From Clytia hemisphaerica (lineage: Eukaryota; Cnidaria; Hydrozoa; Leptothecata; Clytiidae): a DNA stretch of 64,000 bases. The translations under genes and the position numbers were made by a program. Under the pieces are notes generated by a model that was not told the DNA's origin, did not search any database, and was given only the letters and a program-made list of their open reading frames with translations. The first letter of the stretch is position 1, and each line of letters opens with the position of its first letter. The stretch spans positions 1,426,001 through 1,490,000 of the forward strand of contig CACVBU010000178.1 in the NCBI GenBank assembly GCA_902728285.1, read 5' to 3'. This document shows positions 1-64,000 of this stretch, in pieces.

Positions 1-45
1 TACCATTCGCAACAGTTCGCAAATAGATAAAAAGTTGAATATGAA

Positions 46-289
46 CACAGATTTATAAAGCCCGAAGGGCTAGATGGCGTGCATTGGCTGAAAAGTGTGC
101 CGTGGCTCGGTAGAAAATCCTTCTGAGGTCACGTGGCATTACAATAGAATTTCAGCGCTTGACCAATCAGAAACTTCGCGGATTTTCGAAAATAATAGCA
201 ACAATGTTTTTTGCGATATTCACTTTATTTGGCTTGCAAAAGCTTAAAGCACTCCATCTAGCCCTTTGGGCTTTACAGAAATCTGTGGC
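46..289. repeat. MITE-like element with ~35 bp terminal inverted repeats
   Basis: The left end (about 46-82) and the right end (about 247-289) are inverted copies sharing the core AAGGGCTAGATGG followed by GTGC. The ~165 bp between them has no coding potential. This is the layout of a non-autonomous DNA transposon. No target duplication was confirmed. Confidence 0.6.
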
Positions 290-339
290 ATCGAATATCT
301 AAATACTGCATTTAATAGGCACAACATTCGTAACTAGGG

Positions 340-815
340 TTGAATCCCGGGGGGGGGGGTACTCATATGATTTGGCCTATGTGATGTGCCGCGCTTAAGG
401 GTAGGGTTTTTCAGCATCCCAAAATGCACTGTAAGGGTGTGTTTCTGTGAAATTGCACTGCAAGGGTCGAGTTTTAAAACAGATTCAAAATAATTGTTAA
501 AAAGAAAGGTTTTTACTTCTCGTTTGTTTGAAAAAGTTTCTATTGTCTGATAATTACAGCTGACAAGAATAATTTTTTCAGTTTTTCTTTGCAACAGAAA
601 ATTTCCCAAGCTTCTTCTTTCAGGCAGATTTACAGCTGAGAAATATAGTGCACCACTATAAGGGTTGGTAAATCAAGAGAATATGCAATGAAAGGGTAGT
701 ACCTTTTCAGCCATATTGAACTGCACTGTAAGGGTACGATTTTGAAAAGCAGATTTTGCTTGGCACATACCGTCGTTTCGAAATTGAGTGCCCCCCCTCT
801 AGGGGTTGAATGAAT
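340..815. repeat. Dispersed repeat with G-rich ends, copy 1
   Basis: The element is bounded by poly-G next to TACTCA and by TGAGTG next to poly-C. Inside, the phrase 'cactgtaagggt' recurs several times. A second copy lies in opposite orientation at about 5100-5556. The small open frames within are made by the repeat phrases and are not genes. Confidence 0.6.
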
Positions 816-917
816 AGGCTTTCCCATAAGGAGTGGTTTTTTTGCCAAAATATTCCCAATAGGAAACTAAGGCATATCAATAATGCTTCAGCTTCAAAAA
901 GAACAAAAATTTCCTAT

Positions 918-1415
918 TCAAGATGATTGTGAAAGTATGTTTCTCCTGTTCTTTCTTAAATCATACCTGACTTCTGAGCCTTTGTTACCAACTTCTTCGC
1001 AAGCTTCTTCTTCTTCATTATCCAACAAACTCATTTGTTGTTCAACATCTTTATGTTGATGACCAACATTTTGTTCTCGTTGAATATAATTTATATTCTC
1101 AACATTTTCATCTTCACTTTTGGTAGGACGTTGTTTGTCAACATCTTGCTGTTGTTGATCAACATTTTGTTTTTGTTGATTTTCAGGCCATCCATCTTTC
1201 TCATCATCCTCTTTTTCTTTTAGTGGTTCTTTGTCAACATTTTCATTTTGTTGATTTTGATATTTTTCCTCTTCTGAGTTCTTCAACAAAATTAGCTTGC
1301 CATCATTTTGGTCTTCCAAATAAACATCAATATTTTGTTTTTGATGAACGTCAAAATGGTTTTCTCCATTTTTATCATCGTCAACATCTGTTTGCGTCAC
1401 TGATCGATAAGACAT
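918..1415 (-). CDS. Acidic, Q/N/D/E-rich low-complexity protein or exon, unknown
   Basis: I do not recognise this protein. The frame is 165 codons from a true ATG (MSYRSVTQTDVDDD) to a stop at 918. It is very hydrophilic and built from loose repeats of the type QNVD/QNIDV/QQDVDK with acidic runs, ending in a basic tail (RYDLRKNRR). There is no signal peptide, membrane segment or cysteine pattern. It could be one exon of a larger gene, a remnant of a transposon protein tail, or an open frame caused by simple sequence, because the DNA repeats an AACATTTTGTT-like phrase. No neighbouring exon could be linked. The composition differs from every other coding region in the window. Confidence 0.35.
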   Translation of the reverse strand: MSYRSVTQTDVDDDKNGENHFDVHQKQNIDVYLEDQNDGKLILLKNSEEEKYQNQQNENVDKEPLKEKEDDEKDGWPENQQKQNVDQQQQDVDKQRPTKSEDENVENINYIQREQNVGHQHKDVEQQMSLLDNEEEEACEEVGNKGSEVRYDLRKNRRNILSQSS

Positions 1416-1736
1416 TATTCTTTTCAGTCTGCTAAATATTACAATTTATTAGATCATTGTATACATACACGAACACACATTTACGTCTCACTAAGCCCGT
1501 GAAGCAAGGGATGAAATAAAGAGGTGAAATGTAATCTACACAATAGACAGTCCAGGCTTTTAGGCCTTAGTTAGAGTAGGAGTTTTACGCTCGAAACGAA
1601 GGAAGATATGACGTAGCCTAGTAAAATGTTTATTTGGATAGAAAATCTCATGTTTACAGACTTCATCCCTCTGGATTTTACAAGCCTGAAAACAATAGAA
1701 TTTCTTCTCCCATTGGATTTTCAATAAAGATTTTAG

Positions 1737-2337
1737 ACCCCGTTACTCGAAATTTCCAAACAACTTTTTAACTCGAACTTACTCGAACAAGTAAAGTTCG
1801 AATAAACAAATTACTGAACTCCTCACAATTTTTCATAAATTAGGAAAATTTAATTTCTTATTGCTCCTAAATAAGCAAATTCGGTCAACATTTTCCCGGT
1901 AAGGCACGTAAAATCCACAGAAACGTCCTATTGTTTTTCGTTTTTAGTCCATTTAGTTGGTAAGTCCCGCTAAGGGTCCGATGATCGAAAGTCAGGCGGC
2001 ACATACCCCCAGGTCATGGCGTTCTAAATCTAAGGCCTAGCAAACGTAGATTTAGAAGCCCATGCTCTAGGTTTATACTTATTCATGATTGAACTTTTGT
2101 TCAATCGAACTTCTCGAACATTTCTTCAATCGCATCGAACTTCTCGAAAATTTTTCTTCAATTGAACTTCTCGAAAACTTTTTTTCAATTGAACTTCTCG
2201 AACTAATCGAACTGCTCGAACTCCTCCTCTCAAATTTTGGAAAATTTCCAAAAGTTTGAGTAAAGGAATTACTCGAACCTCACTTGTCCGAGTAAGTTTA
2301 GAAGTTCGATTCTCGAACTGTTCGACTAATGGGGTTT
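1737..2337. repeat. TTCGA-rich element with short inverted ends
   Basis: The left end ACCCCGTTACTCGAA and the right end TTCGACTAATGGGGT are inverted copies. The interior carries many spaced CGAACTTCTCGAA-type words, densest at 2095-2225. This looks like a degenerate non-autonomous DNA transposon or satellite-like block. The preceding 1436-1736 holds nothing I recognise. Confidence 0.45.
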
Positions 2338-2368
2338 GGAATATATTTAGTTGTTTTAGTGCAAAGAG

Positions 2369-2610
2369 GTTTTTTATAAGAACAAACTATAAAAAAACTT
2401 TAGGCTTCGATGAAAAAAATGTTAAGAACAAGTTAAGAACAAGTTAAAAGCTTTGTGAGCCCTAAAACGGCTAACTTCTTACCAAAATGGACAAAAATGC
2501 TTGCAAGAAGGGGTGAAACTGAGAACATGTTCAGAACAATTTAGGCTTAGAACTCGAAAAGTTATAAACATCAGATGGCTTCAAAAAATTTGAATATTCT
2601 TATAAAAAAG
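2369..2610. repeat. MITE family 'ACACGC..ATAAGAAC', copy a
   Basis: The ends TTTTTTATAAGAAC and ATTCTTATAAAAAA are inverted. Internal words (aggcttcgat, ttaagaacaag, a lone gctttgtg) recur in the copies at 5607-5832, 10337-10545 and 35989-36278. The family is non-coding. Confidence 0.6.
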
Positions 2611-4284
2611 AATATTTCTTCAAGAAAGAGACTCACCCTATACGAGATACTAGACAAGTACAACCAAGGATAGAAATAATCGAGAAAAGCGCAATCCAAT
2701 CAACTACTATGAAATGGCTAAAAGTGGCTAATCACGCATCCCTTTGAAAAAGTCCAAACCACAGTTCAAAAATCTTTCAAATCACAATCACGTTTTGACC
2801 TCTCATCACGTTATCATGAAAAAAAAATTTCCAAATCACGTAATCGGGGGCTCTTATAATGTTATCTCCCAACTTTTCTTTAACGTTTCGGTCTCCCTTC
2901 ATCCAATCAGTTAAAGCTCAACATTGATTTGGGAAGGAGGCTTTTATACAAATTTTTCTCGAAATATTTTGTGAATGATTGTAGTTCATTAATTTATAGT
3001 TCCACCCCTTAACGAAATACTGAGAAAATTGCAATGATTGCTACTGTAACGCTATCCCCTATAACCTGCCCTAAAAATCAATGTTGGGTCAATGCTTTGT
3101 CAACATTGATTGCGGGTGGTATGCTGTTCCAATAATTATTCTTTGCTCAAATTTTCTGTCTACGACTACGATTGTAGTTCGTTAATTCATACTTCCATCC
3201 TTCATTCCAGCTTTATGTACAACCAAATGTACAACTTTATAATCCAACTTAGGAAAACAACATAATGTGTCTGTAAAATCATGTTTTTCACGTGAACTAA
3301 CAAAACGTATGGTCAAAATAAATGTAAACATAACATAATAATGTCTCTGATATATTATGTAAAATTTCATCAGAACAATCTGTCCAGATTCTTTTTTTTT
3401 TTGCTAATGGCTGCAAATTCTAGTATTGATTTTGTTTGTTTTACAGTTTATTTAGGTCAATATTATGTCATGAATTTCAATTAAATTTGATTTTGATGGT
3501 CTCGAGTTTCCTGGGGGGAATCCCACTTTTTACTTGTTTGATGGTACAATTGTTCGACAAATCTTCAAAAATGTTGAACTGTTGCACTGTTGAACAAGTT
3601 CTAGTTCATAGAGGTATAAAGAAAGACAGGAGATGAATTTGTCGGTAATTGGTCGTTAAAGTCTTTTGATTTCTTTTATGTAATAAATCAAAGAAATTCT
3701 AGGCTCGCCCGAAGAAATACGACTTTTTAGTAGAACTCAAGTTTGCTCTGAACATTCTTACTATTATCAGCATCGAAGATTTCTAGCCTTCTAATATACG
3801 AGAATAAAATAAAATTTAGCTCCACGAAATAAGTTTGCGTTCAATTTTGTCATCCATTAAATTTTGTTTTGAAAAGATATTTTCTCCAGCCAGAAAATAA
3901 AAAGTTATGTATAAGCACACACAATTTCAGACCCAATTTGTAGACAAAAAGTCACTGGAGAATTTTGGAGGAAAGTATTAAGCAATAGAGTTCACCTTGA
4001 AGAAAATGTTGATCGAAAAATCTTGTCATTTGATGAAGGATTGCAAAGTTTACAGGCCTCTTTTTAATCCAAATATTTTCTTACACCAATGTTAGAAACA
4101 ATGAATCTCGTCTCATCTCATTTCCAACACTTAAGTTAGCCAATAAGATTTCACCTATCAACAAAAGAGCTCATTAAAAATGCACGATATATGAGATTAT
4201 GAGCATGCATACCTCGTAATTTTTTTAATCGTAGGGCGAGCATGGTTACAATAGCATACTTCTCCTGTTTCTTTATACCTCCAT
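2611..4284. other. Non-coding stretch, little recognisable
   Basis: No gene was found. A ~30 bp phrase (attgtagttcRttaatt) occurs at about 2978 and 3171 as a direct repeat. Scattered TTGTTCGACA words appear from 3540. The short open frames here lack homology cues and splice context. Confidence 0.4.
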
Positions 4285-4440
4285 GTCTAGTTGTTCGAGA
4301 GACCAGTTGTTTGACATTCATTAGTTTGACATCCATTTGTTTGACTGCATGGTTGTTCGACAACCCATTTGTTCGACAATTTGACGAATTTGTTGGACAA
4401 GTGAGTTGTCGAACAAATTGGTTGTCGAACACGTGACGTA
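4285..4440. repeat. Short repeats of TTGTTCGACAA-type words
   Basis: About seven imperfect, partly palindromic copies of TTTGTTCGACAA occur in ~150 bp on both strands. They create open frames on both strands that I do not regard as genes. Confidence 0.45.
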
Positions 4441-4558
4441 TCACCGTTTCCTGGGTATTCTCTTCCATTTGCACCCCCTTACTTGATCTCCCATCCGAGC
4501 CATGTGTATTGCTTTACTAGGTCCACTTATGTTGGCCCGCTCCTATCATTCGGTACCA

Positions 4559-5012
4559 CTACATGAAAAAGGCAACTATTGCCTTAACGGGAAGGTGAAA
4601 ATAACCTGAAAAAGAAACTGTTTTCAGATTGAAAATTTCATCACTTTTTTGTTTCTCGTTTTGTTCAAGAACTTTTCATCGTTCCCGAACGTGATATAGA
4701 ATTTTTGTAAATTAAGTAGATTTTTTTCCCGATCGAGAATAAGTTTCCAAATAGGGAAGTTTTTAGTTGGCAATGGGGAAAGTAGAATTAAGGAGCGATT
4801 ACCCGGTGGATTTCTTAACTACCTGGTGAATATTATTTATTTCCCGTCCTTTATAAGAGGGACAAGTTTTTAACTTTCCACAAGCATTTCCGGAGTGCTC
4901 AGAGGCCACTTTCCCGATCGGGAAACTGGTGAACTTCCCGATTTGGAAAGTCTAGCCATTTCGGGACGGGAAATATTTCTCGTTAAGGCAATAGTAGCCT
5001 TTTCCATATAGT
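4559..5012. repeat. MITE-like element, ~35 bp inverted ends
   Basis: The left end (4559-4594) and right end (4978-5012) are inverted copies sharing ACTATTGCCTTAACG. The interior is rich in TTTCCCGATCGGGAA-like words. About 454 bp, non-coding. Confidence 0.65.
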
Positions 5013-5099
5013 TTTCCCTACTGCCTATGATGGCGGCTATGTGGTGCACTTTTCCTTTATAATCGGGAAAGTATCATACAATACCCAAGTTAAAACGAC

Positions 5100-5556
5100 A
5101 CCCCGGGGGGACACTCAATTTCTAAACGACGGCATGTTCCGTCCGCCAAAAAAATGGCTTTCAAAATCGGCCCCTTACAGTGCAACCTTTGAGCAGTGAA
5201 AAGATACCCTTACAGTGCATTTTACCTAACTTTTCTCACCCTTATAGTTTGATTTCATATCTTAATTTGCTGACGCCACCTGAAAATGAGCCTGAGCTGT
5301 CGACACAATGTATAGAACAATTCAAATCATGGGTTTGAGTCAAAGTTATAAAGATACATAAGATTTTTACTGTCAGACTTACAATTCAACAGTCCCCAAA
5401 CACACCCTTACAGTGTATCCAGCTAAAAGAAGACCCTTTTAGTGCACTCTATCAAAAGTACACACTTACAGTGCATTTCGAGGGTATCGAAAAACCTACC
5501 CTTAAGGGCGGCACATGCCGTGGGTCAGACCATATGAGTGCCGCCCCGGAACGCCA
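5100..5556. repeat. Dispersed repeat with G-rich ends, copy 2 (inverted relative to copy 1)
   Basis: This has the same end signatures and repeated 'cccttacagtgca' phrases as 340-815, in the opposite orientation. Confidence 0.6.
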
Positions 5557-5606
5557 CATAATGTTAACATTCGGGTTCCTACTGAGAAATGTATATATTG
5601 TTTTGA

Positions 5607-5832
5607 TACACGTTTTTATAAGAACAAGCTATATAAAAACATAAGGCTTCGATAGCTAATATATTAAGTACAAGAAGTTAAGAACATTTTAAGGCTTTGT
5701 GCTCCCTGAAATACCTTATTTTTTAGGAAATGTTGAAAATAAGAATATTTTAAGAACAACTTAAAACTCAAAAAGTTGAGAACATCCGAAGCCAAAAGAA
5801 ATTTGGATGTTCTTATTAAAAAAAAAGGGTGT
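5607..5832. repeat. MITE family 'ACACGC..ATAAGAAC', copy b
   Basis: The element starts TACACGTTTTTATAAGAAC and ends in the inverted TTCTTATTAAAAAAAAAG-GGTGTA. The interior matches copy a. The following 5833-6497 contains no gene or repeat that I can name. Confidence 0.6.
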
Positions 5833-6497
5833 ACTGATTTAGAAGCTTAAGTTGGATTCGTGAATTTTGAATTATATTTACTGGTGATAATGATTCCTAT
5901 AAAAAACATAAATTAAAAATTTTGTTATGCAAAGTGTGTGGAATATTCTACAAATATTCTGATGCAATTTTCCTTTTTTTGTTGTTGCTTTTTACAGCAT
6001 ATAATAAATAGTGCAGTCAACCTTGTTTATTGAATAAACAATCATTTAAAACAATAACAACAATTTATTTGTAAACACCAAAACATTTTAATCTAAGGTT
6101 TTATATATAAATAAAGTACTATACTTTAGCTAGGATTCATTCACAATTAAATTACAATATAGGGGTGGTCATAAAGTATCTGCTAAAGAGGGTGAAGGTT
6201 TTTAAAGGGATACTGTAGGGGAGGGGGTCGTGAAGAATTTTTACCACTCTAAGCGGGTCCGAAATATTATTTAGAGTATATCTTGGGTTAACAGGTGCTA
6301 ACTTTTTTGAGATTCAAATAGCCAGTCGGCTTTGGGCTAGTTTCCTTCAGATGTACCCCCCCTGGAATTTCGTTACAAGTCTCCTCAAAAGCTTATACCA
6401 AACCGCTAAAGGGTGAGAGGGTGAAAGATTTTTTACTATCGAAAAAATTCCTTGACATTTCACCATCTTTCAAAGTTTTCCACCGATTTCGTTTATC

Positions 6498-7027
6498 GTC
6501 ACACAAAACTTTTATCCGAAATTTTATGACCATAAAGGCCAGGGCAAATCGATCCAATATTTCATCCAACATGCCTTTTTTCTGATGTCGGATGAAATGT
6601 TGGATCGATTTGCCCTGGCCTTTATGGTCATAAAATTTCGGATAAAAGTTTTGTGTGGACCGGTTTGCGTCAATTCAAATTTTTGGAAACAAACGAAAAT
6701 TCAAAAAAAGAAGAAAAAAATCGTGTTGGACGGTGTTGGATGAAGTTTGATCGCCATCAAACATTTCATCCAACATTTGCGGCGAGATCAAAGAAGCTCT
6801 CTCATTGAATTGTGTAATTTTTCGTGTTGGATTGGTTTGGTGGTACTTTTTTCTTTATTTTTTTGAATTTTCATTTTTTTCCAAGTCATGTCGGATGAAA
6901 TGTTGGATCGGTTTGCCCTGGCCTTTATTTTTGCTCCATCCAACGCAAGTTTTTCCATCAAACATTTCATCCAACATTTGAAAATCATGTTAGATGAAAT
7001 CTTGGACTGGTTTGCCCTGGCCTTTTA
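6498..7027. repeat. Near-perfect hairpin and nested MITE ends
   Basis: 6498-6575 and 6583-6659 are inverted copies about 75 bp long with a loop under 10 bp. Both contain GGCCAGGGCAAATCGATCC. Two further right-type ends (GGTTTGCCCTGGCCTTT) occur near 6910 and 7005, so one left end is followed by three right ends. This suggests repeated insertion or partial duplication of the same MITE. Confidence 0.7.
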
Positions 7028-7044
7028 AGAGTAGATAGGCGTAT

Positions 7045-7193
7045 CAGGCCTGGCGGAAGCGGGGAGAATTGGGGAGACATCAGCCTCCCCATTTTTGATC
7101 AAATGAGATTTTTTTCTCAAATTGCTTGCAAATTTTATCTCATTTTGACCCTCCCCACTTTAACGGTTGTTCCGCCGGGCCTGTGTATAAATT
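7045..7193. repeat. MITE-like element, CAGGCCYGG ends, copy 1
   Basis: The element starts CAGGCCTGGCGGAAGCGG and ends with an inverted CCGCCGGGCCTG. Related copies are at 20098-20231 and, truncated, at 43010-43107. Confidence 0.6.
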
Positions 7194-7307
7194 GAAGGTG
7201 CTCGAACGCTAAAAATATTCATACGAATTTAATAATATCTCAAATACGAAATGGAGTCTATACCAAAATTGACGTTAGCGAAGAGATGAGTATGGTACAG
7301 ACTGATT

Positions 7308-10300
7308 TTAGGTGGTTCTTCCAAACATTTTGACCTCCCCGATATTCATGAAACCGTCTCCTGATGGGTTGACTTCCTGTACCAAAAGTATTTCATCTGC
7401 TTCTTTTAAACATGTGAATGTTTTACGGGTACCCAAAACACCTGTGTTTCCGAACCACGTTTCCTTAGTTTGTGCTTGTCCTGTGTAGAGCACAGTTTTA
7501 AGATCCACATTGTTACCGCGTTCTTGCTTAGCTGATCTGTTGACGACTTCAACAAAATAAATAAAAACACGGCCTTTGAATGTTGCTTTAAACCAATGAG
7601 GCCTGAATGGAGTATTTCCAGACAGAAAGAATGAATTATCATTTCCATCAAAAGCATTTGATGGGAAGTTGCCAGAACTGTGTGTAGAAGATCCTTGGAT
7701 ATCTTTGATGTACAATTGAAGAGATTCTGAAAGAATTTGAATTAGATGTTTAAGATAACATAATTAAAAATTTATCAAATAGCCATCCGTTTCGTGAAAC
7801 ACGGATTTATCTTCGATGCAAAGTTATGTACCTTAAGGGAACTAATTTTGGCGGATTTGGCGAATTCAGACGAGATTCGCCAAAATTAGTTCCCGCCAAA
7901 ATTAAAAATTTCACTATTCGCCAAAATAAGTTCCCGCCAAAATTAAAAAAATTTAGGACATTTACTGCCCGCCAAAATTAGCTCCTGCCAAAAAAAGTTC
8001 CCTAAACAAAATTGTTTCCTCCAAATTTTCTATTCGATTAAATAGAATTTCGCTATGAAAATATCACTTATTTCTGCGGCGCATCGCTATGATGATATTT
8101 AATCGTATAATTTACATGATTCTTGGGCTCTGCTCATTTTTTGGATGCAGGCTTTTAGTAGTTTGATTCGCAAACCTCTATAGATATATCTCCTATATAA
8201 GAAACTTTTTTCGCTAGAGGATGAGCAGAAGCCTAGGCTTTTAGTGTTGTGATTCTAAACTGTTCTTGAGACGCACCCGGGGGTTGGGGCTACTTAGGCA
8301 AAATTGGAGCCATAAGGTCCCTTTTTTACACCTCAAAAGTTCCTCAAAGGGGTACAAAAACCAATGAAAAGCAAATTGAGTCTCTGTAAGGGGTCCAAAA
8401 TTACGAAAACAAAAATTGACTCCTTTAAAGGGTCATAAATTCTTGAAATTTGGACTAAAATTTGAAACTTTTAGTGAAACTATAGGGAAACAGTCTCTCT
8501 AGGGATGGCAAAAACGTCAGAAAATTTACAAAATTTTCGAAATTCATTTAAATCCTAGTACCACCCCTCTCCCCGGAGACGCATGAAAAGGTTCTCGAAA
8601 ATACTTTGTTTCTTACCACCATGCTTGACACATTGATGATTGCCAACGCATCTGTCTTCACAACGTTCTGTGATCACATTACAAGGGTTGTTATTGCCAT
8701 GGCTGCACCATCGACCCAACTAGATGAAAAGATTTGATTGTATTTTATGAAGTTTTCAAGTATCCTGTCACATAGTCACCCTCGCCTCCAGGGTTTTTTA
8801 CTATAGATGGTGCCTTCGTCCTTCTCGCCTCAGTTGTGTAGGATATGTACCACTAATTCTAGGGTACCTACTGTGTATTTTCAAACTACCAGTGGATACC
8901 CCTTAAACCTACAAAAATAGAGGCACTTGAGGCTGAAACTTTTTGTGTTGAAAGTACGCTGTCTATGGTTTTCTTCCCATATGTTTTCCCTGATGTTTTG
9001 TAGAAACCATTTTTCAGTTTTTCACGAGGAAGTGAAAAAACGCCCTTTTAGCTTTTTACCCTTTAAAACCTACAAAATGGTTTTTCTCGAATAACTTTTT
9101 GTAAAATAGTCTTTTCGGTCTCAAATTTTGAACAGTGATTCGCTGCAAAGTTACTAATGTTACAATTAGATCATTGATACCTAAATATTTTCAAAACTGT
9201 ACGTTAAAATCAAAATACACCTTAAAACCTACATTATTGCACCTTATAAAACCTACAAACATTGACCCCTTGCTCACAACTTACTGAAACTGTGAAATTG
9301 CCATTCAGGTTCTGAACCGTGATTCAATTGATCTAACCATTAAGAAGAAAATGAATTTTTCATATCGACCATAAGTATAGGTTTTATGACCTTAAATTTA
9401 ATTGTGAAATCCCTAGGCCCAAAAAACTTGATCTTTCGAAGGGATTTGTGATCAAATTTTGAATAACTTCGAATTTTACGACACTTTGCGATAATTGAAA
9501 TTCGTGAAATTAGGTATTTTATGAAAGTACACTTATAAGAGGTTGTAAAAAAGTGAATTATATAATATTGAATTAAGTTTGGTGGTTAAGAGAGCCCGAC
9601 ATCCAACTTTGTGAGTTTTAAGGGGTATGTGATTTTAAGGGGTATCCACTGGTAGCAAAAACAAACATTTTTAGGATGAAAAGCAATTTAGTCTGTCATT
9701 TCACCAAAAATATTTTTAAAAATTGCTGCTTCGCAAAATAAAGTTCTTGCAAAGTTAAAAAAATTTATGATGCTCACCAATAATTATTTGTCGCCAATTG
9801 TTCTACTTATGATTTTCATTTTGGCGAATTAAAAAACTTTTTTAAATTCGTTGATAATTAATTTTGGCCAATGAAACGTTATTTATAAGTAATTTCTTCA
9901 ATTACGAATTTATCACTGGTTTTTAAAATAGACTTACCGTTTTTTCGTCATAGTCCGTTTCAAAATGGATCCATCCAGTTTGTGGTACAGACAAAACATT
10001 CCCTGTTAAATTACTTTGTAAAGAATTACCTAATAACTCACAAGTTTCATTTTGTCTCTTGAAATTCACTGATTGGCATCTCGGATGCCACATACATTTT
10101 GTCAAACATTTTCGCAGTGAGATAAAGTCTAAAGTTTTCAAAATATCTCCAATTAAGCGTTGATGGTATGATATTTTTGAAAACTTTGCGTCATAATTAT
10201 TGCATTCAGGCAATCTCAAAATATGTGACAAAGAAATATTTGTCCAAAGAAGTAGAATTAACGTTCCTCCTTTCAGCATCATGAAAGAAGAATAAATCAT
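7308..10300 (-). CDS. Gene A1: secreted PAN - EGF-like - FA58C protein (3 exons)
   Basis: Exons are 10300-9938, 8719-8617 and 7726-7308. Donors are gtaagt and gtaagaa, and acceptors are ctag and ttcag. Intron phases are 0 and 1, and the joined length of 885 nt gives 294 residues without a stop. Exon 1 starts at an ATG, has a hydrophobic signal segment (GGTLILLLWTNISLSH), then a PAN/Apple-like domain with LPEC, CLTKC and later Cys. Exon 2 is a compact cysteine-rich EGF-like module (WCS..NPCN..RCEDRC..QC). Exon 3 resembles FA58C/F-type lectin folds: an AFDGN loop, HWFKATF, EVVNR and a terminal MNIGEVKMFGR. It is probably extracellular and possibly glycan- or surface-binding; that role is inferred. 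A second in-frame ATG at residue 7 could be the real start. Genes A2, B1, B2 and D have the same plan and orientation. Confidence 0.8.
8885..9655. repeat. Intronic element with CTACCAGTGGATACCCC ends
   Basis: The inverted ends CTACCAGTGGATACCCC (8885) and GGGGTATCCACTGGTAG (to 9655) bound ~770 bp in intron 1 of A1. The same element occupies intron 1 of A2 (31912 to about 34955, enlarged by later insertions). A third partial copy begins at 12054. Presence in both A genes shows that it predates the unit duplication. Confidence 0.65.
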
Positions 10301-10336
10301 ACTGTCAAAAAAAAGGTGACTACATAGAGTTTTTCA

Positions 10337-10545
10337 TACACGTTTTTTTATAAGAACATCCAAATTTTTTGAAGCCTTCGTTGGATGTTCGTAACATGTT
10401 CTTATTTTTATCATTTTGATGGCATTTCCTCTCCATTTTCATTAGAAATCGGGTATTGTAGATTCCATAAAGCATTAAAATGTTCTTAACTTGTTCTCAA
10501 TTTTTTAGACATCGAAGGCTAATGTTCTTATATAAAGTTTATTCT
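10337..10545. repeat. MITE family 'ACACGC..ATAAGAAC', copy c, next to the A1 start codon
   Basis: The element begins with ACACGTTTTTTTATAAGAAC about 37 bp upstream of the A1 ATG and ends in an inverted TTCTTATAT. The same MITE sits at the same place upstream of A2 (35989-36278). It therefore probably supplies part of the 5' UTR or promoter of both genes; that role is inferred. Confidence 0.6.
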
Positions 10546-10921
10546 ATATTTATATTTTTTGAATGTCAACATCAACCCACTTCATCCACATTCAATGTAG
10601 ATATTGAAATCAATCTTTTTAAACATTAATTTTTTAGTACCCATTCAAAACATTTAAGAATACACAGGTTTAGAACTAAACTACTTACGCGAAAAATATT
10701 AAGTAACCACAACCCCGGGTTGAGAAAATTGAGAAAATTTTGGAATTTCAGTCCCATTCATAGTCAGTTTTTTTTAAAAACAAGTCCCATTTTTCGAACT
10801 TCAGCTGCACATCCCCGTCGATCGACAAGGGTAGTAACCCCTCCCCACCACCCCTGGGACCACGGTCCACAGCGAGCGACAAGCGTAGATGCCTTATCAA
10901 ATGTTGATGGATGTTCTTATT

Positions 10922-11654
10922 AATTTCGCCTAGCGAAAGTATTACGATAGCCTTTCGCGGCGGCGGTGTTGGTGTCATCGGAAAAAAAATTAGAAAACGA
11001 AAGTACTCGATACGGTGGACGAACTCACTAAATTTAATTTACAAATTACACGCTCGTATAACCACGGACGACTCGAAAATGATTTTCGCGGGTTCTCTTT
11101 GGATTACGTCATATATCTTTGTGTCTTTAGCTTCACATTTTTGATTTTTTCTTTATTTTCTTATAAGCATATACTCTATAAGAATCAAACCAAAAACTCT
11201 TGACGGTGATATACCTTTCGGTAATTAGTTCTTACAAAGTAAACAAAGGATGGCGCACAATATGAGGATATTTATTTTTCTTATAAGCATATACATTATA
11301 AGAATCAAATCAATAACTCTTGATAGACGGTGATATACCTTTCAGTAATTAGTTCTTACAAAGTAAACAAAGGATGGCGCAAAATATGAGCATATTCATT
11401 TTTCTTATAAGCATTTACTCTATAAGAATCAAATCAATAACTTTTGATATACGGTGATATTACCTTTGTTTATTAGTTCTTAAAAATTAAACAGCGATTG
11501 TTATTTTTTAGCGATTTTAAGCCTCGTTGTTCTTGTAAAATTGTTTCATCAAGGCTCGATGTAAAGTAGATTTCAAATTGGCTTCAATTTCTACTTCTTG
11601 TTTTTCCTATGTAGTTTAGATTCTAGGCGAAATTTTCGACTTCAAGTCGTCTTG
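10922..11654. mobile_element. 733 bp insertion carrying a LINE 5'-end fragment and monomers
   Basis: The corresponding place upstream of A2 (about 39390) is uninterrupted, so this block is an insertion in the A1 copy or a loss from the A2 copy. Its first ~120 bp (10922-11042, GCGGCGGCGG region and GAAAACGAAAGTACTCGATA) match the 5' leader of the LINE at 62018. The rest contains the ~122 bp monomers. Confidence 0.6.
11161..11510. repeat. Tandem array, ~120-124 bp monomer, three copies
   Basis: Monomers start at 11161, 11281 and 11405 with TTATAAGCAT. Each contains TAACTCTTGATA, GATATACCTTTC and AAACAAAGGATGGC. More monomers follow the gap at 12988 and 13111, so the array or a second array probably continues through the unsequenced 427 bp. 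Confidence 0.8.
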
Positions 11655-12053
11655 TTTTTCTTTTTATTCATTCAAAAAATGTTTTTCTATTTATTTTGGA
11701 TTCAACAAAAGAAATAAGATTTGGTGTTTGCCTTATCATTTTTATGTTCTAGGATGTTGTAGTCACCCAGTATGCCCATGGCATTACTATAGACACTGGG
11801 AAAACAACGGGCTGATTTTCGCCAATTTCTCACGTACAAGCCTTGTCCGCAGTAATGACATTATTGTTCACCCTCCTTCCACCATTAATTGTTTTTTCGT
11901 AGCATTTTAATTGCCTTTCTCATCAAAATACACTTATCCAATTCTCAAATGAGACTTTAAGTTCTCCTCCGAGATTCAAACTCATCTAGTTAATTACTAA
12001 TTATACGTCGTTAAGACGTTTTAAATTCCGAGAAAGATGCAAAAACATGCTAT
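11655..12053. other. Region shared with the sequence upstream of A2, non-coding
   Basis: The first ~100 bp (to about 11780) match 39395-39510 upstream of A2. No gene is visible. Confidence 0.4.
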
Positions 12054-12562
12054 GTACCAGTGGATACCCCTTAAAACCCACAATAAAAAGTGGTACCCTC
12101 TATCTCATTGTTTAGTTGGAGTGTAAGGCTGAAACTTTTTGTGTTGAAAGTACGTTGTCTATGATTGTCTTCCCTAGCAGTGATGTTTTGTAGAAAACAG
12201 TTTTCAGTTTTTCACGAGAAAGTGAAAAAGTGCAGTTTTAGCTATTTACCCCTTAAAACCTACAAAATGGTTTTTCTCGAATAACTTTTTACAAAAAAGT
12301 TCTTTTGACCTCAAATTCTGAACAGTGATTCACTGTAAAGTTACTAATGTTATGAATATACCATTAGTACCTAAATGATCTCAAAAATATGTGTTAAAAT
12401 CAAAATACCCCTTAAAACCTACAAAAATAAGGCTAAAAACCACAAAGTCCGACCCTTGCTAACGGGATACTCAAGCTGATGGATACAAATTTGGTGTTGC
12501 TTCGTGATTCAATGGTTCAAAGACTTGCTAGAAATTCATTCCCACAACAATATTTTCATTTT
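12054..12562. repeat. Partial third copy of the CCAGTGGATACCCC element, cut by the gap
   Basis: The sequence from ACCAGTGGATACCCC onward tracks 8888-9340 of the A1 intron element (TTTTTGTGTTGAAAGTACG, GATGTTTTGTAGAAA). It is interrupted by N at 12563. Confidence 0.6.
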
Positions 12563-12989
12563 NNNNNNNNNNNNNNNNNNNNNNNNNNNNNNNNNNNNNN
12601 NNNNNNNNNNNNNNNNNNNNNNNNNNNNNNNNNNNNNNNNNNNNNNNNNNNNNNNNNNNNNNNNNNNNNNNNNNNNNNNNNNNNNNNNNNNNNNNNNNNN
12701 NNNNNNNNNNNNNNNNNNNNNNNNNNNNNNNNNNNNNNNNNNNNNNNNNNNNNNNNNNNNNNNNNNNNNNNNNNNNNNNNNNNNNNNNNNNNNNNNNNNN
12801 NNNNNNNNNNNNNNNNNNNNNNNNNNNNNNNNNNNNNNNNNNNNNNNNNNNNNNNNNNNNNNNNNNNNNNNNNNNNNNNNNNNNNNNNNNNNNNNNNNNN
12901 NNNNNNNNNNNNNNNNNNNNNNNNNNNNNNNNNNNNNNNNNNNNNNNNNNNNNNNNNNNNNNNNNNNNNNNNNNNNNNNNNNNNNNNNN
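12563..12989. other. Assembly gap (427 N)
   Basis: The run of N is flanked by an intron-type repeat on the left and ~122 bp monomers on the right, so collapse of a tandem array is a likely cause. Confidence 0.99.
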
Positions 12990-13230
12990 TAAGCATATAC
13001 TTTATAAGAATCAAATCAATAACTCTTGATAGACGATAATATACCTTTCGGTAATTAGTTCTTACAAAGTAAACAAAGGATGGCACGCAATATGAGCATA
13101 TTTATTTTTCTTATAAGCATATACTTTATAAGAATCAAATCAATAACTCTTGATAGACGGTAATATACCTTTCGGTAATTAATTCTTACAAAGTAAACAA
13201 AGGATGGCACACAACATGAGCTTGTTTAAT
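12988..13230. repeat. Tandem ~122 bp monomers, two visible copies
   Basis: Monomer starts at 12988 and 13111 match those at 11161-11510. The following 13231-13420 is non-coding with a small CCAGATATTTTTATCTGG hairpin. Confidence 0.75.
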
Positions 13231-13782
13231 TGATTATTGACTCCAGATATTTTTATCTGGCCACCACGTGCCATCAAAGGATTTTCATACCACAGTGGAG
13301 CTATGAGACTCACGTCTAATATAGTCAATCTCAGCTCTTCTCGGAGAAATATTGGAAAAATATTCCCAATTAAAATTTCGTGTCATTATAAGTTTTTTGT
13401 TTGATTTTACTCGTCTGATGTACCCTGAGTATCAGAGGTTGAGTATTCAAAGAATATAATCAACCTCTGAGGACCAATAATAGAAATTTTATCGCGCATT
13501 TGTCAATCAAATCACTGTAGAGAGAATTAAAGATGAAGAGCAAATTTTACCATATTAATGTTTAGCAGACTGTATCAGTATGCAGTTTACCATTTACGAA
13601 TTCCCCAGAAACCTTCAAATGTATAACAGTAATTAATTGATGCATCTAGAAGGAACTGAGGAGTGAATAATTTCAATTTGAAGATAATTATTTTTTGGGG
13701 AATTAAAGGGGAAGGCTCCGCTTACGCTTTTCTAAAATCATATAAGTAACACTATAGATGCCAGGAATCAGCAATGACATTC

Positions 13783-13896
13783 ACCGGATTGGTTACCGGG
13801 TGGAAATAATCTCATATCATAATATCATATCATATCGACTGGATTGGTTACCGGGTGGAAATATATCAACCGGATTGGTTACCGGGTGGAAATAAT
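13783..13896. repeat. Three copies of a ~26 bp unit (CCGGATTGGTTACCGGGTGG)
   Basis: Copies begin at 13783, 13838 and 13869 (the second has ACTGG). They lie inside the recombinase element between its left end and the recombinase gene. They could be recombinase or regulatory binding sites; that is speculative. Confidence 0.7.
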
Positions 13897-14118
13897 CTTA
13901 TTGATTACATCATCACTGGCATGAAGAAGATTCAAAATTTTCAATAGAAGTGTAGCGTAGCGAAGCCAACCCCCAAACTCCCCAAACTAAGAACCTGGGT
14001 ATCAAAATAATACTAGATTTTAAGAACTATAAAGTATACCAAATTCATTTGACCAATTAGTGTCCAGGTATCCATTTTTATTGTTCACGTCGTCAAGCAA
14101 TTACCATTCTTGAAAGTC

Positions 14119-15092
14119 TTAATTTTTATCATTCCAAACACTCCTTAGTTCACGTACTTGTCCAATTTCTCTCGACCAGGTTCTTCGAGTGGTGTTGTTG
14201 AGATGTATGTACGACACAAAACAGTTGCTTCTCCATCGTCCCATCAATTGTATAACCGAGTCAGGAATACCAGCTGATGATGCGGCTGAGGCTCTCTCGA
14301 TGCGAAAACTATGTGTGCTGATGTTGACATCATGCAGTGAAGAATTTAATAATCTGGTGACATGATTTCTAGTAATGTATTCGCTAGATTCCAAAACGAA
14401 GAATGGTCCAGGTGGACGTGTAATCCGGAAAGAGTAAAAAGAAGATATGGCGTTAACAGGACAGAGGGGGCACAACCTTCCCACAGAGTGATGCTGGTTC
14501 CCACAAGAAAAGGGTCTGTCTTGCTTGCTTTTATTCTGATAAGTACACTAGGCCCTTGTAAGGAAGCATCTGACACACAAAGGTTTGTTAATGGATCAAA
14601 TGACCTTGAACTAGCTGAGGTATACTCTGAAACTCGAAGAAGACCAAAAAAAGCTGATGTAAGCACTAGACATTTCCAAAGTGCTTGGTCGTAGGCAGAA
14701 AGTTGACTGCTAGAGATAAAAGATAACATTTGTCGAAGGTGTGCAGGTGTGACAGGATTTCGAGTCCTTTTTCTAGCCACTTGAGTGCGCCTTATCCCTC
14801 TACAGACATAGCAGAGTCTTCGCATGGAAGCAATTCTAACTTCGACGCCTTGTTGGAGTGCGCAAAACTGAATTCCATAGAGATATACTTTTATTGTATT
14901 GTACTTTAGGCCTTGTCTCGCAAGAGAAGTGGCAAATAGTTCTAAATGTAATTCTTGTAGCGGCAACCACACAAAGCGATACACGAAGCAAAATCTTTGA
15001 AAGCGATTGAAGCCTGATTGATATGTGCGCAAAGAGTTTCGAGAGATACCTTCAGCTAGTAAACGGTCTCGAGCAAGTCTAAGATCTCCCAT
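14119..15092 (-). pseudogene. Tyrosine recombinase, frameshifted
   Basis: Two overlapping minus frames (15092-14346 and 14484-14119) together cover a whole tyrosine recombinase/integrase. The first has an N-terminal core-binding region (RNSLRTYQSGFNRFQRFC), then GLLRVSEYT with the first catalytic Arg and IKASKTDPF with the Lys. The second has HSFRIERASAA (His-x-x-Arg), LMGRWRSN with Trp in place of the second His, and SYIH with the Tyr nucleophile. All catalytic positions can be seen, but one frameshift around 14400-14480 separates the two halves, so this copy is probably dead. An in-frame extension upstream of residue 1 reaches a possible splice acceptor (TTTCTCGCCTGCAG). The enzyme would cut and join DNA of its own element. 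Confidence 0.75.
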
Positions 15093-15238
15093 GCTTCCTC
15101 TGGGATCCTGGAAGGTTCTGGACTGGCGGACTCGGCTAGACTCAAGAATCGGCCAACCTGCAGGCGAGAAAGTAAGTCAGCAAAAACATCATCTTTGCCT
15201 GGCAGGTGTACCAAAAGAATACGACGAGTTTTTCTACG
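15052..15238 (-). pseudogene. RNase-H-tail-like frame overlapping the recombinase start
   Basis: An open frame of about 62 codons runs in a different frame from the recombinase and overlaps its first residues. It contains LLVHLPGKDDVFADLLSRL, the type of sequence that closes RNase H domains in DIRS- and gypsy-type polyproteins, followed by an acidic/proline linker. If real it points to a DIRS-like ancestry in which the RT part was lost. The overlap could mean that the two were once joined by splicing or frameshifting. Confidence 0.5.
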
Positions 15239-15412
15239 GTTTCACCTCGAACGACGACGAGTGGCGGCGGCGGCGGTTGGGGTTTCACGATGTAAATTCT
15301 CTTCTTGCTGTCTCTGTCTGTTTGAATTTAAGATGGTTTGCTCGCGATCAAACGCTTCAAGCCGTAGAATTAATGTAGGGCGTGACCCTGAAGTTTGAAT
15401 GTTTCGTAATTT

Positions 15413-15688
15413 TCAGGCGTCTTGTAGGGCCTCTTTAGTGAAGCGTTGGTATGAAGATGAATGGGTTATAGCATCAGTTCTTGTATCTTGTGGCTCGTGT
15501 TGGTTGTCTGATAAGACCGATTCCTCGTCCACCAACCGCATTGTTCTTGCTTTCTTCTTAGATGGTGGTGGTTCCTCATCAGAAGAACTAGATGATGAAT
15601 TTGAAGAGCTGGTGTCACTGCTCGAACCCAAAGGATCAGCCAAGCACAAGGTTAGAATTGTGAAATTTATAAAAATAAATATCTTCAT
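15413..15688 (-). CDS. Serine-rich, NLS-bearing N-terminal exon of the element (tentative)
   Basis: The minus frame encodes a serine run, DEEPPPSKKKARTMR (a classical basic nuclear signal) and VDEESVLSDNQ before a stop at 15413. The initial hydrophobic residues (MKIFIFINFTILTLC) are probably intronic, because a plausible acceptor (TTGGGTTCGAGCAG) follows them. It lies directly upstream of the recombinase on the same strand. It may be the DNA-element equivalent of a Gag or DNA-binding head; no homologue could be named. Confidence 0.4.
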   Translation of the reverse strand: MKIFIFINFTILTLCLADPLGSSSDTSSSNSSSSSSDEEPPPSKKKARTMRLVDEESVLSDNQHEPQDTRTDAITHSSSYQRFTKEALQDA

Positions 15689-16350
15689 GACTGCTTTGAG
15701 TAACCAAGACTGATGATGTTCGAAAGAAGCGTTACTAGAGACTGAGGTATTTTATATGAGACCACGCACGAGGTCGGCTAAATTTAGAACCCAGACTTTC
15801 TGGTCAAAGTAGATCTGGTGAACGCACACGATTGACAGGGTGTAACGGGCGTTTACTAGGGCGCCGTCAAAGACTCTCTTTTCAATTAACCTGAGTTATG
15901 AATAACTCCATTTACTAAACTATTAGTTTTGGTAATGTTACTTTAACGGAATGGAAATAATTGGCAGATCTTTATGTTATGATTCTCTATCACTGAATCT
16001 TTTTGAAAAGCATTGATGACATTTTTAAAATGTATTTTCAACGACTGGAATAAAAATGTCAACTTTGAACTTCATTCAAGATCTTGGATGGTCGTCATGG
16101 TTACTTTTCTCTGCGTTGATTGCACGCTGAATAGAATCTCGATTAGTCGGCACAGGTCAATATTTGATTTTGGCCTGTGCTTTTCACGGTACGTCTGATG
16201 ACGTTTTTCTCATACCAGATTTCATAAATGTATTCGCTTGGTATTCTAGCATTTATTTTCAAACTTTTAGCCAGCAAAAGTACGATCAGAAAAAGTTAGA
16301 GAACTTTTTAGAAATAAGAGTATTAATCATTTTTCAAAATCAGAGTCCTT

Positions 16351-16448
16351 CCCAGATGGCACACAACGTTGTTTCAACGTTCATCTAACGTTACATGGAC
16401 GTTGTGAACGTTAGATAAACGTTAAAGCAACGATGTGTGCCAGCTGGG
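16351..16448. repeat. 98 bp hairpin MITE with CCCAG-TGGCACACA ends
   Basis: The ends CCCAGATGGCACACA and TGTGTGCCAGCTGGG are inverted. The arms are made of ACGTT-containing words (CAACGTTCATCTAACGTT against AACGTTAGATAAACGTT). The element can fold over nearly its whole length. Confidence 0.75.
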
Positions 16449-17143
16449 TTCGAGCCGCCATGACGGTTGTCCTTTGCGGACAAACCCTGTATATTGATTG
16501 TTTTCTGAAAAAATAGAAAGACAATAGTTCGCTCTCCACCGTTTCATTCGATGTTTATCCAGAGTCTCTATAATAAATCCATGATGATGGGATCAAAGTA
16601 AAAAGCTTCGCAAAAATCTAATTCGAAATCCTTGTATTGTGTTAGTTTAGATTTTGTCATGAAAAGCGCATAATAAAATTTCAACTGGAAACATACTTCC
16701 ATGCTACCATGTCCAGTTTCATTGAAATTTCCCGTGGGCAAATAATGATAATAATTTATAATTTATTCGATGACGTCACTCGTCATTTCCAAAATGAGCA
16801 AAAACCGAAACTTTTCTTTGTTCTCATAAATAATTATTGCATTCTAACAAAAGCTTTCGAAAAAAGTTCCCTGAGTTTAAATTCAATAAATTACGGTTTG
16901 AACGATATATTTCCATGAAAATCAAATTTGAACTGGAAATATGTAAATTTCAATGACACGTTACTGTCAGAGATGTCATTATGCTCAAGGTGTGAAAATA
17001 TTTAGGTGTCAAAAATTATTTCTTTTTGAAGCTAAATAAAAGTTCGGAATTTACATTTACATATTACATGCATATACATATTTATATTTAAATTTAGAAA
17101 ACTTAATGTCAAAAACTTTATTATTTTCAGAAGTTATTAACAT
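16449..17143. other. Non-coding; start of the region duplicated at 39595
   Basis: From about 16590 the sequence runs parallel to 39595 onwards (AAAGCTTCGCAAAAATCTAATT, GCGCATAATAAAATTTCAACTGGAA). No gene is seen. Confidence 0.5.
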
Positions 17144-18084
17144 TAATTATATGACTGATTTTATTTAGGTTGCGCGCTCTTATCCTACGGCGGGGTATTA
17201 TTTTGTAATACCCCGCTTGATTTGTAATACCCCGCTCCTGCCAAAAATTTCTGATAATACGCCCTCTTTTCCGCCGTCCCGCCACAAACAAAACGCAGAT
17301 TACAAATACGCAAACAACAAAACTGTTGAACCATTCAGGAGAAATTAAGATGCTTCACTTTATTTTTAAAAGTAATATTTTTTATCAAAACCATTTTCTC
17401 CTAACATAATTTCACACGCCGAGTAGTGTTCGAATTTCCAAAACATTCGATTATTTTTGACAACATTCGATTTTTGAAAAAAAAAACACAAATATTTTGA
17501 GAAGATAGCCGTTAGATCAAAATCAAAGGAGGAAAAGTACAAGAAAAGTGTACAAAGAATAAAGATGACAACAAATTCAGGCTGTTGGATGATGATGTTA
17601 TTCTTTTATTATGGCAAAATTCTGACAACAAAAACACGAACATTTGGATAAACGCACTTCAGAAATGGGCGAAGTCTCGTGGACTTTTGAGAAGAACGGG
17701 AGAACATATCCGAATACCCATGAACACTTCCTTTGTGACCATTTTATGTGAAGATACGCGAAGAGTATGGCACTGATTACGAACCCGACTCGCTGATAAT
17801 AATGCAGGCGTCTTTGCAAAGGAGCCGAAAATACAATTTTTATGGAGAATCTTCTTACCGATAATATTGTTTGAAAGTTTGGATAATAGATAATAGATTA
17901 TTAGTTTAGTTGTTTGACATTATATTTTTGATATATTTATCTGCAAAAATTTGAAAGTGATATGAGATGGAGTGTTTTGAAGCAATACATATTTCTACAA
18001 TACATCATAAATTTTCTGTCTTAATTCTGGAATCCCGATTTCGGATAGCTCTTTAAGAAATGATAAAATCAGTCATATAATTAA
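17144..18084. mobile_element. 941 bp element with 23 bp inverted ends
   Basis: The left end (17144-17166) and right end (18062-18084) are inverted at 22 of 23 positions, with core ATATGACTGATTTTAT. The block is missing from the other unit (near 40935). Inside, the plus frame at 17579-17776 contains NTNIWINALQKWAKSRGL, which resembles the N-terminal DNA-binding head of Crypton/DUF3504-type recombinases, but the frame is short and broken. GC-rich CGGCGGGGTATT repeats lie at 17194-17250. Confidence 0.6.
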
Positions 18085-18090
18085 CCAGGA

Positions 18091-18239
18091 ATGATATGGC
18101 ATTTCGTGAAATTAGGATTAATACCCCTCGTATCATTTTGCAATACTTGAAATAGCCCTCACTTCGTTCGGGCTATTTCAAAGTATTTCAAAATGAAACT
18201 CGGGGTATTAATCCCTAATTTCCCTCAATGTCATATCAT
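18091..18239. repeat. 149 bp near-perfect palindrome
   Basis: The arms 18091-18157 and 18170-18239 pair almost throughout (ATGATATGG.., GGATTAATACCCC, TTGAAATAGCCC), with a 12 bp loop TCACTTCGTTC-type. It directly follows the 941 bp element and is also absent from the other unit, so the two may have moved together. From 18240 to 18682 there is duplicated non-coding sequence matching 40945-41770. Confidence 0.8.
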
Positions 18240-18682
18240 TACTATTACAAATTTCACCACTGAACAGAAAAAGCCCTCCCCCTCCCTAACACGAATAGGG
18301 ATAAACGATATATTTAACCTGAAAAATAAATTTGTACATGGAAATGTGTCAATTTTTACTGACACTTTACTGTCTGAAATGTCATCATGCTCAAGGTGTA
18401 AAAATTTTTAGGATTCAAAAATTAACTTATTTTGAAGCTAAATAAAAGTTAGGAATTTGTAGAAAATTTCCTGTCCAAAGCTTTATTATTTCAGAAGCTT
18501 TTAACATCAGTTTAACCACCGAACAGGAAAAGCCCACCCCTTAGCTTAGCACGAATATGGTTAGTAATAATAAATCTTGTCGGAAGTCTAATTATCCAGA
18601 CCCAGTGTCTCAAGAAAAGAAGTTGCCATGAATTTGTCGCAGCAAATGTTATTATGGAGTTTATTTTCGTTGATGAGAATAC

Positions 18683-18870
18683 ACCTTTAAGACCGTAGCC
18701 ACCAATTGCCGCGCGTTTATTTCTTTGTCCGCTTCATCCCACTAAACTCGATCCAATGCTTTTTTGACACATTTTTTATTGTCTATAGATCCGAAAAAAG
18801 GACTGGGACGGTTTTAGCGGGATAAAGCGGACAAATAAAATGCCCGCGCGTCAATTGGCGGCTATGGTCG
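18683..18870. repeat. MITE with GACCGTAGCCACCAATTG ends, copy 1
   Basis: The inverted ends contain ACCGTAGCCACCAATTG; inner arms contain TTGTCCGCTT and TTTAGCGGGATAAAGCGGAC. Orthologous in the other unit at 41774-41957. Related copy at 20411-20626. Confidence 0.7.
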
Positions 18871-19324
18871 AAAATGAGAATGTTATATAATTCTGCCGTG
18901 AATCCAAATTTCAGCAAGATTCATTGTCTGGTGTGGAGGATTTTGAGTTGCTATAATTTCATCTGCAAATTTCATACAAGAGATTGTCGTGCGATTACCT
19001 AAATCTCCCGTGTTTCCAAAAGTTGTTATAAGATTTTGATTATTGTTTTCATGCAAAATGGTCTTAAGATCAACATTATCGCAACGATTTTCGTGTACCG
19101 TATTAACGGTGTCTTGTCGGTTCACAAAGATGACGTAATTGATGAAGACACGGCTTTTAAAGACAGCTTTAATCCAATTTGGTTCACCACCTGTATTTAT
19201 GTTATTTGTACATGCCCATGTATCTTCGTTGCCATCAAAAGCAAGAGATGCATAATATGTACCGTATAGTGTTGAAATTGATGAGTGATTCACGTGTTCA
19301 TGAAGAGATTGTGCTGAAAGAGTT

Positions 19325-19490
19325 GAGTTCAAATTATACAGTTTATACCCTCGCTAATTCGAACTTAAACGGGGAATCTTATCAGTTAGAATTGCAGAGA
19401 GATTCGAATTATAGAAAGTACTTTAGGAAGGTTTCTCCGTGCCGGGGACTGGAAGCAAGTTCGAATTGTAGAAAGGTTTGATTGAAAGAA
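19325..19490. repeat. TTCGAA-rich pogo/Tigger-like remnant
   Basis: CTCGCTAATTCGAACTTAAA and several AAGTTCGAATTGTAGAAAG-type words follow the FA58C acceptor of B1. The same block is at 42405-42590 in B2. From 19491 to 20097 there is duplicated non-coding intron sequence. Confidence 0.4.
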
Positions 19491-20097
19491 TTTTGATTAA
19501 GCAAAATTTTACAGTAGGTCATCATTAGATTACACGAGGGAGAAGTGCTCGTTTCAAAACATTCGGAATGGATCCTAATATCCTAGAGAACTTGCCTGTG
19601 CGCATACAATTGATGACCGAGAGTAGGCAAAATGGGTGCCGGGTATGTGCAAACCGGGTCCTATTTTCAAACTCGAAAGCCCATCAAAGGGGTACAAATA
19701 TCGTTAAAAAACACTTGAGTAAGGGTTCCAAAATTATGAAGTTCGAAATTGGACTCTTTTAAGGCTCATTAATTCTTGAAGTTTGGACTAAAATTTGGAA
19801 ATTTTGGCTGAAGTTTTGTGGAAATGGTCTCTCTATGGGTGGCAAAATGTCAAAAAATCTCTAAGGGTTGAATTTCGAACTTTGGCTCTGATATACCTGT
19901 CATCTCGCAAAGCTAGTACCCCCGGCAGTTAACGCTAATTCGGTTATTCTCTCCACTATTCGAAATGCTCCCCTTATTCAATGAAAATACAATTCACCTT
20001 GAAAGTCGAATTAGAGAAAACTTCAACCTTAACTATTTTATAGAATAGTTGTACGACCTCTTGTTTAAGTTGGGTATAGAAATTCGAGTGTCAAATC

Positions 20098-20231
20098 AGG
20101 CCCGGTGGAAGCGGAGAGACTTCAGGCTCCCCAACTTTGAACAAATGAGATTTATTTCTCAAAATCCTAGAAAAGTTATCTCATTCTGAGCCTTCAGCTC
20201 CCCACTTTTACGGTTGTTCCGCCGGCCCTGT
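20098..20231. repeat. MITE-like element, CAGGCCYGG ends, copy 2
   Basis: The element starts CAGGCCCGGTGGAAGCGG and ends CCGCCGGCCCTG, as at 7045-7193. It lies in the intron between the EGF and FA58C exons of B1. Confidence 0.6.
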
Positions 20232-20410
20232 AGCTGCTCCGAATTTTTCTCTGAGAAATCTTACCGACTGCGCACATTGATGATTGCCAACGCATCTGTC
20301 TTCACAACGTTCTGTGATCGCATTACAAGGGTTGTTATTGCCATTGCTACACCATGAACCCAACTAGAAAAGGAAAAAGAAAGTTAAACTTATCAGTGCG
20401 AGAAAGTAAA

Positions 20411-20626
20411 TATACACCTTTTCGACCGTAACCACCAATTGATGCGTGGGCATTTTTTTGTCCGCTTAATCCCACTAAAACCGCCCAAGCCCTTTTTTCA
20501 CTGCTACATACAATAGAAAAATGTGTCAAAAAAGGATTGGATCGAGTTTAGTGGGATAAAGCGGGCAAGAAAATGCCCGAGCGGCAATCAGAGGCTACGG
20601 TCGAAAAGGTGTATTCATTACGTTTC
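20411..20626. repeat. MITE present only in unit 1, TA target duplication
   Basis: The ends TACACCTTTTCGACCGTA and its inverse flank ~200 bp. B2 has the empty site GAATATTCATT where B1 reads AATA[element]TATTCATT. A TA duplication suggests a mariner/Tc1-type transposase acting in trans. Confidence 0.75.
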
Positions 20627-20732
20627 TTAAATGTACAAATTTTCAAAAGTCCTTTCTATTCGCATATTTTAGCCAAATCTTTGTAAATGCAATCTTGGAC
20701 AAAAGGTTCCAAAAATCTAATGAACAGGCCAC

Positions 20733-20939
20733 CTTCTCACAAACCCAGTTGAATTTTTCAGACACTGGCTAAAACTCAATGGGGATTGATATTTCCATCT
20801 TTTTTATGGCTGGGGTATTTCTTTTGTTTTCAAGTCAGAAAATTCAGTGGGGATGGGAAAAATAGTAAATATTTTGCAGTGTTGATTCTTTTATTTGGTT
20901 ATATTCAGTTGGAACAGAAATTGGGTCTGTGAGAAGGGT
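20733..20939. repeat. MITE with CCTTCTCACAAACCCA ends, shortened copy
   Basis: The inverted ends are CCTTCTCACAAACCCA and TGGGTCTGTGAGAAGG. The other unit has a longer version at 43410-43711, so one of the two has changed internally. Confidence 0.65.
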
Positions 20940-21460
20940 GTGTATGGACAGTTTCCAAATAAGTTCATAAACCCATTGAAGGAGGAAATAAACTTTTGAA
21001 AAGTCTTCAGGCCTTTATTGGTCTGAGATTGAAAGTTCAATGACTTTTCACCTTACGGATTTTCAAGAAGACATTTTGGGGGAGATTACAGACCTTTTGT
21101 CCCCGATTGTGTGTCCCACCTATCGTCCATTTGTTGGGCGTGGTACACACTTTATCGGAAAGGATTAGTACCGGCCCAATTTTTTTCGTTTAATGGCATT
21201 CATTCAAGATTTAGGGGATGTTCCTACCGTTACTTTTTATTAAAAAGAACAACAAAAACTTACCGTTTTCTTGTCATAATCCGTTTCAAAATGGTTCCAT
21301 CCCTTTGCTGGTGAAAATAGAGAATTTCCTGACGAATTTCTTCGTGCAGAATTACCTAATAATTCACAAGTCTCATTTTGTCTCATGAAATTCACTGATT
21401 GACAGGTTGGATGTAACATACATTTCGTTAAACATTTTCGCAGTGAGATAAAGTCTAAAG

Positions 21461-22757
21461 AAACTATAATAAAAACATGTAAATACCTCAAAAATTAAAA
21501 AAAAGTCTGTTGGTCATTGTTTTCTGTTTTTTTTTTTCTTCAAAAAGGGGCTGGATCTAGTAGCATATATTGCTACCACCTTAAGCGAAGCCAAAAAATG
21601 AGTCTGCCAAATTACGCCGGGCCACTTATCAGCGCCATCCAGTCTATCAATAAGCTATAATTTCCCCCAGGCTAGGTATTATTTAGCCTGGATATCCAGG
21701 CTGTAAACTATTTCACAGTCTAAATTTTGGTATTTTATGTTCTGCTTTACAGCCTGGTCTCACTAGAGAGATTTGCGTTCTCCAGATGAGAATGCAGTCC
21801 GCTTGCTTGCGGTCACTTCGCCAAAGCCGTAAGGACCAATCTACACGGCGCGGAGCAATTCTAAAGCAAAAATAGGATAGTCCTCCACTTGCTAGCGAAG
21901 ATAAAGCTTTCTGTTACATGAAAACATGAAAAAGAAGAAAAACAGAAGCAAGTTCATTTTCAAAGAAAACATGGTTGGTCATGGTGGCACATGTAAACTT
22001 ATTTATGGACTTTTGTTTAAACTTTAGATTTTTTAAATAGCTTTAAATCTTGCAAGGCTCTTTTTTGTTAACTTTTGTTTGGCCTGCCCTGGGTTTGGCT
22101 TAGCCTAGTTAACTAAGCCCGTATTCACAAGAATATGACAAACGACTAATGGCAATATAGCGTTTTCGGCGCTTTAAATTTTTTTTTATATTTACGGATT
22201 TTAATTTTGCCCTGGAATACTGTTATTCAGTCACAACTTAACCATCAGATTTATCCAAGTGACTGAATTAAAACAGCTTAGATTTCTAGGCTAGGGTTGG
22301 CTAGGAAAGTTTTAGAAACATGGGTTTGCACTTTCATTCTCTAGGGAGACTAAGCTCTATATATAATTTTAGAACTTTGTATGTTGAGGTAAATTTTGTT
22401 TTTTCTAAAATTTTGAGCTTGGATATCCAGGCTAGGTATTATTAGACGGTAAGGATCGGCTTTTTACCTTCCCAAGGCTTTTTAAAATCCTCAGGGACAC
22501 TTAAAGTAAACGAACTACATTAGGTCTAAAAAGTAGAAGGTATAAAAAGTACACTCTTAGGGTGTAAAATTTGGAAAATCTGGCCATTTTTTGCCTGAAA
22601 AGGGTTAGAATGGTCAAAAATCTTCTGTGAGGGTCAACATCATCACAACAGTAATGACGTCATCACAAAATTTCATATTTACCGCTGACCAGTTTAAAAA
22701 GTATCCTCCACTAAAATAGAAATTAAAGTTGATCAAATAAAGGTTTATCTTACTATA
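21461..22757. other. Non-coding segment duplicated at 44917-46349
   Basis: The sequence tracks the other unit closely, apart from a MITE insertion there. It includes the 18 bp perfect palindrome AGCCTGGATATCCAGGCT (21685-21702; 45142-45159). No gene is seen. Confidence 0.6.
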
Positions 22758-22861
22758 ACTAGTCATAGCTTTCACTAAATGCCCCCACATAAAGATCATG
22801 TCGTGCACTTATAAAGCTTTAATGCTTTAAAGATTAAACATTAAAAAATAATCAGGAATAA

Positions 22862-22920
22862 TTGATTGATTTAATTATTGATTGATTGGTTGATTGATTG
22901 ATTGATTTATTGATTGATTG
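22862..22920. repeat. (TGAT)n microsatellite
   Basis: Imperfect TGATTGAT repeats run for about 60 bp. Confidence 0.9.
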
Positions 22921-24789
22921 AGGCGTTTGCTTGAAAAAAAAAAATATTCCATTATAAAAAAATACATACTTGAAAAATTCATGCAGCTTGATAACTTAAT
23001 AAAATTTAAGGAAAAGCTATATTTAAAAAGTTTATGGTACCATTATCTTACTAATTTTTACATCTCCTGTTTGTTTGTTTTTTCTCCTAGTTTCTTTCTT
23101 ATAACGATATATGTCATGATTACTATTCACTAAATAGACCTTTTCTAATAATGTCGCAGACATCTTAGATTGTAGGCAAAATATATGGACATACGCAGTG
23201 AATAAATCCACAAGGTAACCAATCAGAAATAGCTTGTTTTTTTTTCATTGGCTGCTATATTTCAACATTTCTCTGTTGCTACTTTGCCTAATAAACAATA
23301 GTCAAGAGGATACTGCGTATAAAATTAATCAAAAAGTTCTGCGCCATCTTAAGTTGGGTGAAATAGAAACTCACTTATCCTAGTTAAGGCCCGGGGTCCA
23401 CTAGCGTACGCTGTGACTGCACTTCTCAAGCAAAATCTTCTATGTTGTTGGTCAAAAGAAAAGTAAAGGAATGCCATTGTGGTTCATTCAGACGTACAGT
23501 CGAGAAAAGTTAAAATGCGCCTAAATTTCTTTTCAAGTGCATACTGGCATAGTCCTTTTTCATGATGCAATCTTTCCTCCAAGCTGATAGCAGCGCAGAC
23601 AATGAAGAGACGCGCCTTCAGGAAGCTAGACTTTTTGAGTTTATAGCTAGCGATATACTTTCCCTTTATGGTGTTTCTGTATGACTGTCTGTGTACCTAG
23701 TCTAACCACCGTTAAATGCCTTCGGGAAGGTCTCTCCTAACTTAGAAAGCCAGAATTTGGAGCTTATTTCACCAAACCACTGGAGCGTAAGTTATTTAGG
23801 CTATCACAACTGCATGAAAAAGTTTAACGTGCGCATGTAAAGTTTAACGAGTAAACAAACTTTTTTCAGGTTTTTGAAAAAGATTTACCACACTGAAAAG
23901 ACGTAGATGGTATTTAAAGCTCAAGAAGCCCTATAAACAATAAAGGTAGTTATCAATAAAATGACAGACAGAAAATAAATTAGAGTTTGAACAAAAATAT
24001 CAAATGTACATTTGAAAACTTAAGCAAATTTCTTTAAAGATTCTGGAAAAATAATTGAAATCATTGCTAAAGTGAACTTCTGACTAAATTACAGTAGTTA
24101 GTATTCAGTTTCAAAGACAAGAAACTAAATTTGACATACAAAACACTTTTTCTAGTCAATGAATCAGCTCATCATCATCATAACCAGTCTGCCATTTTGT
24201 TTGTTTTGATTTGCACAAGTAATATTGTAATTCGTGTTATATTAGAGCTAACTTTAGTTAGGTTAGGTTAATTTTAAGGAAGACAAATCAACGCCCGCAA
24301 TACACCCTTCCGCCATCATGCTACGCACTCTAGAAGCCATTGCTCAAATCCCAGTATCACTATTTATACGGGAGTGAAACCACGCTTAGTCTTTCTTATT
24401 CTTGTTTTTTTCAATTTGTTGGGATGACATGTGCAGCAGACCCAAGACCATGTTTTCAAGTGTCAAAGAAAAGTCTGGATAGTTAATTAAATAAATCAAG
24501 AACTCTCGATGGATGTTTGTTCTGCTGGTCCTTACCTTACATTCTATGATTGCTGTTGGCTACTCTACTGCTGAATTCCTTCAAAAACAATAAACATTGC
24601 TGACTGATCTGATGACAACCAATCCAAGAAGCTCCCATCCACACACGTTTGTTACTTACGTACTCGTTCTCCTCGAAGTTACAGTCCAAGATGCACCTGT
24701 CTTCACTCTCTTCCTTGGATGGTCTTTCAACAAAATGGAAAGTTAAGTGAACAGTCTTGTAAGTTCAAATTTCTATTCTCATCCTCCCC

Positions 24790-26230
24790 CCTCCATCCAA
24801 CAATCAAATCTTGGTATCTGTTATGGTCTACCTTGATGGTACGTGTACGTCCCGAGTTTGTTTTGCTGGTCATGGCACATGGGCAATTTTAGTCGTGGAA
24901 AGGAACCACATTAGGTTTGCGTACCCTTGCTTTGTTGGTTTCAAGTTGCAATTTTGTCTTTCGTTTCTCTGGGGGAGGCTTCTAACTATCCACCCATGTG
25001 CTCATATATCGGAAGTCGGGCAGTTGTTTTCACCCCATTTTTTTTCCCTTCCTTTTAATCCCTGGTAACGTCCAATGACGTTGATACATTAGCCATTTCA
25101 TTATTCTAGCCTACGAACCTTTGGAAGCCTCGGTTGATAGCCCTGGGTTTCACGTGTTATCATCTTTTACCTTTTTGTTTTTAACTGGGGTTTTTAACTA
25201 TCCACCCATGGGTTCATTTGTCAAGTCGGGCAGTTGTTTTTCACCCCATTAGTTCTCCCTTCTTTAATCCCTGTTGATATCCAATGGTGTTGGTTGATAC
25301 ACTGGTAATTATTTCAGCTTTATAAAATGCACCTTTGGGAAATCTACTGGTTGGATAGCCCTGGGTTTATGTGTTATGTTTCACCTTTTGTTTTTAACTG
25401 GGTTTCTCACTATCCATCCAAAAGTTAGGCACTACTTACTTTAAGTTAGGCATTTGTTTTTCACCCCTCTTTTTTCATCCTATCATTCCTGTTGACGTCC
25501 AATGACGTCATGATGCATAGTTAATTATTTAGCCTATGAACTTTTGGAGACCTACTGGTTGGATAGCCCTGGGTTTCTGTGTTGTCATGTTTTACTTTTG
25601 TTTTTAACTGGGTTTCTAACTATCCACCCAAGAGTTCACCTGTAAGTTGGACAGTTGTTTTTCACCCTTCTTTTCTTCATCCTATCACTCATGCCGACGT
25701 CCAATGACGTCATGATACATTGGTCATTACTTAGCCTATGAATTTTTGGGAACCTACTGATTAGATAGCCCTGGGTCTGTGCTGTCATGTTTACTTTTGT
25801 TTTAGTTGGGTTTCTAACTATCCACCCATGGGTTCACCTGTAAATTGGGGAGTTTTTTCTTTTTCTTTTTTTCACCTGGCCTTTTTTGTTTGTTCTCATT
25901 CTATTATGCCTGGCGACGTCTAATGACGTCATGATACGCTGGTAATAATCTTAGCCTATGATCCCATGCAAACCTACTGGTTGGGTAGCTCTTGGTCTTG
26001 TGTCGTCAAGTTTTATTTTGTCTTAACTGGGTTTCTTACTATCCTACCTTGGGTTCACATGTAAGTGGGACAGATATTTTTCTTTTCTTTCTTGTTTTCT
26101 CTTGCTATAATCCCTGGTGACGTCGAATGACGTCACGATTCAATGGTAATTATATTAGCAATGAACATCTGGGAATTTACTTGTTGAGATATGGGCTTTG
26201 TTTTTGTTTTTTGTTTTTTTTTACACCTAC
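24790..26230. repeat. Tandem array of ~210 bp units with TGACGTCA motifs
   Basis: The landmark ACTATCCACCCATG recurs near 24985, 25197, 25409, 25618, 25816 and 26036, a spacing of 198-220 bp. A second landmark (GACGTCCAATGACGTCATGA) recurs near 25066, 25275, 25492, 25694, 25914 and 26118. The copies are diverged. TGACGTCA is the CRE/ATF consensus, so each unit carries a potential bZIP site. The open frame at 24811-25068 is a by-product. Confidence 0.8.
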
Positions 26231-26439
26231 TCTCTATACAGCTGTAACATAAATTGGGTCTGGAGACTTCACAATAAGTAGATTGCTTTTTTTGGTTTCA
26301 ACTACCCTGGGACTTGGTTCCCTTTCTTTCCCTGAAACATACCCCACAGAGATACAGTGCTTAGATTAAAAGTCATATGTCACCATCCTCAAATAATCTT
26401 ATTATATTTAGCAGATCCCTTGCATTAAATGTCCAAACA

Positions 26440-27220
26440 ATTTTACCCTCAGATCTCGATTCAGAACATCCTACCTTGCTCATATGGCTGTCCTCCTTAC
26501 AGTCCTTCGACAGGCCGTCATCCCTACGGTCTTAGACACCTCCAATCATCCTCATTACAATCTAGACTAAAATCCATCATCCCTATCAGGACATGGGCTC
26601 AGGTTATTCTCACCAGGATATAGGCTCAGGCCATCTTCATCAAATACATAGGCTCAGGCTATTCTCATTATGACCTATAGGGAAAACTTTAAAGCATTAA
26701 GACTAAGACTGTCATCCTTTTAGTAAGAGTTAGCTTCCTAATGTGTAATGACTTCTTTTTGAGTTTGGCTGCTGATTTGGGGATGTATTGTGCGGGTAGT
26801 TTTGGGGACGTTTTGGGGGTGTGGGTCCCTTCGGAACCCCATACTCCTACCTAGTGGCTAGCTTATACAGTATCTACAGGCACATACATGTTAGGAATAA
26901 AGGCTGTCCTCCTTACAGTCCACGCTCATAAGGTTGAGGAGTAAAGGCTGTCCTCCTTACAGTCCACGCTCATAAGGTTAGGAGTAAAGGCTGTCCTCCT
27001 TACAGTCCACGCTCATATGGCTGTCCTCCTTACAGTCCACGCTCATTTGACTGTCCTCCTTACAGTCCACGCTCATAAGGTTCAGGAGTAAAGGCTGTCC
27101 TCCTTACAGCCCACGCTCATAAGGTTAGGAGTAAAGGCTGTCTTCCTTACAGTCCACGCTCATATGGCTGTCCTCCTTACAGTCCTTCGACAGGCCGTCA
27201 TCCTTACGGTCTTAGGCGCT
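26440..27220. repeat. Array of short hairpin units (CTGTCCTCCTTACAG)
   Basis: The word GGCTGTCCTCCTTACAGTCC occurs about nine times. The dense part is 26895-27215, where ~30 bp and ~44 bp units alternate, each ending in CACGCTCATA. The array is bracketed by two copies of a longer phrase (CAGTCCTTCGACAGGCCGTC near 26497 and 27180). Each unit can form a small CTGT..ACAG stem. Confidence 0.8.
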
Positions 27221-27714
27221 TAAGTTAGGCCTCATATTGCATGGTACATCCCCAACATCAGCCCCAAAGCGAACAATATTTCACATTTATTTCATTTCAC
27301 AGATTTCGGCAATTTCAATCATTTCAAGTTTACTATATTTACTCATTTCGACAAATACACATTTCGGAACCTAATACACTTTTGTCATTTATTTGCCTCC
27401 CCAAAATCTTCACCTGTTTACACTGTTAACAACATTTCGACCCTCTGACGTAAAAATTAATCATACACTGTTTTGATTTGCATTTATAACACTCGCTTCA
27501 GCTTTTCAAAGCTAAATCAAAACTAAAATTGTAATATGTAATAATGATGATACCATATAACGTAATATGAAAACTGAGCATTTACGGAAGAGACTAACTA
27601 CGGGGATGCTTGGGCGACAAAACAAACAAACGCAACAAAATTTCGAGATTCCAGTCCAATATCTATGCGTGAAACTATGAGTGCCTCCTCGTCGCTACGC
27701 TCCTGCGGGGGCAA

Positions 27715-29869
27715 TAAATGAGTTTATGAAAAATGTGTATAACGCAAGATGGTAGCTGAGCTGTTGTTCTCAAATTTTACCAGGGGGTTGATTCGAGTAT
27801 GAAAGAGGGATTTTGTGCAGTTTTAAGACAAATTTTTTTATTGTTTTTCGAAAATCAGTTGATGATACGTCGTGGTTTTAATTTTATGTTTAAAATTTCA
27901 TTTTTATCTATGATTGAGCGCGAAAATTAGCACTACCCTTCTGATAAAACCCCCGTCCAAAAAGGGATTTGACGTTCGAATCGAAGAAGCTCAAACAGTG
28001 ACTTTTTTTTTCGAATGCATTAATAATAACAATAATTAAATATTAAATCTAAATGTTACAATATATAAATTGCTTAAATTTTTGTTTTTTATTCATTTTA
28101 ATAATAATAATAATTAAACATCAAATCAAAACGTTACAATATTAAATTGCTTAAAATACGTAGAGCTAGGAAATATAATTCAAAGTTAAATAAAAAGTTG
28201 AAATCCCGACACAAACAAATATAGTGTAAACTGATTCGCAATCATGTCGAAATAGCACAACCTAGCGGGTCATGCAAGCCCCAAAAGCATAAGCAAAAAC
28301 AATGGAAAGTACGGTGAAAAAATTAAAACCAGAACTAGGAGGAGTACTAAAATATATGAAAAGCTAAGATTTCAAAATATTGTTATTTAACAAATCAATT
28401 TCATCTCATCAAAAGTCTATTTTTTTTTATGATTAAAATACAGTGATTTTTTAACGAAAATAATTCTGACGTCAATTATTCAAAACACCATGTGATTTAG
28501 ATTTTCGAACTTTAGAAGGCGTGGCACGTTCTACGAAAATGTTTATAAAAATTACTTTTTCAAATAGTCAATGCGCAGGTAAAAAACGGAGGTCATAACT
28601 TGTCATGCGTCGTTATCTTTCTTTAAGGCTCAGACTTTTGACGAAATGATGAGAATAAAAGTGATAAGAACAACGTTATCTACAATCATGGTTAAAATAT
28701 ATTGAGAATTCCGGCTATTTTAACGTTTTTCAAGTTTTAAAGTTCCGGCGAGAACGTCGATTTTGAGCTATCTCTTTAATTTAATCGAATATTTCAATTT
28801 GGGAGGGGTTGACAGACTTCCAGGCTATATTCTGAGCCTTATTGGACTATTTTTGAACTTTTGGATCCTCAGATCCTAAGGTCTTAACCTAAGTCTAGCG
28901 TTAAAACTCAGAGTTAAAAACTCTACCCTTTGAACCTACTTTAGAGCACTTACAAATCGATTGTAGTTTCAAAACTACTTGATGAATTTCTCTTTTTTCT
29001 CAAATATTATGACCTTGATTGTAAAAGATTCAAGATGTCAGAATTAACAGCAGTGCATGGTTTTTTCTTTTATAAGCATATTGTTTATAAGCATATGCAG
29101 GCTCAGTTTTTAGTTCGTAAACAATGGCTCTAGCTCTATATTCTTTGAGAGCAATAGAATGCTAAGCATAATGCGAGCCTGATATAGGGACAGACACTTG
29201 CTTATAAGAAAACATATAGCTGTGTAGGTAATTTATTTAGTACAGTCAACCCTATATAAATACGGACAGGTCTGTAAAATACCAACCTCCCAGTCAAGAT
29301 GCTTCCCCTCCTAAAAAGATAGAAAGATACTTGAAGGGTTAAGGCCTTTCCTGAATTTCGGAAGCAAGTCTAATTTAATTTGTTAGAATGATGAGAATAT
29401 TCGTTGAAAATGGCAAGCAAAACGAAAGTCAGCGCATATGGGCAAATTTAGTGGACATTGTGCAACTGATCTTTCTAATTTTTCTGGTTGTTTTACTTAA
29501 AGCGCTTACTGTAGAAAAGGCTTCACATGAGAAATCGGCAAAAACCAGCTTTTTCCTTTCAATGTCTACAATAGATAATAATTCCTTGAATTGACAAAAC
29601 AAATTTGCTCTCAAATCCCCTGCCGTTTTCGAGTGAATCGATTTTTAGTTATTCGTACCTCGATAACTGCTAAAATGCCAGAAATCGATATTTGATAAGT
29701 CAATTTATCAACCTATCTGATAGGTAAGAGTATTGTAACAGATGACAGGGTTTTTCGACATTTGATGTTCTTTTCAGAGGTAAATAAGGGCAATTCCATG
29801 CATAAGAATCGAAGAATCGTTCCTACAATCTTCAATATCTTGAGGAACTGAAAATGAGAGAGCACTTTC
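27715..29869. other. Non-coding segment duplicated at 46350-48050 and 52829-53441
   Basis: The sequence runs parallel to the other unit, which is interrupted by a LINE at the site corresponding to about 29256. It contains a two-copy ~80 bp AT-rich minisatellite at 28013-28155 (landmark GTTACAATATATAAATTGC). No gene is seen. Confidence 0.6.
28013..28155. repeat. ~80 bp AT-rich minisatellite, two copies
   Basis: The landmark GTTACAATAT recurs about 79 bp apart with TAATAATAATAATTAAA spacers. The other unit has four copies at 46658-46960, an array-length difference between the duplicates. Confidence 0.8.
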
Positions 29870-32800
29870 TCACTCAGAACGACCGTAAATCAAAATCTCT
29901 GCAATATTCATATATCCGTAAGGTCCTTGAGTAACAGGTTGATTTGCATACAACTCGTCAGCATATTTTTGACAAAGCATTGTTTTCCGGCCCCCTACGA
30001 TATGCCCAGTATTTCCAAACTTGGTTTTGATGCTTTGTCCATCGATATACAGAACAGTGAAAAAATCAATGAAATCATTCCGAACTCCGTGTTCTGTACC
30101 AATCAAATTAGCTCGATTGACAAGTATAACATACTCAATAAAAACACGTTGATTGAATGTTGCTTTGATCCAATGAGGTGCGTACTGTTCTCTGTTGGTA
30201 CAGGAATGTGTGTCTTCTAGCCCATCGAATGCAAGTTCAGCTGGTTGATTGCCAGATTTATGATCAGACGATTGTGTAGCCGTCTGGACTAAAGACTGTA
30301 ATTGCTCTGTAATAGAATTTTTATAAACATTTTATCATTGCTTGTTTTAAGAAAAAAATTGTAGCAAATTGTTATGTCAGGCTCCAAAATTCGTCAAATT
30401 TTTGTCTGACAAATTAAATTTTTACTAAAATGTTGATTTGCGAAAGGGACCGTTAATTGGAAATCTAGGGGTGTAGCCTTTATCCACAGCGGAACCAGGG
30501 GAAGCATTTAATGGGAAGTTGCCAGAATTGTGTGTAGAAGATCCTTGGATATCTTTGATGTACAATTGAAGAGATTCTGAAAGAATTTGAATTAGATGTT
30601 TAAGACAACACAACTAAAAATTTATCAAATAACCATCTTAGCCGTTTCGTGAAACACGGATTTATCTTCGATGCAAAGTTGTGTAACTTAACTAACTTTC
30701 CTTGACTAAATAACCCCTGAAATTCTTCAAAATTGCTCAAAATAAGGCAAAATAGAGCAGATTTACGCTGTCATTCGCCAAAATTAGTTCCTACAAAAAT
30801 TAAAAAAATTCACTATTCGCTAGACTTGTAAACAAGTCTGTTATTTACCGTGCACAACAAAATTTAGGAGTCGGGTACTGGCTAGGTATAATCGGAAAAA
30901 CGTTCACACGGGAATTAGTGCGCGAGAGAGAAGGAAAATAACATTTGAGAATATCGTTCTAGATACGGTTTCCCGATTTTACCACTCTAGTAAGATTTTC
31001 CGGTGTGATGTTTTTCATTCAACGACTATACTAGTCTAACTATTCGCCAAAATAAGTTCCCGCCAAAATTAAAAATTTTAGGACATTTGCTGCCCGCCAA
31101 AAAAAAGTTCCCTAAACAAATTTGTTTCCTCCAAATTTTCTATTCCATTAAATAAAATTCCGCTGTGAAAATATCACTTATTTCTGTGGTGCATCGCTAA
31201 GATAATATTTAATCGTATAATTTACATGATTCTTGGGCTCTGCTCATTTTTTGGATGCAGGCTTTAGTGTTGTGATTCTAAACTGTTCTTGAGACGCAAC
31301 CGGGGGTTGGGGCTACTTAGGCAAAACGGGAGCCATAAGGGTCCCTTTTTCACACCCTCGAAAGTTCCTCAAAGGGTTACAAAACCATTAAAAAGCAAAT
31401 TGAGTCTCTGTAAGGGGGTCCAAAATTACGAGAACAAAAATTGACTCTCTTAAATGGTCATAAATTCTTGAAATTTGGACTAAAATTTGAAAACTTTTGA
31501 TGAAATTTTGGGGAAATAGTCTCTTTAGGGAGGGCAAAAACGTCAGAAAATTTACAAAATTTTCGAAATTCATTCAAATCCTAGTACCATCCCTCTCCCC
31601 GGAGACGCATGAAATTATCCGAAAAGGTTCTCGAAAATACTTTGTTTCTTACCACCATGCTGGACACATTGATAATTGCCAACGCATCTGTCTTCACAAC
31701 GTTCTGTGATCATATTACAAGGGTTGTTATTGCCATTGCTACACCATCGACCCAACTAGATGAAAAGATTTGATTGTATTTTATGAAGTTTTCAAGTATC
31801 CTGTCACATAGTCACCCTTTTTTTACTATAGATGGTGCCTTCATCCTTCTCGCCTCAGCTATGGAGGATATGTACCACTAATTCTAGGGTACCTGTTGTG
31901 TATTTTCAAAATACCAGTGGATACCCCTTAAAACCTACAAAATTATTTTTCTCGAATAATTTTTTATGCGAAATAGTCCATTTGGTATCTCAAATTTTTA
32001 ACAGTGATTCACTGCAAAGTTACTTATGTTACAATTAAATCATTGGTACCTAAATATTTTCAAAACTGTACGTTAAAATCAAAATACACTATTACTCCTT
32101 AAAACCTACAAACATCGACTCCTTGCTCACAACTTACTTAAACTGTGAAATTTCAATTCAGGTGCTGAACCGTGATTCAATTGATCAAATACTTGCTAAA
32201 AATCCATTCCCAAAACAATATTTGTATTTTTCAGGATTTCATGCCCATAATACAATTGACTTAATATTCTAATGTTTTTTTAAATCGCCATCAAATTTTG
32301 GTATGCAATATTAGCCAAATTCTGGAGCCGCTCGCCGCGCTGCAGTTGATGTGCGTGTCGGGACAAAAATCGAGGCGGAAGCTATTTTGTTTACATTTTT
32401 GGCTGGGGAAGCACTGCAAAATAGTGCTTTTTGAGTAGATTTGGTGATTCTTGGGAAGAAAGAAGAAGAATACTACTTGGAACCAACATCAAATGTATTG
32501 GAATAGACTTCTATCATATATTGGAATAAAAGACAATACTTTTTGAACATAATGAATGTGTGAAACTTGCTTTTTTGTTTACAAACTTCACTCAAGTAGT
32601 TTCGTCGATTTCGCTGCTTTCGAAAGCTGTTGATGGAGACTACTGACTTGCTGAAGTAACTTTATATTGGTGCAAACAATGACTATAATAGCTTCACAAA
32701 CATTCCCTATCATGGAATTCAGCTGAGAAAGATTTTTTCGATCGCATTGAACAGTTTTGATATGAGTGAGATATCCAAGATATATGCTCATTCAAACATG

Positions 32801-35800
32801 GTTTCACCCATCCCTTTAGATAACAAAAATTTCATGATTCATTTTATTCATCTCAAAAATGGCTGAAGAGACACTAACGGTCAGATTGGATTCATCACTG
32901 AATGCGCTGAGGGATAAACTTTACTTTAACTCTCAAAATTTTGTCGTTGAATCTTCCCAGTCGTCAAAGACCGAGTTATAATGTTATAAACGTGACTGAT
33001 TTTGAGGTATGTTTTACGTGCAGGTTTTGATTGGATCCAGGACAAGAAAAGGATAAGCAAATCCAAAGAAAGTGCCCAAAAATTCTGAAATTTTGAAAGT
33101 ACCGCAAAAAATTGAAAGTACCTTATGACATTGACATATGATTGTGTATATCATATAATGGATTGTTATTGTTTTGGATATCCGGCATACCGTCAACGGC
33201 TCTAACTTGGGACGAGTGTCATATCATGGGATGGTTGACTTTCTGAACTGTTTTTTCACTGTTAAATCTCTGTTGATAACAAGTTTGTTTTCTTTGATTT
33301 GGGACTATGTTAATTTAAAATGACTTTTAATAGGTAGAGGTTGGGTAAAATGATTGCCGAATTGCTGTCCCATGTTTTGTCAGACTGTCCCAAGTTAGAG
33401 CCCTTGACGGTACAAATCCACTTTGTAGTCATTGCATTTTCAGGCAAAGTTATGATGCCTAAAGCGCTGTCTGAAATTATTTTTTTATTTGGATTATTAG
33501 TTATCAGTGCTCAATTCTGTTTGGTGGAAAAGCTTCCAACTTCCCAACAGAAAAAGTACTGTCACAAAGGATTATTATTTAAATATATAAAATTTGTACA
33601 AAATTTGCTTCAGCCAAATATTTTTATGCTTGAAAATAGTTTATAAATTCTATTCTGTTGAATAATTTTGTGGCGGTAAAGATAAGAAAAACATAACATG
33701 AATGAAGTCAACTCAAAATACTCTCAAACACTCAAATATGTTTATGTATAATTTTACTTTTTACCTATTTCCCAACCCAAAATCTACCTATCATACTCAA
33801 CTGAGGCCCAAAGTGAGCAGAAAAGATTTTCTACGAAAAGTAATAGTCCAAATAAGGCATATACAGTACAAAAAGTTCATAGGCTATAGGCCAAAGACTG
33901 AGCCCGGGATAATTGAAAATTCCCCCAACTATGAGTGATTATAAACGTTTCATGTTTGGAAGAGGCTTTTTCTTGAAATCCAATGAAAGTTCCAGCATTT
34001 ATCCAATCTCTTTTTCCTATTTTTTGCTGGTAAAAAGAAGGGGGGAGTCTCACTGTTTTCTTACCAAATATCTGCAAATGCGGCCTAAAAACGAAAGCGA
34101 AAGTAATTTTTCTCCCTACAAGCTGCGCACGGCAGCGCAGCGAGCGGCTCCAGAATTTGGCTAATGACCATGTTTTGAGAAAGTCGATTTTCATATTATG
34201 TTGGTCACTGCCATAAATGAGATTTAAAATAGAACTTTGTGGGCCTTACGATTTCTTTGGGGTCTAACCATGAAGAAGAAAATGACTTTTTCGTACCTAC
34301 CCTAAGTATAGGTACCTTAAAAGTATAGATTTTATGACCTTAAATTTATTTTTGTAATCTCTAGGTCCGAAAAACTTAATTTTTTGAAGGAACTTTTGAT
34401 CAAATTTTGAATAACGAATTTTACGACCCTTTGCGATAATTGAAATTTTTTAAATTAGGTATTTTATGAAAGTACCTATACTCTTATCTCCCAAATAGAC
34501 AGGGGGTCCGAATAAGCAGGGGGTAGGAAAATCTTCTAAATTGTAACAAGCGGGGGGATGGAATAAGAGTAGGGGGGGCTAATTTGAAGACAGAATTTTT
34601 TTTAACTGATATCAATTTCAACAACAAAAAAGAAACTTTAGCAAATGAACGTGTAAAATAAGAACCAATACTAACAAAAAGGAAAATTTTAACAAGTTTA
34701 AGATCTATCTACACTGTAATAAAATATTGAATTATTCGAATTTAATTAGCGGGGGTCTTAATAAGAGCGGGGGATGGATTTTTTTTCCTTAAAAATTAGC
34801 GGAGGGCGTCTATTTTGGAGACAATAGTATGTCAGAGGTTGTAAAAAGTGAATTTTATACCATTTAAATTAAGCTTGGTTGTTAAGAGAGCCCGAAATCC
34901 AACTTTGTGAGTTTTAAGGCGAGTTTTAAGCGAGTATCCACTGGTATTAAAAACAAACATTTTTAGGATGAAAAGCAATTTAGTCCGTCATTTTCACCAA
35001 AAATATTTTAAAAAATATTTTTAAAAAATTGCTGCTTCGCCAATTAAAGTTCTTCCAAATTTCAATGGTTTTTGACGGAAATACCCCGGTTTTAGCCAGT
35101 AGTGGCAAATTTAAACTAGACAAAAGCTGTATAAAATTTGCCACTACTGGCAAAAACCGGGGTCTTTCCGTAGAAAACATTACGTCATGAATATCATGAA
35201 TAGTTTTTAAATACACGCTTTTTTTTTAATAAGAATACACTTTATAAGAATGTCCATGATGAAAATGGCCAAAAAACTAAGAATATGCTAAGAATATCAC
35301 CATTATGGAATTTTGCTACTAAAGCTAAGAATGCCATTTTAAGAGCATTTTCAATTATAAATTATCAATTATCCCCAAGTTAGGCCCAAATTAGGCTCAC
35401 TGCTTTTACAAAAGTGCCATTTTAATGCTTGAGACGTATGTACTAAATGTTAAATCTATTATGAATTAGGATCCTAACCTAAGAATGTGCTGTAAGAATA
35501 TTTTAGGATGATTTTCCCAAAAACGTTAAGAATATCCATGATGAAATGGATTTACACCATTCTTATAAAAAAAAAAGCGTGTAGACTTACCGTTTTTTCG
35601 TCATAGTCCGTTTCAAAATGGATCCATCCAGTTTGTGGTACAGACAAAACATTCCCTGTTAAATTACTTTGTAAAGAATTACCTAATAACTCACAAGTTT
35701 CATTTTGTCTCTTGAAATTCACTGATTGGCATCTCAGATGCCACATACATTTTGTCAAACATTTTCGCAGTGAGATAAAGTCTAAAGTTTTCAAAATATT

Positions 35801-35953
35801 TCCAATTAAGCGTTGATGGTATGATATTTTTGAAAACTTTGCGTCATAATTATTGCATTCTGGCAATCTCAAAATATGTGACAAAGAAATATTTGTCCAA
35901 AGAAGTAGAATTAACGTTCCTCCTTTCAGCATCGTGAAAGAAGAATAAATCAT
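29870..35953 (-). CDS. Gene A2: chimeric secreted PAN - EGF-like - FA58C protein (3 exons)
   Basis: Exons are 35953-35591, 31755-31653 and 30306-29870. Phases are 0 and 1; the joined length of 903 nt gives 300 residues with no stop. Exons 1 and 2 are near-identical to A1: signal segment GGTLILLLWTNISLSH, PAN domain, and the EGF-like WCS..NPCN..RCEDRC..QC. Exon 3 does not match A1. It matches the last exon of gene D at 53878-53442 and is an FA58C-like domain (LAFDGLEDTHSC, HWIKATF, FIEYVILVNR, MNIAEILIYGR). The old A-type exon 3 survives as a broken fragment at 30576-30425 inside intron 2. The gene therefore reads as a fusion made at the tandem-duplication junction. Intron 1 is ~3.8 kb and swollen by transposons. 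Whether the fused transcript is made is not shown here. Confidence 0.75.
30425..30576 (-). pseudogene. Broken A-type FA58C exon at the duplication junction
   Basis: The acceptor (TTCTTTCAG) and first ~24 codons (SLQLYIKDIQGSSTHNSGNF) match exon 3 of A1. After PLNA the sequence switches to unrelated sequence (SPGSAVDKGYTPRFP) and stops. If spliced in it would end the protein early, so it could act as an alternative, truncating exon of A2. The same junction sequence recurs at 54007-54102. Confidence 0.75.
30821..31038. repeat. 218 bp insertion with 9 bp target duplication
   Basis: The insert starts TAGACTTGTA and ends TACTAGTCTA, giving 6 bp inverted tips. ACTATTCGC is duplicated at 30812-30820 and 31039-31047, and A1 has the uninterrupted ACTATTCGCC site near 7912. 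A 9 bp duplication fits Mutator-like elements. Confidence 0.8.
31653..31755 (-). CDS. EGF-like exon of A2
   Basis: This 103 nt exon of A2 is the same length and phase as in A1. It lies between ctag and gtaag splice sites and encodes LGRWCSNGNNNPCN..RCEDRC..QC. Confidence 0.75.
32859..32981 (+). CDS. Small 40-residue ORF inside the A2-intron transposon, unknown
   Basis: The ATG has a good animal context (CAAAAATGG). The peptide begins MAEETLTVRLDSSLNALRD, is amphipathic and ends VESSQSSKTEL before TAA. No homology could be named. It may be a first exon of a gene captured by the transposon, or chance. Confidence 0.25.
   Translation: MAEETLTVRLDSSLNALRDKLYFNSQNFVVESSQSSKTEL
33188..33414. repeat. 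227 bp inverted-repeat element nested in the A2-intron transposon
   Basis: The ends TACCGTCAACGGCTCTAACT and the inverted AGTTAGAGCCCTTGACGGTA match over about 26 bp, with one difference. It sits inside the 32318-34166 element. Confidence 0.65.
34478..34832. repeat. MITE with TATCTCCCAAATAGAC ends, A2 only
   Basis: The left end ACTCTTATCTCCCAAATAGAC-type and right end GTCTATTTTGGAGACAATAG are inverted. A1 reads straight through (GTACACTTATAAGAGGTTG near 9528). The interior repeats ATAAGAGCGGGGG words. Confidence 0.65.
35066..35172. repeat. Hairpin MITE, ~40 bp arms
   Basis: The arms contain ACCCCGGTTTTAGCCAGTAG and CTACTGGCAAAAACCGGGGT. They lie close together and fold into a long hairpin in A2 intron 1. 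Confidence 0.7.
35211..35583. repeat. MITE family 'ACACGC..ATAAGAA', copy d
   Basis: The element starts ACACGCTTTTTTTTTAATAA and ends TTCTTATAAAAAAAAAAG-CGTGT. It abuts the donor site of A2 exon 1. Confidence 0.7.
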
Positions 35954-35988
35954 ACTGTCAAAAAAAGGTGATTACATAGAGTTTTTCA

Positions 35989-36278
35989 TACACGTTTTTT
36001 TTTATAAGAACATCCAAATTTTTTGAATCCTTCGGCGGATGTTCTTATATACTAACATGTTCTTATTTTCACCATTTTGATGGTATTTTCTCTCCATTTT
36101 CATTAGAAATCGGGTCCACAAAGTCCATAAAGTATTAAAATGTTCTTAACTTGTTCTCAATTTTTTGGGTCCATAAAGTCCACAAAGCATTAAAATGTTC
36201 TTAACTTGTTCTCAATTTTTTGGCCATCGAAGGCTAATGTTCTTATATAAAGTTTATTCTCATGAAGAAAACGTGTAT
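35989..36278. repeat. MITE family 'ACACGC..ATAAGAA', copy e, next to the A2 start codon
   Basis: It starts with TACACGTTTTTTTTTATAAG about 36 bp upstream of the A2 ATG and ends AAAACGTGTA. It holds a small internal direct repeat (TTCTTAACTTGTTCTCAATT twice). Confidence 0.7.
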
Positions 36279-36885
36279 TAATTTTCCAAATTCTATATTT
36301 AAATTTTTTGAATGTTAACATCAACCGTATTGAAACCAAATTCATCCACATTCAATATGCTGAATTCAATCTTTTTAAACATTAATTTTTTAGTAGCCTG
36401 TCAAAACATTCAAGAAAACACAGGTTTCGAATTAAACTACAATCGTGAACATAACTATAACTACTGTCCGACTACTCATTTCCCCATGCTGAGTCCCCCC
36501 TCCCCCACTTTCAATGCTGGAGGGATGAAATTTGCAAGTTCCACCGACTCCGCATCAACACTGAAGATGGGGGGAGGGGGTGGACAAATAGTTATGTCCA
36601 GGATTGTCTAAAAAAAATAAAAATTTGAGCAGAGGTTCCCCTATGCATAATCAGAAATTTTTTTTGAAAAGGAGCCATGTTGTTTCCTCGAGGCCATGTG
36701 CGAATTCAAAATATCCCAAAATGCAATTTCGGCGGGAATCGAATCCGTTTTTTCCGATTTTCCCGAATTTCCCGATTTTCCCCAATTTTGAGTTTTTCCT
36801 GGTTAAAAGACCCTCGGCATTTCTCAAAAAAGCCTCTGGAGAATTTTTTTTCAAATTACAATTGCCTTATAAATCTGAACAAGGT

Positions 36886-37190
36886 ATAACTATAAGACAC
36901 CCCTGTCTCAGTGCCCCGGTGGAACCTTTTCCCTCAGTGGGGATGAAAATTTCTATCGAAATCCCAATGGGGATAGAAAATCTATTGTTTCCAGCTCAAA
37001 AATTCCAGTGGGGATGGTTTTGGAGTCCAATTTTTTCCAATCAATTTTCAATGGGGATAGAATCATAGAGCAAATTCCCAGTGCGGTTGAAAATGTAGGG
37101 TATTTTTTCCACCGGGGACGATTTTTTGGCCTATTTTTCCACCGGGGCGGGGGGTCCACCGGGTCTGCGACACAGGGGTGTTATAAGTAT
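36886..37190. repeat. MITE with ACACCCCTGT ends inside the Rep-like element
   Basis: The left TATAAGACACCCCTGTCTCA and the right inverted ACACAGGGGTGTTATAAG bound ~300 bp containing several CAGTGGGGAT phrases. The overlapping open frames on both strands are repeat-derived. Confidence 0.65.
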
Positions 37191-37381
37191 CTCTAAAGTA
37201 TATAAAATATAGTATATTTACATTTTATAAGCATATATATATTTACAAGTATAGTCTGTTTGTTTTTTTCCTTTTTCAGATTAGAAATAAATAAGTAAAC
37301 AGTAAACAAAAGAATGGGCCTAAAAAGACAAAACCCGAGAATGAACCAATTAGCAAACCAAAAGTCAACGATCAGAGAAGG

Positions 37382-38802
37382 GTATTTCTTATAACGTATA
37401 TCAAAGCAGACATGAGTACATTCTCAACCCGTGAAAGTTTTTCCGAGCAAATAGTCAAAGCCTTTGGAGAAAGATTTATTGTTGAGTGGGCTTGCTGTAT
37501 CGAGGATCATCCCACAACAGGTGGTAAGCACTTCCACATGGTCATCAGCTTCAACAGGTCTCTTCGATTTGCGCCTGTAAAGAAATATTTTTTTTTAAAC
37601 TTTCAAAGTCTCGATTCATTTTAAGATCAAAAGCTTAGGCTATGTCGCGGCCTACAGGTACATTTCTAAAACAAGCCTAGTAACGAGGTACTTCATAGTG
37701 AAGGACACTCACCGGTGACACGGATCAGAACACCCCGAAAACCTCAAAGGCTATGAGCAAGTTCAGTCAGAACTCGGCCAGCAAGAAGGGAGGAGTTAAA
37801 AAGAAGTCAAAGGCATTGAAACGACCTAAGTTTATTGATGATTCTACTATTGAAAGTGGAAAAGAACAGGGGGAAAGTAATTCAAGTCTTTCAGACTCAT
37901 TTGATTTGCTCGAGATTGAAGATGATGACAAGGTTTCAGACTCAGGCCAGGACAGCGAAGAAGAGAAGGAGGACTTTTTTGCACCAGACAAGCTTAAGCC
38001 TTATGAGGTATCCGAATTTCTAGTAAAGGAAGGCATAAGGTCAAGAACAGTCCTTCTGTATATTGCTAATGTACGCGCTAAGAATGGTGAGCGAGACCTT
38101 AAAGCGTGGGTTGTAGGCCACTCCACAAAATTTATGAATGAATTAATATCGACAACATGGGAAATGGAAGAGGCCGGTGCAATTCTTAAGCGAAGAAAGA
38201 AAACGCGCATGGAAATTCTTTATGGTGCTTTTCAAGGACCATGCGCTGAAACTTGTATCCAACACGAATGGCTGAGATGTGCAGTCAGCATCTTACAGTC
38301 AAATTCCGTAAAAGTTGATGTTTTTGCTGCTGCAATGCGTAATGCGCTTAAAAATGGAAGGGGCAAGGGAAACAATGTTTTGATTGTTGGTCCATCAACT
38401 TGCGGTAAGTCGTTCTTGCTCACCCCTTTGCAATTGGTTTACGACGCGGTTGCGAACCTGTCAAACACACAATATGCGTGGGTTAGCTTGGAACTCAAAG
38501 AAGTTGCCCTTTTAAATGATTTCAGATGGTCTGCGGAGTGTATTGATTAGAAGGACTTTTTACTTTTATTGGAGGAAGACACCGTGAATTTACCCCGCCA
38601 GAAAAATACATTTGCAACAGACCTCACCATTGAAAGGTCAAATTCCGTACCTTTTTTTTCTACAAGTATCCAACCGTTTGAATATGTCGGCAAAGGAAAC
38701 TCAAAAGATCCTGCAGAGACTGCCATGATGTCTTTACTTTCACCAAAAAAGTTGAGAATCCCAGAATTGTTTTATCCTGTCGTCGCTGCTTTGTGGATTT
38801 AA
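37382..38802 (+). pseudogene. Rep-like protein: HUH endonuclease plus SF3 helicase, decayed
   Basis: The first part (frame through 37412-37624) shows a motif-I-like ITYIKAD, with the in-frame codons starting upstream of the ATG, and GKHFHMV as the His-hydrophobic-His metal motif. A motif-III-like AAYRYISK (Tyr nucleophile and Lys) is seen near 37645-37675 in another frame. The second part (37753-38802) has an acidic linker, then GPSTCGKSFLL (Walker A), LLNDFRW (Walker-B-like) and a C-terminal region. Breaks: two frame changes between 37600 and 37753, a stop near 37716 and an in-frame TAG at 38548-38550. HUH-SF3 proteins start rolling-circle or hairpin replication of single-stranded DNA in CRESS viruses, parvoviruses and related mobile elements. 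Cellular repeat versus endogenous viral origin is not decided. Confidence 0.7.
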
Positions 38803-39901
38803 TCTTCAAAGGTCAGGAACTTGTTTCTTAAACAACGTTTAAACACTGTTTGTATTAATTTTTTAAACCGAAACACGATATGATTTTTAGATTATAACTT
38901 TGCGTTAATTTTTTTTATTATTGTTTTGATATGCGAAACACGATATAATTTTTGGATTATAACTTGGCGTTAACTTTTTTGTTCTCGTTTTGATATGCGA
39001 AACAAGATATAATTTTTGGATTATAACTTCACTTTAACTTTTTTGTTATTGTTTTGAAGCTAACCCTGCCTAGTGTTTAGAGTTGAAGTTAGCTTTTAAA
39101 AGTATCTTTTGGATCAGATTTTCAAGATGGGGGGAGGGGGTGGACAAATAGTTATGTCCAGGATTGTACTCACGCGAAAAATATCAAGTCACCACAACAC
39201 CGGGTTGAGAAAATTTTGGAATTTCAGGCCCATACAGGGTCCTTTTTTTTCAAAAAAACGAGTCCCACGTAGGGTCCATTTTTACACACCCCCGTCGGCC
39301 GGCAAGGGTAGTACCCCCTCCCTCAGGACCACAGCCCACAGCGAGCGAAAAGCGTAGATGCCTTATCAAATGTTGATGGATGTTCTTATTTTTCTTTTTA
39401 TTCATTCAAAAAATGTTTTTCTATTTATTTTGGATTCAACAAAAGAAATAAGATTGGGTGTTTGCCTTATCATTTTTATGTTTTAAGCTGTTAAAGTAAC
39501 CCGGTATGCCAAAATAGAGCTAAAATTGATTGTTACACCGGTCGCACGGCTCCTTTTTGTTTTGTTTACTTGATTTTTTTTTCGTGCAAATTACATGGGA
39601 TCAAAGCAAAAGCTTCGCAAAAATCTAATTAGAAATCTCTTGTATTGTGTTAGTTTAGATTTTCTCACGAAAAGCGCATAATAAAATTTCAACTGGAATC
39701 ATAATTCCTAAATGTCAGCACGAGCTACCATGTCCCGTGAACAAATAATGATATTCATTTATTCGATGACGTCACTCATCATTTCCAAAGTGAGCAAAAA
39801 CGGAAAATTTCCTTTGTTCTTGTAAATAACTATTGCATTATAACAAAAGCTTAAGAAAAGGCTTCCTGAGTTTAAAATGCTTATTTTATCCTAAATATTC
39901 A

Positions 39902-40738
39902 ATAAACTAGCAATAACTTTCATTAAGGTGCAACCGCAGCAAAACGAACATAGAGTTGAATTTGCGTTCAAAAAGAATGATCTTAGCCCTACAGTAATTT
40001 TTGTTAAGAGTGAACTCTCATCTGAGACAAAATTCTTTCAAATGCTAACAAATGTGTCAAGGGAGTGATTTGCAGTCTACTTAGAGTGACACCCGTGCCT
40101 TGTCTTACAAATTTTTTATAAGAACAATTTCATAATCTCATACGAGGCTGAAATTTGGCCAAAACCTATGAACAAATTAAGAAGAATCTGAACCTCAGAT
40201 TTCAGAAATTACTGAGAAGTACATGTTTCCATTTTAATTAATATTGACATTTAAGGCTGAAAAACTCATATAAATTTAAGAGCAGCCCAGCCAGAATCAT
40301 ATGACTTACTGGTTTTTCCTATAAAAAGCGTATATATCTGAAGATACTGCTCTTCATATGTTATTTTACTAATGTACACGTTTAGCAACATAACTGTTCG
40401 AATACTTTGAGTAGAGTAATATTTTTAACCTATGAAGAAGCGCTTAGTAACTACTAGTGGTATAAAAAGGGAATTTCCCAGAAAAGAGAATTTCCTTAGA
40501 TTCATTCAACTCTCCAGGGATAAGAAAAAGACAAACTGACATTTCAAAATGAGTAATCAGATCAAAATAACTCCGGAAAAGTCTTTTTGATGATGATAAA
40601 ACAATAGAGATAAGAATGCTACCGTTAAGCGGAACTAAAATACTGAAAACGCGCAAAATTATGAGATGTTTGCCCAACTTCCTTATGCGTGAAGCTATGA
40701 ATACCATCCTCAGAAGCTTTAGGCTTCCTCCGGTGGCA
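39902..40738. mobile_element. ~835 bp block present only in unit 2
   Basis: Unit 1 reads AATAAATTACGG at 16885 where unit 2 has this block. Its ends resemble those of the 4.96 kb unit-1-only block (ACTAGCAATAACTTTCAT; GCGTGAAGCTATGAATACC and a terminal GGTGGCAATTA). A short hairpin (AGAAGCTTTAGGCTTC) lies just inside the right end. No gene is seen. Confidence 0.55.
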
Positions 40739-41004
40739 ATTACGGTTTAAACGATATATTTTCCATAAAAATCAAATTTGAACTGGACATCATATTTGTA
40801 AAAAATATTTAGGTGTCAAAAATTATTTCTTTTTGAAGCTAAATAAAAGTTCGGAATTTACATTTACATATTACATGCATATACATATTTATATTTAAAT
40901 TTCATATCAAAAACTTTATTATTTCCAGGAGTTATTAACATAAATTTCACCAATGAACAGAAAAGCCCCCCCCCTCCCTCGTACGAATAGGGTTAAACGA
41001 TATA

Positions 41005-41420
41005 CTTAAGACGAACAAACTTTCGCGAGCAGAAACTTTCGCGAGGTTGAAAAATCGTGAAATTCACGACATTTACTTTCGCGAATTTAACGGAAAAATA
41101 TTTTTCGCGAATCAAGACGTAAAATTGAGAATTTTCGCATGAAAAAATGGCTTAGAAGACAAATACTTCTTGGATTGGCTCGAAACATTCCGTCCTTTGA
41201 CTTATTAGTATTTTAGCAGGTTAAAAAGTGCCATAAAAGTTACATTTTATTCAAAGTTTGAAGTTTTCCAGATTTTCTTTTTTGTCAAGAATTTTTCGCG
41301 AGCATAAACTTTCGCGAATGGCCCTTCTTAGAATTTCTAAAGACATTTGCTTTCGCGAAGAGGGCCAAAATTCAAGAAAATCGCGAAAGTTTCTACTCGC
41401 AAAAGTTTGTACGCCTAAAG
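41005..41420. repeat. TTTCGCGA-rich MITE, unit 2 only
   Basis: The ~39 bp inverted ends share ACAAACTTT-GCGAG and GAAACTTTCGCG. CTTTCGCGA words recur inside. The other unit has the empty site ACGATATATTTAAC near 18308. Confidence 0.75.
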
Positions 41421-41773
41421 TATTTAACATGAAAAATAAATTTGTACAGGGAAATGTGTCAATTTTTATGACACCTTAGTATCAACAATTTCATCGTGCT
41501 CAAGGTGTAAAAGTTTTTAGGTTTCAAAAATTAACTTATTTTGAAGCTAAATAAAAGTTAGGAATTTGCAGAAAATTTTATGTCAAAAGCTCTATTATTT
41601 CAGGAGCTTTTAGCATCAGTTTAACCTCCAAACAGGAAAAGCCCCCCCCCCTCCTTAGCTTAGCACGAATAGGGTTAATAATAATAAATCTTGTCGTAAG
41701 TCTTAAATATCCAGGTTTTCACGAAAAGAAGTTGCCGTGAATTTGTCGCAGCAAATGTTATTATGGAGTTTAT

Positions 41774-41957
41774 TTCCGTAGCCATAAATTGCCGTGCGTT
41801 TATTTCTTTGTTCACTTTATCCCACTAAACTCGATCCAATCCTTTTTTGACACATTCTTCTACTGTCTATAGATCCGAAAAAAGGACTGGGACGGTTCTA
41901 GTGGGATAAAGCGGACAAAAAAATGCCTGCGCGCGTCAATTGGCGGCTACGGTCGAA
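41774..41957. repeat. MITE with CCGTAGCC..AATTG ends, unit 2 copy
   Basis: This is orthologous to 18683-18870, placed at the same distance from the FA58C exon of B2. It therefore predates the duplication. Confidence 0.7.
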
Positions 41958-41967
41958 AATGAGAATG

Positions 41968-44380
41968 TTATATAATTCTGCCATGAATCCATATTTCAGC
42001 AAGATTCATTGTCTGGTGTGGAGGATTTTGAGTTGCTATAATTTCATCTGCAAATTTCATACAAGAGATTGTCGTGCGAATACCTAAATCTCCCGTGTTT
42101 CCAAAAGTTGTTATAAGATTTTGATTATTGTTTGTATACAAAATGGTCTTGAGATCAACATTATCGCAACGGTTTTCGTGTACTGTATTAACGGTGTCTT
42201 GTCGGTTCACAAAGATGATGTAATTGACGAAGACACGGCTTTTAAAGACAGCTTTAATCCAATTTGGTTCAGTACCTAAGTTATGTGTACATGCCCATGT
42301 ATCTTCGTTGCCATCAAATGCAAGAGATGCATAATATGTACCGTATAGTGTTGAAATTGATGAGTGATTCACGTGTTCATGAAGAGATTGTGCTGAAAGA
42401 GTTGAGTTCGAATTATACAGTTTACCCTCGCTAGTTCGAACTTAAACAGGGAATCTTATCAGTTGGAATTACAGAGAGATTCGGATTATAGAAAGTATAT
42501 TAGGAAAGCGGTTTTTCCGCGTCGGGGACTGGAAGTAAGTTCGAATTGTAGAAAGATTCGATTTAAGGAATTTCGATTAAGCAAGAGTTTACAGTAGGTC
42601 ATTATTAGATTACATGAGGGAGAGGTGCTTAGATGATGTGTGCAAGTCGGATCCCTTTTTCACACTCGAAAATCCGTCAAAGAGGTACAAATATCGTTGA
42701 AAACACTTGAGTAAGGGTTCCAAAATTCCAAAATTCCAAATTGGACTCTCTTAAGGGTAATTCTTAAAATTTGGACTAAAAATCTTGGCTGAAATTTTGT
42801 GGAAATAGCCCCCCAAAACTCTCTCTAACGGTGGCAAAAACGTCTGAAAAATACCAAAATTTTCGAAATTCAGTCTCTCTAAGGGTCGGTTTTCGAACTT
42901 TAGTTCTGATATGGTCCTATCATCTCGCAAACCTAATACCCCCTCCCCCGGGAGTTAACTCTGTTTTGACCTTCCACTATTCGATACGCTCCATCAATTT
43001 AGCCTCAGAACTTTAAACAAATGAGTTTTTTCTAAAAATCCTAGAGAGTCTTATCTCATTTTGAGCCTTCAGCCTCCCCACTTTTACGGTGGCTCCGCCG
43101 GCCCTGTAGCTGCTCCGAATTTTTCTCTGAGAAATCTTACCGACTGCGACACATTGATAATTGCCAACGCATCTGTCTTCACAACGTTCTGTGATTGCAT
43201 TACAAGGGTTGTTATTTCCATTACTGCACCATGAACCCAACTAGAAAAGGAAAAAGAAAGTAAAACTTATCAATGCGAGCAAGTGAATATTCATTAGGGC
43301 TACGTTTCTTAAATACTCAACTTTTCACCAGACCTTTCTATTCGCAAATTTAGGCAAATCTTTTTTAATGCAATCCTGGACAAAAAGTTCCAAAAATCTT
43401 TGAACACGCTACCTTCTCACAAACCCAGTAGAATTTTTCACCCACTGGGGATAAAAATAACGGGTGAAAACTCAATGGGGATTTATCTCTTTAATGGCTG
43501 GGTATTTCGATTCTTTTGTTTTCAAGTCAGAAAATTCAGTGTGGATGGGAAAAAAAGTTAATATTTTGCAGTTTTGATTCGTTTATTTGGGTTTTTTCAG
43601 TTGGAACGAAAATTGGAGAATAAATTTTGGCCAATTTTTCCAGTGGAAAAGGGGTCCCAGTGGAAAAGGGGTCCCAGTGGAAAAGGGATCCCAGTGGGTC
43701 TGTGAGAACGATGTGTATGGACAGCTTCCAAATAAGCTCATGAACCCATTGAAGGGAGGAAATAAACTTTTGAAAAGTCTTCAGGCCTTTATTGGTTTGA
43801 GATTGAAAGTTCAATGAGTTTTCACCTTACGGATTTTCAAGAAGACATTTTGGGGGAGATTACAGACCTTTTTTGTCCCCGATTGTTTGCCCCACCTATC
43901 GTCCATTTGTTGGGCGTGGTACACACTTTATCGGAAAGGATTAGTACCGGCCCAATTTTTTTCGTTTAATGGCGTTCATTCAAGATTTAGGGGATTTTCT
44001 TACCGTAACTTGTTATTAAAAAAAGAACAACAAAAGCTCACCGTTTTCTTGTCATAATCCGTTTCAAAATGGTTCCATCCATTTGCTGGTGAAAATAGAG
44101 AATTTCCTGACGAATTTCTTCGTGCAGAATTACCTAATAATTCACAAGTCTCATTTTGTCTCATGAAATTCACTGATTGACAGGTTGGATGTAACATACA
44201 TTTCGTTAAACATTTTCGCAGTGAGATAAAATCTAAAGTTTTGAGAATATCACCCAATAACCGTTGATGATACGTTATCTTTGAAAATTCAGCGTCATAT
44301 TTACCGCATTCTGGTAACTTTAGAATGTTAGCCTTTACAAAAATGAGAATAACGAATGAGAAAAATGCTACAAGCTTCAT
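41968..44380 (-). CDS. Gene B2: secreted PAN - EGF-like - FA58C protein (3 exons)
   Basis: Exons are 44380-44042, 43240-43141 and 42392-41968. Phases are 0 and 1; the joined length of 864 nt gives 287 residues without a stop. Exon 1 begins at ATG with a clean signal peptide (MKLVAFFSFVILIFVKA), then a PAN domain (LPECGKYDAEF, CLTKCMLHPTC, ETCELLG). Exon 2 is the EGF-like WCSNGNNNPCN..RCEDRC..QC. Exon 3 is FA58C-like (LAFDGNEDTWAC, NWIKAVF, FVNRQD, MNLAEIWIHGR). RCDNVDLK fits the R-x-D-x4-K part of the F-type lectin fucose motif, but the usual upstream His is not at the expected distance. B2 is the intact partner of pseudogene B1. Likely extracellular; ligand unknown. Confidence 0.8.
43410..43711. 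repeat. MITE with CCTTCTCACAAACCCA ends, long copy
   Basis: Inverted ends CCTTCTCACAAACCCAG and CTGGGTCTGTGAGAA-type bound ~300 bp with repeated CCAGTGGAAAAGGG words. It corresponds to the shorter 20733-20939. Confidence 0.65.
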
Positions 44381-46349
44381 ATCATTCTAATCAAGTTTGA
44401 AAGGTGACAAGAAAGTGCATTTTTCGACAAGTTGTTTTTTTCAGTGACAAATCTTCAAGATATTTTTTTGTTTGTTGATTGAATAAAATATCAATAATTT
44501 ATTTAGATCCATCCTTCTTAATGAAAAGAAATGAAATTAAATCAACGATTATAATCCACGAATACATCAATTCAATTTGTTTCCTTTTTAGGCAGCCATT
44601 TTATATTTGACAATCAAGTCGATTGAAGGATGAAGAAAATCTATCATCAATTCTGCCATTGAAATATTCTGATGTTGTTTGATACACGCTCTTTTGATTT
44701 CGCAATTGAAACCTCATTTGAAATTTGAAAACAAGTACCGCCAAGAGGCAAAGATAGGTGCATGGGTATTATTTAGACTTGGGTCGACTTCTGACTGAAC
44801 TTCGCTTTTTTGATGATTTTTATGGCACTGAGTTCAGTGAAGTAGACTAGAGGATATCAAAAACAAATCAATGAAATATATTCTAAAACGGGCCTAAAAT
44901 CCTACCAAATTTTTTGAAACTATAATAAAAACATGTAAATACCTCAAAAATTAAAAAAAAAGTCTATTGGTCATTGTTTTCTGTTTTTTTTTTCTTCAAA
45001 AAGGGGCTGGATCTAGTAGCATATATTTGCTACCACCTTAAGCAAAGCCAAAAAATGAGTCTGCCAAATTACGCCGGGCCACTTATCAGCGTCATTCAGT
45101 CTATCAATAAGCTATAATTGCCCCCAGGCTAGGTATTATTTAGCCTGGATATCCAGGCTGTAAACTATTTCACAGTCTAGTTCTGCTTTACAGCCTGGTC
45201 TCCCAGAGAGATTTGCATTCTCCAGATGAGAATGCAATCCGCTTGCTTGCGCTCACTTCGCTAAAGCCGTAAGGACCAATCTACACGGCGCGGAGCAATT
45301 CTGAAGCAAAAATAGGATAGTCCTCCACTTGCTAGCGAAGATAGAGCTTTCTATTACATAAAACATGAAAAAGAAGAAAACAGAGGCAAGTTCATTTTCA
45401 AAGAAAACATGGTTGGTCATGGTGGCACATGTAAACTTGTTTATGGACTTTTGTTTAAACTTTAGATTTTTTAAATAGCTTTAAATCTTGCAAGGCTCTT
45501 TTTTATTAACTTTTGTTTGGCCTGCCCTGGGTTTGGCTTAGCCTAGTTAACTAAGCCCGTATTCACAAGAATATGACAAACGGCTAATGGCAATATAGCG
45601 TTTTCGGCACTTTAAAGATATTTTTATATTAACGGATTTTAATTTTGCCTTGGAATACTGTTATTCAGTCACAACTTAACCATCAGACTTATCCAAGTGA
45701 CTGAATCAAACTAGCTTAGATTTCTAGGCTAGGGTTGGCTAAGAAAGTTTCGGAAACATGGGTTTGCACTTTCATTCTCTAGGGAGACCAAGCTCTATAA
45801 TTTTAGAACTTTGTATGTTGAGGGAGGTAAATTTTGTTTTTTCTAAAATTTTGAGCTTGGATATCCAGGCTAGGTATTATTAGACGGTAAGGATCGGCTT
45901 TTTACCTTCCCAAGGCTTTTTAAAATCCTCAGGAACACTGAACGTAAACGAACTACACGCTTTTTTTTTTATAAGAATAGTGTACTTTGGTTGAGGGTGA
46001 GCATTATTCTTATATTTCTATTGTTCTAAACAATAGGCCTATTGTTTTAAACCCGAAATCTCACCCTGATATTCTTATAGAAGTTATTCTTATAAAAGAA
46101 AAAGCGTGTACCGTAGGTATAAAAATAAAAGGTAGAAAAAGTACACTCTTAGGGTGTAAAATTTGAAAAATCTGGCCATTTTTTGCCTTAAAAGGGTTAG
46201 AATGGTCAAAAATCTTCTGCGAGGGTCAACATCATCACAACAGTAATGACGTCATCACAAAATTTCATATTTACCGCTGACCAGTTTAAAAAGTATCCTT
46301 CACTAAAATAGAAATTAAAGTTGATCAAATAAAGGTTTATCTTACTATA
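44381..46349. other. Upstream region of B2 and duplicated non-coding segment
   Basis: 44381-44916 is the region deleted from the other unit. 44917-46349 parallels 21461-22757. No gene is seen apart from the MITE at 45954. Confidence 0.5.
45954..46110. repeat. MITE family 'ACACGC..ATAAGAA', copy f, unit 2 only
   Basis: The ends are TACACGC-poly(T)-ATAAGAA and TTCTTATAAAAGAAAAAGCG-TGTA. Unit 1 has an uninterrupted AACGAACTACATTAGG near 22512, so this copy moved after the duplication. It is the shortest copy and has the cleanest ends. Confidence 0.8.
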
Positions 46350-48052
46350 CTAAATGATTTTATAAAAAATGTGTATAACACAAGATGGTAGCTGAGCTGT
46401 TGTTCTCAAATTTTACCAGGGGGTTGATTCGAGTATGAAAGAGGGATTTTGTGCAGTTTTAAGACAAATTTTTTATTGTTTTTCGAAAAAGCAGTTGATG
46501 ATACGTCGTGGTTTTAATTTTATGTTTAAAATTTCATTTTTATCTATGATTTAGCGCGAAAATTAGCACTACCCTTCTGATAAAACCCCCGTCCAAAAAA
46601 GGATTTGACGTTCGAATCGAAGAAGCTCCAACAGTGACTTATTTTTTCGAATGCAATAATATTAATAATAATTAAATATTAAATTAAAACGTTACGATAT
46701 ATAAATTGCTTAAATTTTAGTTTTTTTATTTATTTTAATAATAATAATAATTAAATATTAAATAAAAATGTTACAATATATAAATTGCTTAAATTTTTGT
46801 TTTTTTATTTATTTTAATAACAATAATAATAATTAAATATCAAATTAAAACGTTACAATATATAAATTGCTTAAATTTTTGTTTTTCATTCATTTTAATA
46901 ATAATAATAATAATTAAATATCAAATCAAAACGTTACAATATTAAATTGCTTAAAATACGTAGAGCTAGGAAATATATATCAAAGTTAAATAAAAAATTG
47001 AAATCCCGACACAAACAAATATAGTGTAAACTGATTCGCAATCATGTCGAAATAGCACAACCTAGCGGGTCATGCAAGCCCCAAAAGCATAAGCAAAAAC
47101 AATGGAAAATACGGTTGAAAAAATTAAAACCAGAACTAGGAGAAGTACTAAAATCTTTGAAAAGGTAAGATTTCAAAATATTGTTATTTAACAAATCAAT
47201 TTCATCTCATCAAAAGTCTATTTTTTTTATGATTAAAATACAGTGATTCTTTAACGAAAATAATTCTGACGTCAATTATTCAAAACACCATGTGACGTAA
47301 ATTTTCGAACTTTAGAAGGCGTGGCACGTTCTACGAAAATGTTAGTAAAAATTGCGTTTTTAAATAGTCAATGCGCAGGTAAAAAACGGAGGTCATAACT
47401 TGTCATGCGTCGTTATCTTCCTTTAAGGCTCAGACTTTTGACGAAATGATGAGAATATTAGTGATAAGAACAAATTTATTTTTTCATCTACAATCATGGT
47501 TGAAATATATTGAGAATTCCTGTTATTTTAACGTTTTTCAAGATTTAAAGTTCCGGCGAGAACGTCGATTTTGAGCTATCTCTTTAATTTAATCGGATAT
47601 TTCAATTTGGGAGGGGTTGACAGACTTCCAGGCTATATTCTGGGCCTTATTGGACTGTTTTTGAACTTTTGGATCCTAAGGTCTTAATCTAAGTCTAGCG
47701 TTAAAACTCAGAGTTAAAAACTCTACCCTTTGAACCTACTTTAGAGCACTTACAAATCGATTGTAGTTTCAAAACTTCTTGATGAATTTCCCTTTTTTCT
47801 CAAATATTATGACATTGATTGTAAAAGATTCAAGATGTCAGAATCAACAGCAGTACATGGTTTTTCTTTTATAAGCATAACGTTTATAAGCATATGCAGG
47901 CTCAGTTTTTAGTTCCTAAACAATGGCTCTAGCTCTATTGTTTGAGAGTAATAGAATGCTAAGCATTAATGCGAGCCTGATATAGGGACAGACACTTGCT
48001 TATAAGAAAACATGTAGCTGTGTAGGTAATTTATTTAGTACAGTCAACCCTA
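46350..48052. other. Duplicated non-coding segment with expanded minisatellite
   Basis: The segment parallels 27715-29255. The ~80 bp AT-rich unit is present four times at 46658-46960. No gene is seen. Confidence 0.6.
46658..46960. repeat. ~80 bp AT-rich minisatellite, four copies
   Basis: Landmark GTTAC-ATAT recurs near 46691, 46770, 46853 and 46935. The orthologous array in unit 1 has two copies. Confidence 0.8.
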
Positions 48053-48359
48053 TTTTTTTTTTATTGTTCGTTCGTTCCGTGCGCACAGGATGAGAAGGCC
48101 CTAATTAGACTACCTAAAAAGACGTCCGCTGTAAAAAAAAAAGATCGTATGGGGAGTTCCCTGAGAGGGAATCTCCCGGAAAAAGGAGCTGAGGCTACAA
48201 TGGAACATAAGCTAGAGACCATCTTGGGGGAATCACCAAAAATGTAAACAAACGTTTGGCTAGAGAATTGAGATAACGAGATGTAATTGTGTTGATTAGA
48301 AAAAGGGGTTAGAAACTCACAAGGAAAGGGATTTGTTTTTAATTAAAATGTACTAAACA

Positions 48360-51349
48360 CTAAGTCCTAGGAATATTTGATTCTAAAATTTGTTTTAGTA
48401 GAAGTCGGTTTTCATATATATGCCAGTTCGAAAGTAAGTGATTAAGTTCATTTTGTTTGTCAGTCGTTAATGTAGAGGATGTTTTTAGCTTGTTGTGTTT
48501 GTTTTTGGTGATTAGGATATCCATGATGTCAACGTTATTTTGTGTACATGTATCAAAGATATTCTGTAAAATTGATACTGAGCGCAGGTCGTAGGGTGTA
48601 GTTAGTAGAGTCAGAAGGTATTTTGACGTTGAAGGGTTTCTCATAAGTTGCTGTACCAAGTTGATTTGGCGGTTAGTAATTTCATTTGAGATCGAGTCTA
48701 GGTTGAAGTATTTGATTAGATCATTGCTACTATGTTTCGATAGGTTGAGGAGATGCTTTAGTGCTGAGCGACACTGTCTGCTTATGTTTTCAATGAAACT
48801 ATTTGTACAGTCTGTAATCTCTATGCCGTAGAGAACTTTGGGAACGACAATTGATCGAAAGATTGTTGCAATTGTTGCTGGGTGCATTTTCCTGATACCA
48901 CAAGAGGTGAGAGATGCTGTAGTTGCCCAGAGTTCAGAAATGCGTGAGTTTTGGTGGTATCTTAGCGATAGTTTGTCTTTGAACATCTGCCAGTTGAAGC
49001 CTAAGTGTTTCAGTTGTGACTTGGTATGGATTTCTTTGTGATTGAGGGACAGTTTGGGGTGTTCGATCGGTGATTTCCCTGAAATGAGAAATTGGGTTTT
49101 TGATATGTTGAATTTGAGTCCGTTCTGAAATCCAAAATCTGTACATGTGTCGACCATCTTTTGAAGTTGGCTTAGGGTTGGGCTGAGTAGGATTATATCA
49201 TCCGCGAATACAATGATAGAGGTGTTTATATTTCCAGGTAGGTAGGTTCCAAGGTTTAGATCCTGTACAATATCAATTAAATCCTCAGTATAAATGTTGT
49301 AGAGATATGGTGAGAGGAGCGATCCCTGTCGAACTCCTTGTGATAAGTGGAAGGGATGAGAGGTGTTACTCCTATATCTTGTGGCTGCTTCACTGTTGAC
49401 GTAAAGTTTGATTAGAAATTTTAAAACAGTTTCAGGCAAAAGGTTTTTGCTTTTCAGTTTTTCAAATAGGAGTAGCCAGTTGCAGCAATGGAAGGCTTTT
49501 TCAGCATCAAGACTGCATATATATACTGGTGTGTTTTTGGCATTGTAATACGAGATAGTGTCTCTGATGAGAAGCTCCGCATGGACGGTAGACGCGTCAG
49601 ATGTAAATCCAAATTGAGAGTTTTTGTGGTTTTTCAGTGAGGGACATTTGTTTATGATTAGTTTCTCCATGATTTTAGTGAGTATTGGGATCAGGCTGAT
49701 TCCACGGTAGTTGTTTGGATCTTGGATTGGTTTTTTGCTTGATTTCATAATTGGGACGATGATCGATGTTGATAATGCCGGTGGTAGATCGGTTGTATTG
49801 AGAATGTCGTTGATGAGGGGTGTAATGTAGGATAGCATGTTGGGAGAAATGCTGTGAATGAAGTGTTCTGCTTTGATATTGAAAGGATCGGAGGTTTTGT
49901 TTTTATTCAAACTCATGATTGCTTCTTCAACATCAGTAGCTGATACGTAGAAATCGGAGGTTTTGTTCTTTTCAAGGTCTGCTAGCAGCTCATGAAGTTT
50001 TTTGTTGGAAATAGTGTTATTGATGTTTTCAGTTCTGGGTGTGTTCAGAAGGTTATCAAAGTGGGAACTAAACTCTTGGTTGATATCGTTTACGTCTGAT
50101 TTGTTGTTGATGGTGTATAATTTGTCATCCTTTGAATTTTGGAGTCGGATTTGTTTCCAATATGAACGTGGTTTGAAAGTTTTAATTTTCTCTACATTGA
50201 TGAAGTGATCCGTAGTTGTTTGGTTTTTGCACCTTTTTGATGATGAGCGAAAGTCCTTCCTTGCAAGAAGATATCGATTATATGAGATGGTTCTCTGGTA
50301 AAGTTACGGTCTCTCCAATCATTAAAGCACTTTTGTAAAATTTTCCTTTTCTTTGTAAGTTCTTTGTTCCACCACGGTTTTGTCTTAATGAAATGGAAGT
50401 CAGAGAGCTTAAGGTTATTGTAAGTTTCAATAGCACAGTTGTTTAATGTGTCATGTAGATGTGTTATCTCTTCGGTGATGTTTGAGTTTTTGGAGTGGTA
50501 TAGGTGCTTTGATACAGTTTCTTTGAAATTATTTATAAAAATGTCATTTTTCCATAGGTAGTTTGGAATGGCGTTTGGGTCATTTATTTCGTGATTGAAG
50601 CTTGGTGAGAAGTCAGTTATCATGTTACAAGCTATGGGTAGGTGGTCGCTAGTATTGAGGTAGTGTTGTTGTAGTATGTTGATGTTTGTTATTTTATCTA
50701 GGATGTTATTCGATACCAGTATATGATCGATATAAGACTGGTTTGGTAGCGTAGCATGGTGATAAGTGTATGATGGGCCGGTACCATTTGTAATATCTAT
50801 AGGTGTTAAGTTAAATGTTCTGATGAATTCGTTTAGGTGATCGGTTAGTGAATTTGGTTTTCCGATTCTTCCTGATGGGTGGGTTGTTGGGCATGACTGG
50901 AAATCGCCTAGTATGATGCATTCTGAGCTGTTTTCAAATTGTTTGATAATTCCACCTATATTTGATAGTTGTGATGAATATATATCTCTAACGTTTGGGT
51001 TGTTATTGACAGATTGTAGATATACTCCAATTATAAGCAAGTCATAATTTTTCAAAGGTATTTTAACTGTTGTGTTGAAGTCTGTTTTCGATAAGAGTTC
51101 TGGAGAGGGTAATGTACGTTTTATCATCATAGCTGTTCCACCATAAGGGCGACCTGTCAAGCCTTGTTTGGCTGGTTGGAAGAAAATATAAAAGTCTTTT
51201 TGGAAGTTGTGTAGTAATATTTTTTCAGTTTCCGTTATCCATGTTTCGGATAGAAAAATAATGTCGTATGTCGAAGATAGGAAGTCAATGTATTTGAAAT
51301 TTACCTTGATGCCATGGCAGTTCAGGGATATGAAATTAGTATTCTCCAT
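48360..51349 (-). pseudogene. LINE 1 ORF2: endonuclease plus reverse transcriptase, one frameshift
   Basis: The ORF starts at ATG 51349, overlapping the ORF1 stop by 14 nt. The N-terminal apurinic-type endonuclease (51349-50192) shows ISLNCHGIK, FLSETWI, ILGDFQSCP, YIDHILVS and SDHLPIACN. The RT (48360 to about 50285) shows YRGISLIPILTKIMEK, SLDAEKAF, GVRQGSLLSPYLYNIY and FADDIILLS, the catalytic [FY]xDD. A one-base frame change near 50285, between the endonuclease and the linker, separates the two frames; both frames are otherwise open. The protein would nick target DNA and prime reverse transcription from its own RNA. Because only one lesion is seen, the copy is young. Confidence 0.85.
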
Positions 51350-52807
51350 TTTGAGTGTTGAAAGAGTCTGTTGGATCTAGGCATGCAAATCTGTTGGGAT
51401 GTGTGAAGTTAGGTTGTTGGTTGGCGAACTGGAAGTCGGTAGGGTATGGGATGAAAAACTGGTTGTCTTGATCTGTGTTGTTGGGGTATCGGATTTGTCG
51501 GTTCTCTGTGTGAACAGTTGGGTGATTGTTGCGTTGTTGTCGCTGTGTTTGTCGGTTAGTATCAGTACGGCGTTGTCCGTTGTAGGCTTGGGTAAGAGGG
51601 TGAATTTCGGGATGTTGTTGACGTTTCTGGTTTCTAGTTGGGTGCTGATGCTGGTGGGTGATGTCCCTTTGAGGTTGTTGGTTGTTTGATTGATGGTGCG
51701 TCCTCTGTTGCTTCCTGTTGAATCGTGGGGGGTTGGCGGAATGATATTGGTCTTGTTCAGTGTTGTCTTGTCTTATGTGCGGCTGTTGGTTTCTGTAGTT
51801 GACCTTTTTTCTAAAATTTTCCTTAAAAGGTTTGACAACCAGACCATGAAACCAAATGTCTGGGTTGAAGGCTTTCTCTCTTTCAAACGGATCAATGTCA
51901 ATTTTGAAAGCCTGGTTTGTATGGTTCTGGTGAATTAATGTCACTTTGACTACTGTCAGTCTGATTTCATTAGCTACTATGTCCCAAACATTGTCTTCGG
52001 TTAGAGTCAGTTTAAAGCCTCCAACAAACAGAGAGTATGGTTTCGGTTTACCGGCAACATGGTTTCCTCCAGGCAGTCGGTTTCCAAAGATGATGGGGCT
52101 TGAATTTTTTGGAGGATTACGGGTGCAGAGGCTGCTGTGTTAGTCGGTTGGATTGGTTGGTTTCCAGGGTGCGCGTGCTCTTTTTGGAAATGTTGGTCCA
52201 TTTTTTGTATTAGTTCTTTGACATAGTTTTTAAGTTCCTGGTTTTCATTTTTGACATCATTAACTGTTTTAGTCAGTTTATCTATTTGACCAAGAAGTTC
52301 CTTGCTATTTGTTTCGATTACGTTTTGGAACGGAATTTCAGGTGGTGTTTGTGGGGTGGTGATGCTGGATGGTCTCAGGATCATGTATGCCAGTTTGTCT
52401 ACAATGATCATTTCTGTTAGGCTTAACCCAATGACGTAGATATCGTTGACAGTTGCATCAGTATTTTGCCTTTGTTTCAGGTGTTGAGTAGGGTTTTTCG
52501 TGGTTTTGAGAACTTTGTCAAAGCCATGGATGGAGAGGGTATGGTTGTCGAAATCGCCCAAGAGCATTTGGAAGAGCTGGTCTCGGAGTAGCTTGACTTG
52601 GTCGGTGTCCAGGTATGATTCAAGGAGTTTGATCAAATCACTTCTTGATGCTCGATAGAGGTTGTTTATGTTTGCTTTGAAAGGGACGGATGGTTCATTT
52701 TTGTTGATTGAAATTTCTATCACTAGATCTGTTACATCTGTGAAGTTGTTGTTGTTGATGTCATTCTTGTTGTTAACATTAACTATTTCTGCAGCTCCGT
52801 CCGCCAT
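51336..52807 (-). pseudogene. LINE 1 ORF1: coiled coil, RRM-like fold and basic tail, one frameshift
   Basis: The likely start is the ATG of MADGAAEIVNVNN at 52807 (context AAGATGG). The N-terminal two thirds run to about 52080 and include a heptad-rich stretch (LLGQIDKLTKTVNDVKNENQ). After a frame change between 52070 and 52130 the product continues with YSLFVGGFKLTLTEDNVWDI, an RRM-like beginning. The frame at 51944-51336 then gives a very basic, Q/N/H-rich tail ending NTQNGEY. RNA-binding particle protein of the element. The stop codon overlaps the ORF2 start. Confidence 0.7.
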
Positions 52808-52828
52808 CTTAAAGATCAATTCTATTGT

Positions 52829-53441
52829 TAAATACGGACAGGTCTGTAAAATACCAACCCCCCTTCAAGACGCTTCCCCTTGTAAAAAGATAGGAAGATG
52901 CTCGAAGGGTTAAGGCCTTTCCTGAATTTCGGAAGCAAGTCTAATTTGATTTGTTAGAATGGAAATATTCGTTGAAAATGGCAAGTAAAACGAAAATGAG
53001 TGCATATGGGCAAATTTAGTGGACGTTGTGCAACTGATCTTTCTAATTTTTCTGGCTGTTTTACTTAAAGGACTTACTGCAGACAAGGCTTCACATGAGA
53101 AATTGGCAAAAACCAGCTTTTTCCTTTCAGTGTCTATAATAGATAATAATTCCTTGAATTGACAAAACAAATTTCCTCTCAAATCCCCTGCCGTTTTCGA
53201 GTGAATCGATTTTTAGTTATTCGTACTTCGATAACTGCTAAAATGCCAAAAATCGCTATTTGATAAGTCAATTTATCAACCTATCTGATAGGTAAGAGTT
53301 TTGTAACAGATGACAGGGTTTTTCGATATTTGATGTTCTTTTCAGAGGTAAATAAGGGAAATTCCATGCATAAGAATGAAAGTATCGTTCCTACAATCTT
53401 CAATATCTTGAGGAACTGAATGAAAATGAGAGAACACTTTC
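52829..53441. other. Duplicated non-coding segment 3' of gene D
   Basis: The segment matches 29256-29869. Short open frames exist on both strands in both copies without gene features. Confidence 0.5.
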
Positions 53442-56400
53442 TCACTCAGGACGACCGTAAATCCAAATCTCTGCAATATTCATATATCCGTAAGGTCCTT
53501 GAGCAACTGGTTGATTTGCATACAACTCGTCAGCATATTTTTGGCAAATTAAAGTTACACGGCCTCCTACGATTTGTCCAGTATTACCAAACTTGGTTTG
53601 GATGCTCTGTCCATCGATATACAGAACAGTGAAAAAATCAATGAAATCATTCCGAACTCCGTGTTTTGTACCAATCAAATCAGCAGTATTGACAAGTATA
53701 ACATACTCAATAAAAACACGTTGCTTGAATGTTGCTTTGATCCAATGAGGTGCGTACTGTCCCCTGTTGGTGCTAGATCTTGTGTCTTCTAGCCCATCGA
53801 ATGCAAGTTCAGCTGTTTGATTGCCAGAGAAATGATCAGACGATTGTGTAGCCGTCTGGACAAAAGACTGTAATTGCTCTGTAATAGAATTTTTATAAAC
53901 ATTATATCATTGCTTGATTTAAGAGAAAATTGAAATTTGAGAATTGTTATGTCAGGTTCCAAAATTCGTCGAATTTTTTTTCTGACAAATCAAATTTTTG
54001 CTAAAAAGTTGGTTTGCGAAAGGGACCGTTAATTGGAAATCTAGGGGTGCGGCCTTTATCCACAGGGGAACCAGGGGAAGCATTTGATGGGAAGTTGCCA
54101 GAGGAGAACCTGCTTAAGTATTTGTGACTCACAATCAGTTTTTAAACAGTTTTTATTTTTATCTACCCATAATTTCCATGATCTAAATGATCTAAATGAT
54201 CTAATTTCCATGACGAAAAACTTGACAACTCAGGACTTATAATATGTGGTGTACAAGAAGTCCGACGATTAAACAAAGGATCTGCCATCATTACTGTAAA
54301 CAATCCCAACAATAAATATGAAATATATTGGTGTGGTAACATGTTGAAAAAGCACCATGGTGTTGGTATTGTTGTGAAAGTTGCTCCGAACATTGACATT
54401 CTTGAGATCTATCAGGTTAATTCTAGACTTATTGTTATTGATGTTATCGTATCGGGCTGCTCTCTGAGAGTTATAAACTGTTATGCCCCGACAGAAGAGA
54501 GTGCTATAACTACCAAAAACCTGTTCTATAGCACTCTCAAAAAGCAAATCATTACCACAAATGCAAATCAAAAAGTGATATGTCTTGCGGGGATTTCAAT
54601 GCTACTATCTCGGCATCACTCTACAATTCATCCTTGAGAGAGAACAGTGTAATCGAAGACTTGGTCATCAACGATAACGGTGAACGTTATCATGATGTCT
54701 TCCAATCGTGCAAACTTTCAGTCTTGAATACATGGTTCACTCATAAACTTTGTCGTAGATATACTTGGCACTCGCAAGATGGGAACACCAGAAAGGTATA
54801 TCATTTTATTCTCTGTTGTAACTGGTTGAGACAGTATTGTACGAATTGTCGAGTATACTACTCATATGACTTTGATAGTGACCATCGTTTGGTGATCGCA
54901 AATTTATCCATGCACCAAAATGTCACGCTATAAAAAACATCGAATGAAATCACCAAAGAAATGTTTTGATTTCAAATCCCTAAATCGTGCTGAGACGGAA
55001 CAAAACTTTAAAAGGAATCTTTCCTTCAAGCTTGAGTATATTCAGCCAGAAATGCAATCGAATACTCAATTCAACGATCACTTTATTACTTCTATTTAAG
55101 AAGCTGCAAACGAAACGATTCCGAAAATAGTTGCTCGAAAACTACACCAGCCGTGGCATGAGGATGCAAAACTTAAGGAACTATATCAACAGAAAGAACT
55201 CGATTGGGAATGAGAAATGCCTGTCCGAAAAAAATGAAAGCCGTTCGTAAGAAAATCAGAACTAGAGCTCGACAATTACGAAATCAATTTTATAGAGATG
55301 AAGCCGAGAAAATAAACCAATTGTCCATTAACAGAGAACTTGATAAATTATTTGCCCGTGCCAAAAAGCAAGAAACCACCTAAAAACCAGTCATTGGATC
55401 ATGTCCTCCGGACAAACTTTTGAACCGTTTTAAAACACATTTTAACCCAGAAGACCCTTCTACAACCCAAACACCTGAGGAATTTCTGAATCTTCCAATT
55501 TTCGTCAATGCTCTACAAAATATCTCATTGAATTCTGAATTAAATGATGCACCCCCAACCGTTTAAGAAATACAGAAACACTTACAAAAACTTAAAAATA
55601 ACAAGGCATCTAACGACATTGAACCGGAGCTCTTGAAAATATGTACCGAACCAATCAGGTGATACAGAGAATGATGTTCAACCTGTGGAATAATCTCGAC
55701 ATCCCTGGTGCGTGGGGAAACTTTAGACTTAAGACATTGTGGAAAGGGAAAGGTTCAAGAAAGACCCAACAAAATACCGCGGAATTAGTATAGCATCAAC
55801 CGTCTGCAAATTAGCCATTAATATAATTCTTGAACGACTCAGACCCTGGTACGAGAATCAGTTATTGGATGAGCAAAATGGCTTTAGAAAGGACCGTGGA
55901 ACAACAGACGGTATCTACACAGTCAAACGAGTTCACCAAATTTCAAACAAAAAGTCTGAACCTACATTTCTTCTATTTGTTGATCTAAGTGCAGCTTTCG
56001 ACCACATACCACGAAGCTGGCTCTTTGAAAGTATTAAACTGTGCTTCCCTGATAGATCCATGCCTCGAAATTTCGAAATTCTTGAAACTTTGTACGAAAA
56101 TACCACCCTCACCTACGACGATGCTATGATATCCTTCAAAACGACTCCCGGTGGGCGTCAAGGGGGACCCGAAAGTCCCTTTTTGTTCAATTTATATCTA
56201 GACTTCGTTATGAGAGTATTTATCGAAAAATGTAAAGATGTAAACTGAATCAAGTTCTTCAAACACAAATATCGAGTTAACCCACAAGCACACTCTCGTG
56301 CAGAAAGATCCGAGATGAGAGAAAATTAACAAATAACAAATTTTTTGCTAATCAGTGCTCTCTCATAGACACTGATAGTGTTTTGCCACAACAAAGCTTT

Positions 56401-59400
56401 GCTACAAATCTTGAAATAAACAATATTGCTCTTGATGAAGCAAAAATTTTAGCCCTTATACGCGCACTTACATCTAACAAAGCGCATGGTTGGGATGACA
56501 TCTCCATACAGATGATTAAGATCTGTGATGAATCCTAGGTTAAACCTCTTATGAAAGTTTATCAATTTTCCCTAGATTCTTGTGTTTTTCCATCGAATTG
56601 GAAAAAAGCATATGTTGTCCCTGTTTATAAAATCAAAGGGGACAAGAGTGTGTTAAAAAACTACAGGCCAGTATCTCTTCTACCTATTTTTAGTAAAATC
56701 TTTGAAAAATGCATCTTTGACTCTGTTTACACCTATTTTGAAAACAACAATCTCTTTACTAATTCCCAGTCTGGTTTCCGCAAGGGTGACTCTTGTGTGT
56801 CCCAGCTTTTGTCCATAACGCACGACATCCTGGTAGGTTTCGATTCAAATCCACCTCTAGATACTCGCGGAGTATTTCTTGATATTTCCAAAGCTTTTGA
56901 CAGAGTTTGGCATGATGGGCTGATTTTCAAACTTAAGTCGTATGGTGTGTCCGGGCCCCTTCTCTCATTACTTCAAAATTTTCTCTCAGGTAGGTTGCAG
57001 CGGGTGGTTCTTGATGGCCAAGCTTCCAATTGGACGGAGGTCTTGGCCGGTGTACCTCAAGGCTCTATTCTAGGACCGCTCTTCTTTCTGATATATATTA
57101 ACGACCTCCCTGAAGGAATTATTTCTATGATCAAAATTTTTGCCGATGACTCGTCAATATTCTCCCTTATCCTTGATCATATTCGCAGTTCAAACGAATT
57201 GAACAGTGGCATGCAGAAGGTTAGTGAGTGGGCTCATCAATGGAAAATGACCTTCAACCCTGATCCTTCTAAACAGGCTGTTGAAGTGTACTTCACTCGG
57301 AGGATAAATCTAACTGATCTTCCAGAAATTTATTTTAACAACGCAGCCATTGCTCGACAAGATCATCAAAAACATCTTGGTCTCATTCTTGATCATGAGC
57401 TGGCTTTTGACCGTCATCTTGATGAAAAAATTAAAAAAACCAATCAAGGTATTGGTCTTATTCGTCGGCTTCGTGCATTCCTACCTAGGGATTCACTAGT
57501 CACGATATTTAAAACCCATATTAGACCACATTTAGATTACGGAGATGTCGTGTATGATCGTCCAGGTAATTCTACTTTTTCTGAAAAACTAGAATCAGTT
57601 CAATATGATGCTTGTCTTGCAATAACTGGATGTTTCAGAGGATCTTCCAGAGAAAAAATTTATCTTGAGTTAGGTCTTGAAAGCCTGTCGGACAGGCGAC
57701 TAAGTCGAAGACTAATTTACTTTTATAGAATAATCAATGGCTTTGCACCTGCTTATCTCTCAAATGTTCTTCCTCCCCAAAGAGGGGAGGAGGAACGTAG
57801 GGCAGAGCGGAGGATACAACCACCATTTGAGGCACCATTTTGTAGGACTGAACGTTACCGTGCCTCCTTTTTCCCCTTTTGCATCAATGAATGGAATAAC
57901 CTGGGCGAAAATATACGAAATCTTCCTTCTATTTCATTATTCAAACAAGCGATTCTTAAATTTCTCAGACCTTGCGCTAACTCAGTTTTCAGGGCTAGTG
58001 ACAACCATGGCGTGGTTCTACTTAACCGATTAAGGGTTGGTTTCAGTCATCTTCGGGACCACAAATTTAGACATAACTTTGCAGACACAATCGACCCATT
58101 CTGCAACTGTCGAATTAATTCTGTTGAAACGACACAACATTTCCTGATGCATTGCTCTGATTACTCCAATAACAGACTTGTTATGTTCGACAGCCTTCTT
58201 CAACTTGACATAACCTTGTTTCCATTTAATCCCAAAACATTGTGTAGAATACTTCTTTATGGCGACCCCGATTTTAGCATTATCCAAAATCATGATATAT
58301 TGAGTATAACGATAAAATTTATCTGTGATACAAGCCGTTTTGGGGGACCGTTATTTTAGTCTACTCCAACTGCTCTCCTAGCTCTTTTAGTTTTTGTTTT
58401 TTTAGTTCTGTTAGTATTTATCCTCTGTAGTTTGTTTTCTTTTTTCCATTTATTAGTTTATTTAATAGTTTATTGTTAGCTTAGTAGGGTTCCTACCTCC
58501 TGGCGGTATGATCTGGTGGTCCTTTTGCGGGAGGTTAGGAACCTTCAGTTTTGTACTATTTGTTCGTGTTACCTTTATATAGATTTAAAAAAAAAAAAGA
58601 AAAAAAAAAAAAAAAAAAAAAAAGATGAGAGCAAGTGGTATAAGAACTTGGGGAGAAGCGACTCTTTCTTGGTGTGGATATGCTGATGACATCATCCTCT
58701 TTCTACTTTCACTCGAGGGTATCAGTGCTGCAACAGAGCTTTTGGATTTAACTTTCACTGCCTTTGGTTTGACAATCAATGGCTCGAAAACCGAAACAAT
58801 TTACTCGATCAAGTAATTAAAAATGAGAATTGTTCGATTGAAAGGTTTTGTGGACTGGCTATTGCAAAGAAAAATGCAAGATAGACAGAGAGTCTTCTTA
58901 AAAGGCTGTTAAACTCCCGCCTAAATTTCTTCGATTAAGATAGAAGTTTGGCTTTAGAGAAAGATAGAATCTTACGAGGTGGTACACATTTGTAAGATCC
59001 ATAACATTCATCTTTGCAAACATGATAATCGGGACATGGACTTTTCCTTGCGCATACTGTTGTTGTAGGCTGAAAAAAATTGATTAGGTTTGAAGGAAAT
59101 CTATTGAGGTTGTCTTTTTCAAGCAAGAATAATACAGTGGAGTACCTCTATAACTCGAATGCCTCCTTAACTCGAACATTTATCATCGTAGCCTGGGCCC
59201 GGTTGTTCAAATATCGACTAAATTAAATCCCGATAACCGCTAATCGCGATTAACTTTCGTTGTGCGAACGTCAGATTAACTTCAAAAATCTGAATTTGAG
59301 AATGTTTCCAAAACATTTTTCGTTCGAATTTCTCACTTAAATGCAGCGACTTCACTTTTTTTATAGGAAAAAGCTTCTTAATCCTCGCTAATCCTGGGTC

Positions 59401-60238
59401 AGAGCATAGTCACTAATATTCGATTGACATTGGTCAGAGGCGATGACCTTTATATATCCCTAATATATCCCTGGATCAAGCTACTCAATGCCGGCCAAGC
59501 AAAATATTATGATTGGAGTTTTTTTTGAAATTGGTACCCGCGCTAGATCTTATGTCGCTTGTACACTGGTGATGTAGCGCCGTTTGCCGGTAGGAAAAGT
59601 TTCAAAAACTTCAATGGCTTCTTTGCAGGCACCATCTTTCAAAAAACTTCGATCAAAGATGGCAGATATAGCTTGGTCCAGGGATATATAAAGATCAGTG
59701 GTCAGAGCAGGATTAAAATTTGGCCAATTTAATCAGGATTTAATCTAGATTTAAGTCTATTTTTTTTTCAAATAACCGACAGTCCTGTGCTAATCGGCGC
59801 TAATCGATATTTAATTAAAAATTAAGCTAATCCACTTTTGAACAGCCGGGCTCTGATATGAAACGGGAACACTTATGTAAAAATAAAACCTTTGAGTGTG
59901 AGTTTTAAAATCATATGAAATCTTAAAAAAAGCTAAAAAATAATAGAATGATAAAAATTTACCCCGTGTTCTTTGTAAAGTGCTCCATCCACTGGTGTTT
60001 GATGATTCGAATTAATTTCTTCATTTTCATCATTCACACAAAAACATTGTTTTTCTTCTTCAACAAAAAAACTAAGTTTAGATTTTCTTTGACATTTCAG
60101 AGCACATTCGATAGGTGAGGTTGCAACAACAGGTTTCGAAGTATCGTCAGCACTTGTTGTATTGTGTTGTTTTTCTTTGCCAATATACCATTGGGAATAA
60201 ACCAAAACCAATTTGCTCAATAAAATGTAAAGGTGCAT
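53442..60238 (-). CDS. Gene D: secreted PAN/WSC-like - EGF-like - FA58C protein (3 exons)
   Basis: Exons are 60238-59963, 59069-58976 and 53878-53442. Phases are 0 and 1; the joined length of 807 nt gives 268 residues without a stop. Exon 1 starts at ATG with a signal peptide (MHLYILLSKLVLVYSQ), then a cysteine-rich stretch (ECALKCQRK, KQCFCVND) of PAN or WSC type. Exon 2 is EGF-like (CARKSPCPDYHVC, DECYGSYKC). Exon 3 is FA58C-like (LAFDGLEDT, HWIKATF, MNIAEIWIYGR) and nearly identical to the last exon of A2. Intron 2 is ~5.1 kb and filled by a LINE nested in a LINE, so linkage of exon 3 to exons 1-2 rests on splice phase and orientation. It may be the parent of the A2 last exon. Confidence 0.6.
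54007..54102 (-). pseudogene. Second copy of the unit-junction sequence, truncated
   Basis: This block repeats the chimeric sequence of 30425-30520, including GAAGCATTTGATGGGAAG and TTGCCAGA, then breaks off at 54102 where unrelated sequence begins. It is either the start of a lost third unit or the homology patch used for the duplication. Confidence 0.6.
54150..56321 (+). pseudogene. LINE 2: decayed endonuclease and reverse transcriptase, 5' part
   Basis: 54200-54940 encodes an endonuclease in two frames: ICGVQEV, HHGVGIVVKV, VINCYAPTEES, GDFNATI, YTWHSQDGNTRK and FDSDHRLVIANL. A linker with several stops follows (54940-55735). The RT N-terminal half is then at 55739-56248: KYRGISIASTVCKLAINIIL, LDEQNGFRKDRGTTDGI, FVDLSAAFD and TPGGRQGGPESPFLFNLYLD. 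The frame is cut at 56321 by insertion of LINE 3; the catalytic YADD resumes at 58624. Dead element in intron 2 of gene D. Confidence 0.8.
56322..58359 (+). pseudogene. LINE 3 reverse transcriptase, one nonsense codon
   Basis: The frame is open apart from TAG at 56536-56538; from ATG 56551 it runs 602 codons. RT blocks: YRPVSLLPIFSKIFEKCIF, SGFRKGDSCVSQLL, FLDISKAFDRVWHDGL, AGVPQGSILGPLFFLIYIND and IFADDSSIFS, then a thumb region and a C-terminal CCHC-like knuckle (CNC..TTQHFLMHC). The PQGSILGP and FADD signatures fit the jockey/CR1-type group; the exact clade is not assigned. It copies its RNA at the nicked target. The single stop and clear target duplication show recent insertion. Confidence 0.85.
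56322..58623 (+). mobile_element. LINE 3: 5'-truncated non-LTR retrotransposon inserted into LINE 2
   Basis: The element is flanked by an 8-9 bp target duplication (A)GATGAGAG at 56314-56321 and 58624-58631 and ends in an A-rich tail (58589-58623). The 5' truncation starts inside the linker between endonuclease and RT. Splicing LINE 2 across the insertion restores its RT order, which proves the nesting. Confidence 0.9.
58624..58820 (+). pseudogene. LINE 2: RT fragment with catalytic YADD, 3' part
   Basis: The fragment continues LINE 2 after the LINE 3 insertion: GIRTWGEATLSWCGYADDII and FGLTINGSKTETIYS. It then breaks off about 155 bp before the donor site of gene D exon 2. The 3' end of LINE 2 is missing. 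Confidence 0.8.
58976..59069 (-). CDS. EGF-like exon of gene D
   Basis: The exon lies between acceptor TTTTTTTTCAG and donor GTAAGATTC, phase 0 to 1 like the other members. Six Cys in order (C..C..C..C..C with CPDYHVCKDEC). Confidence 0.7.
59145..59185. repeat. Pogo/Tigger-like terminal sequence
   Basis: ACAGTGGAGTACCTCTATAA followed by CTCGAA words resembles the ends of pogo-type elements. No partner end was found close by. Confidence 0.35.
59198..59852. repeat. MITE with GGCCCGGTTGTTCAAA ends, holding another inverted-repeat element
   Basis: The outer ends GCCCGGTTGTTCAAA and the inverted TTTGAACAGCCGGGC match. Inside, about 59430-59705, a second pair of inverted ends shares TTTATATATCCCT and CCAAGCT. 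The element lies in intron 1 of gene D. Confidence 0.65.
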
Positions 60239-60256
60239 TGTAAGACCTTTTTTCAA

Positions 60257-61387
60257 CAGACATGTTAAGCAAAGGATTTTATCATTTTAATTTGAGTGAA
60301 AATTTTTCAATTAAATTTTTTATAGGATTTTTATAGATAATTTATTAATTATTAACTCAAAAATGAAAGACAATCCTGAAATATAATAACGACCTACCTG
60401 GTTATCAAAACTAATCAATGAACATTGAAACAATAAAGCACATAAGACATAACTGGTCAAAAAAAAATAATGAAAGCATTTTTATTTTATAAAAACAATC
60501 CACTATCAGAAAAATGCACAGCTCAAACCATCGCGCTCTATGGTGACATTTTCTTCGTTCAGAAAAAAATAATAATGAAAATAACAATTTGACTAAGAAC
60601 ATTGATCTATGCTTATAAATAGGGATTCTTATAGATAAAGGTTCGTTTTTCAGCCAAAAAATAATAAGTTTTTCTAGAACACTCAAGCCACTGCCCTCTA
60701 CCGTGACATTTTCATCTTAAAAAAAAAGTAATAGAAATAATAATAGGCTAAGAACATTGATCTATGCTTGTAAATAGCATTTTTGTGAAAATCTGCTTCA
60801 GCCATTTTATACCAATGATGTTAATCTACTTTCCTGCAAAAAATCAGAAAAAATTAATAATCCAATTTTTCAAAAATTCTTAAAAAGCCTTTTATAAGCC
60901 GTTTTTTGGCTGAAATTTGCCCAAAAAAATCTTTTTTTCGAAAATCGGACTCCGTCACATTTTGGCCACCACCATTTTGCACCTTTGTACCAAAAAACAA
61001 AAGATTCCTATGATTCGATCCTGAGAAAAGTTGGCAGACGAACGAAAGGACGAACGAACGAACACAGGTTAATTTATAGGACCTCCAGGTAGGTCCAAAA
61101 AATCAAATTATATTCATCTGTGCATCATAATAACATGTTGACGATCATTTTAAACTTATTTGACATCATAATAACATACATAAAGTAGTAAAATGTAAAC
61201 ATTTCACGAACCACGTGTCATTTAAAAGTATAATTAAAATCACGTATCCAAAACAAATTTGTAAAAACAAATTTGTAAAACGATTGAAACAATCAAAATC
61301 TGCCATATTTATTTTAATCTTTTATTTTGACATGTGACTTTTTTATGTATCCCGCTGCATACGGTTTGTTTACACATTTTATATTTT
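60257..61387. other. Upstream of gene D; local duplication, no gene
   Basis: A ~160 bp phrase is repeated (GGTGACATTTTC near 60540 and CGTGACATTTTC near 60702; AAGAACATTGATCTATGCTT near 60596 and 60749). A short (GAAC)n tract is at 61035-61060. The minus open frame at 60411-60686 spans this repeat and is not convincing. Confidence 0.4.
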
Positions 61388-61941
61388 TATGTTACCGTGA
61401 AAAGCTCACACCGATATCATATATTGGCCTGTGCCGACCAATCCAGATTCTATTCAACGTGCAATCAACACAGAGAATATTAACCATGACGACTATGGAT
61501 CTATGAAGATCTTGGATGAAGTTCAAAGTTGATAATTTTATTCCTGTCGTTGAAAACACAACTCAAAAATGTCAACAATGCTTTTTTTAAAAAGGAAGTG
61601 ATAGAGAATCATAACATAAAGTCTGTCTATCAATTCGATTCAATTAAAGTGACATTTCCATAATTAAAAGTTTAGTAATTACTGTTATAGATTTGGGAAT
61701 CATTTAAAAGATTTCTTTCGAACGAAACTCATTTCAATTACACTTGGAGGTTTCTAAGGAATTCGTAAATAGTAAACTGCATACTGATACAGTCTGCTAG
61801 ACATCGATATGGTAATATTTGCTCTTCATCTTTGATTCTTTCTACTGTGATTAGATTGACACTTGCGCGATAAAATTTCTATTATTGGTCTTCAGAGGTT
61901 AATATATTCTTTGAAAAGATAACCTCTGATACTCAGGGTAC
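61388..61941 (+). mobile_element. Internally deleted derivative of the tyrosine-recombinase element
   Basis: 61388 to about 61660 matches the complement of 15930-16195, and 61680-61941 matches the complement of 13421-13690. It therefore consists of both ends of the 13421-16195 element without its genes. The left-end hairpin (CAGAGGTTA..TAACCTCTG) is kept. This is a typical non-autonomous partner. Confidence 0.75.
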
Positions 61942-62423
61942 CTTTACGTTCCTTTGAAACCACTCGGATCAAACAAAGGAAATTGTTTCAACACGATTAT
62001 CCTTTTTGTCTTTTTTAATTTCGCCTTGGTGAAAGTAATACAATAGGCATTCTGCGGCGGCGGCGGTGAGGAAAAAAATTAGAAAACGAAAGTACTCGAT
62101 ACGCTGGACAATCTCACTAAGTCTAATTTGTTTTTCGTCCTTTCCTTAGTCACATTCACCATGTATAAATATCGTGGGATGTGTACGGGACTACTTAATA
62201 CCAATACACCGATCCCTTTTTCTCTCAATTACCGATTACCGCTCAATCATTCATTATTTGACGTCAAGGAGATCAGACGTCAAATACTTTTTTGGAAGAG
62301 CTTTAGTAAAAATACAACAAAATCTACAAAAATTCTCAAAAATCTATGAAATCTCAGTATTTTTTACTAAAATAAGCTCACCAAAACCAACTCAATCACA
62401 TCATCAACCTCAAAATAACCAAA

Positions 62424-63488
62424 ATGGAAGAGGACACGCCGAGTGACATCTCCTCGATCGATTTATCAGAATCAGTCACCGTACCAAGCTGTTCACCGAC
62501 AAACTGTCTCATCACCGAAGAAACCAATACTCTACAATGCTCAGTCGTAAAATGCTCTCGCCATGTGCACTTCAAGTGCTCGCAACTCCCTGCGTACCAA
62601 GTGCAAGCTCATCTAAATAGCCAGAGAAATAAAACAACTCGCTCCACAGCAAAGTCTACTTTCATCTGTTTCAACTGTGTGGAAGTATCCAAAGATATAG
62701 TCGTACTATGCCAGGGAAAAGAAGAAGAACTGAAGAAATCTATTGAACAGAAAGATAAAGAGTTAAATCATTGGAAAGTTAAATATAACACACAAAGAAC
62801 AAACAAAGTCGAAGAACACACCGTCAAAGCTCTTGACAGGAAGATTCAAGAGCAATTTAAAACATTTGGGGAGACAATTAAATCTTCAATTCTAGAAGAA
62901 ATCCAGTCATCCTTGACCAAGGTTGAGGATCAAGTAACCAAAGCCAACACGTCCTACGCTGACGCAACTAAAATTACGTCTCAAGTAACAACAAGCGGTT
63001 TAAAGTCCATTATAAAAGAGGCTCGCTACGAAGAGATAAAAGAAAAAAAAGACCATGACCAGCGGCAAAGAAATGTCGTCATCCATGGAGTTGCTGAATG
63101 GACTGGTGAAGATAAAAACGACTGTGATAAAAGGTATATTGAAAGCCTCATCAAGACGGTAAAAATTCCACCTCCAACTATAAAGAACGTATCGAGAATC
63201 GTTACCGAGGAAACCAACAAAAAGAGACCAATAAAACTTGTCCTTGGTTCAGAAAAAGAAAAGTTGTCCCTCCTTCACAGCCTATCAGCCCTCAAAGGAA
63301 ATGACGACTATAAAGGAATAAGCATTACGGAAGACCTAACACGAACTGAAAGAGCAGTTCTAAAGGAATGGCTGGATAAAGCAAAAAATCTGAACCTAGA
63401 CGATACTGAATGGGTACATCGCGTTCGGGGAAACTCAAAAAACGGTTACGGCCTCAGGAAGTTTCGTCGAAGAGAAAACCAACATTAA
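62424..63488 (+). CDS. LINE 4 ORF1: zinc-finger, coiled-coil, RRM-like protein
   Basis: 354 residues from ATG (context AAAATGG). Residues ~28-85 carry a PHD-like Cys/His pattern (CLITEE.. LQCSVVKCSRHVHFKCS .. FICFNC). Residues ~100-200 are charged with heptads (coiled coil). Residues ~215-330 resemble the RNA-binding domain of L1-type ORF1 proteins (RQRNVVIHGVAEW, RIVTEETNKKRPIKLVL, WVHRVRG). A PHD-like finger on ORF1 is known in some CR1/L2-type elements. The function would be RNA packaging and chaperoning. A basic frame at 63410-63733 overlaps the end in another frame and may be its continuation after a frameshift (KLKKRLRPQEVSSKRK). Confidence 0.75.
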   Translation: MEEDTPSDISSIDLSESVTVPSCSPTNCLITEETNTLQCSVVKCSRHVHFKCSQLPAYQVQAHLNSQRNKTTRSTAKSTFICFNCVEVSKDIVVLCQGKEEELKKSIEQKDKELNHWKVKYNTQRTNKVEEHTVKALDRKIQEQFKTFGETIKSSILEEIQSSLTKVEDQVTKANTSYADATKITSQVTTSGLKSIIKEARYEEIKEKKDHDQRQRNVVIHGVAEWTGEDKNDCDKRYIESLIKTVKIPPPTIKNVSRIVTEETNKKRPIKLVLGSEKEKLSLLHSLSALKGNDDYKGISITEDLTRTERAVLKEWLDKAKNLNLDDTEWVHRVRGNSKNGYGLRKFRRRENQH

Positions 63489-63675
63489 CACCCTATACAA
63501 CGAACCTTAAAGAAATACCAAGAAAAAACACAAACATAAAAATCACCAGCAAAACCAATGAAAACGACAAAAACAGTACAGACAACGATGAGTCCAACAA
63601 CAAAGAAAAAGGTGACAGTGAAAGGTATGTAGATGGTCCCCCATTGCTTGACAAACCAACGGAAAAGTCTTATGA

Positions 63676-64000
63676 ATTCGAAGAAAAGGCTCTGAGAAAA
63701 ATCCGTATAATAACGTCGCAAACGTCATCATAGGACATCTTAATATCAACTCGATAAGATACAAATTTGAAGGTCTCAAATTAGTTATCAAAGATAACGT
63801 AGACATTTTTTTGGTATCTGAAACTAAGATTGACGAATCATTCCCTGAAAATCATTTCATTATTGAAAACTACTCGCGTCCATATCGCTTGGACAGGGAC
63901 AAGCAGGGAGGAGGTCTTCTACTCTACGTACGTCAGGGCATTCCTTCTAAACTCGTATTAAAAGACAAGAATTATGAAACTATATTTATCGAGGTCAATC
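63676..64000 (+). CDS. LINE 4 endonuclease, N-terminal part (cut by window end)
   Basis: An open frame to the window end with IIGHLNINSIRYKFEGLKLV, IFLVSETKIDESFP and GGGLLLYVRQGIPSK, the first blocks of apurinic-type LINE endonucleases. No ATG precedes it in frame after the last stop (63673-63675), so initiation is by an unseen mechanism or the start is decayed. Confidence 0.75.
   Translation, partial: MRRKGSEKNPYNNVANVIIGHLNINSIRYKFEGLKLVIKDNVDIFLVSETKIDESFPENHFIIENYSRPYRLDRDKQGGGLLLYVRQGIPSKLVLKDKNYETIFIEVN

Follow-up and report, generated by a model that had tools for sequence, protein, structure and literature searches.

A candidate chimeric gene with a PAN-type head and an FA58C-type tail at the seam of a tandem duplication in Clytia hemisphaerica

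Quetzalcoatl and other chimeric genes of Drosophila melanogaster are reportedly discussed as quick sources of new functions. In Drosophila yakuba, 76 chimeric genes have been described among 1116 tandem duplications (PMC5460883), and the gene that we describe here, A2, resembles those chimeras, as excerpts of that report present them, in that the 5′ end of one gene meets the 3′ end of another at a duplication seam with the parents kept (PMC5460883). Set against the same excerpts, A2 differs from the D. yakuba chimeras in belonging to a cnidarian and in joining paralogues with matching intron phases, and the duplication differs from the segregating D. yakuba duplications in that its units have diverged by 3–15% (PMC5460883). 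With the mechanism well documented in Drosophila, A2 is ordinary in kind, if an unusually clean example. Among the matches listed in our literature search, judged by title and the start of the abstract, none concerned this locus (we do not claim that it is absent from print), and a search for the corresponding database entry, A0A7M5WQY1, found no mention.

The window, by which we mean the whole 64-kb stretch of DNA that was analysed, comes from Clytia hemisphaerica, a leptothecate hydrozoan: in a protein database search the A2 translation retrieved P0001 (UniRef A0A7M5WQY1) at 97% query cover and 100% identity. Its minus strand carries the genes of one family, of which A1, A2, B2 and D are intact with three exons each, and in all four the introns have GT/AG ends and follow phase 0 and then phase 1. 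A PAN-type head is common to A1, A2 and B2, and a Cys-rich linker joins the head to an FA58C-type tail. A1 (7308..10300, minus strand; exons 10300-9938, 8719-8617 and 7726-7308) encodes 294 residues and D (53442..60238, minus strand; exons 60238-59963, 59069-58976 and 53878-53442) encodes 268, each intact with one terminal stop. D has a WSC-like head (60238-59963) and a linker (59069-58976) of its own, and its translation equals the NCBI-sourced Clytia protein P0003 letter for letter. The B gene is present as an intact copy, B2 (41968..44380, minus strand; exons 44380-44042, 43240-43141 and 42392-41968; 287 residues), in the second duplication unit and as a decayed copy, B1 (18883..21470, minus strand), in the first. 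B1 lacks the start of its exon 1, where 677 bp of B2's unit have no counterpart in B1's unit, and its exon 2 is one base shorter than that of B2. The surviving part of B1 exon 1 is almost identical to B2, although B1 is decayed and B2 intact.

A2 comprises 903 nt in three minus-strand exons with one terminal stop, encoding 300 residues. Exon 1 (35591..35953), which carries a hydrophobic start, judged by eye, and the PAN head, is identical to A1 exon 1 (10300-9938) at 359 of 363 nt, and exon 2 (31653..31755), the Cys-rich linker, is identical to A1 exon 2 at 98 of 103 nt, for a total of 9 differences in 466 nt (4 in exon 1 and 5 in exon 2). Exon 3 (29870..30306), which opens at an AG acceptor in phase 1 and encodes the FA58C-type tail, matches D exon 3 (53878-53442) at 400 of 437 nt (37 differ) and 127 of 145 residues, whereas the tails of A2 and A1 are only 41% identical. 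An earlier note, made from the sequence alone, had described exons 1-2 as near-copies of A1 and exon 3 as a near-copy of the last exon of D, joined in phase in a 903-nt frame without internal stop; each of these descriptions is borne out, the join being phase-matched under the phases that all four genes share. The letters thus confirm A2 as a predicted intact chimera of A1 exons 1-2 and a D-type exon 3, standing beside both intact parents. The database protein P0001, identical to the chimera over residues 2-292, has A2 exon 1, exon 2 and the D-type tail.

The same note had derived A2 from a tandem duplication, and a self-comparison of the 64-kb window agrees, with collinear units of ~23 kb whose ends fall in A1 exon 3 on the left and D intron 2 on the right. 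Unit 1 covers 7652..30526 (22,875 bp) and unit 2 covers 30502..54102 (23,601 bp, its own insertions included). Of 26 alignment rows, 21 lie on the diagonal, forming 21 collinear blocks with 3 to 15% substitutions each, and the other five (starting at 12247, 16914, 18400, 20426 and 28020) were judged by eye to be off-diagonal or overlapping repeats and left out. The D-derived tract in the A2 unit includes D intron and 613 nt past the stop. A further 4,957 bp (22758-27714) is found in unit 1 only.

At the seam (30502..30526) lie 25 bp that are common to A1 exon 3 (7652-7676) and D intron 2 (54078-54102), where A1 and D are identical and the A2 copy has one private substitution. No exact match between A1 exon 3 and D intron 2 is longer, and in 300 dinucleotide shuffles of the intron the maximum was 15, so that the match lies beyond chance. 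On the D side the stretch may be what is left of a third unit, the homology used in recombination or a later copy from the seam; beyond 54102 in the window, blastn found no A-gene block (E<=1e-10, >100 bits). The seam falls within a broken A-type exon (30425..30576, minus strand), as the note had proposed, but only part of that exon is A-derived: 30502-30576 differs from A1 at 2 of 75 nt, while 30425-30501 comes from the D intron and reads openly up to a stop. The acceptor of this broken exon is intact and, if used, would add 50 codons and then a stop.

Mobile elements are visible in and around the units. A LINE-like element of 4,775 bp (48054-52828, minus strand) occurs in unit 2 only, ~600 nt past the D stop, and its frames match RVT_1 (E=4.3e-31) and an endonuclease (E=2.5e-12). 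Within 54102-58976, D intron 2 holds at least two plus-strand reverse-transcriptase frames, 55733-56248 (E=9.8e-21) and 56539-58359 (E=4.7e-29), and the second looks by eye to be nested in the first. Two plus-strand ORFs at 37295-38550, inside unit 2, appear by eye to be Rep-like with a helicase part; the first has no profile match, and the second weakly matches a papillomavirus-type E1 helicase below the cut-off (E=0.001, 18.7 bits against 26.5), so this is perhaps a mobile element or an old viral relic. An ORF at 14346-15176 (minus strand) looks by eye like a tyrosine recombinase, with an integrase N-terminal match below the cut-off (E=0.0033, 18.1 bits against 22.3). A run of 427 Ns at 12563-12989, upstream of A1, marks either a gap in the assembly or masked sequence.

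Separate trees of exons 1-2 and of exon 3, as the earlier note had suggested, were discordant. The head tree (6 rows) pairs A1 with A2 at a support of 96/99, and the tail tree (10 rows) groups A2 with D and P0006 at 86/91; a clade of A1 and A2 tails, the grouping that the note's reading could not accommodate, was rejected (p-AU 0.00478). Less simply, D's partner in the best tail tree is the long-branched P0006 (62/68) and not A2, a grouping of A2 with D not being rejected (p-AU 0.297). The tail branch of A2 is 0.095 long against 0.022 for D. P0006 combines a D linker with a D-side tail and has no head, and P0009 combines a PAN head with a tail on the A/B side; because both are unmixed combinations, A2 is the derived mixture.

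Among known proteins, A2 resembles the secreted proteins that combine PAN/Apple with a discoidin fold (FA58C, CBM32, F-lectin), in that PAN_1 scores above the Pfam cut-off in P0001 (30.3 bits against 21.4) and its tail matches CBM32 and F-lectin structures, and it departs from them in that F5_F8_type_C (FA58C) in P0001 falls below the cut-off (E=2.3e-05, 25 bits against 28.2). The predicted structure gives the tail a discoidin-type beta-sandwich fold. By Foldseek against PDB it resembles CBM32 domains, F-lectins and a chitosan-binding module, the best match being 4zy9_A (E=4.5e-07) and the F-lectin 3cqo_A matching at E=1.3e-06; the mean pLDDT of the model is low (61.3), though higher in the tail. 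A sequence search of PDB returned a single match, at E=0.75. The "PAN/EGF head" of the earlier note is confirmed in its PAN part but not in its EGF part, since Pfam listed no EGF family in A1 at E<=1 and only five cysteines, against six for EGF, occur in the linker of A2 and in that of D. The head of D is at most WSC-like: WSC matches D exon 1 alone below the cut-off (E=0.00093, 19.8 bits against 27.8) and is absent from the listing for the whole of P0003 at E<=0.01. From its domains and fold, A2 most likely encodes a lectin-like protein that is secreted. The note's further claim that the head had gained a new FA58C domain is overstated, since the A1 head already had an FA58C-type tail, a paralogue 41% identical to the new one; the swap therefore exchanged one paralogous tail for another, and on the predicted fold it would amount to a different binding face on one head and not to a new kind of domain.

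Taken together, A2 very probably arose as a working frame when a ~23-kb tandem duplication seamed the front of A1 to the last exon of D. One breakpoint lies inside the last exon of A1 and the other inside D intron 2, such that the duplication set a copy of A1's upstream DNA and exons 1-2 before a second copy of the last exon of D, leaving both parents, A1 and D, intact. Because the family shares introns of phases 0 and 1, joining exon 2 of A2 with the D-type exon keeps frame, and this splice would yield, in agreement with the database protein model, a 300-residue PAN-linker-FA58C protein in which, as its domains and fold suggest, the head and promoter of A1 are joined to the ligand-binding tail of D. 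For this product to be made, the leftover A-type acceptor at 30576 would have to be skipped.

That acceptor bears on a reading that we consider unlikely but by no means negligible, in which the chimeric DNA is real and A2 itself is either a pseudogene or a source mostly of truncated protein via 30576, its tail drifting unconstrained. The acceptor and the 20 nt upstream are identical to those of A1, the remnant behind it is open up to its stop, and a crude matrix (human sites from recall, ranking known acceptors poorly) scores it at 5.2 against 1.9 for the D-type acceptor, with six other intron AGs above both; it could thus divert splicing to a truncated protein. This reading also draws on dN/dS, which shows no clear deficit relative to 1 (0.83 in exon 1, 1.02 in exon 2 and 0.51 in exon 3, Fisher p=0.10 for exon 3), the exon 3 value being also what one neutral plus one constrained branch would be expected to give. 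It draws, too, on the 17 differing tail residues, of which 8 polarise to A2 and 1 to D, leaving 8 undecided (p=0.039; first and last tail residues omitted), the A2-side changes including a Trp retained in D and all three outgroups. The tail of A2 has changed faster than that of D, which relaxed constraint and a change of role fit equally well. Against loss of function stand the 903-nt frame, whose survival is improbable under neutral decay (P 0.004, 0.044, 0.028 and 0.081 under four settings), the decay that B1 did undergo in the same unit, and the D-type tail of the database model P0001.

The reality of the DNA join can be questioned as well, for two diverged haplotypes might have been placed in tandem by the assembly and misjoined at the 25-bp stretch. 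The 3 to 15% divergence across the 21 blocks and the unit-specific insertions are what diverged haplotypes might show, the join sits on a stretch common to both sides, and the run of Ns is nearby. We nevertheless regard such an artefact as very unlikely, given a seam copy whose substitution is in neither A1 nor D, a B gene that has decayed in unit 1 but not in unit 2, and a separate database protein model, perhaps from another assembly or from RNA, with the chimeric exon chain. Gene conversion or retrocopying in place of tandem duplication is scarcely credible as the source of the D-type tail, with a copied tract that includes D intron and the 613 nt past the stop and that forms part of a collinear 23-kb repeat enclosing gene B. 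A1 and A2 are nonetheless unusually alike in exon 1, where 1 of ~78 synonymous sites differs against 31 of 341 sites of the 5′ flank at 10340-10684 (p=0.016), which suggests some homogenisation within the array.

Exon 1 also poses a puzzle of its own in a second database protein, P0002, which equals A1 over 285 compared residues except for two in exon 1 (N52 and L73), both of them A2's, and which carries A1-type exons 2-3. P0001 and P0002 both begin MK-GG where the window reads MLKGG. A separate first exon for the MK start was sought and rejected, since neither strand of the window has an ATGAARG with GT or GC after it; the start may come from a trans-spliced leader, and we lean towards a strain difference in exon 1. 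(A Fisher test on the flank, 126/713, was dropped because its low side took in 9740-9919, where A1 and A2 are unlike.) P0002 would reflect either exon 1 conversion plus a strain difference, splicing from A2 to A1, or a prediction artefact, and gene prediction can join neighbouring tandem copies, according to excerpts of one report (PMC10236652). The splicing option would imply a shared head with a choice of tail, in which A2 transcripts proceed either to the D-type tail (P0001) or to A1 exons 2-3, 26,871 nt off (P0002). We consider this improbable; if true, such a locus would let a single head carry either of two distinct ligand-binding tails.

Having very probably originated in the tandem duplication, A2 lies in a single 64-kb window together with both intact parents, the seam, the remnant of the cut exon and a control in gene B, which was duplicated whole and of which one copy decayed. 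Because the host is a laboratory jellyfish, the choice of acceptor and the expression of the chimera relative to its parents are directly testable. For the family, matching intron phases would have allowed a working frame to arise directly from the duplication.
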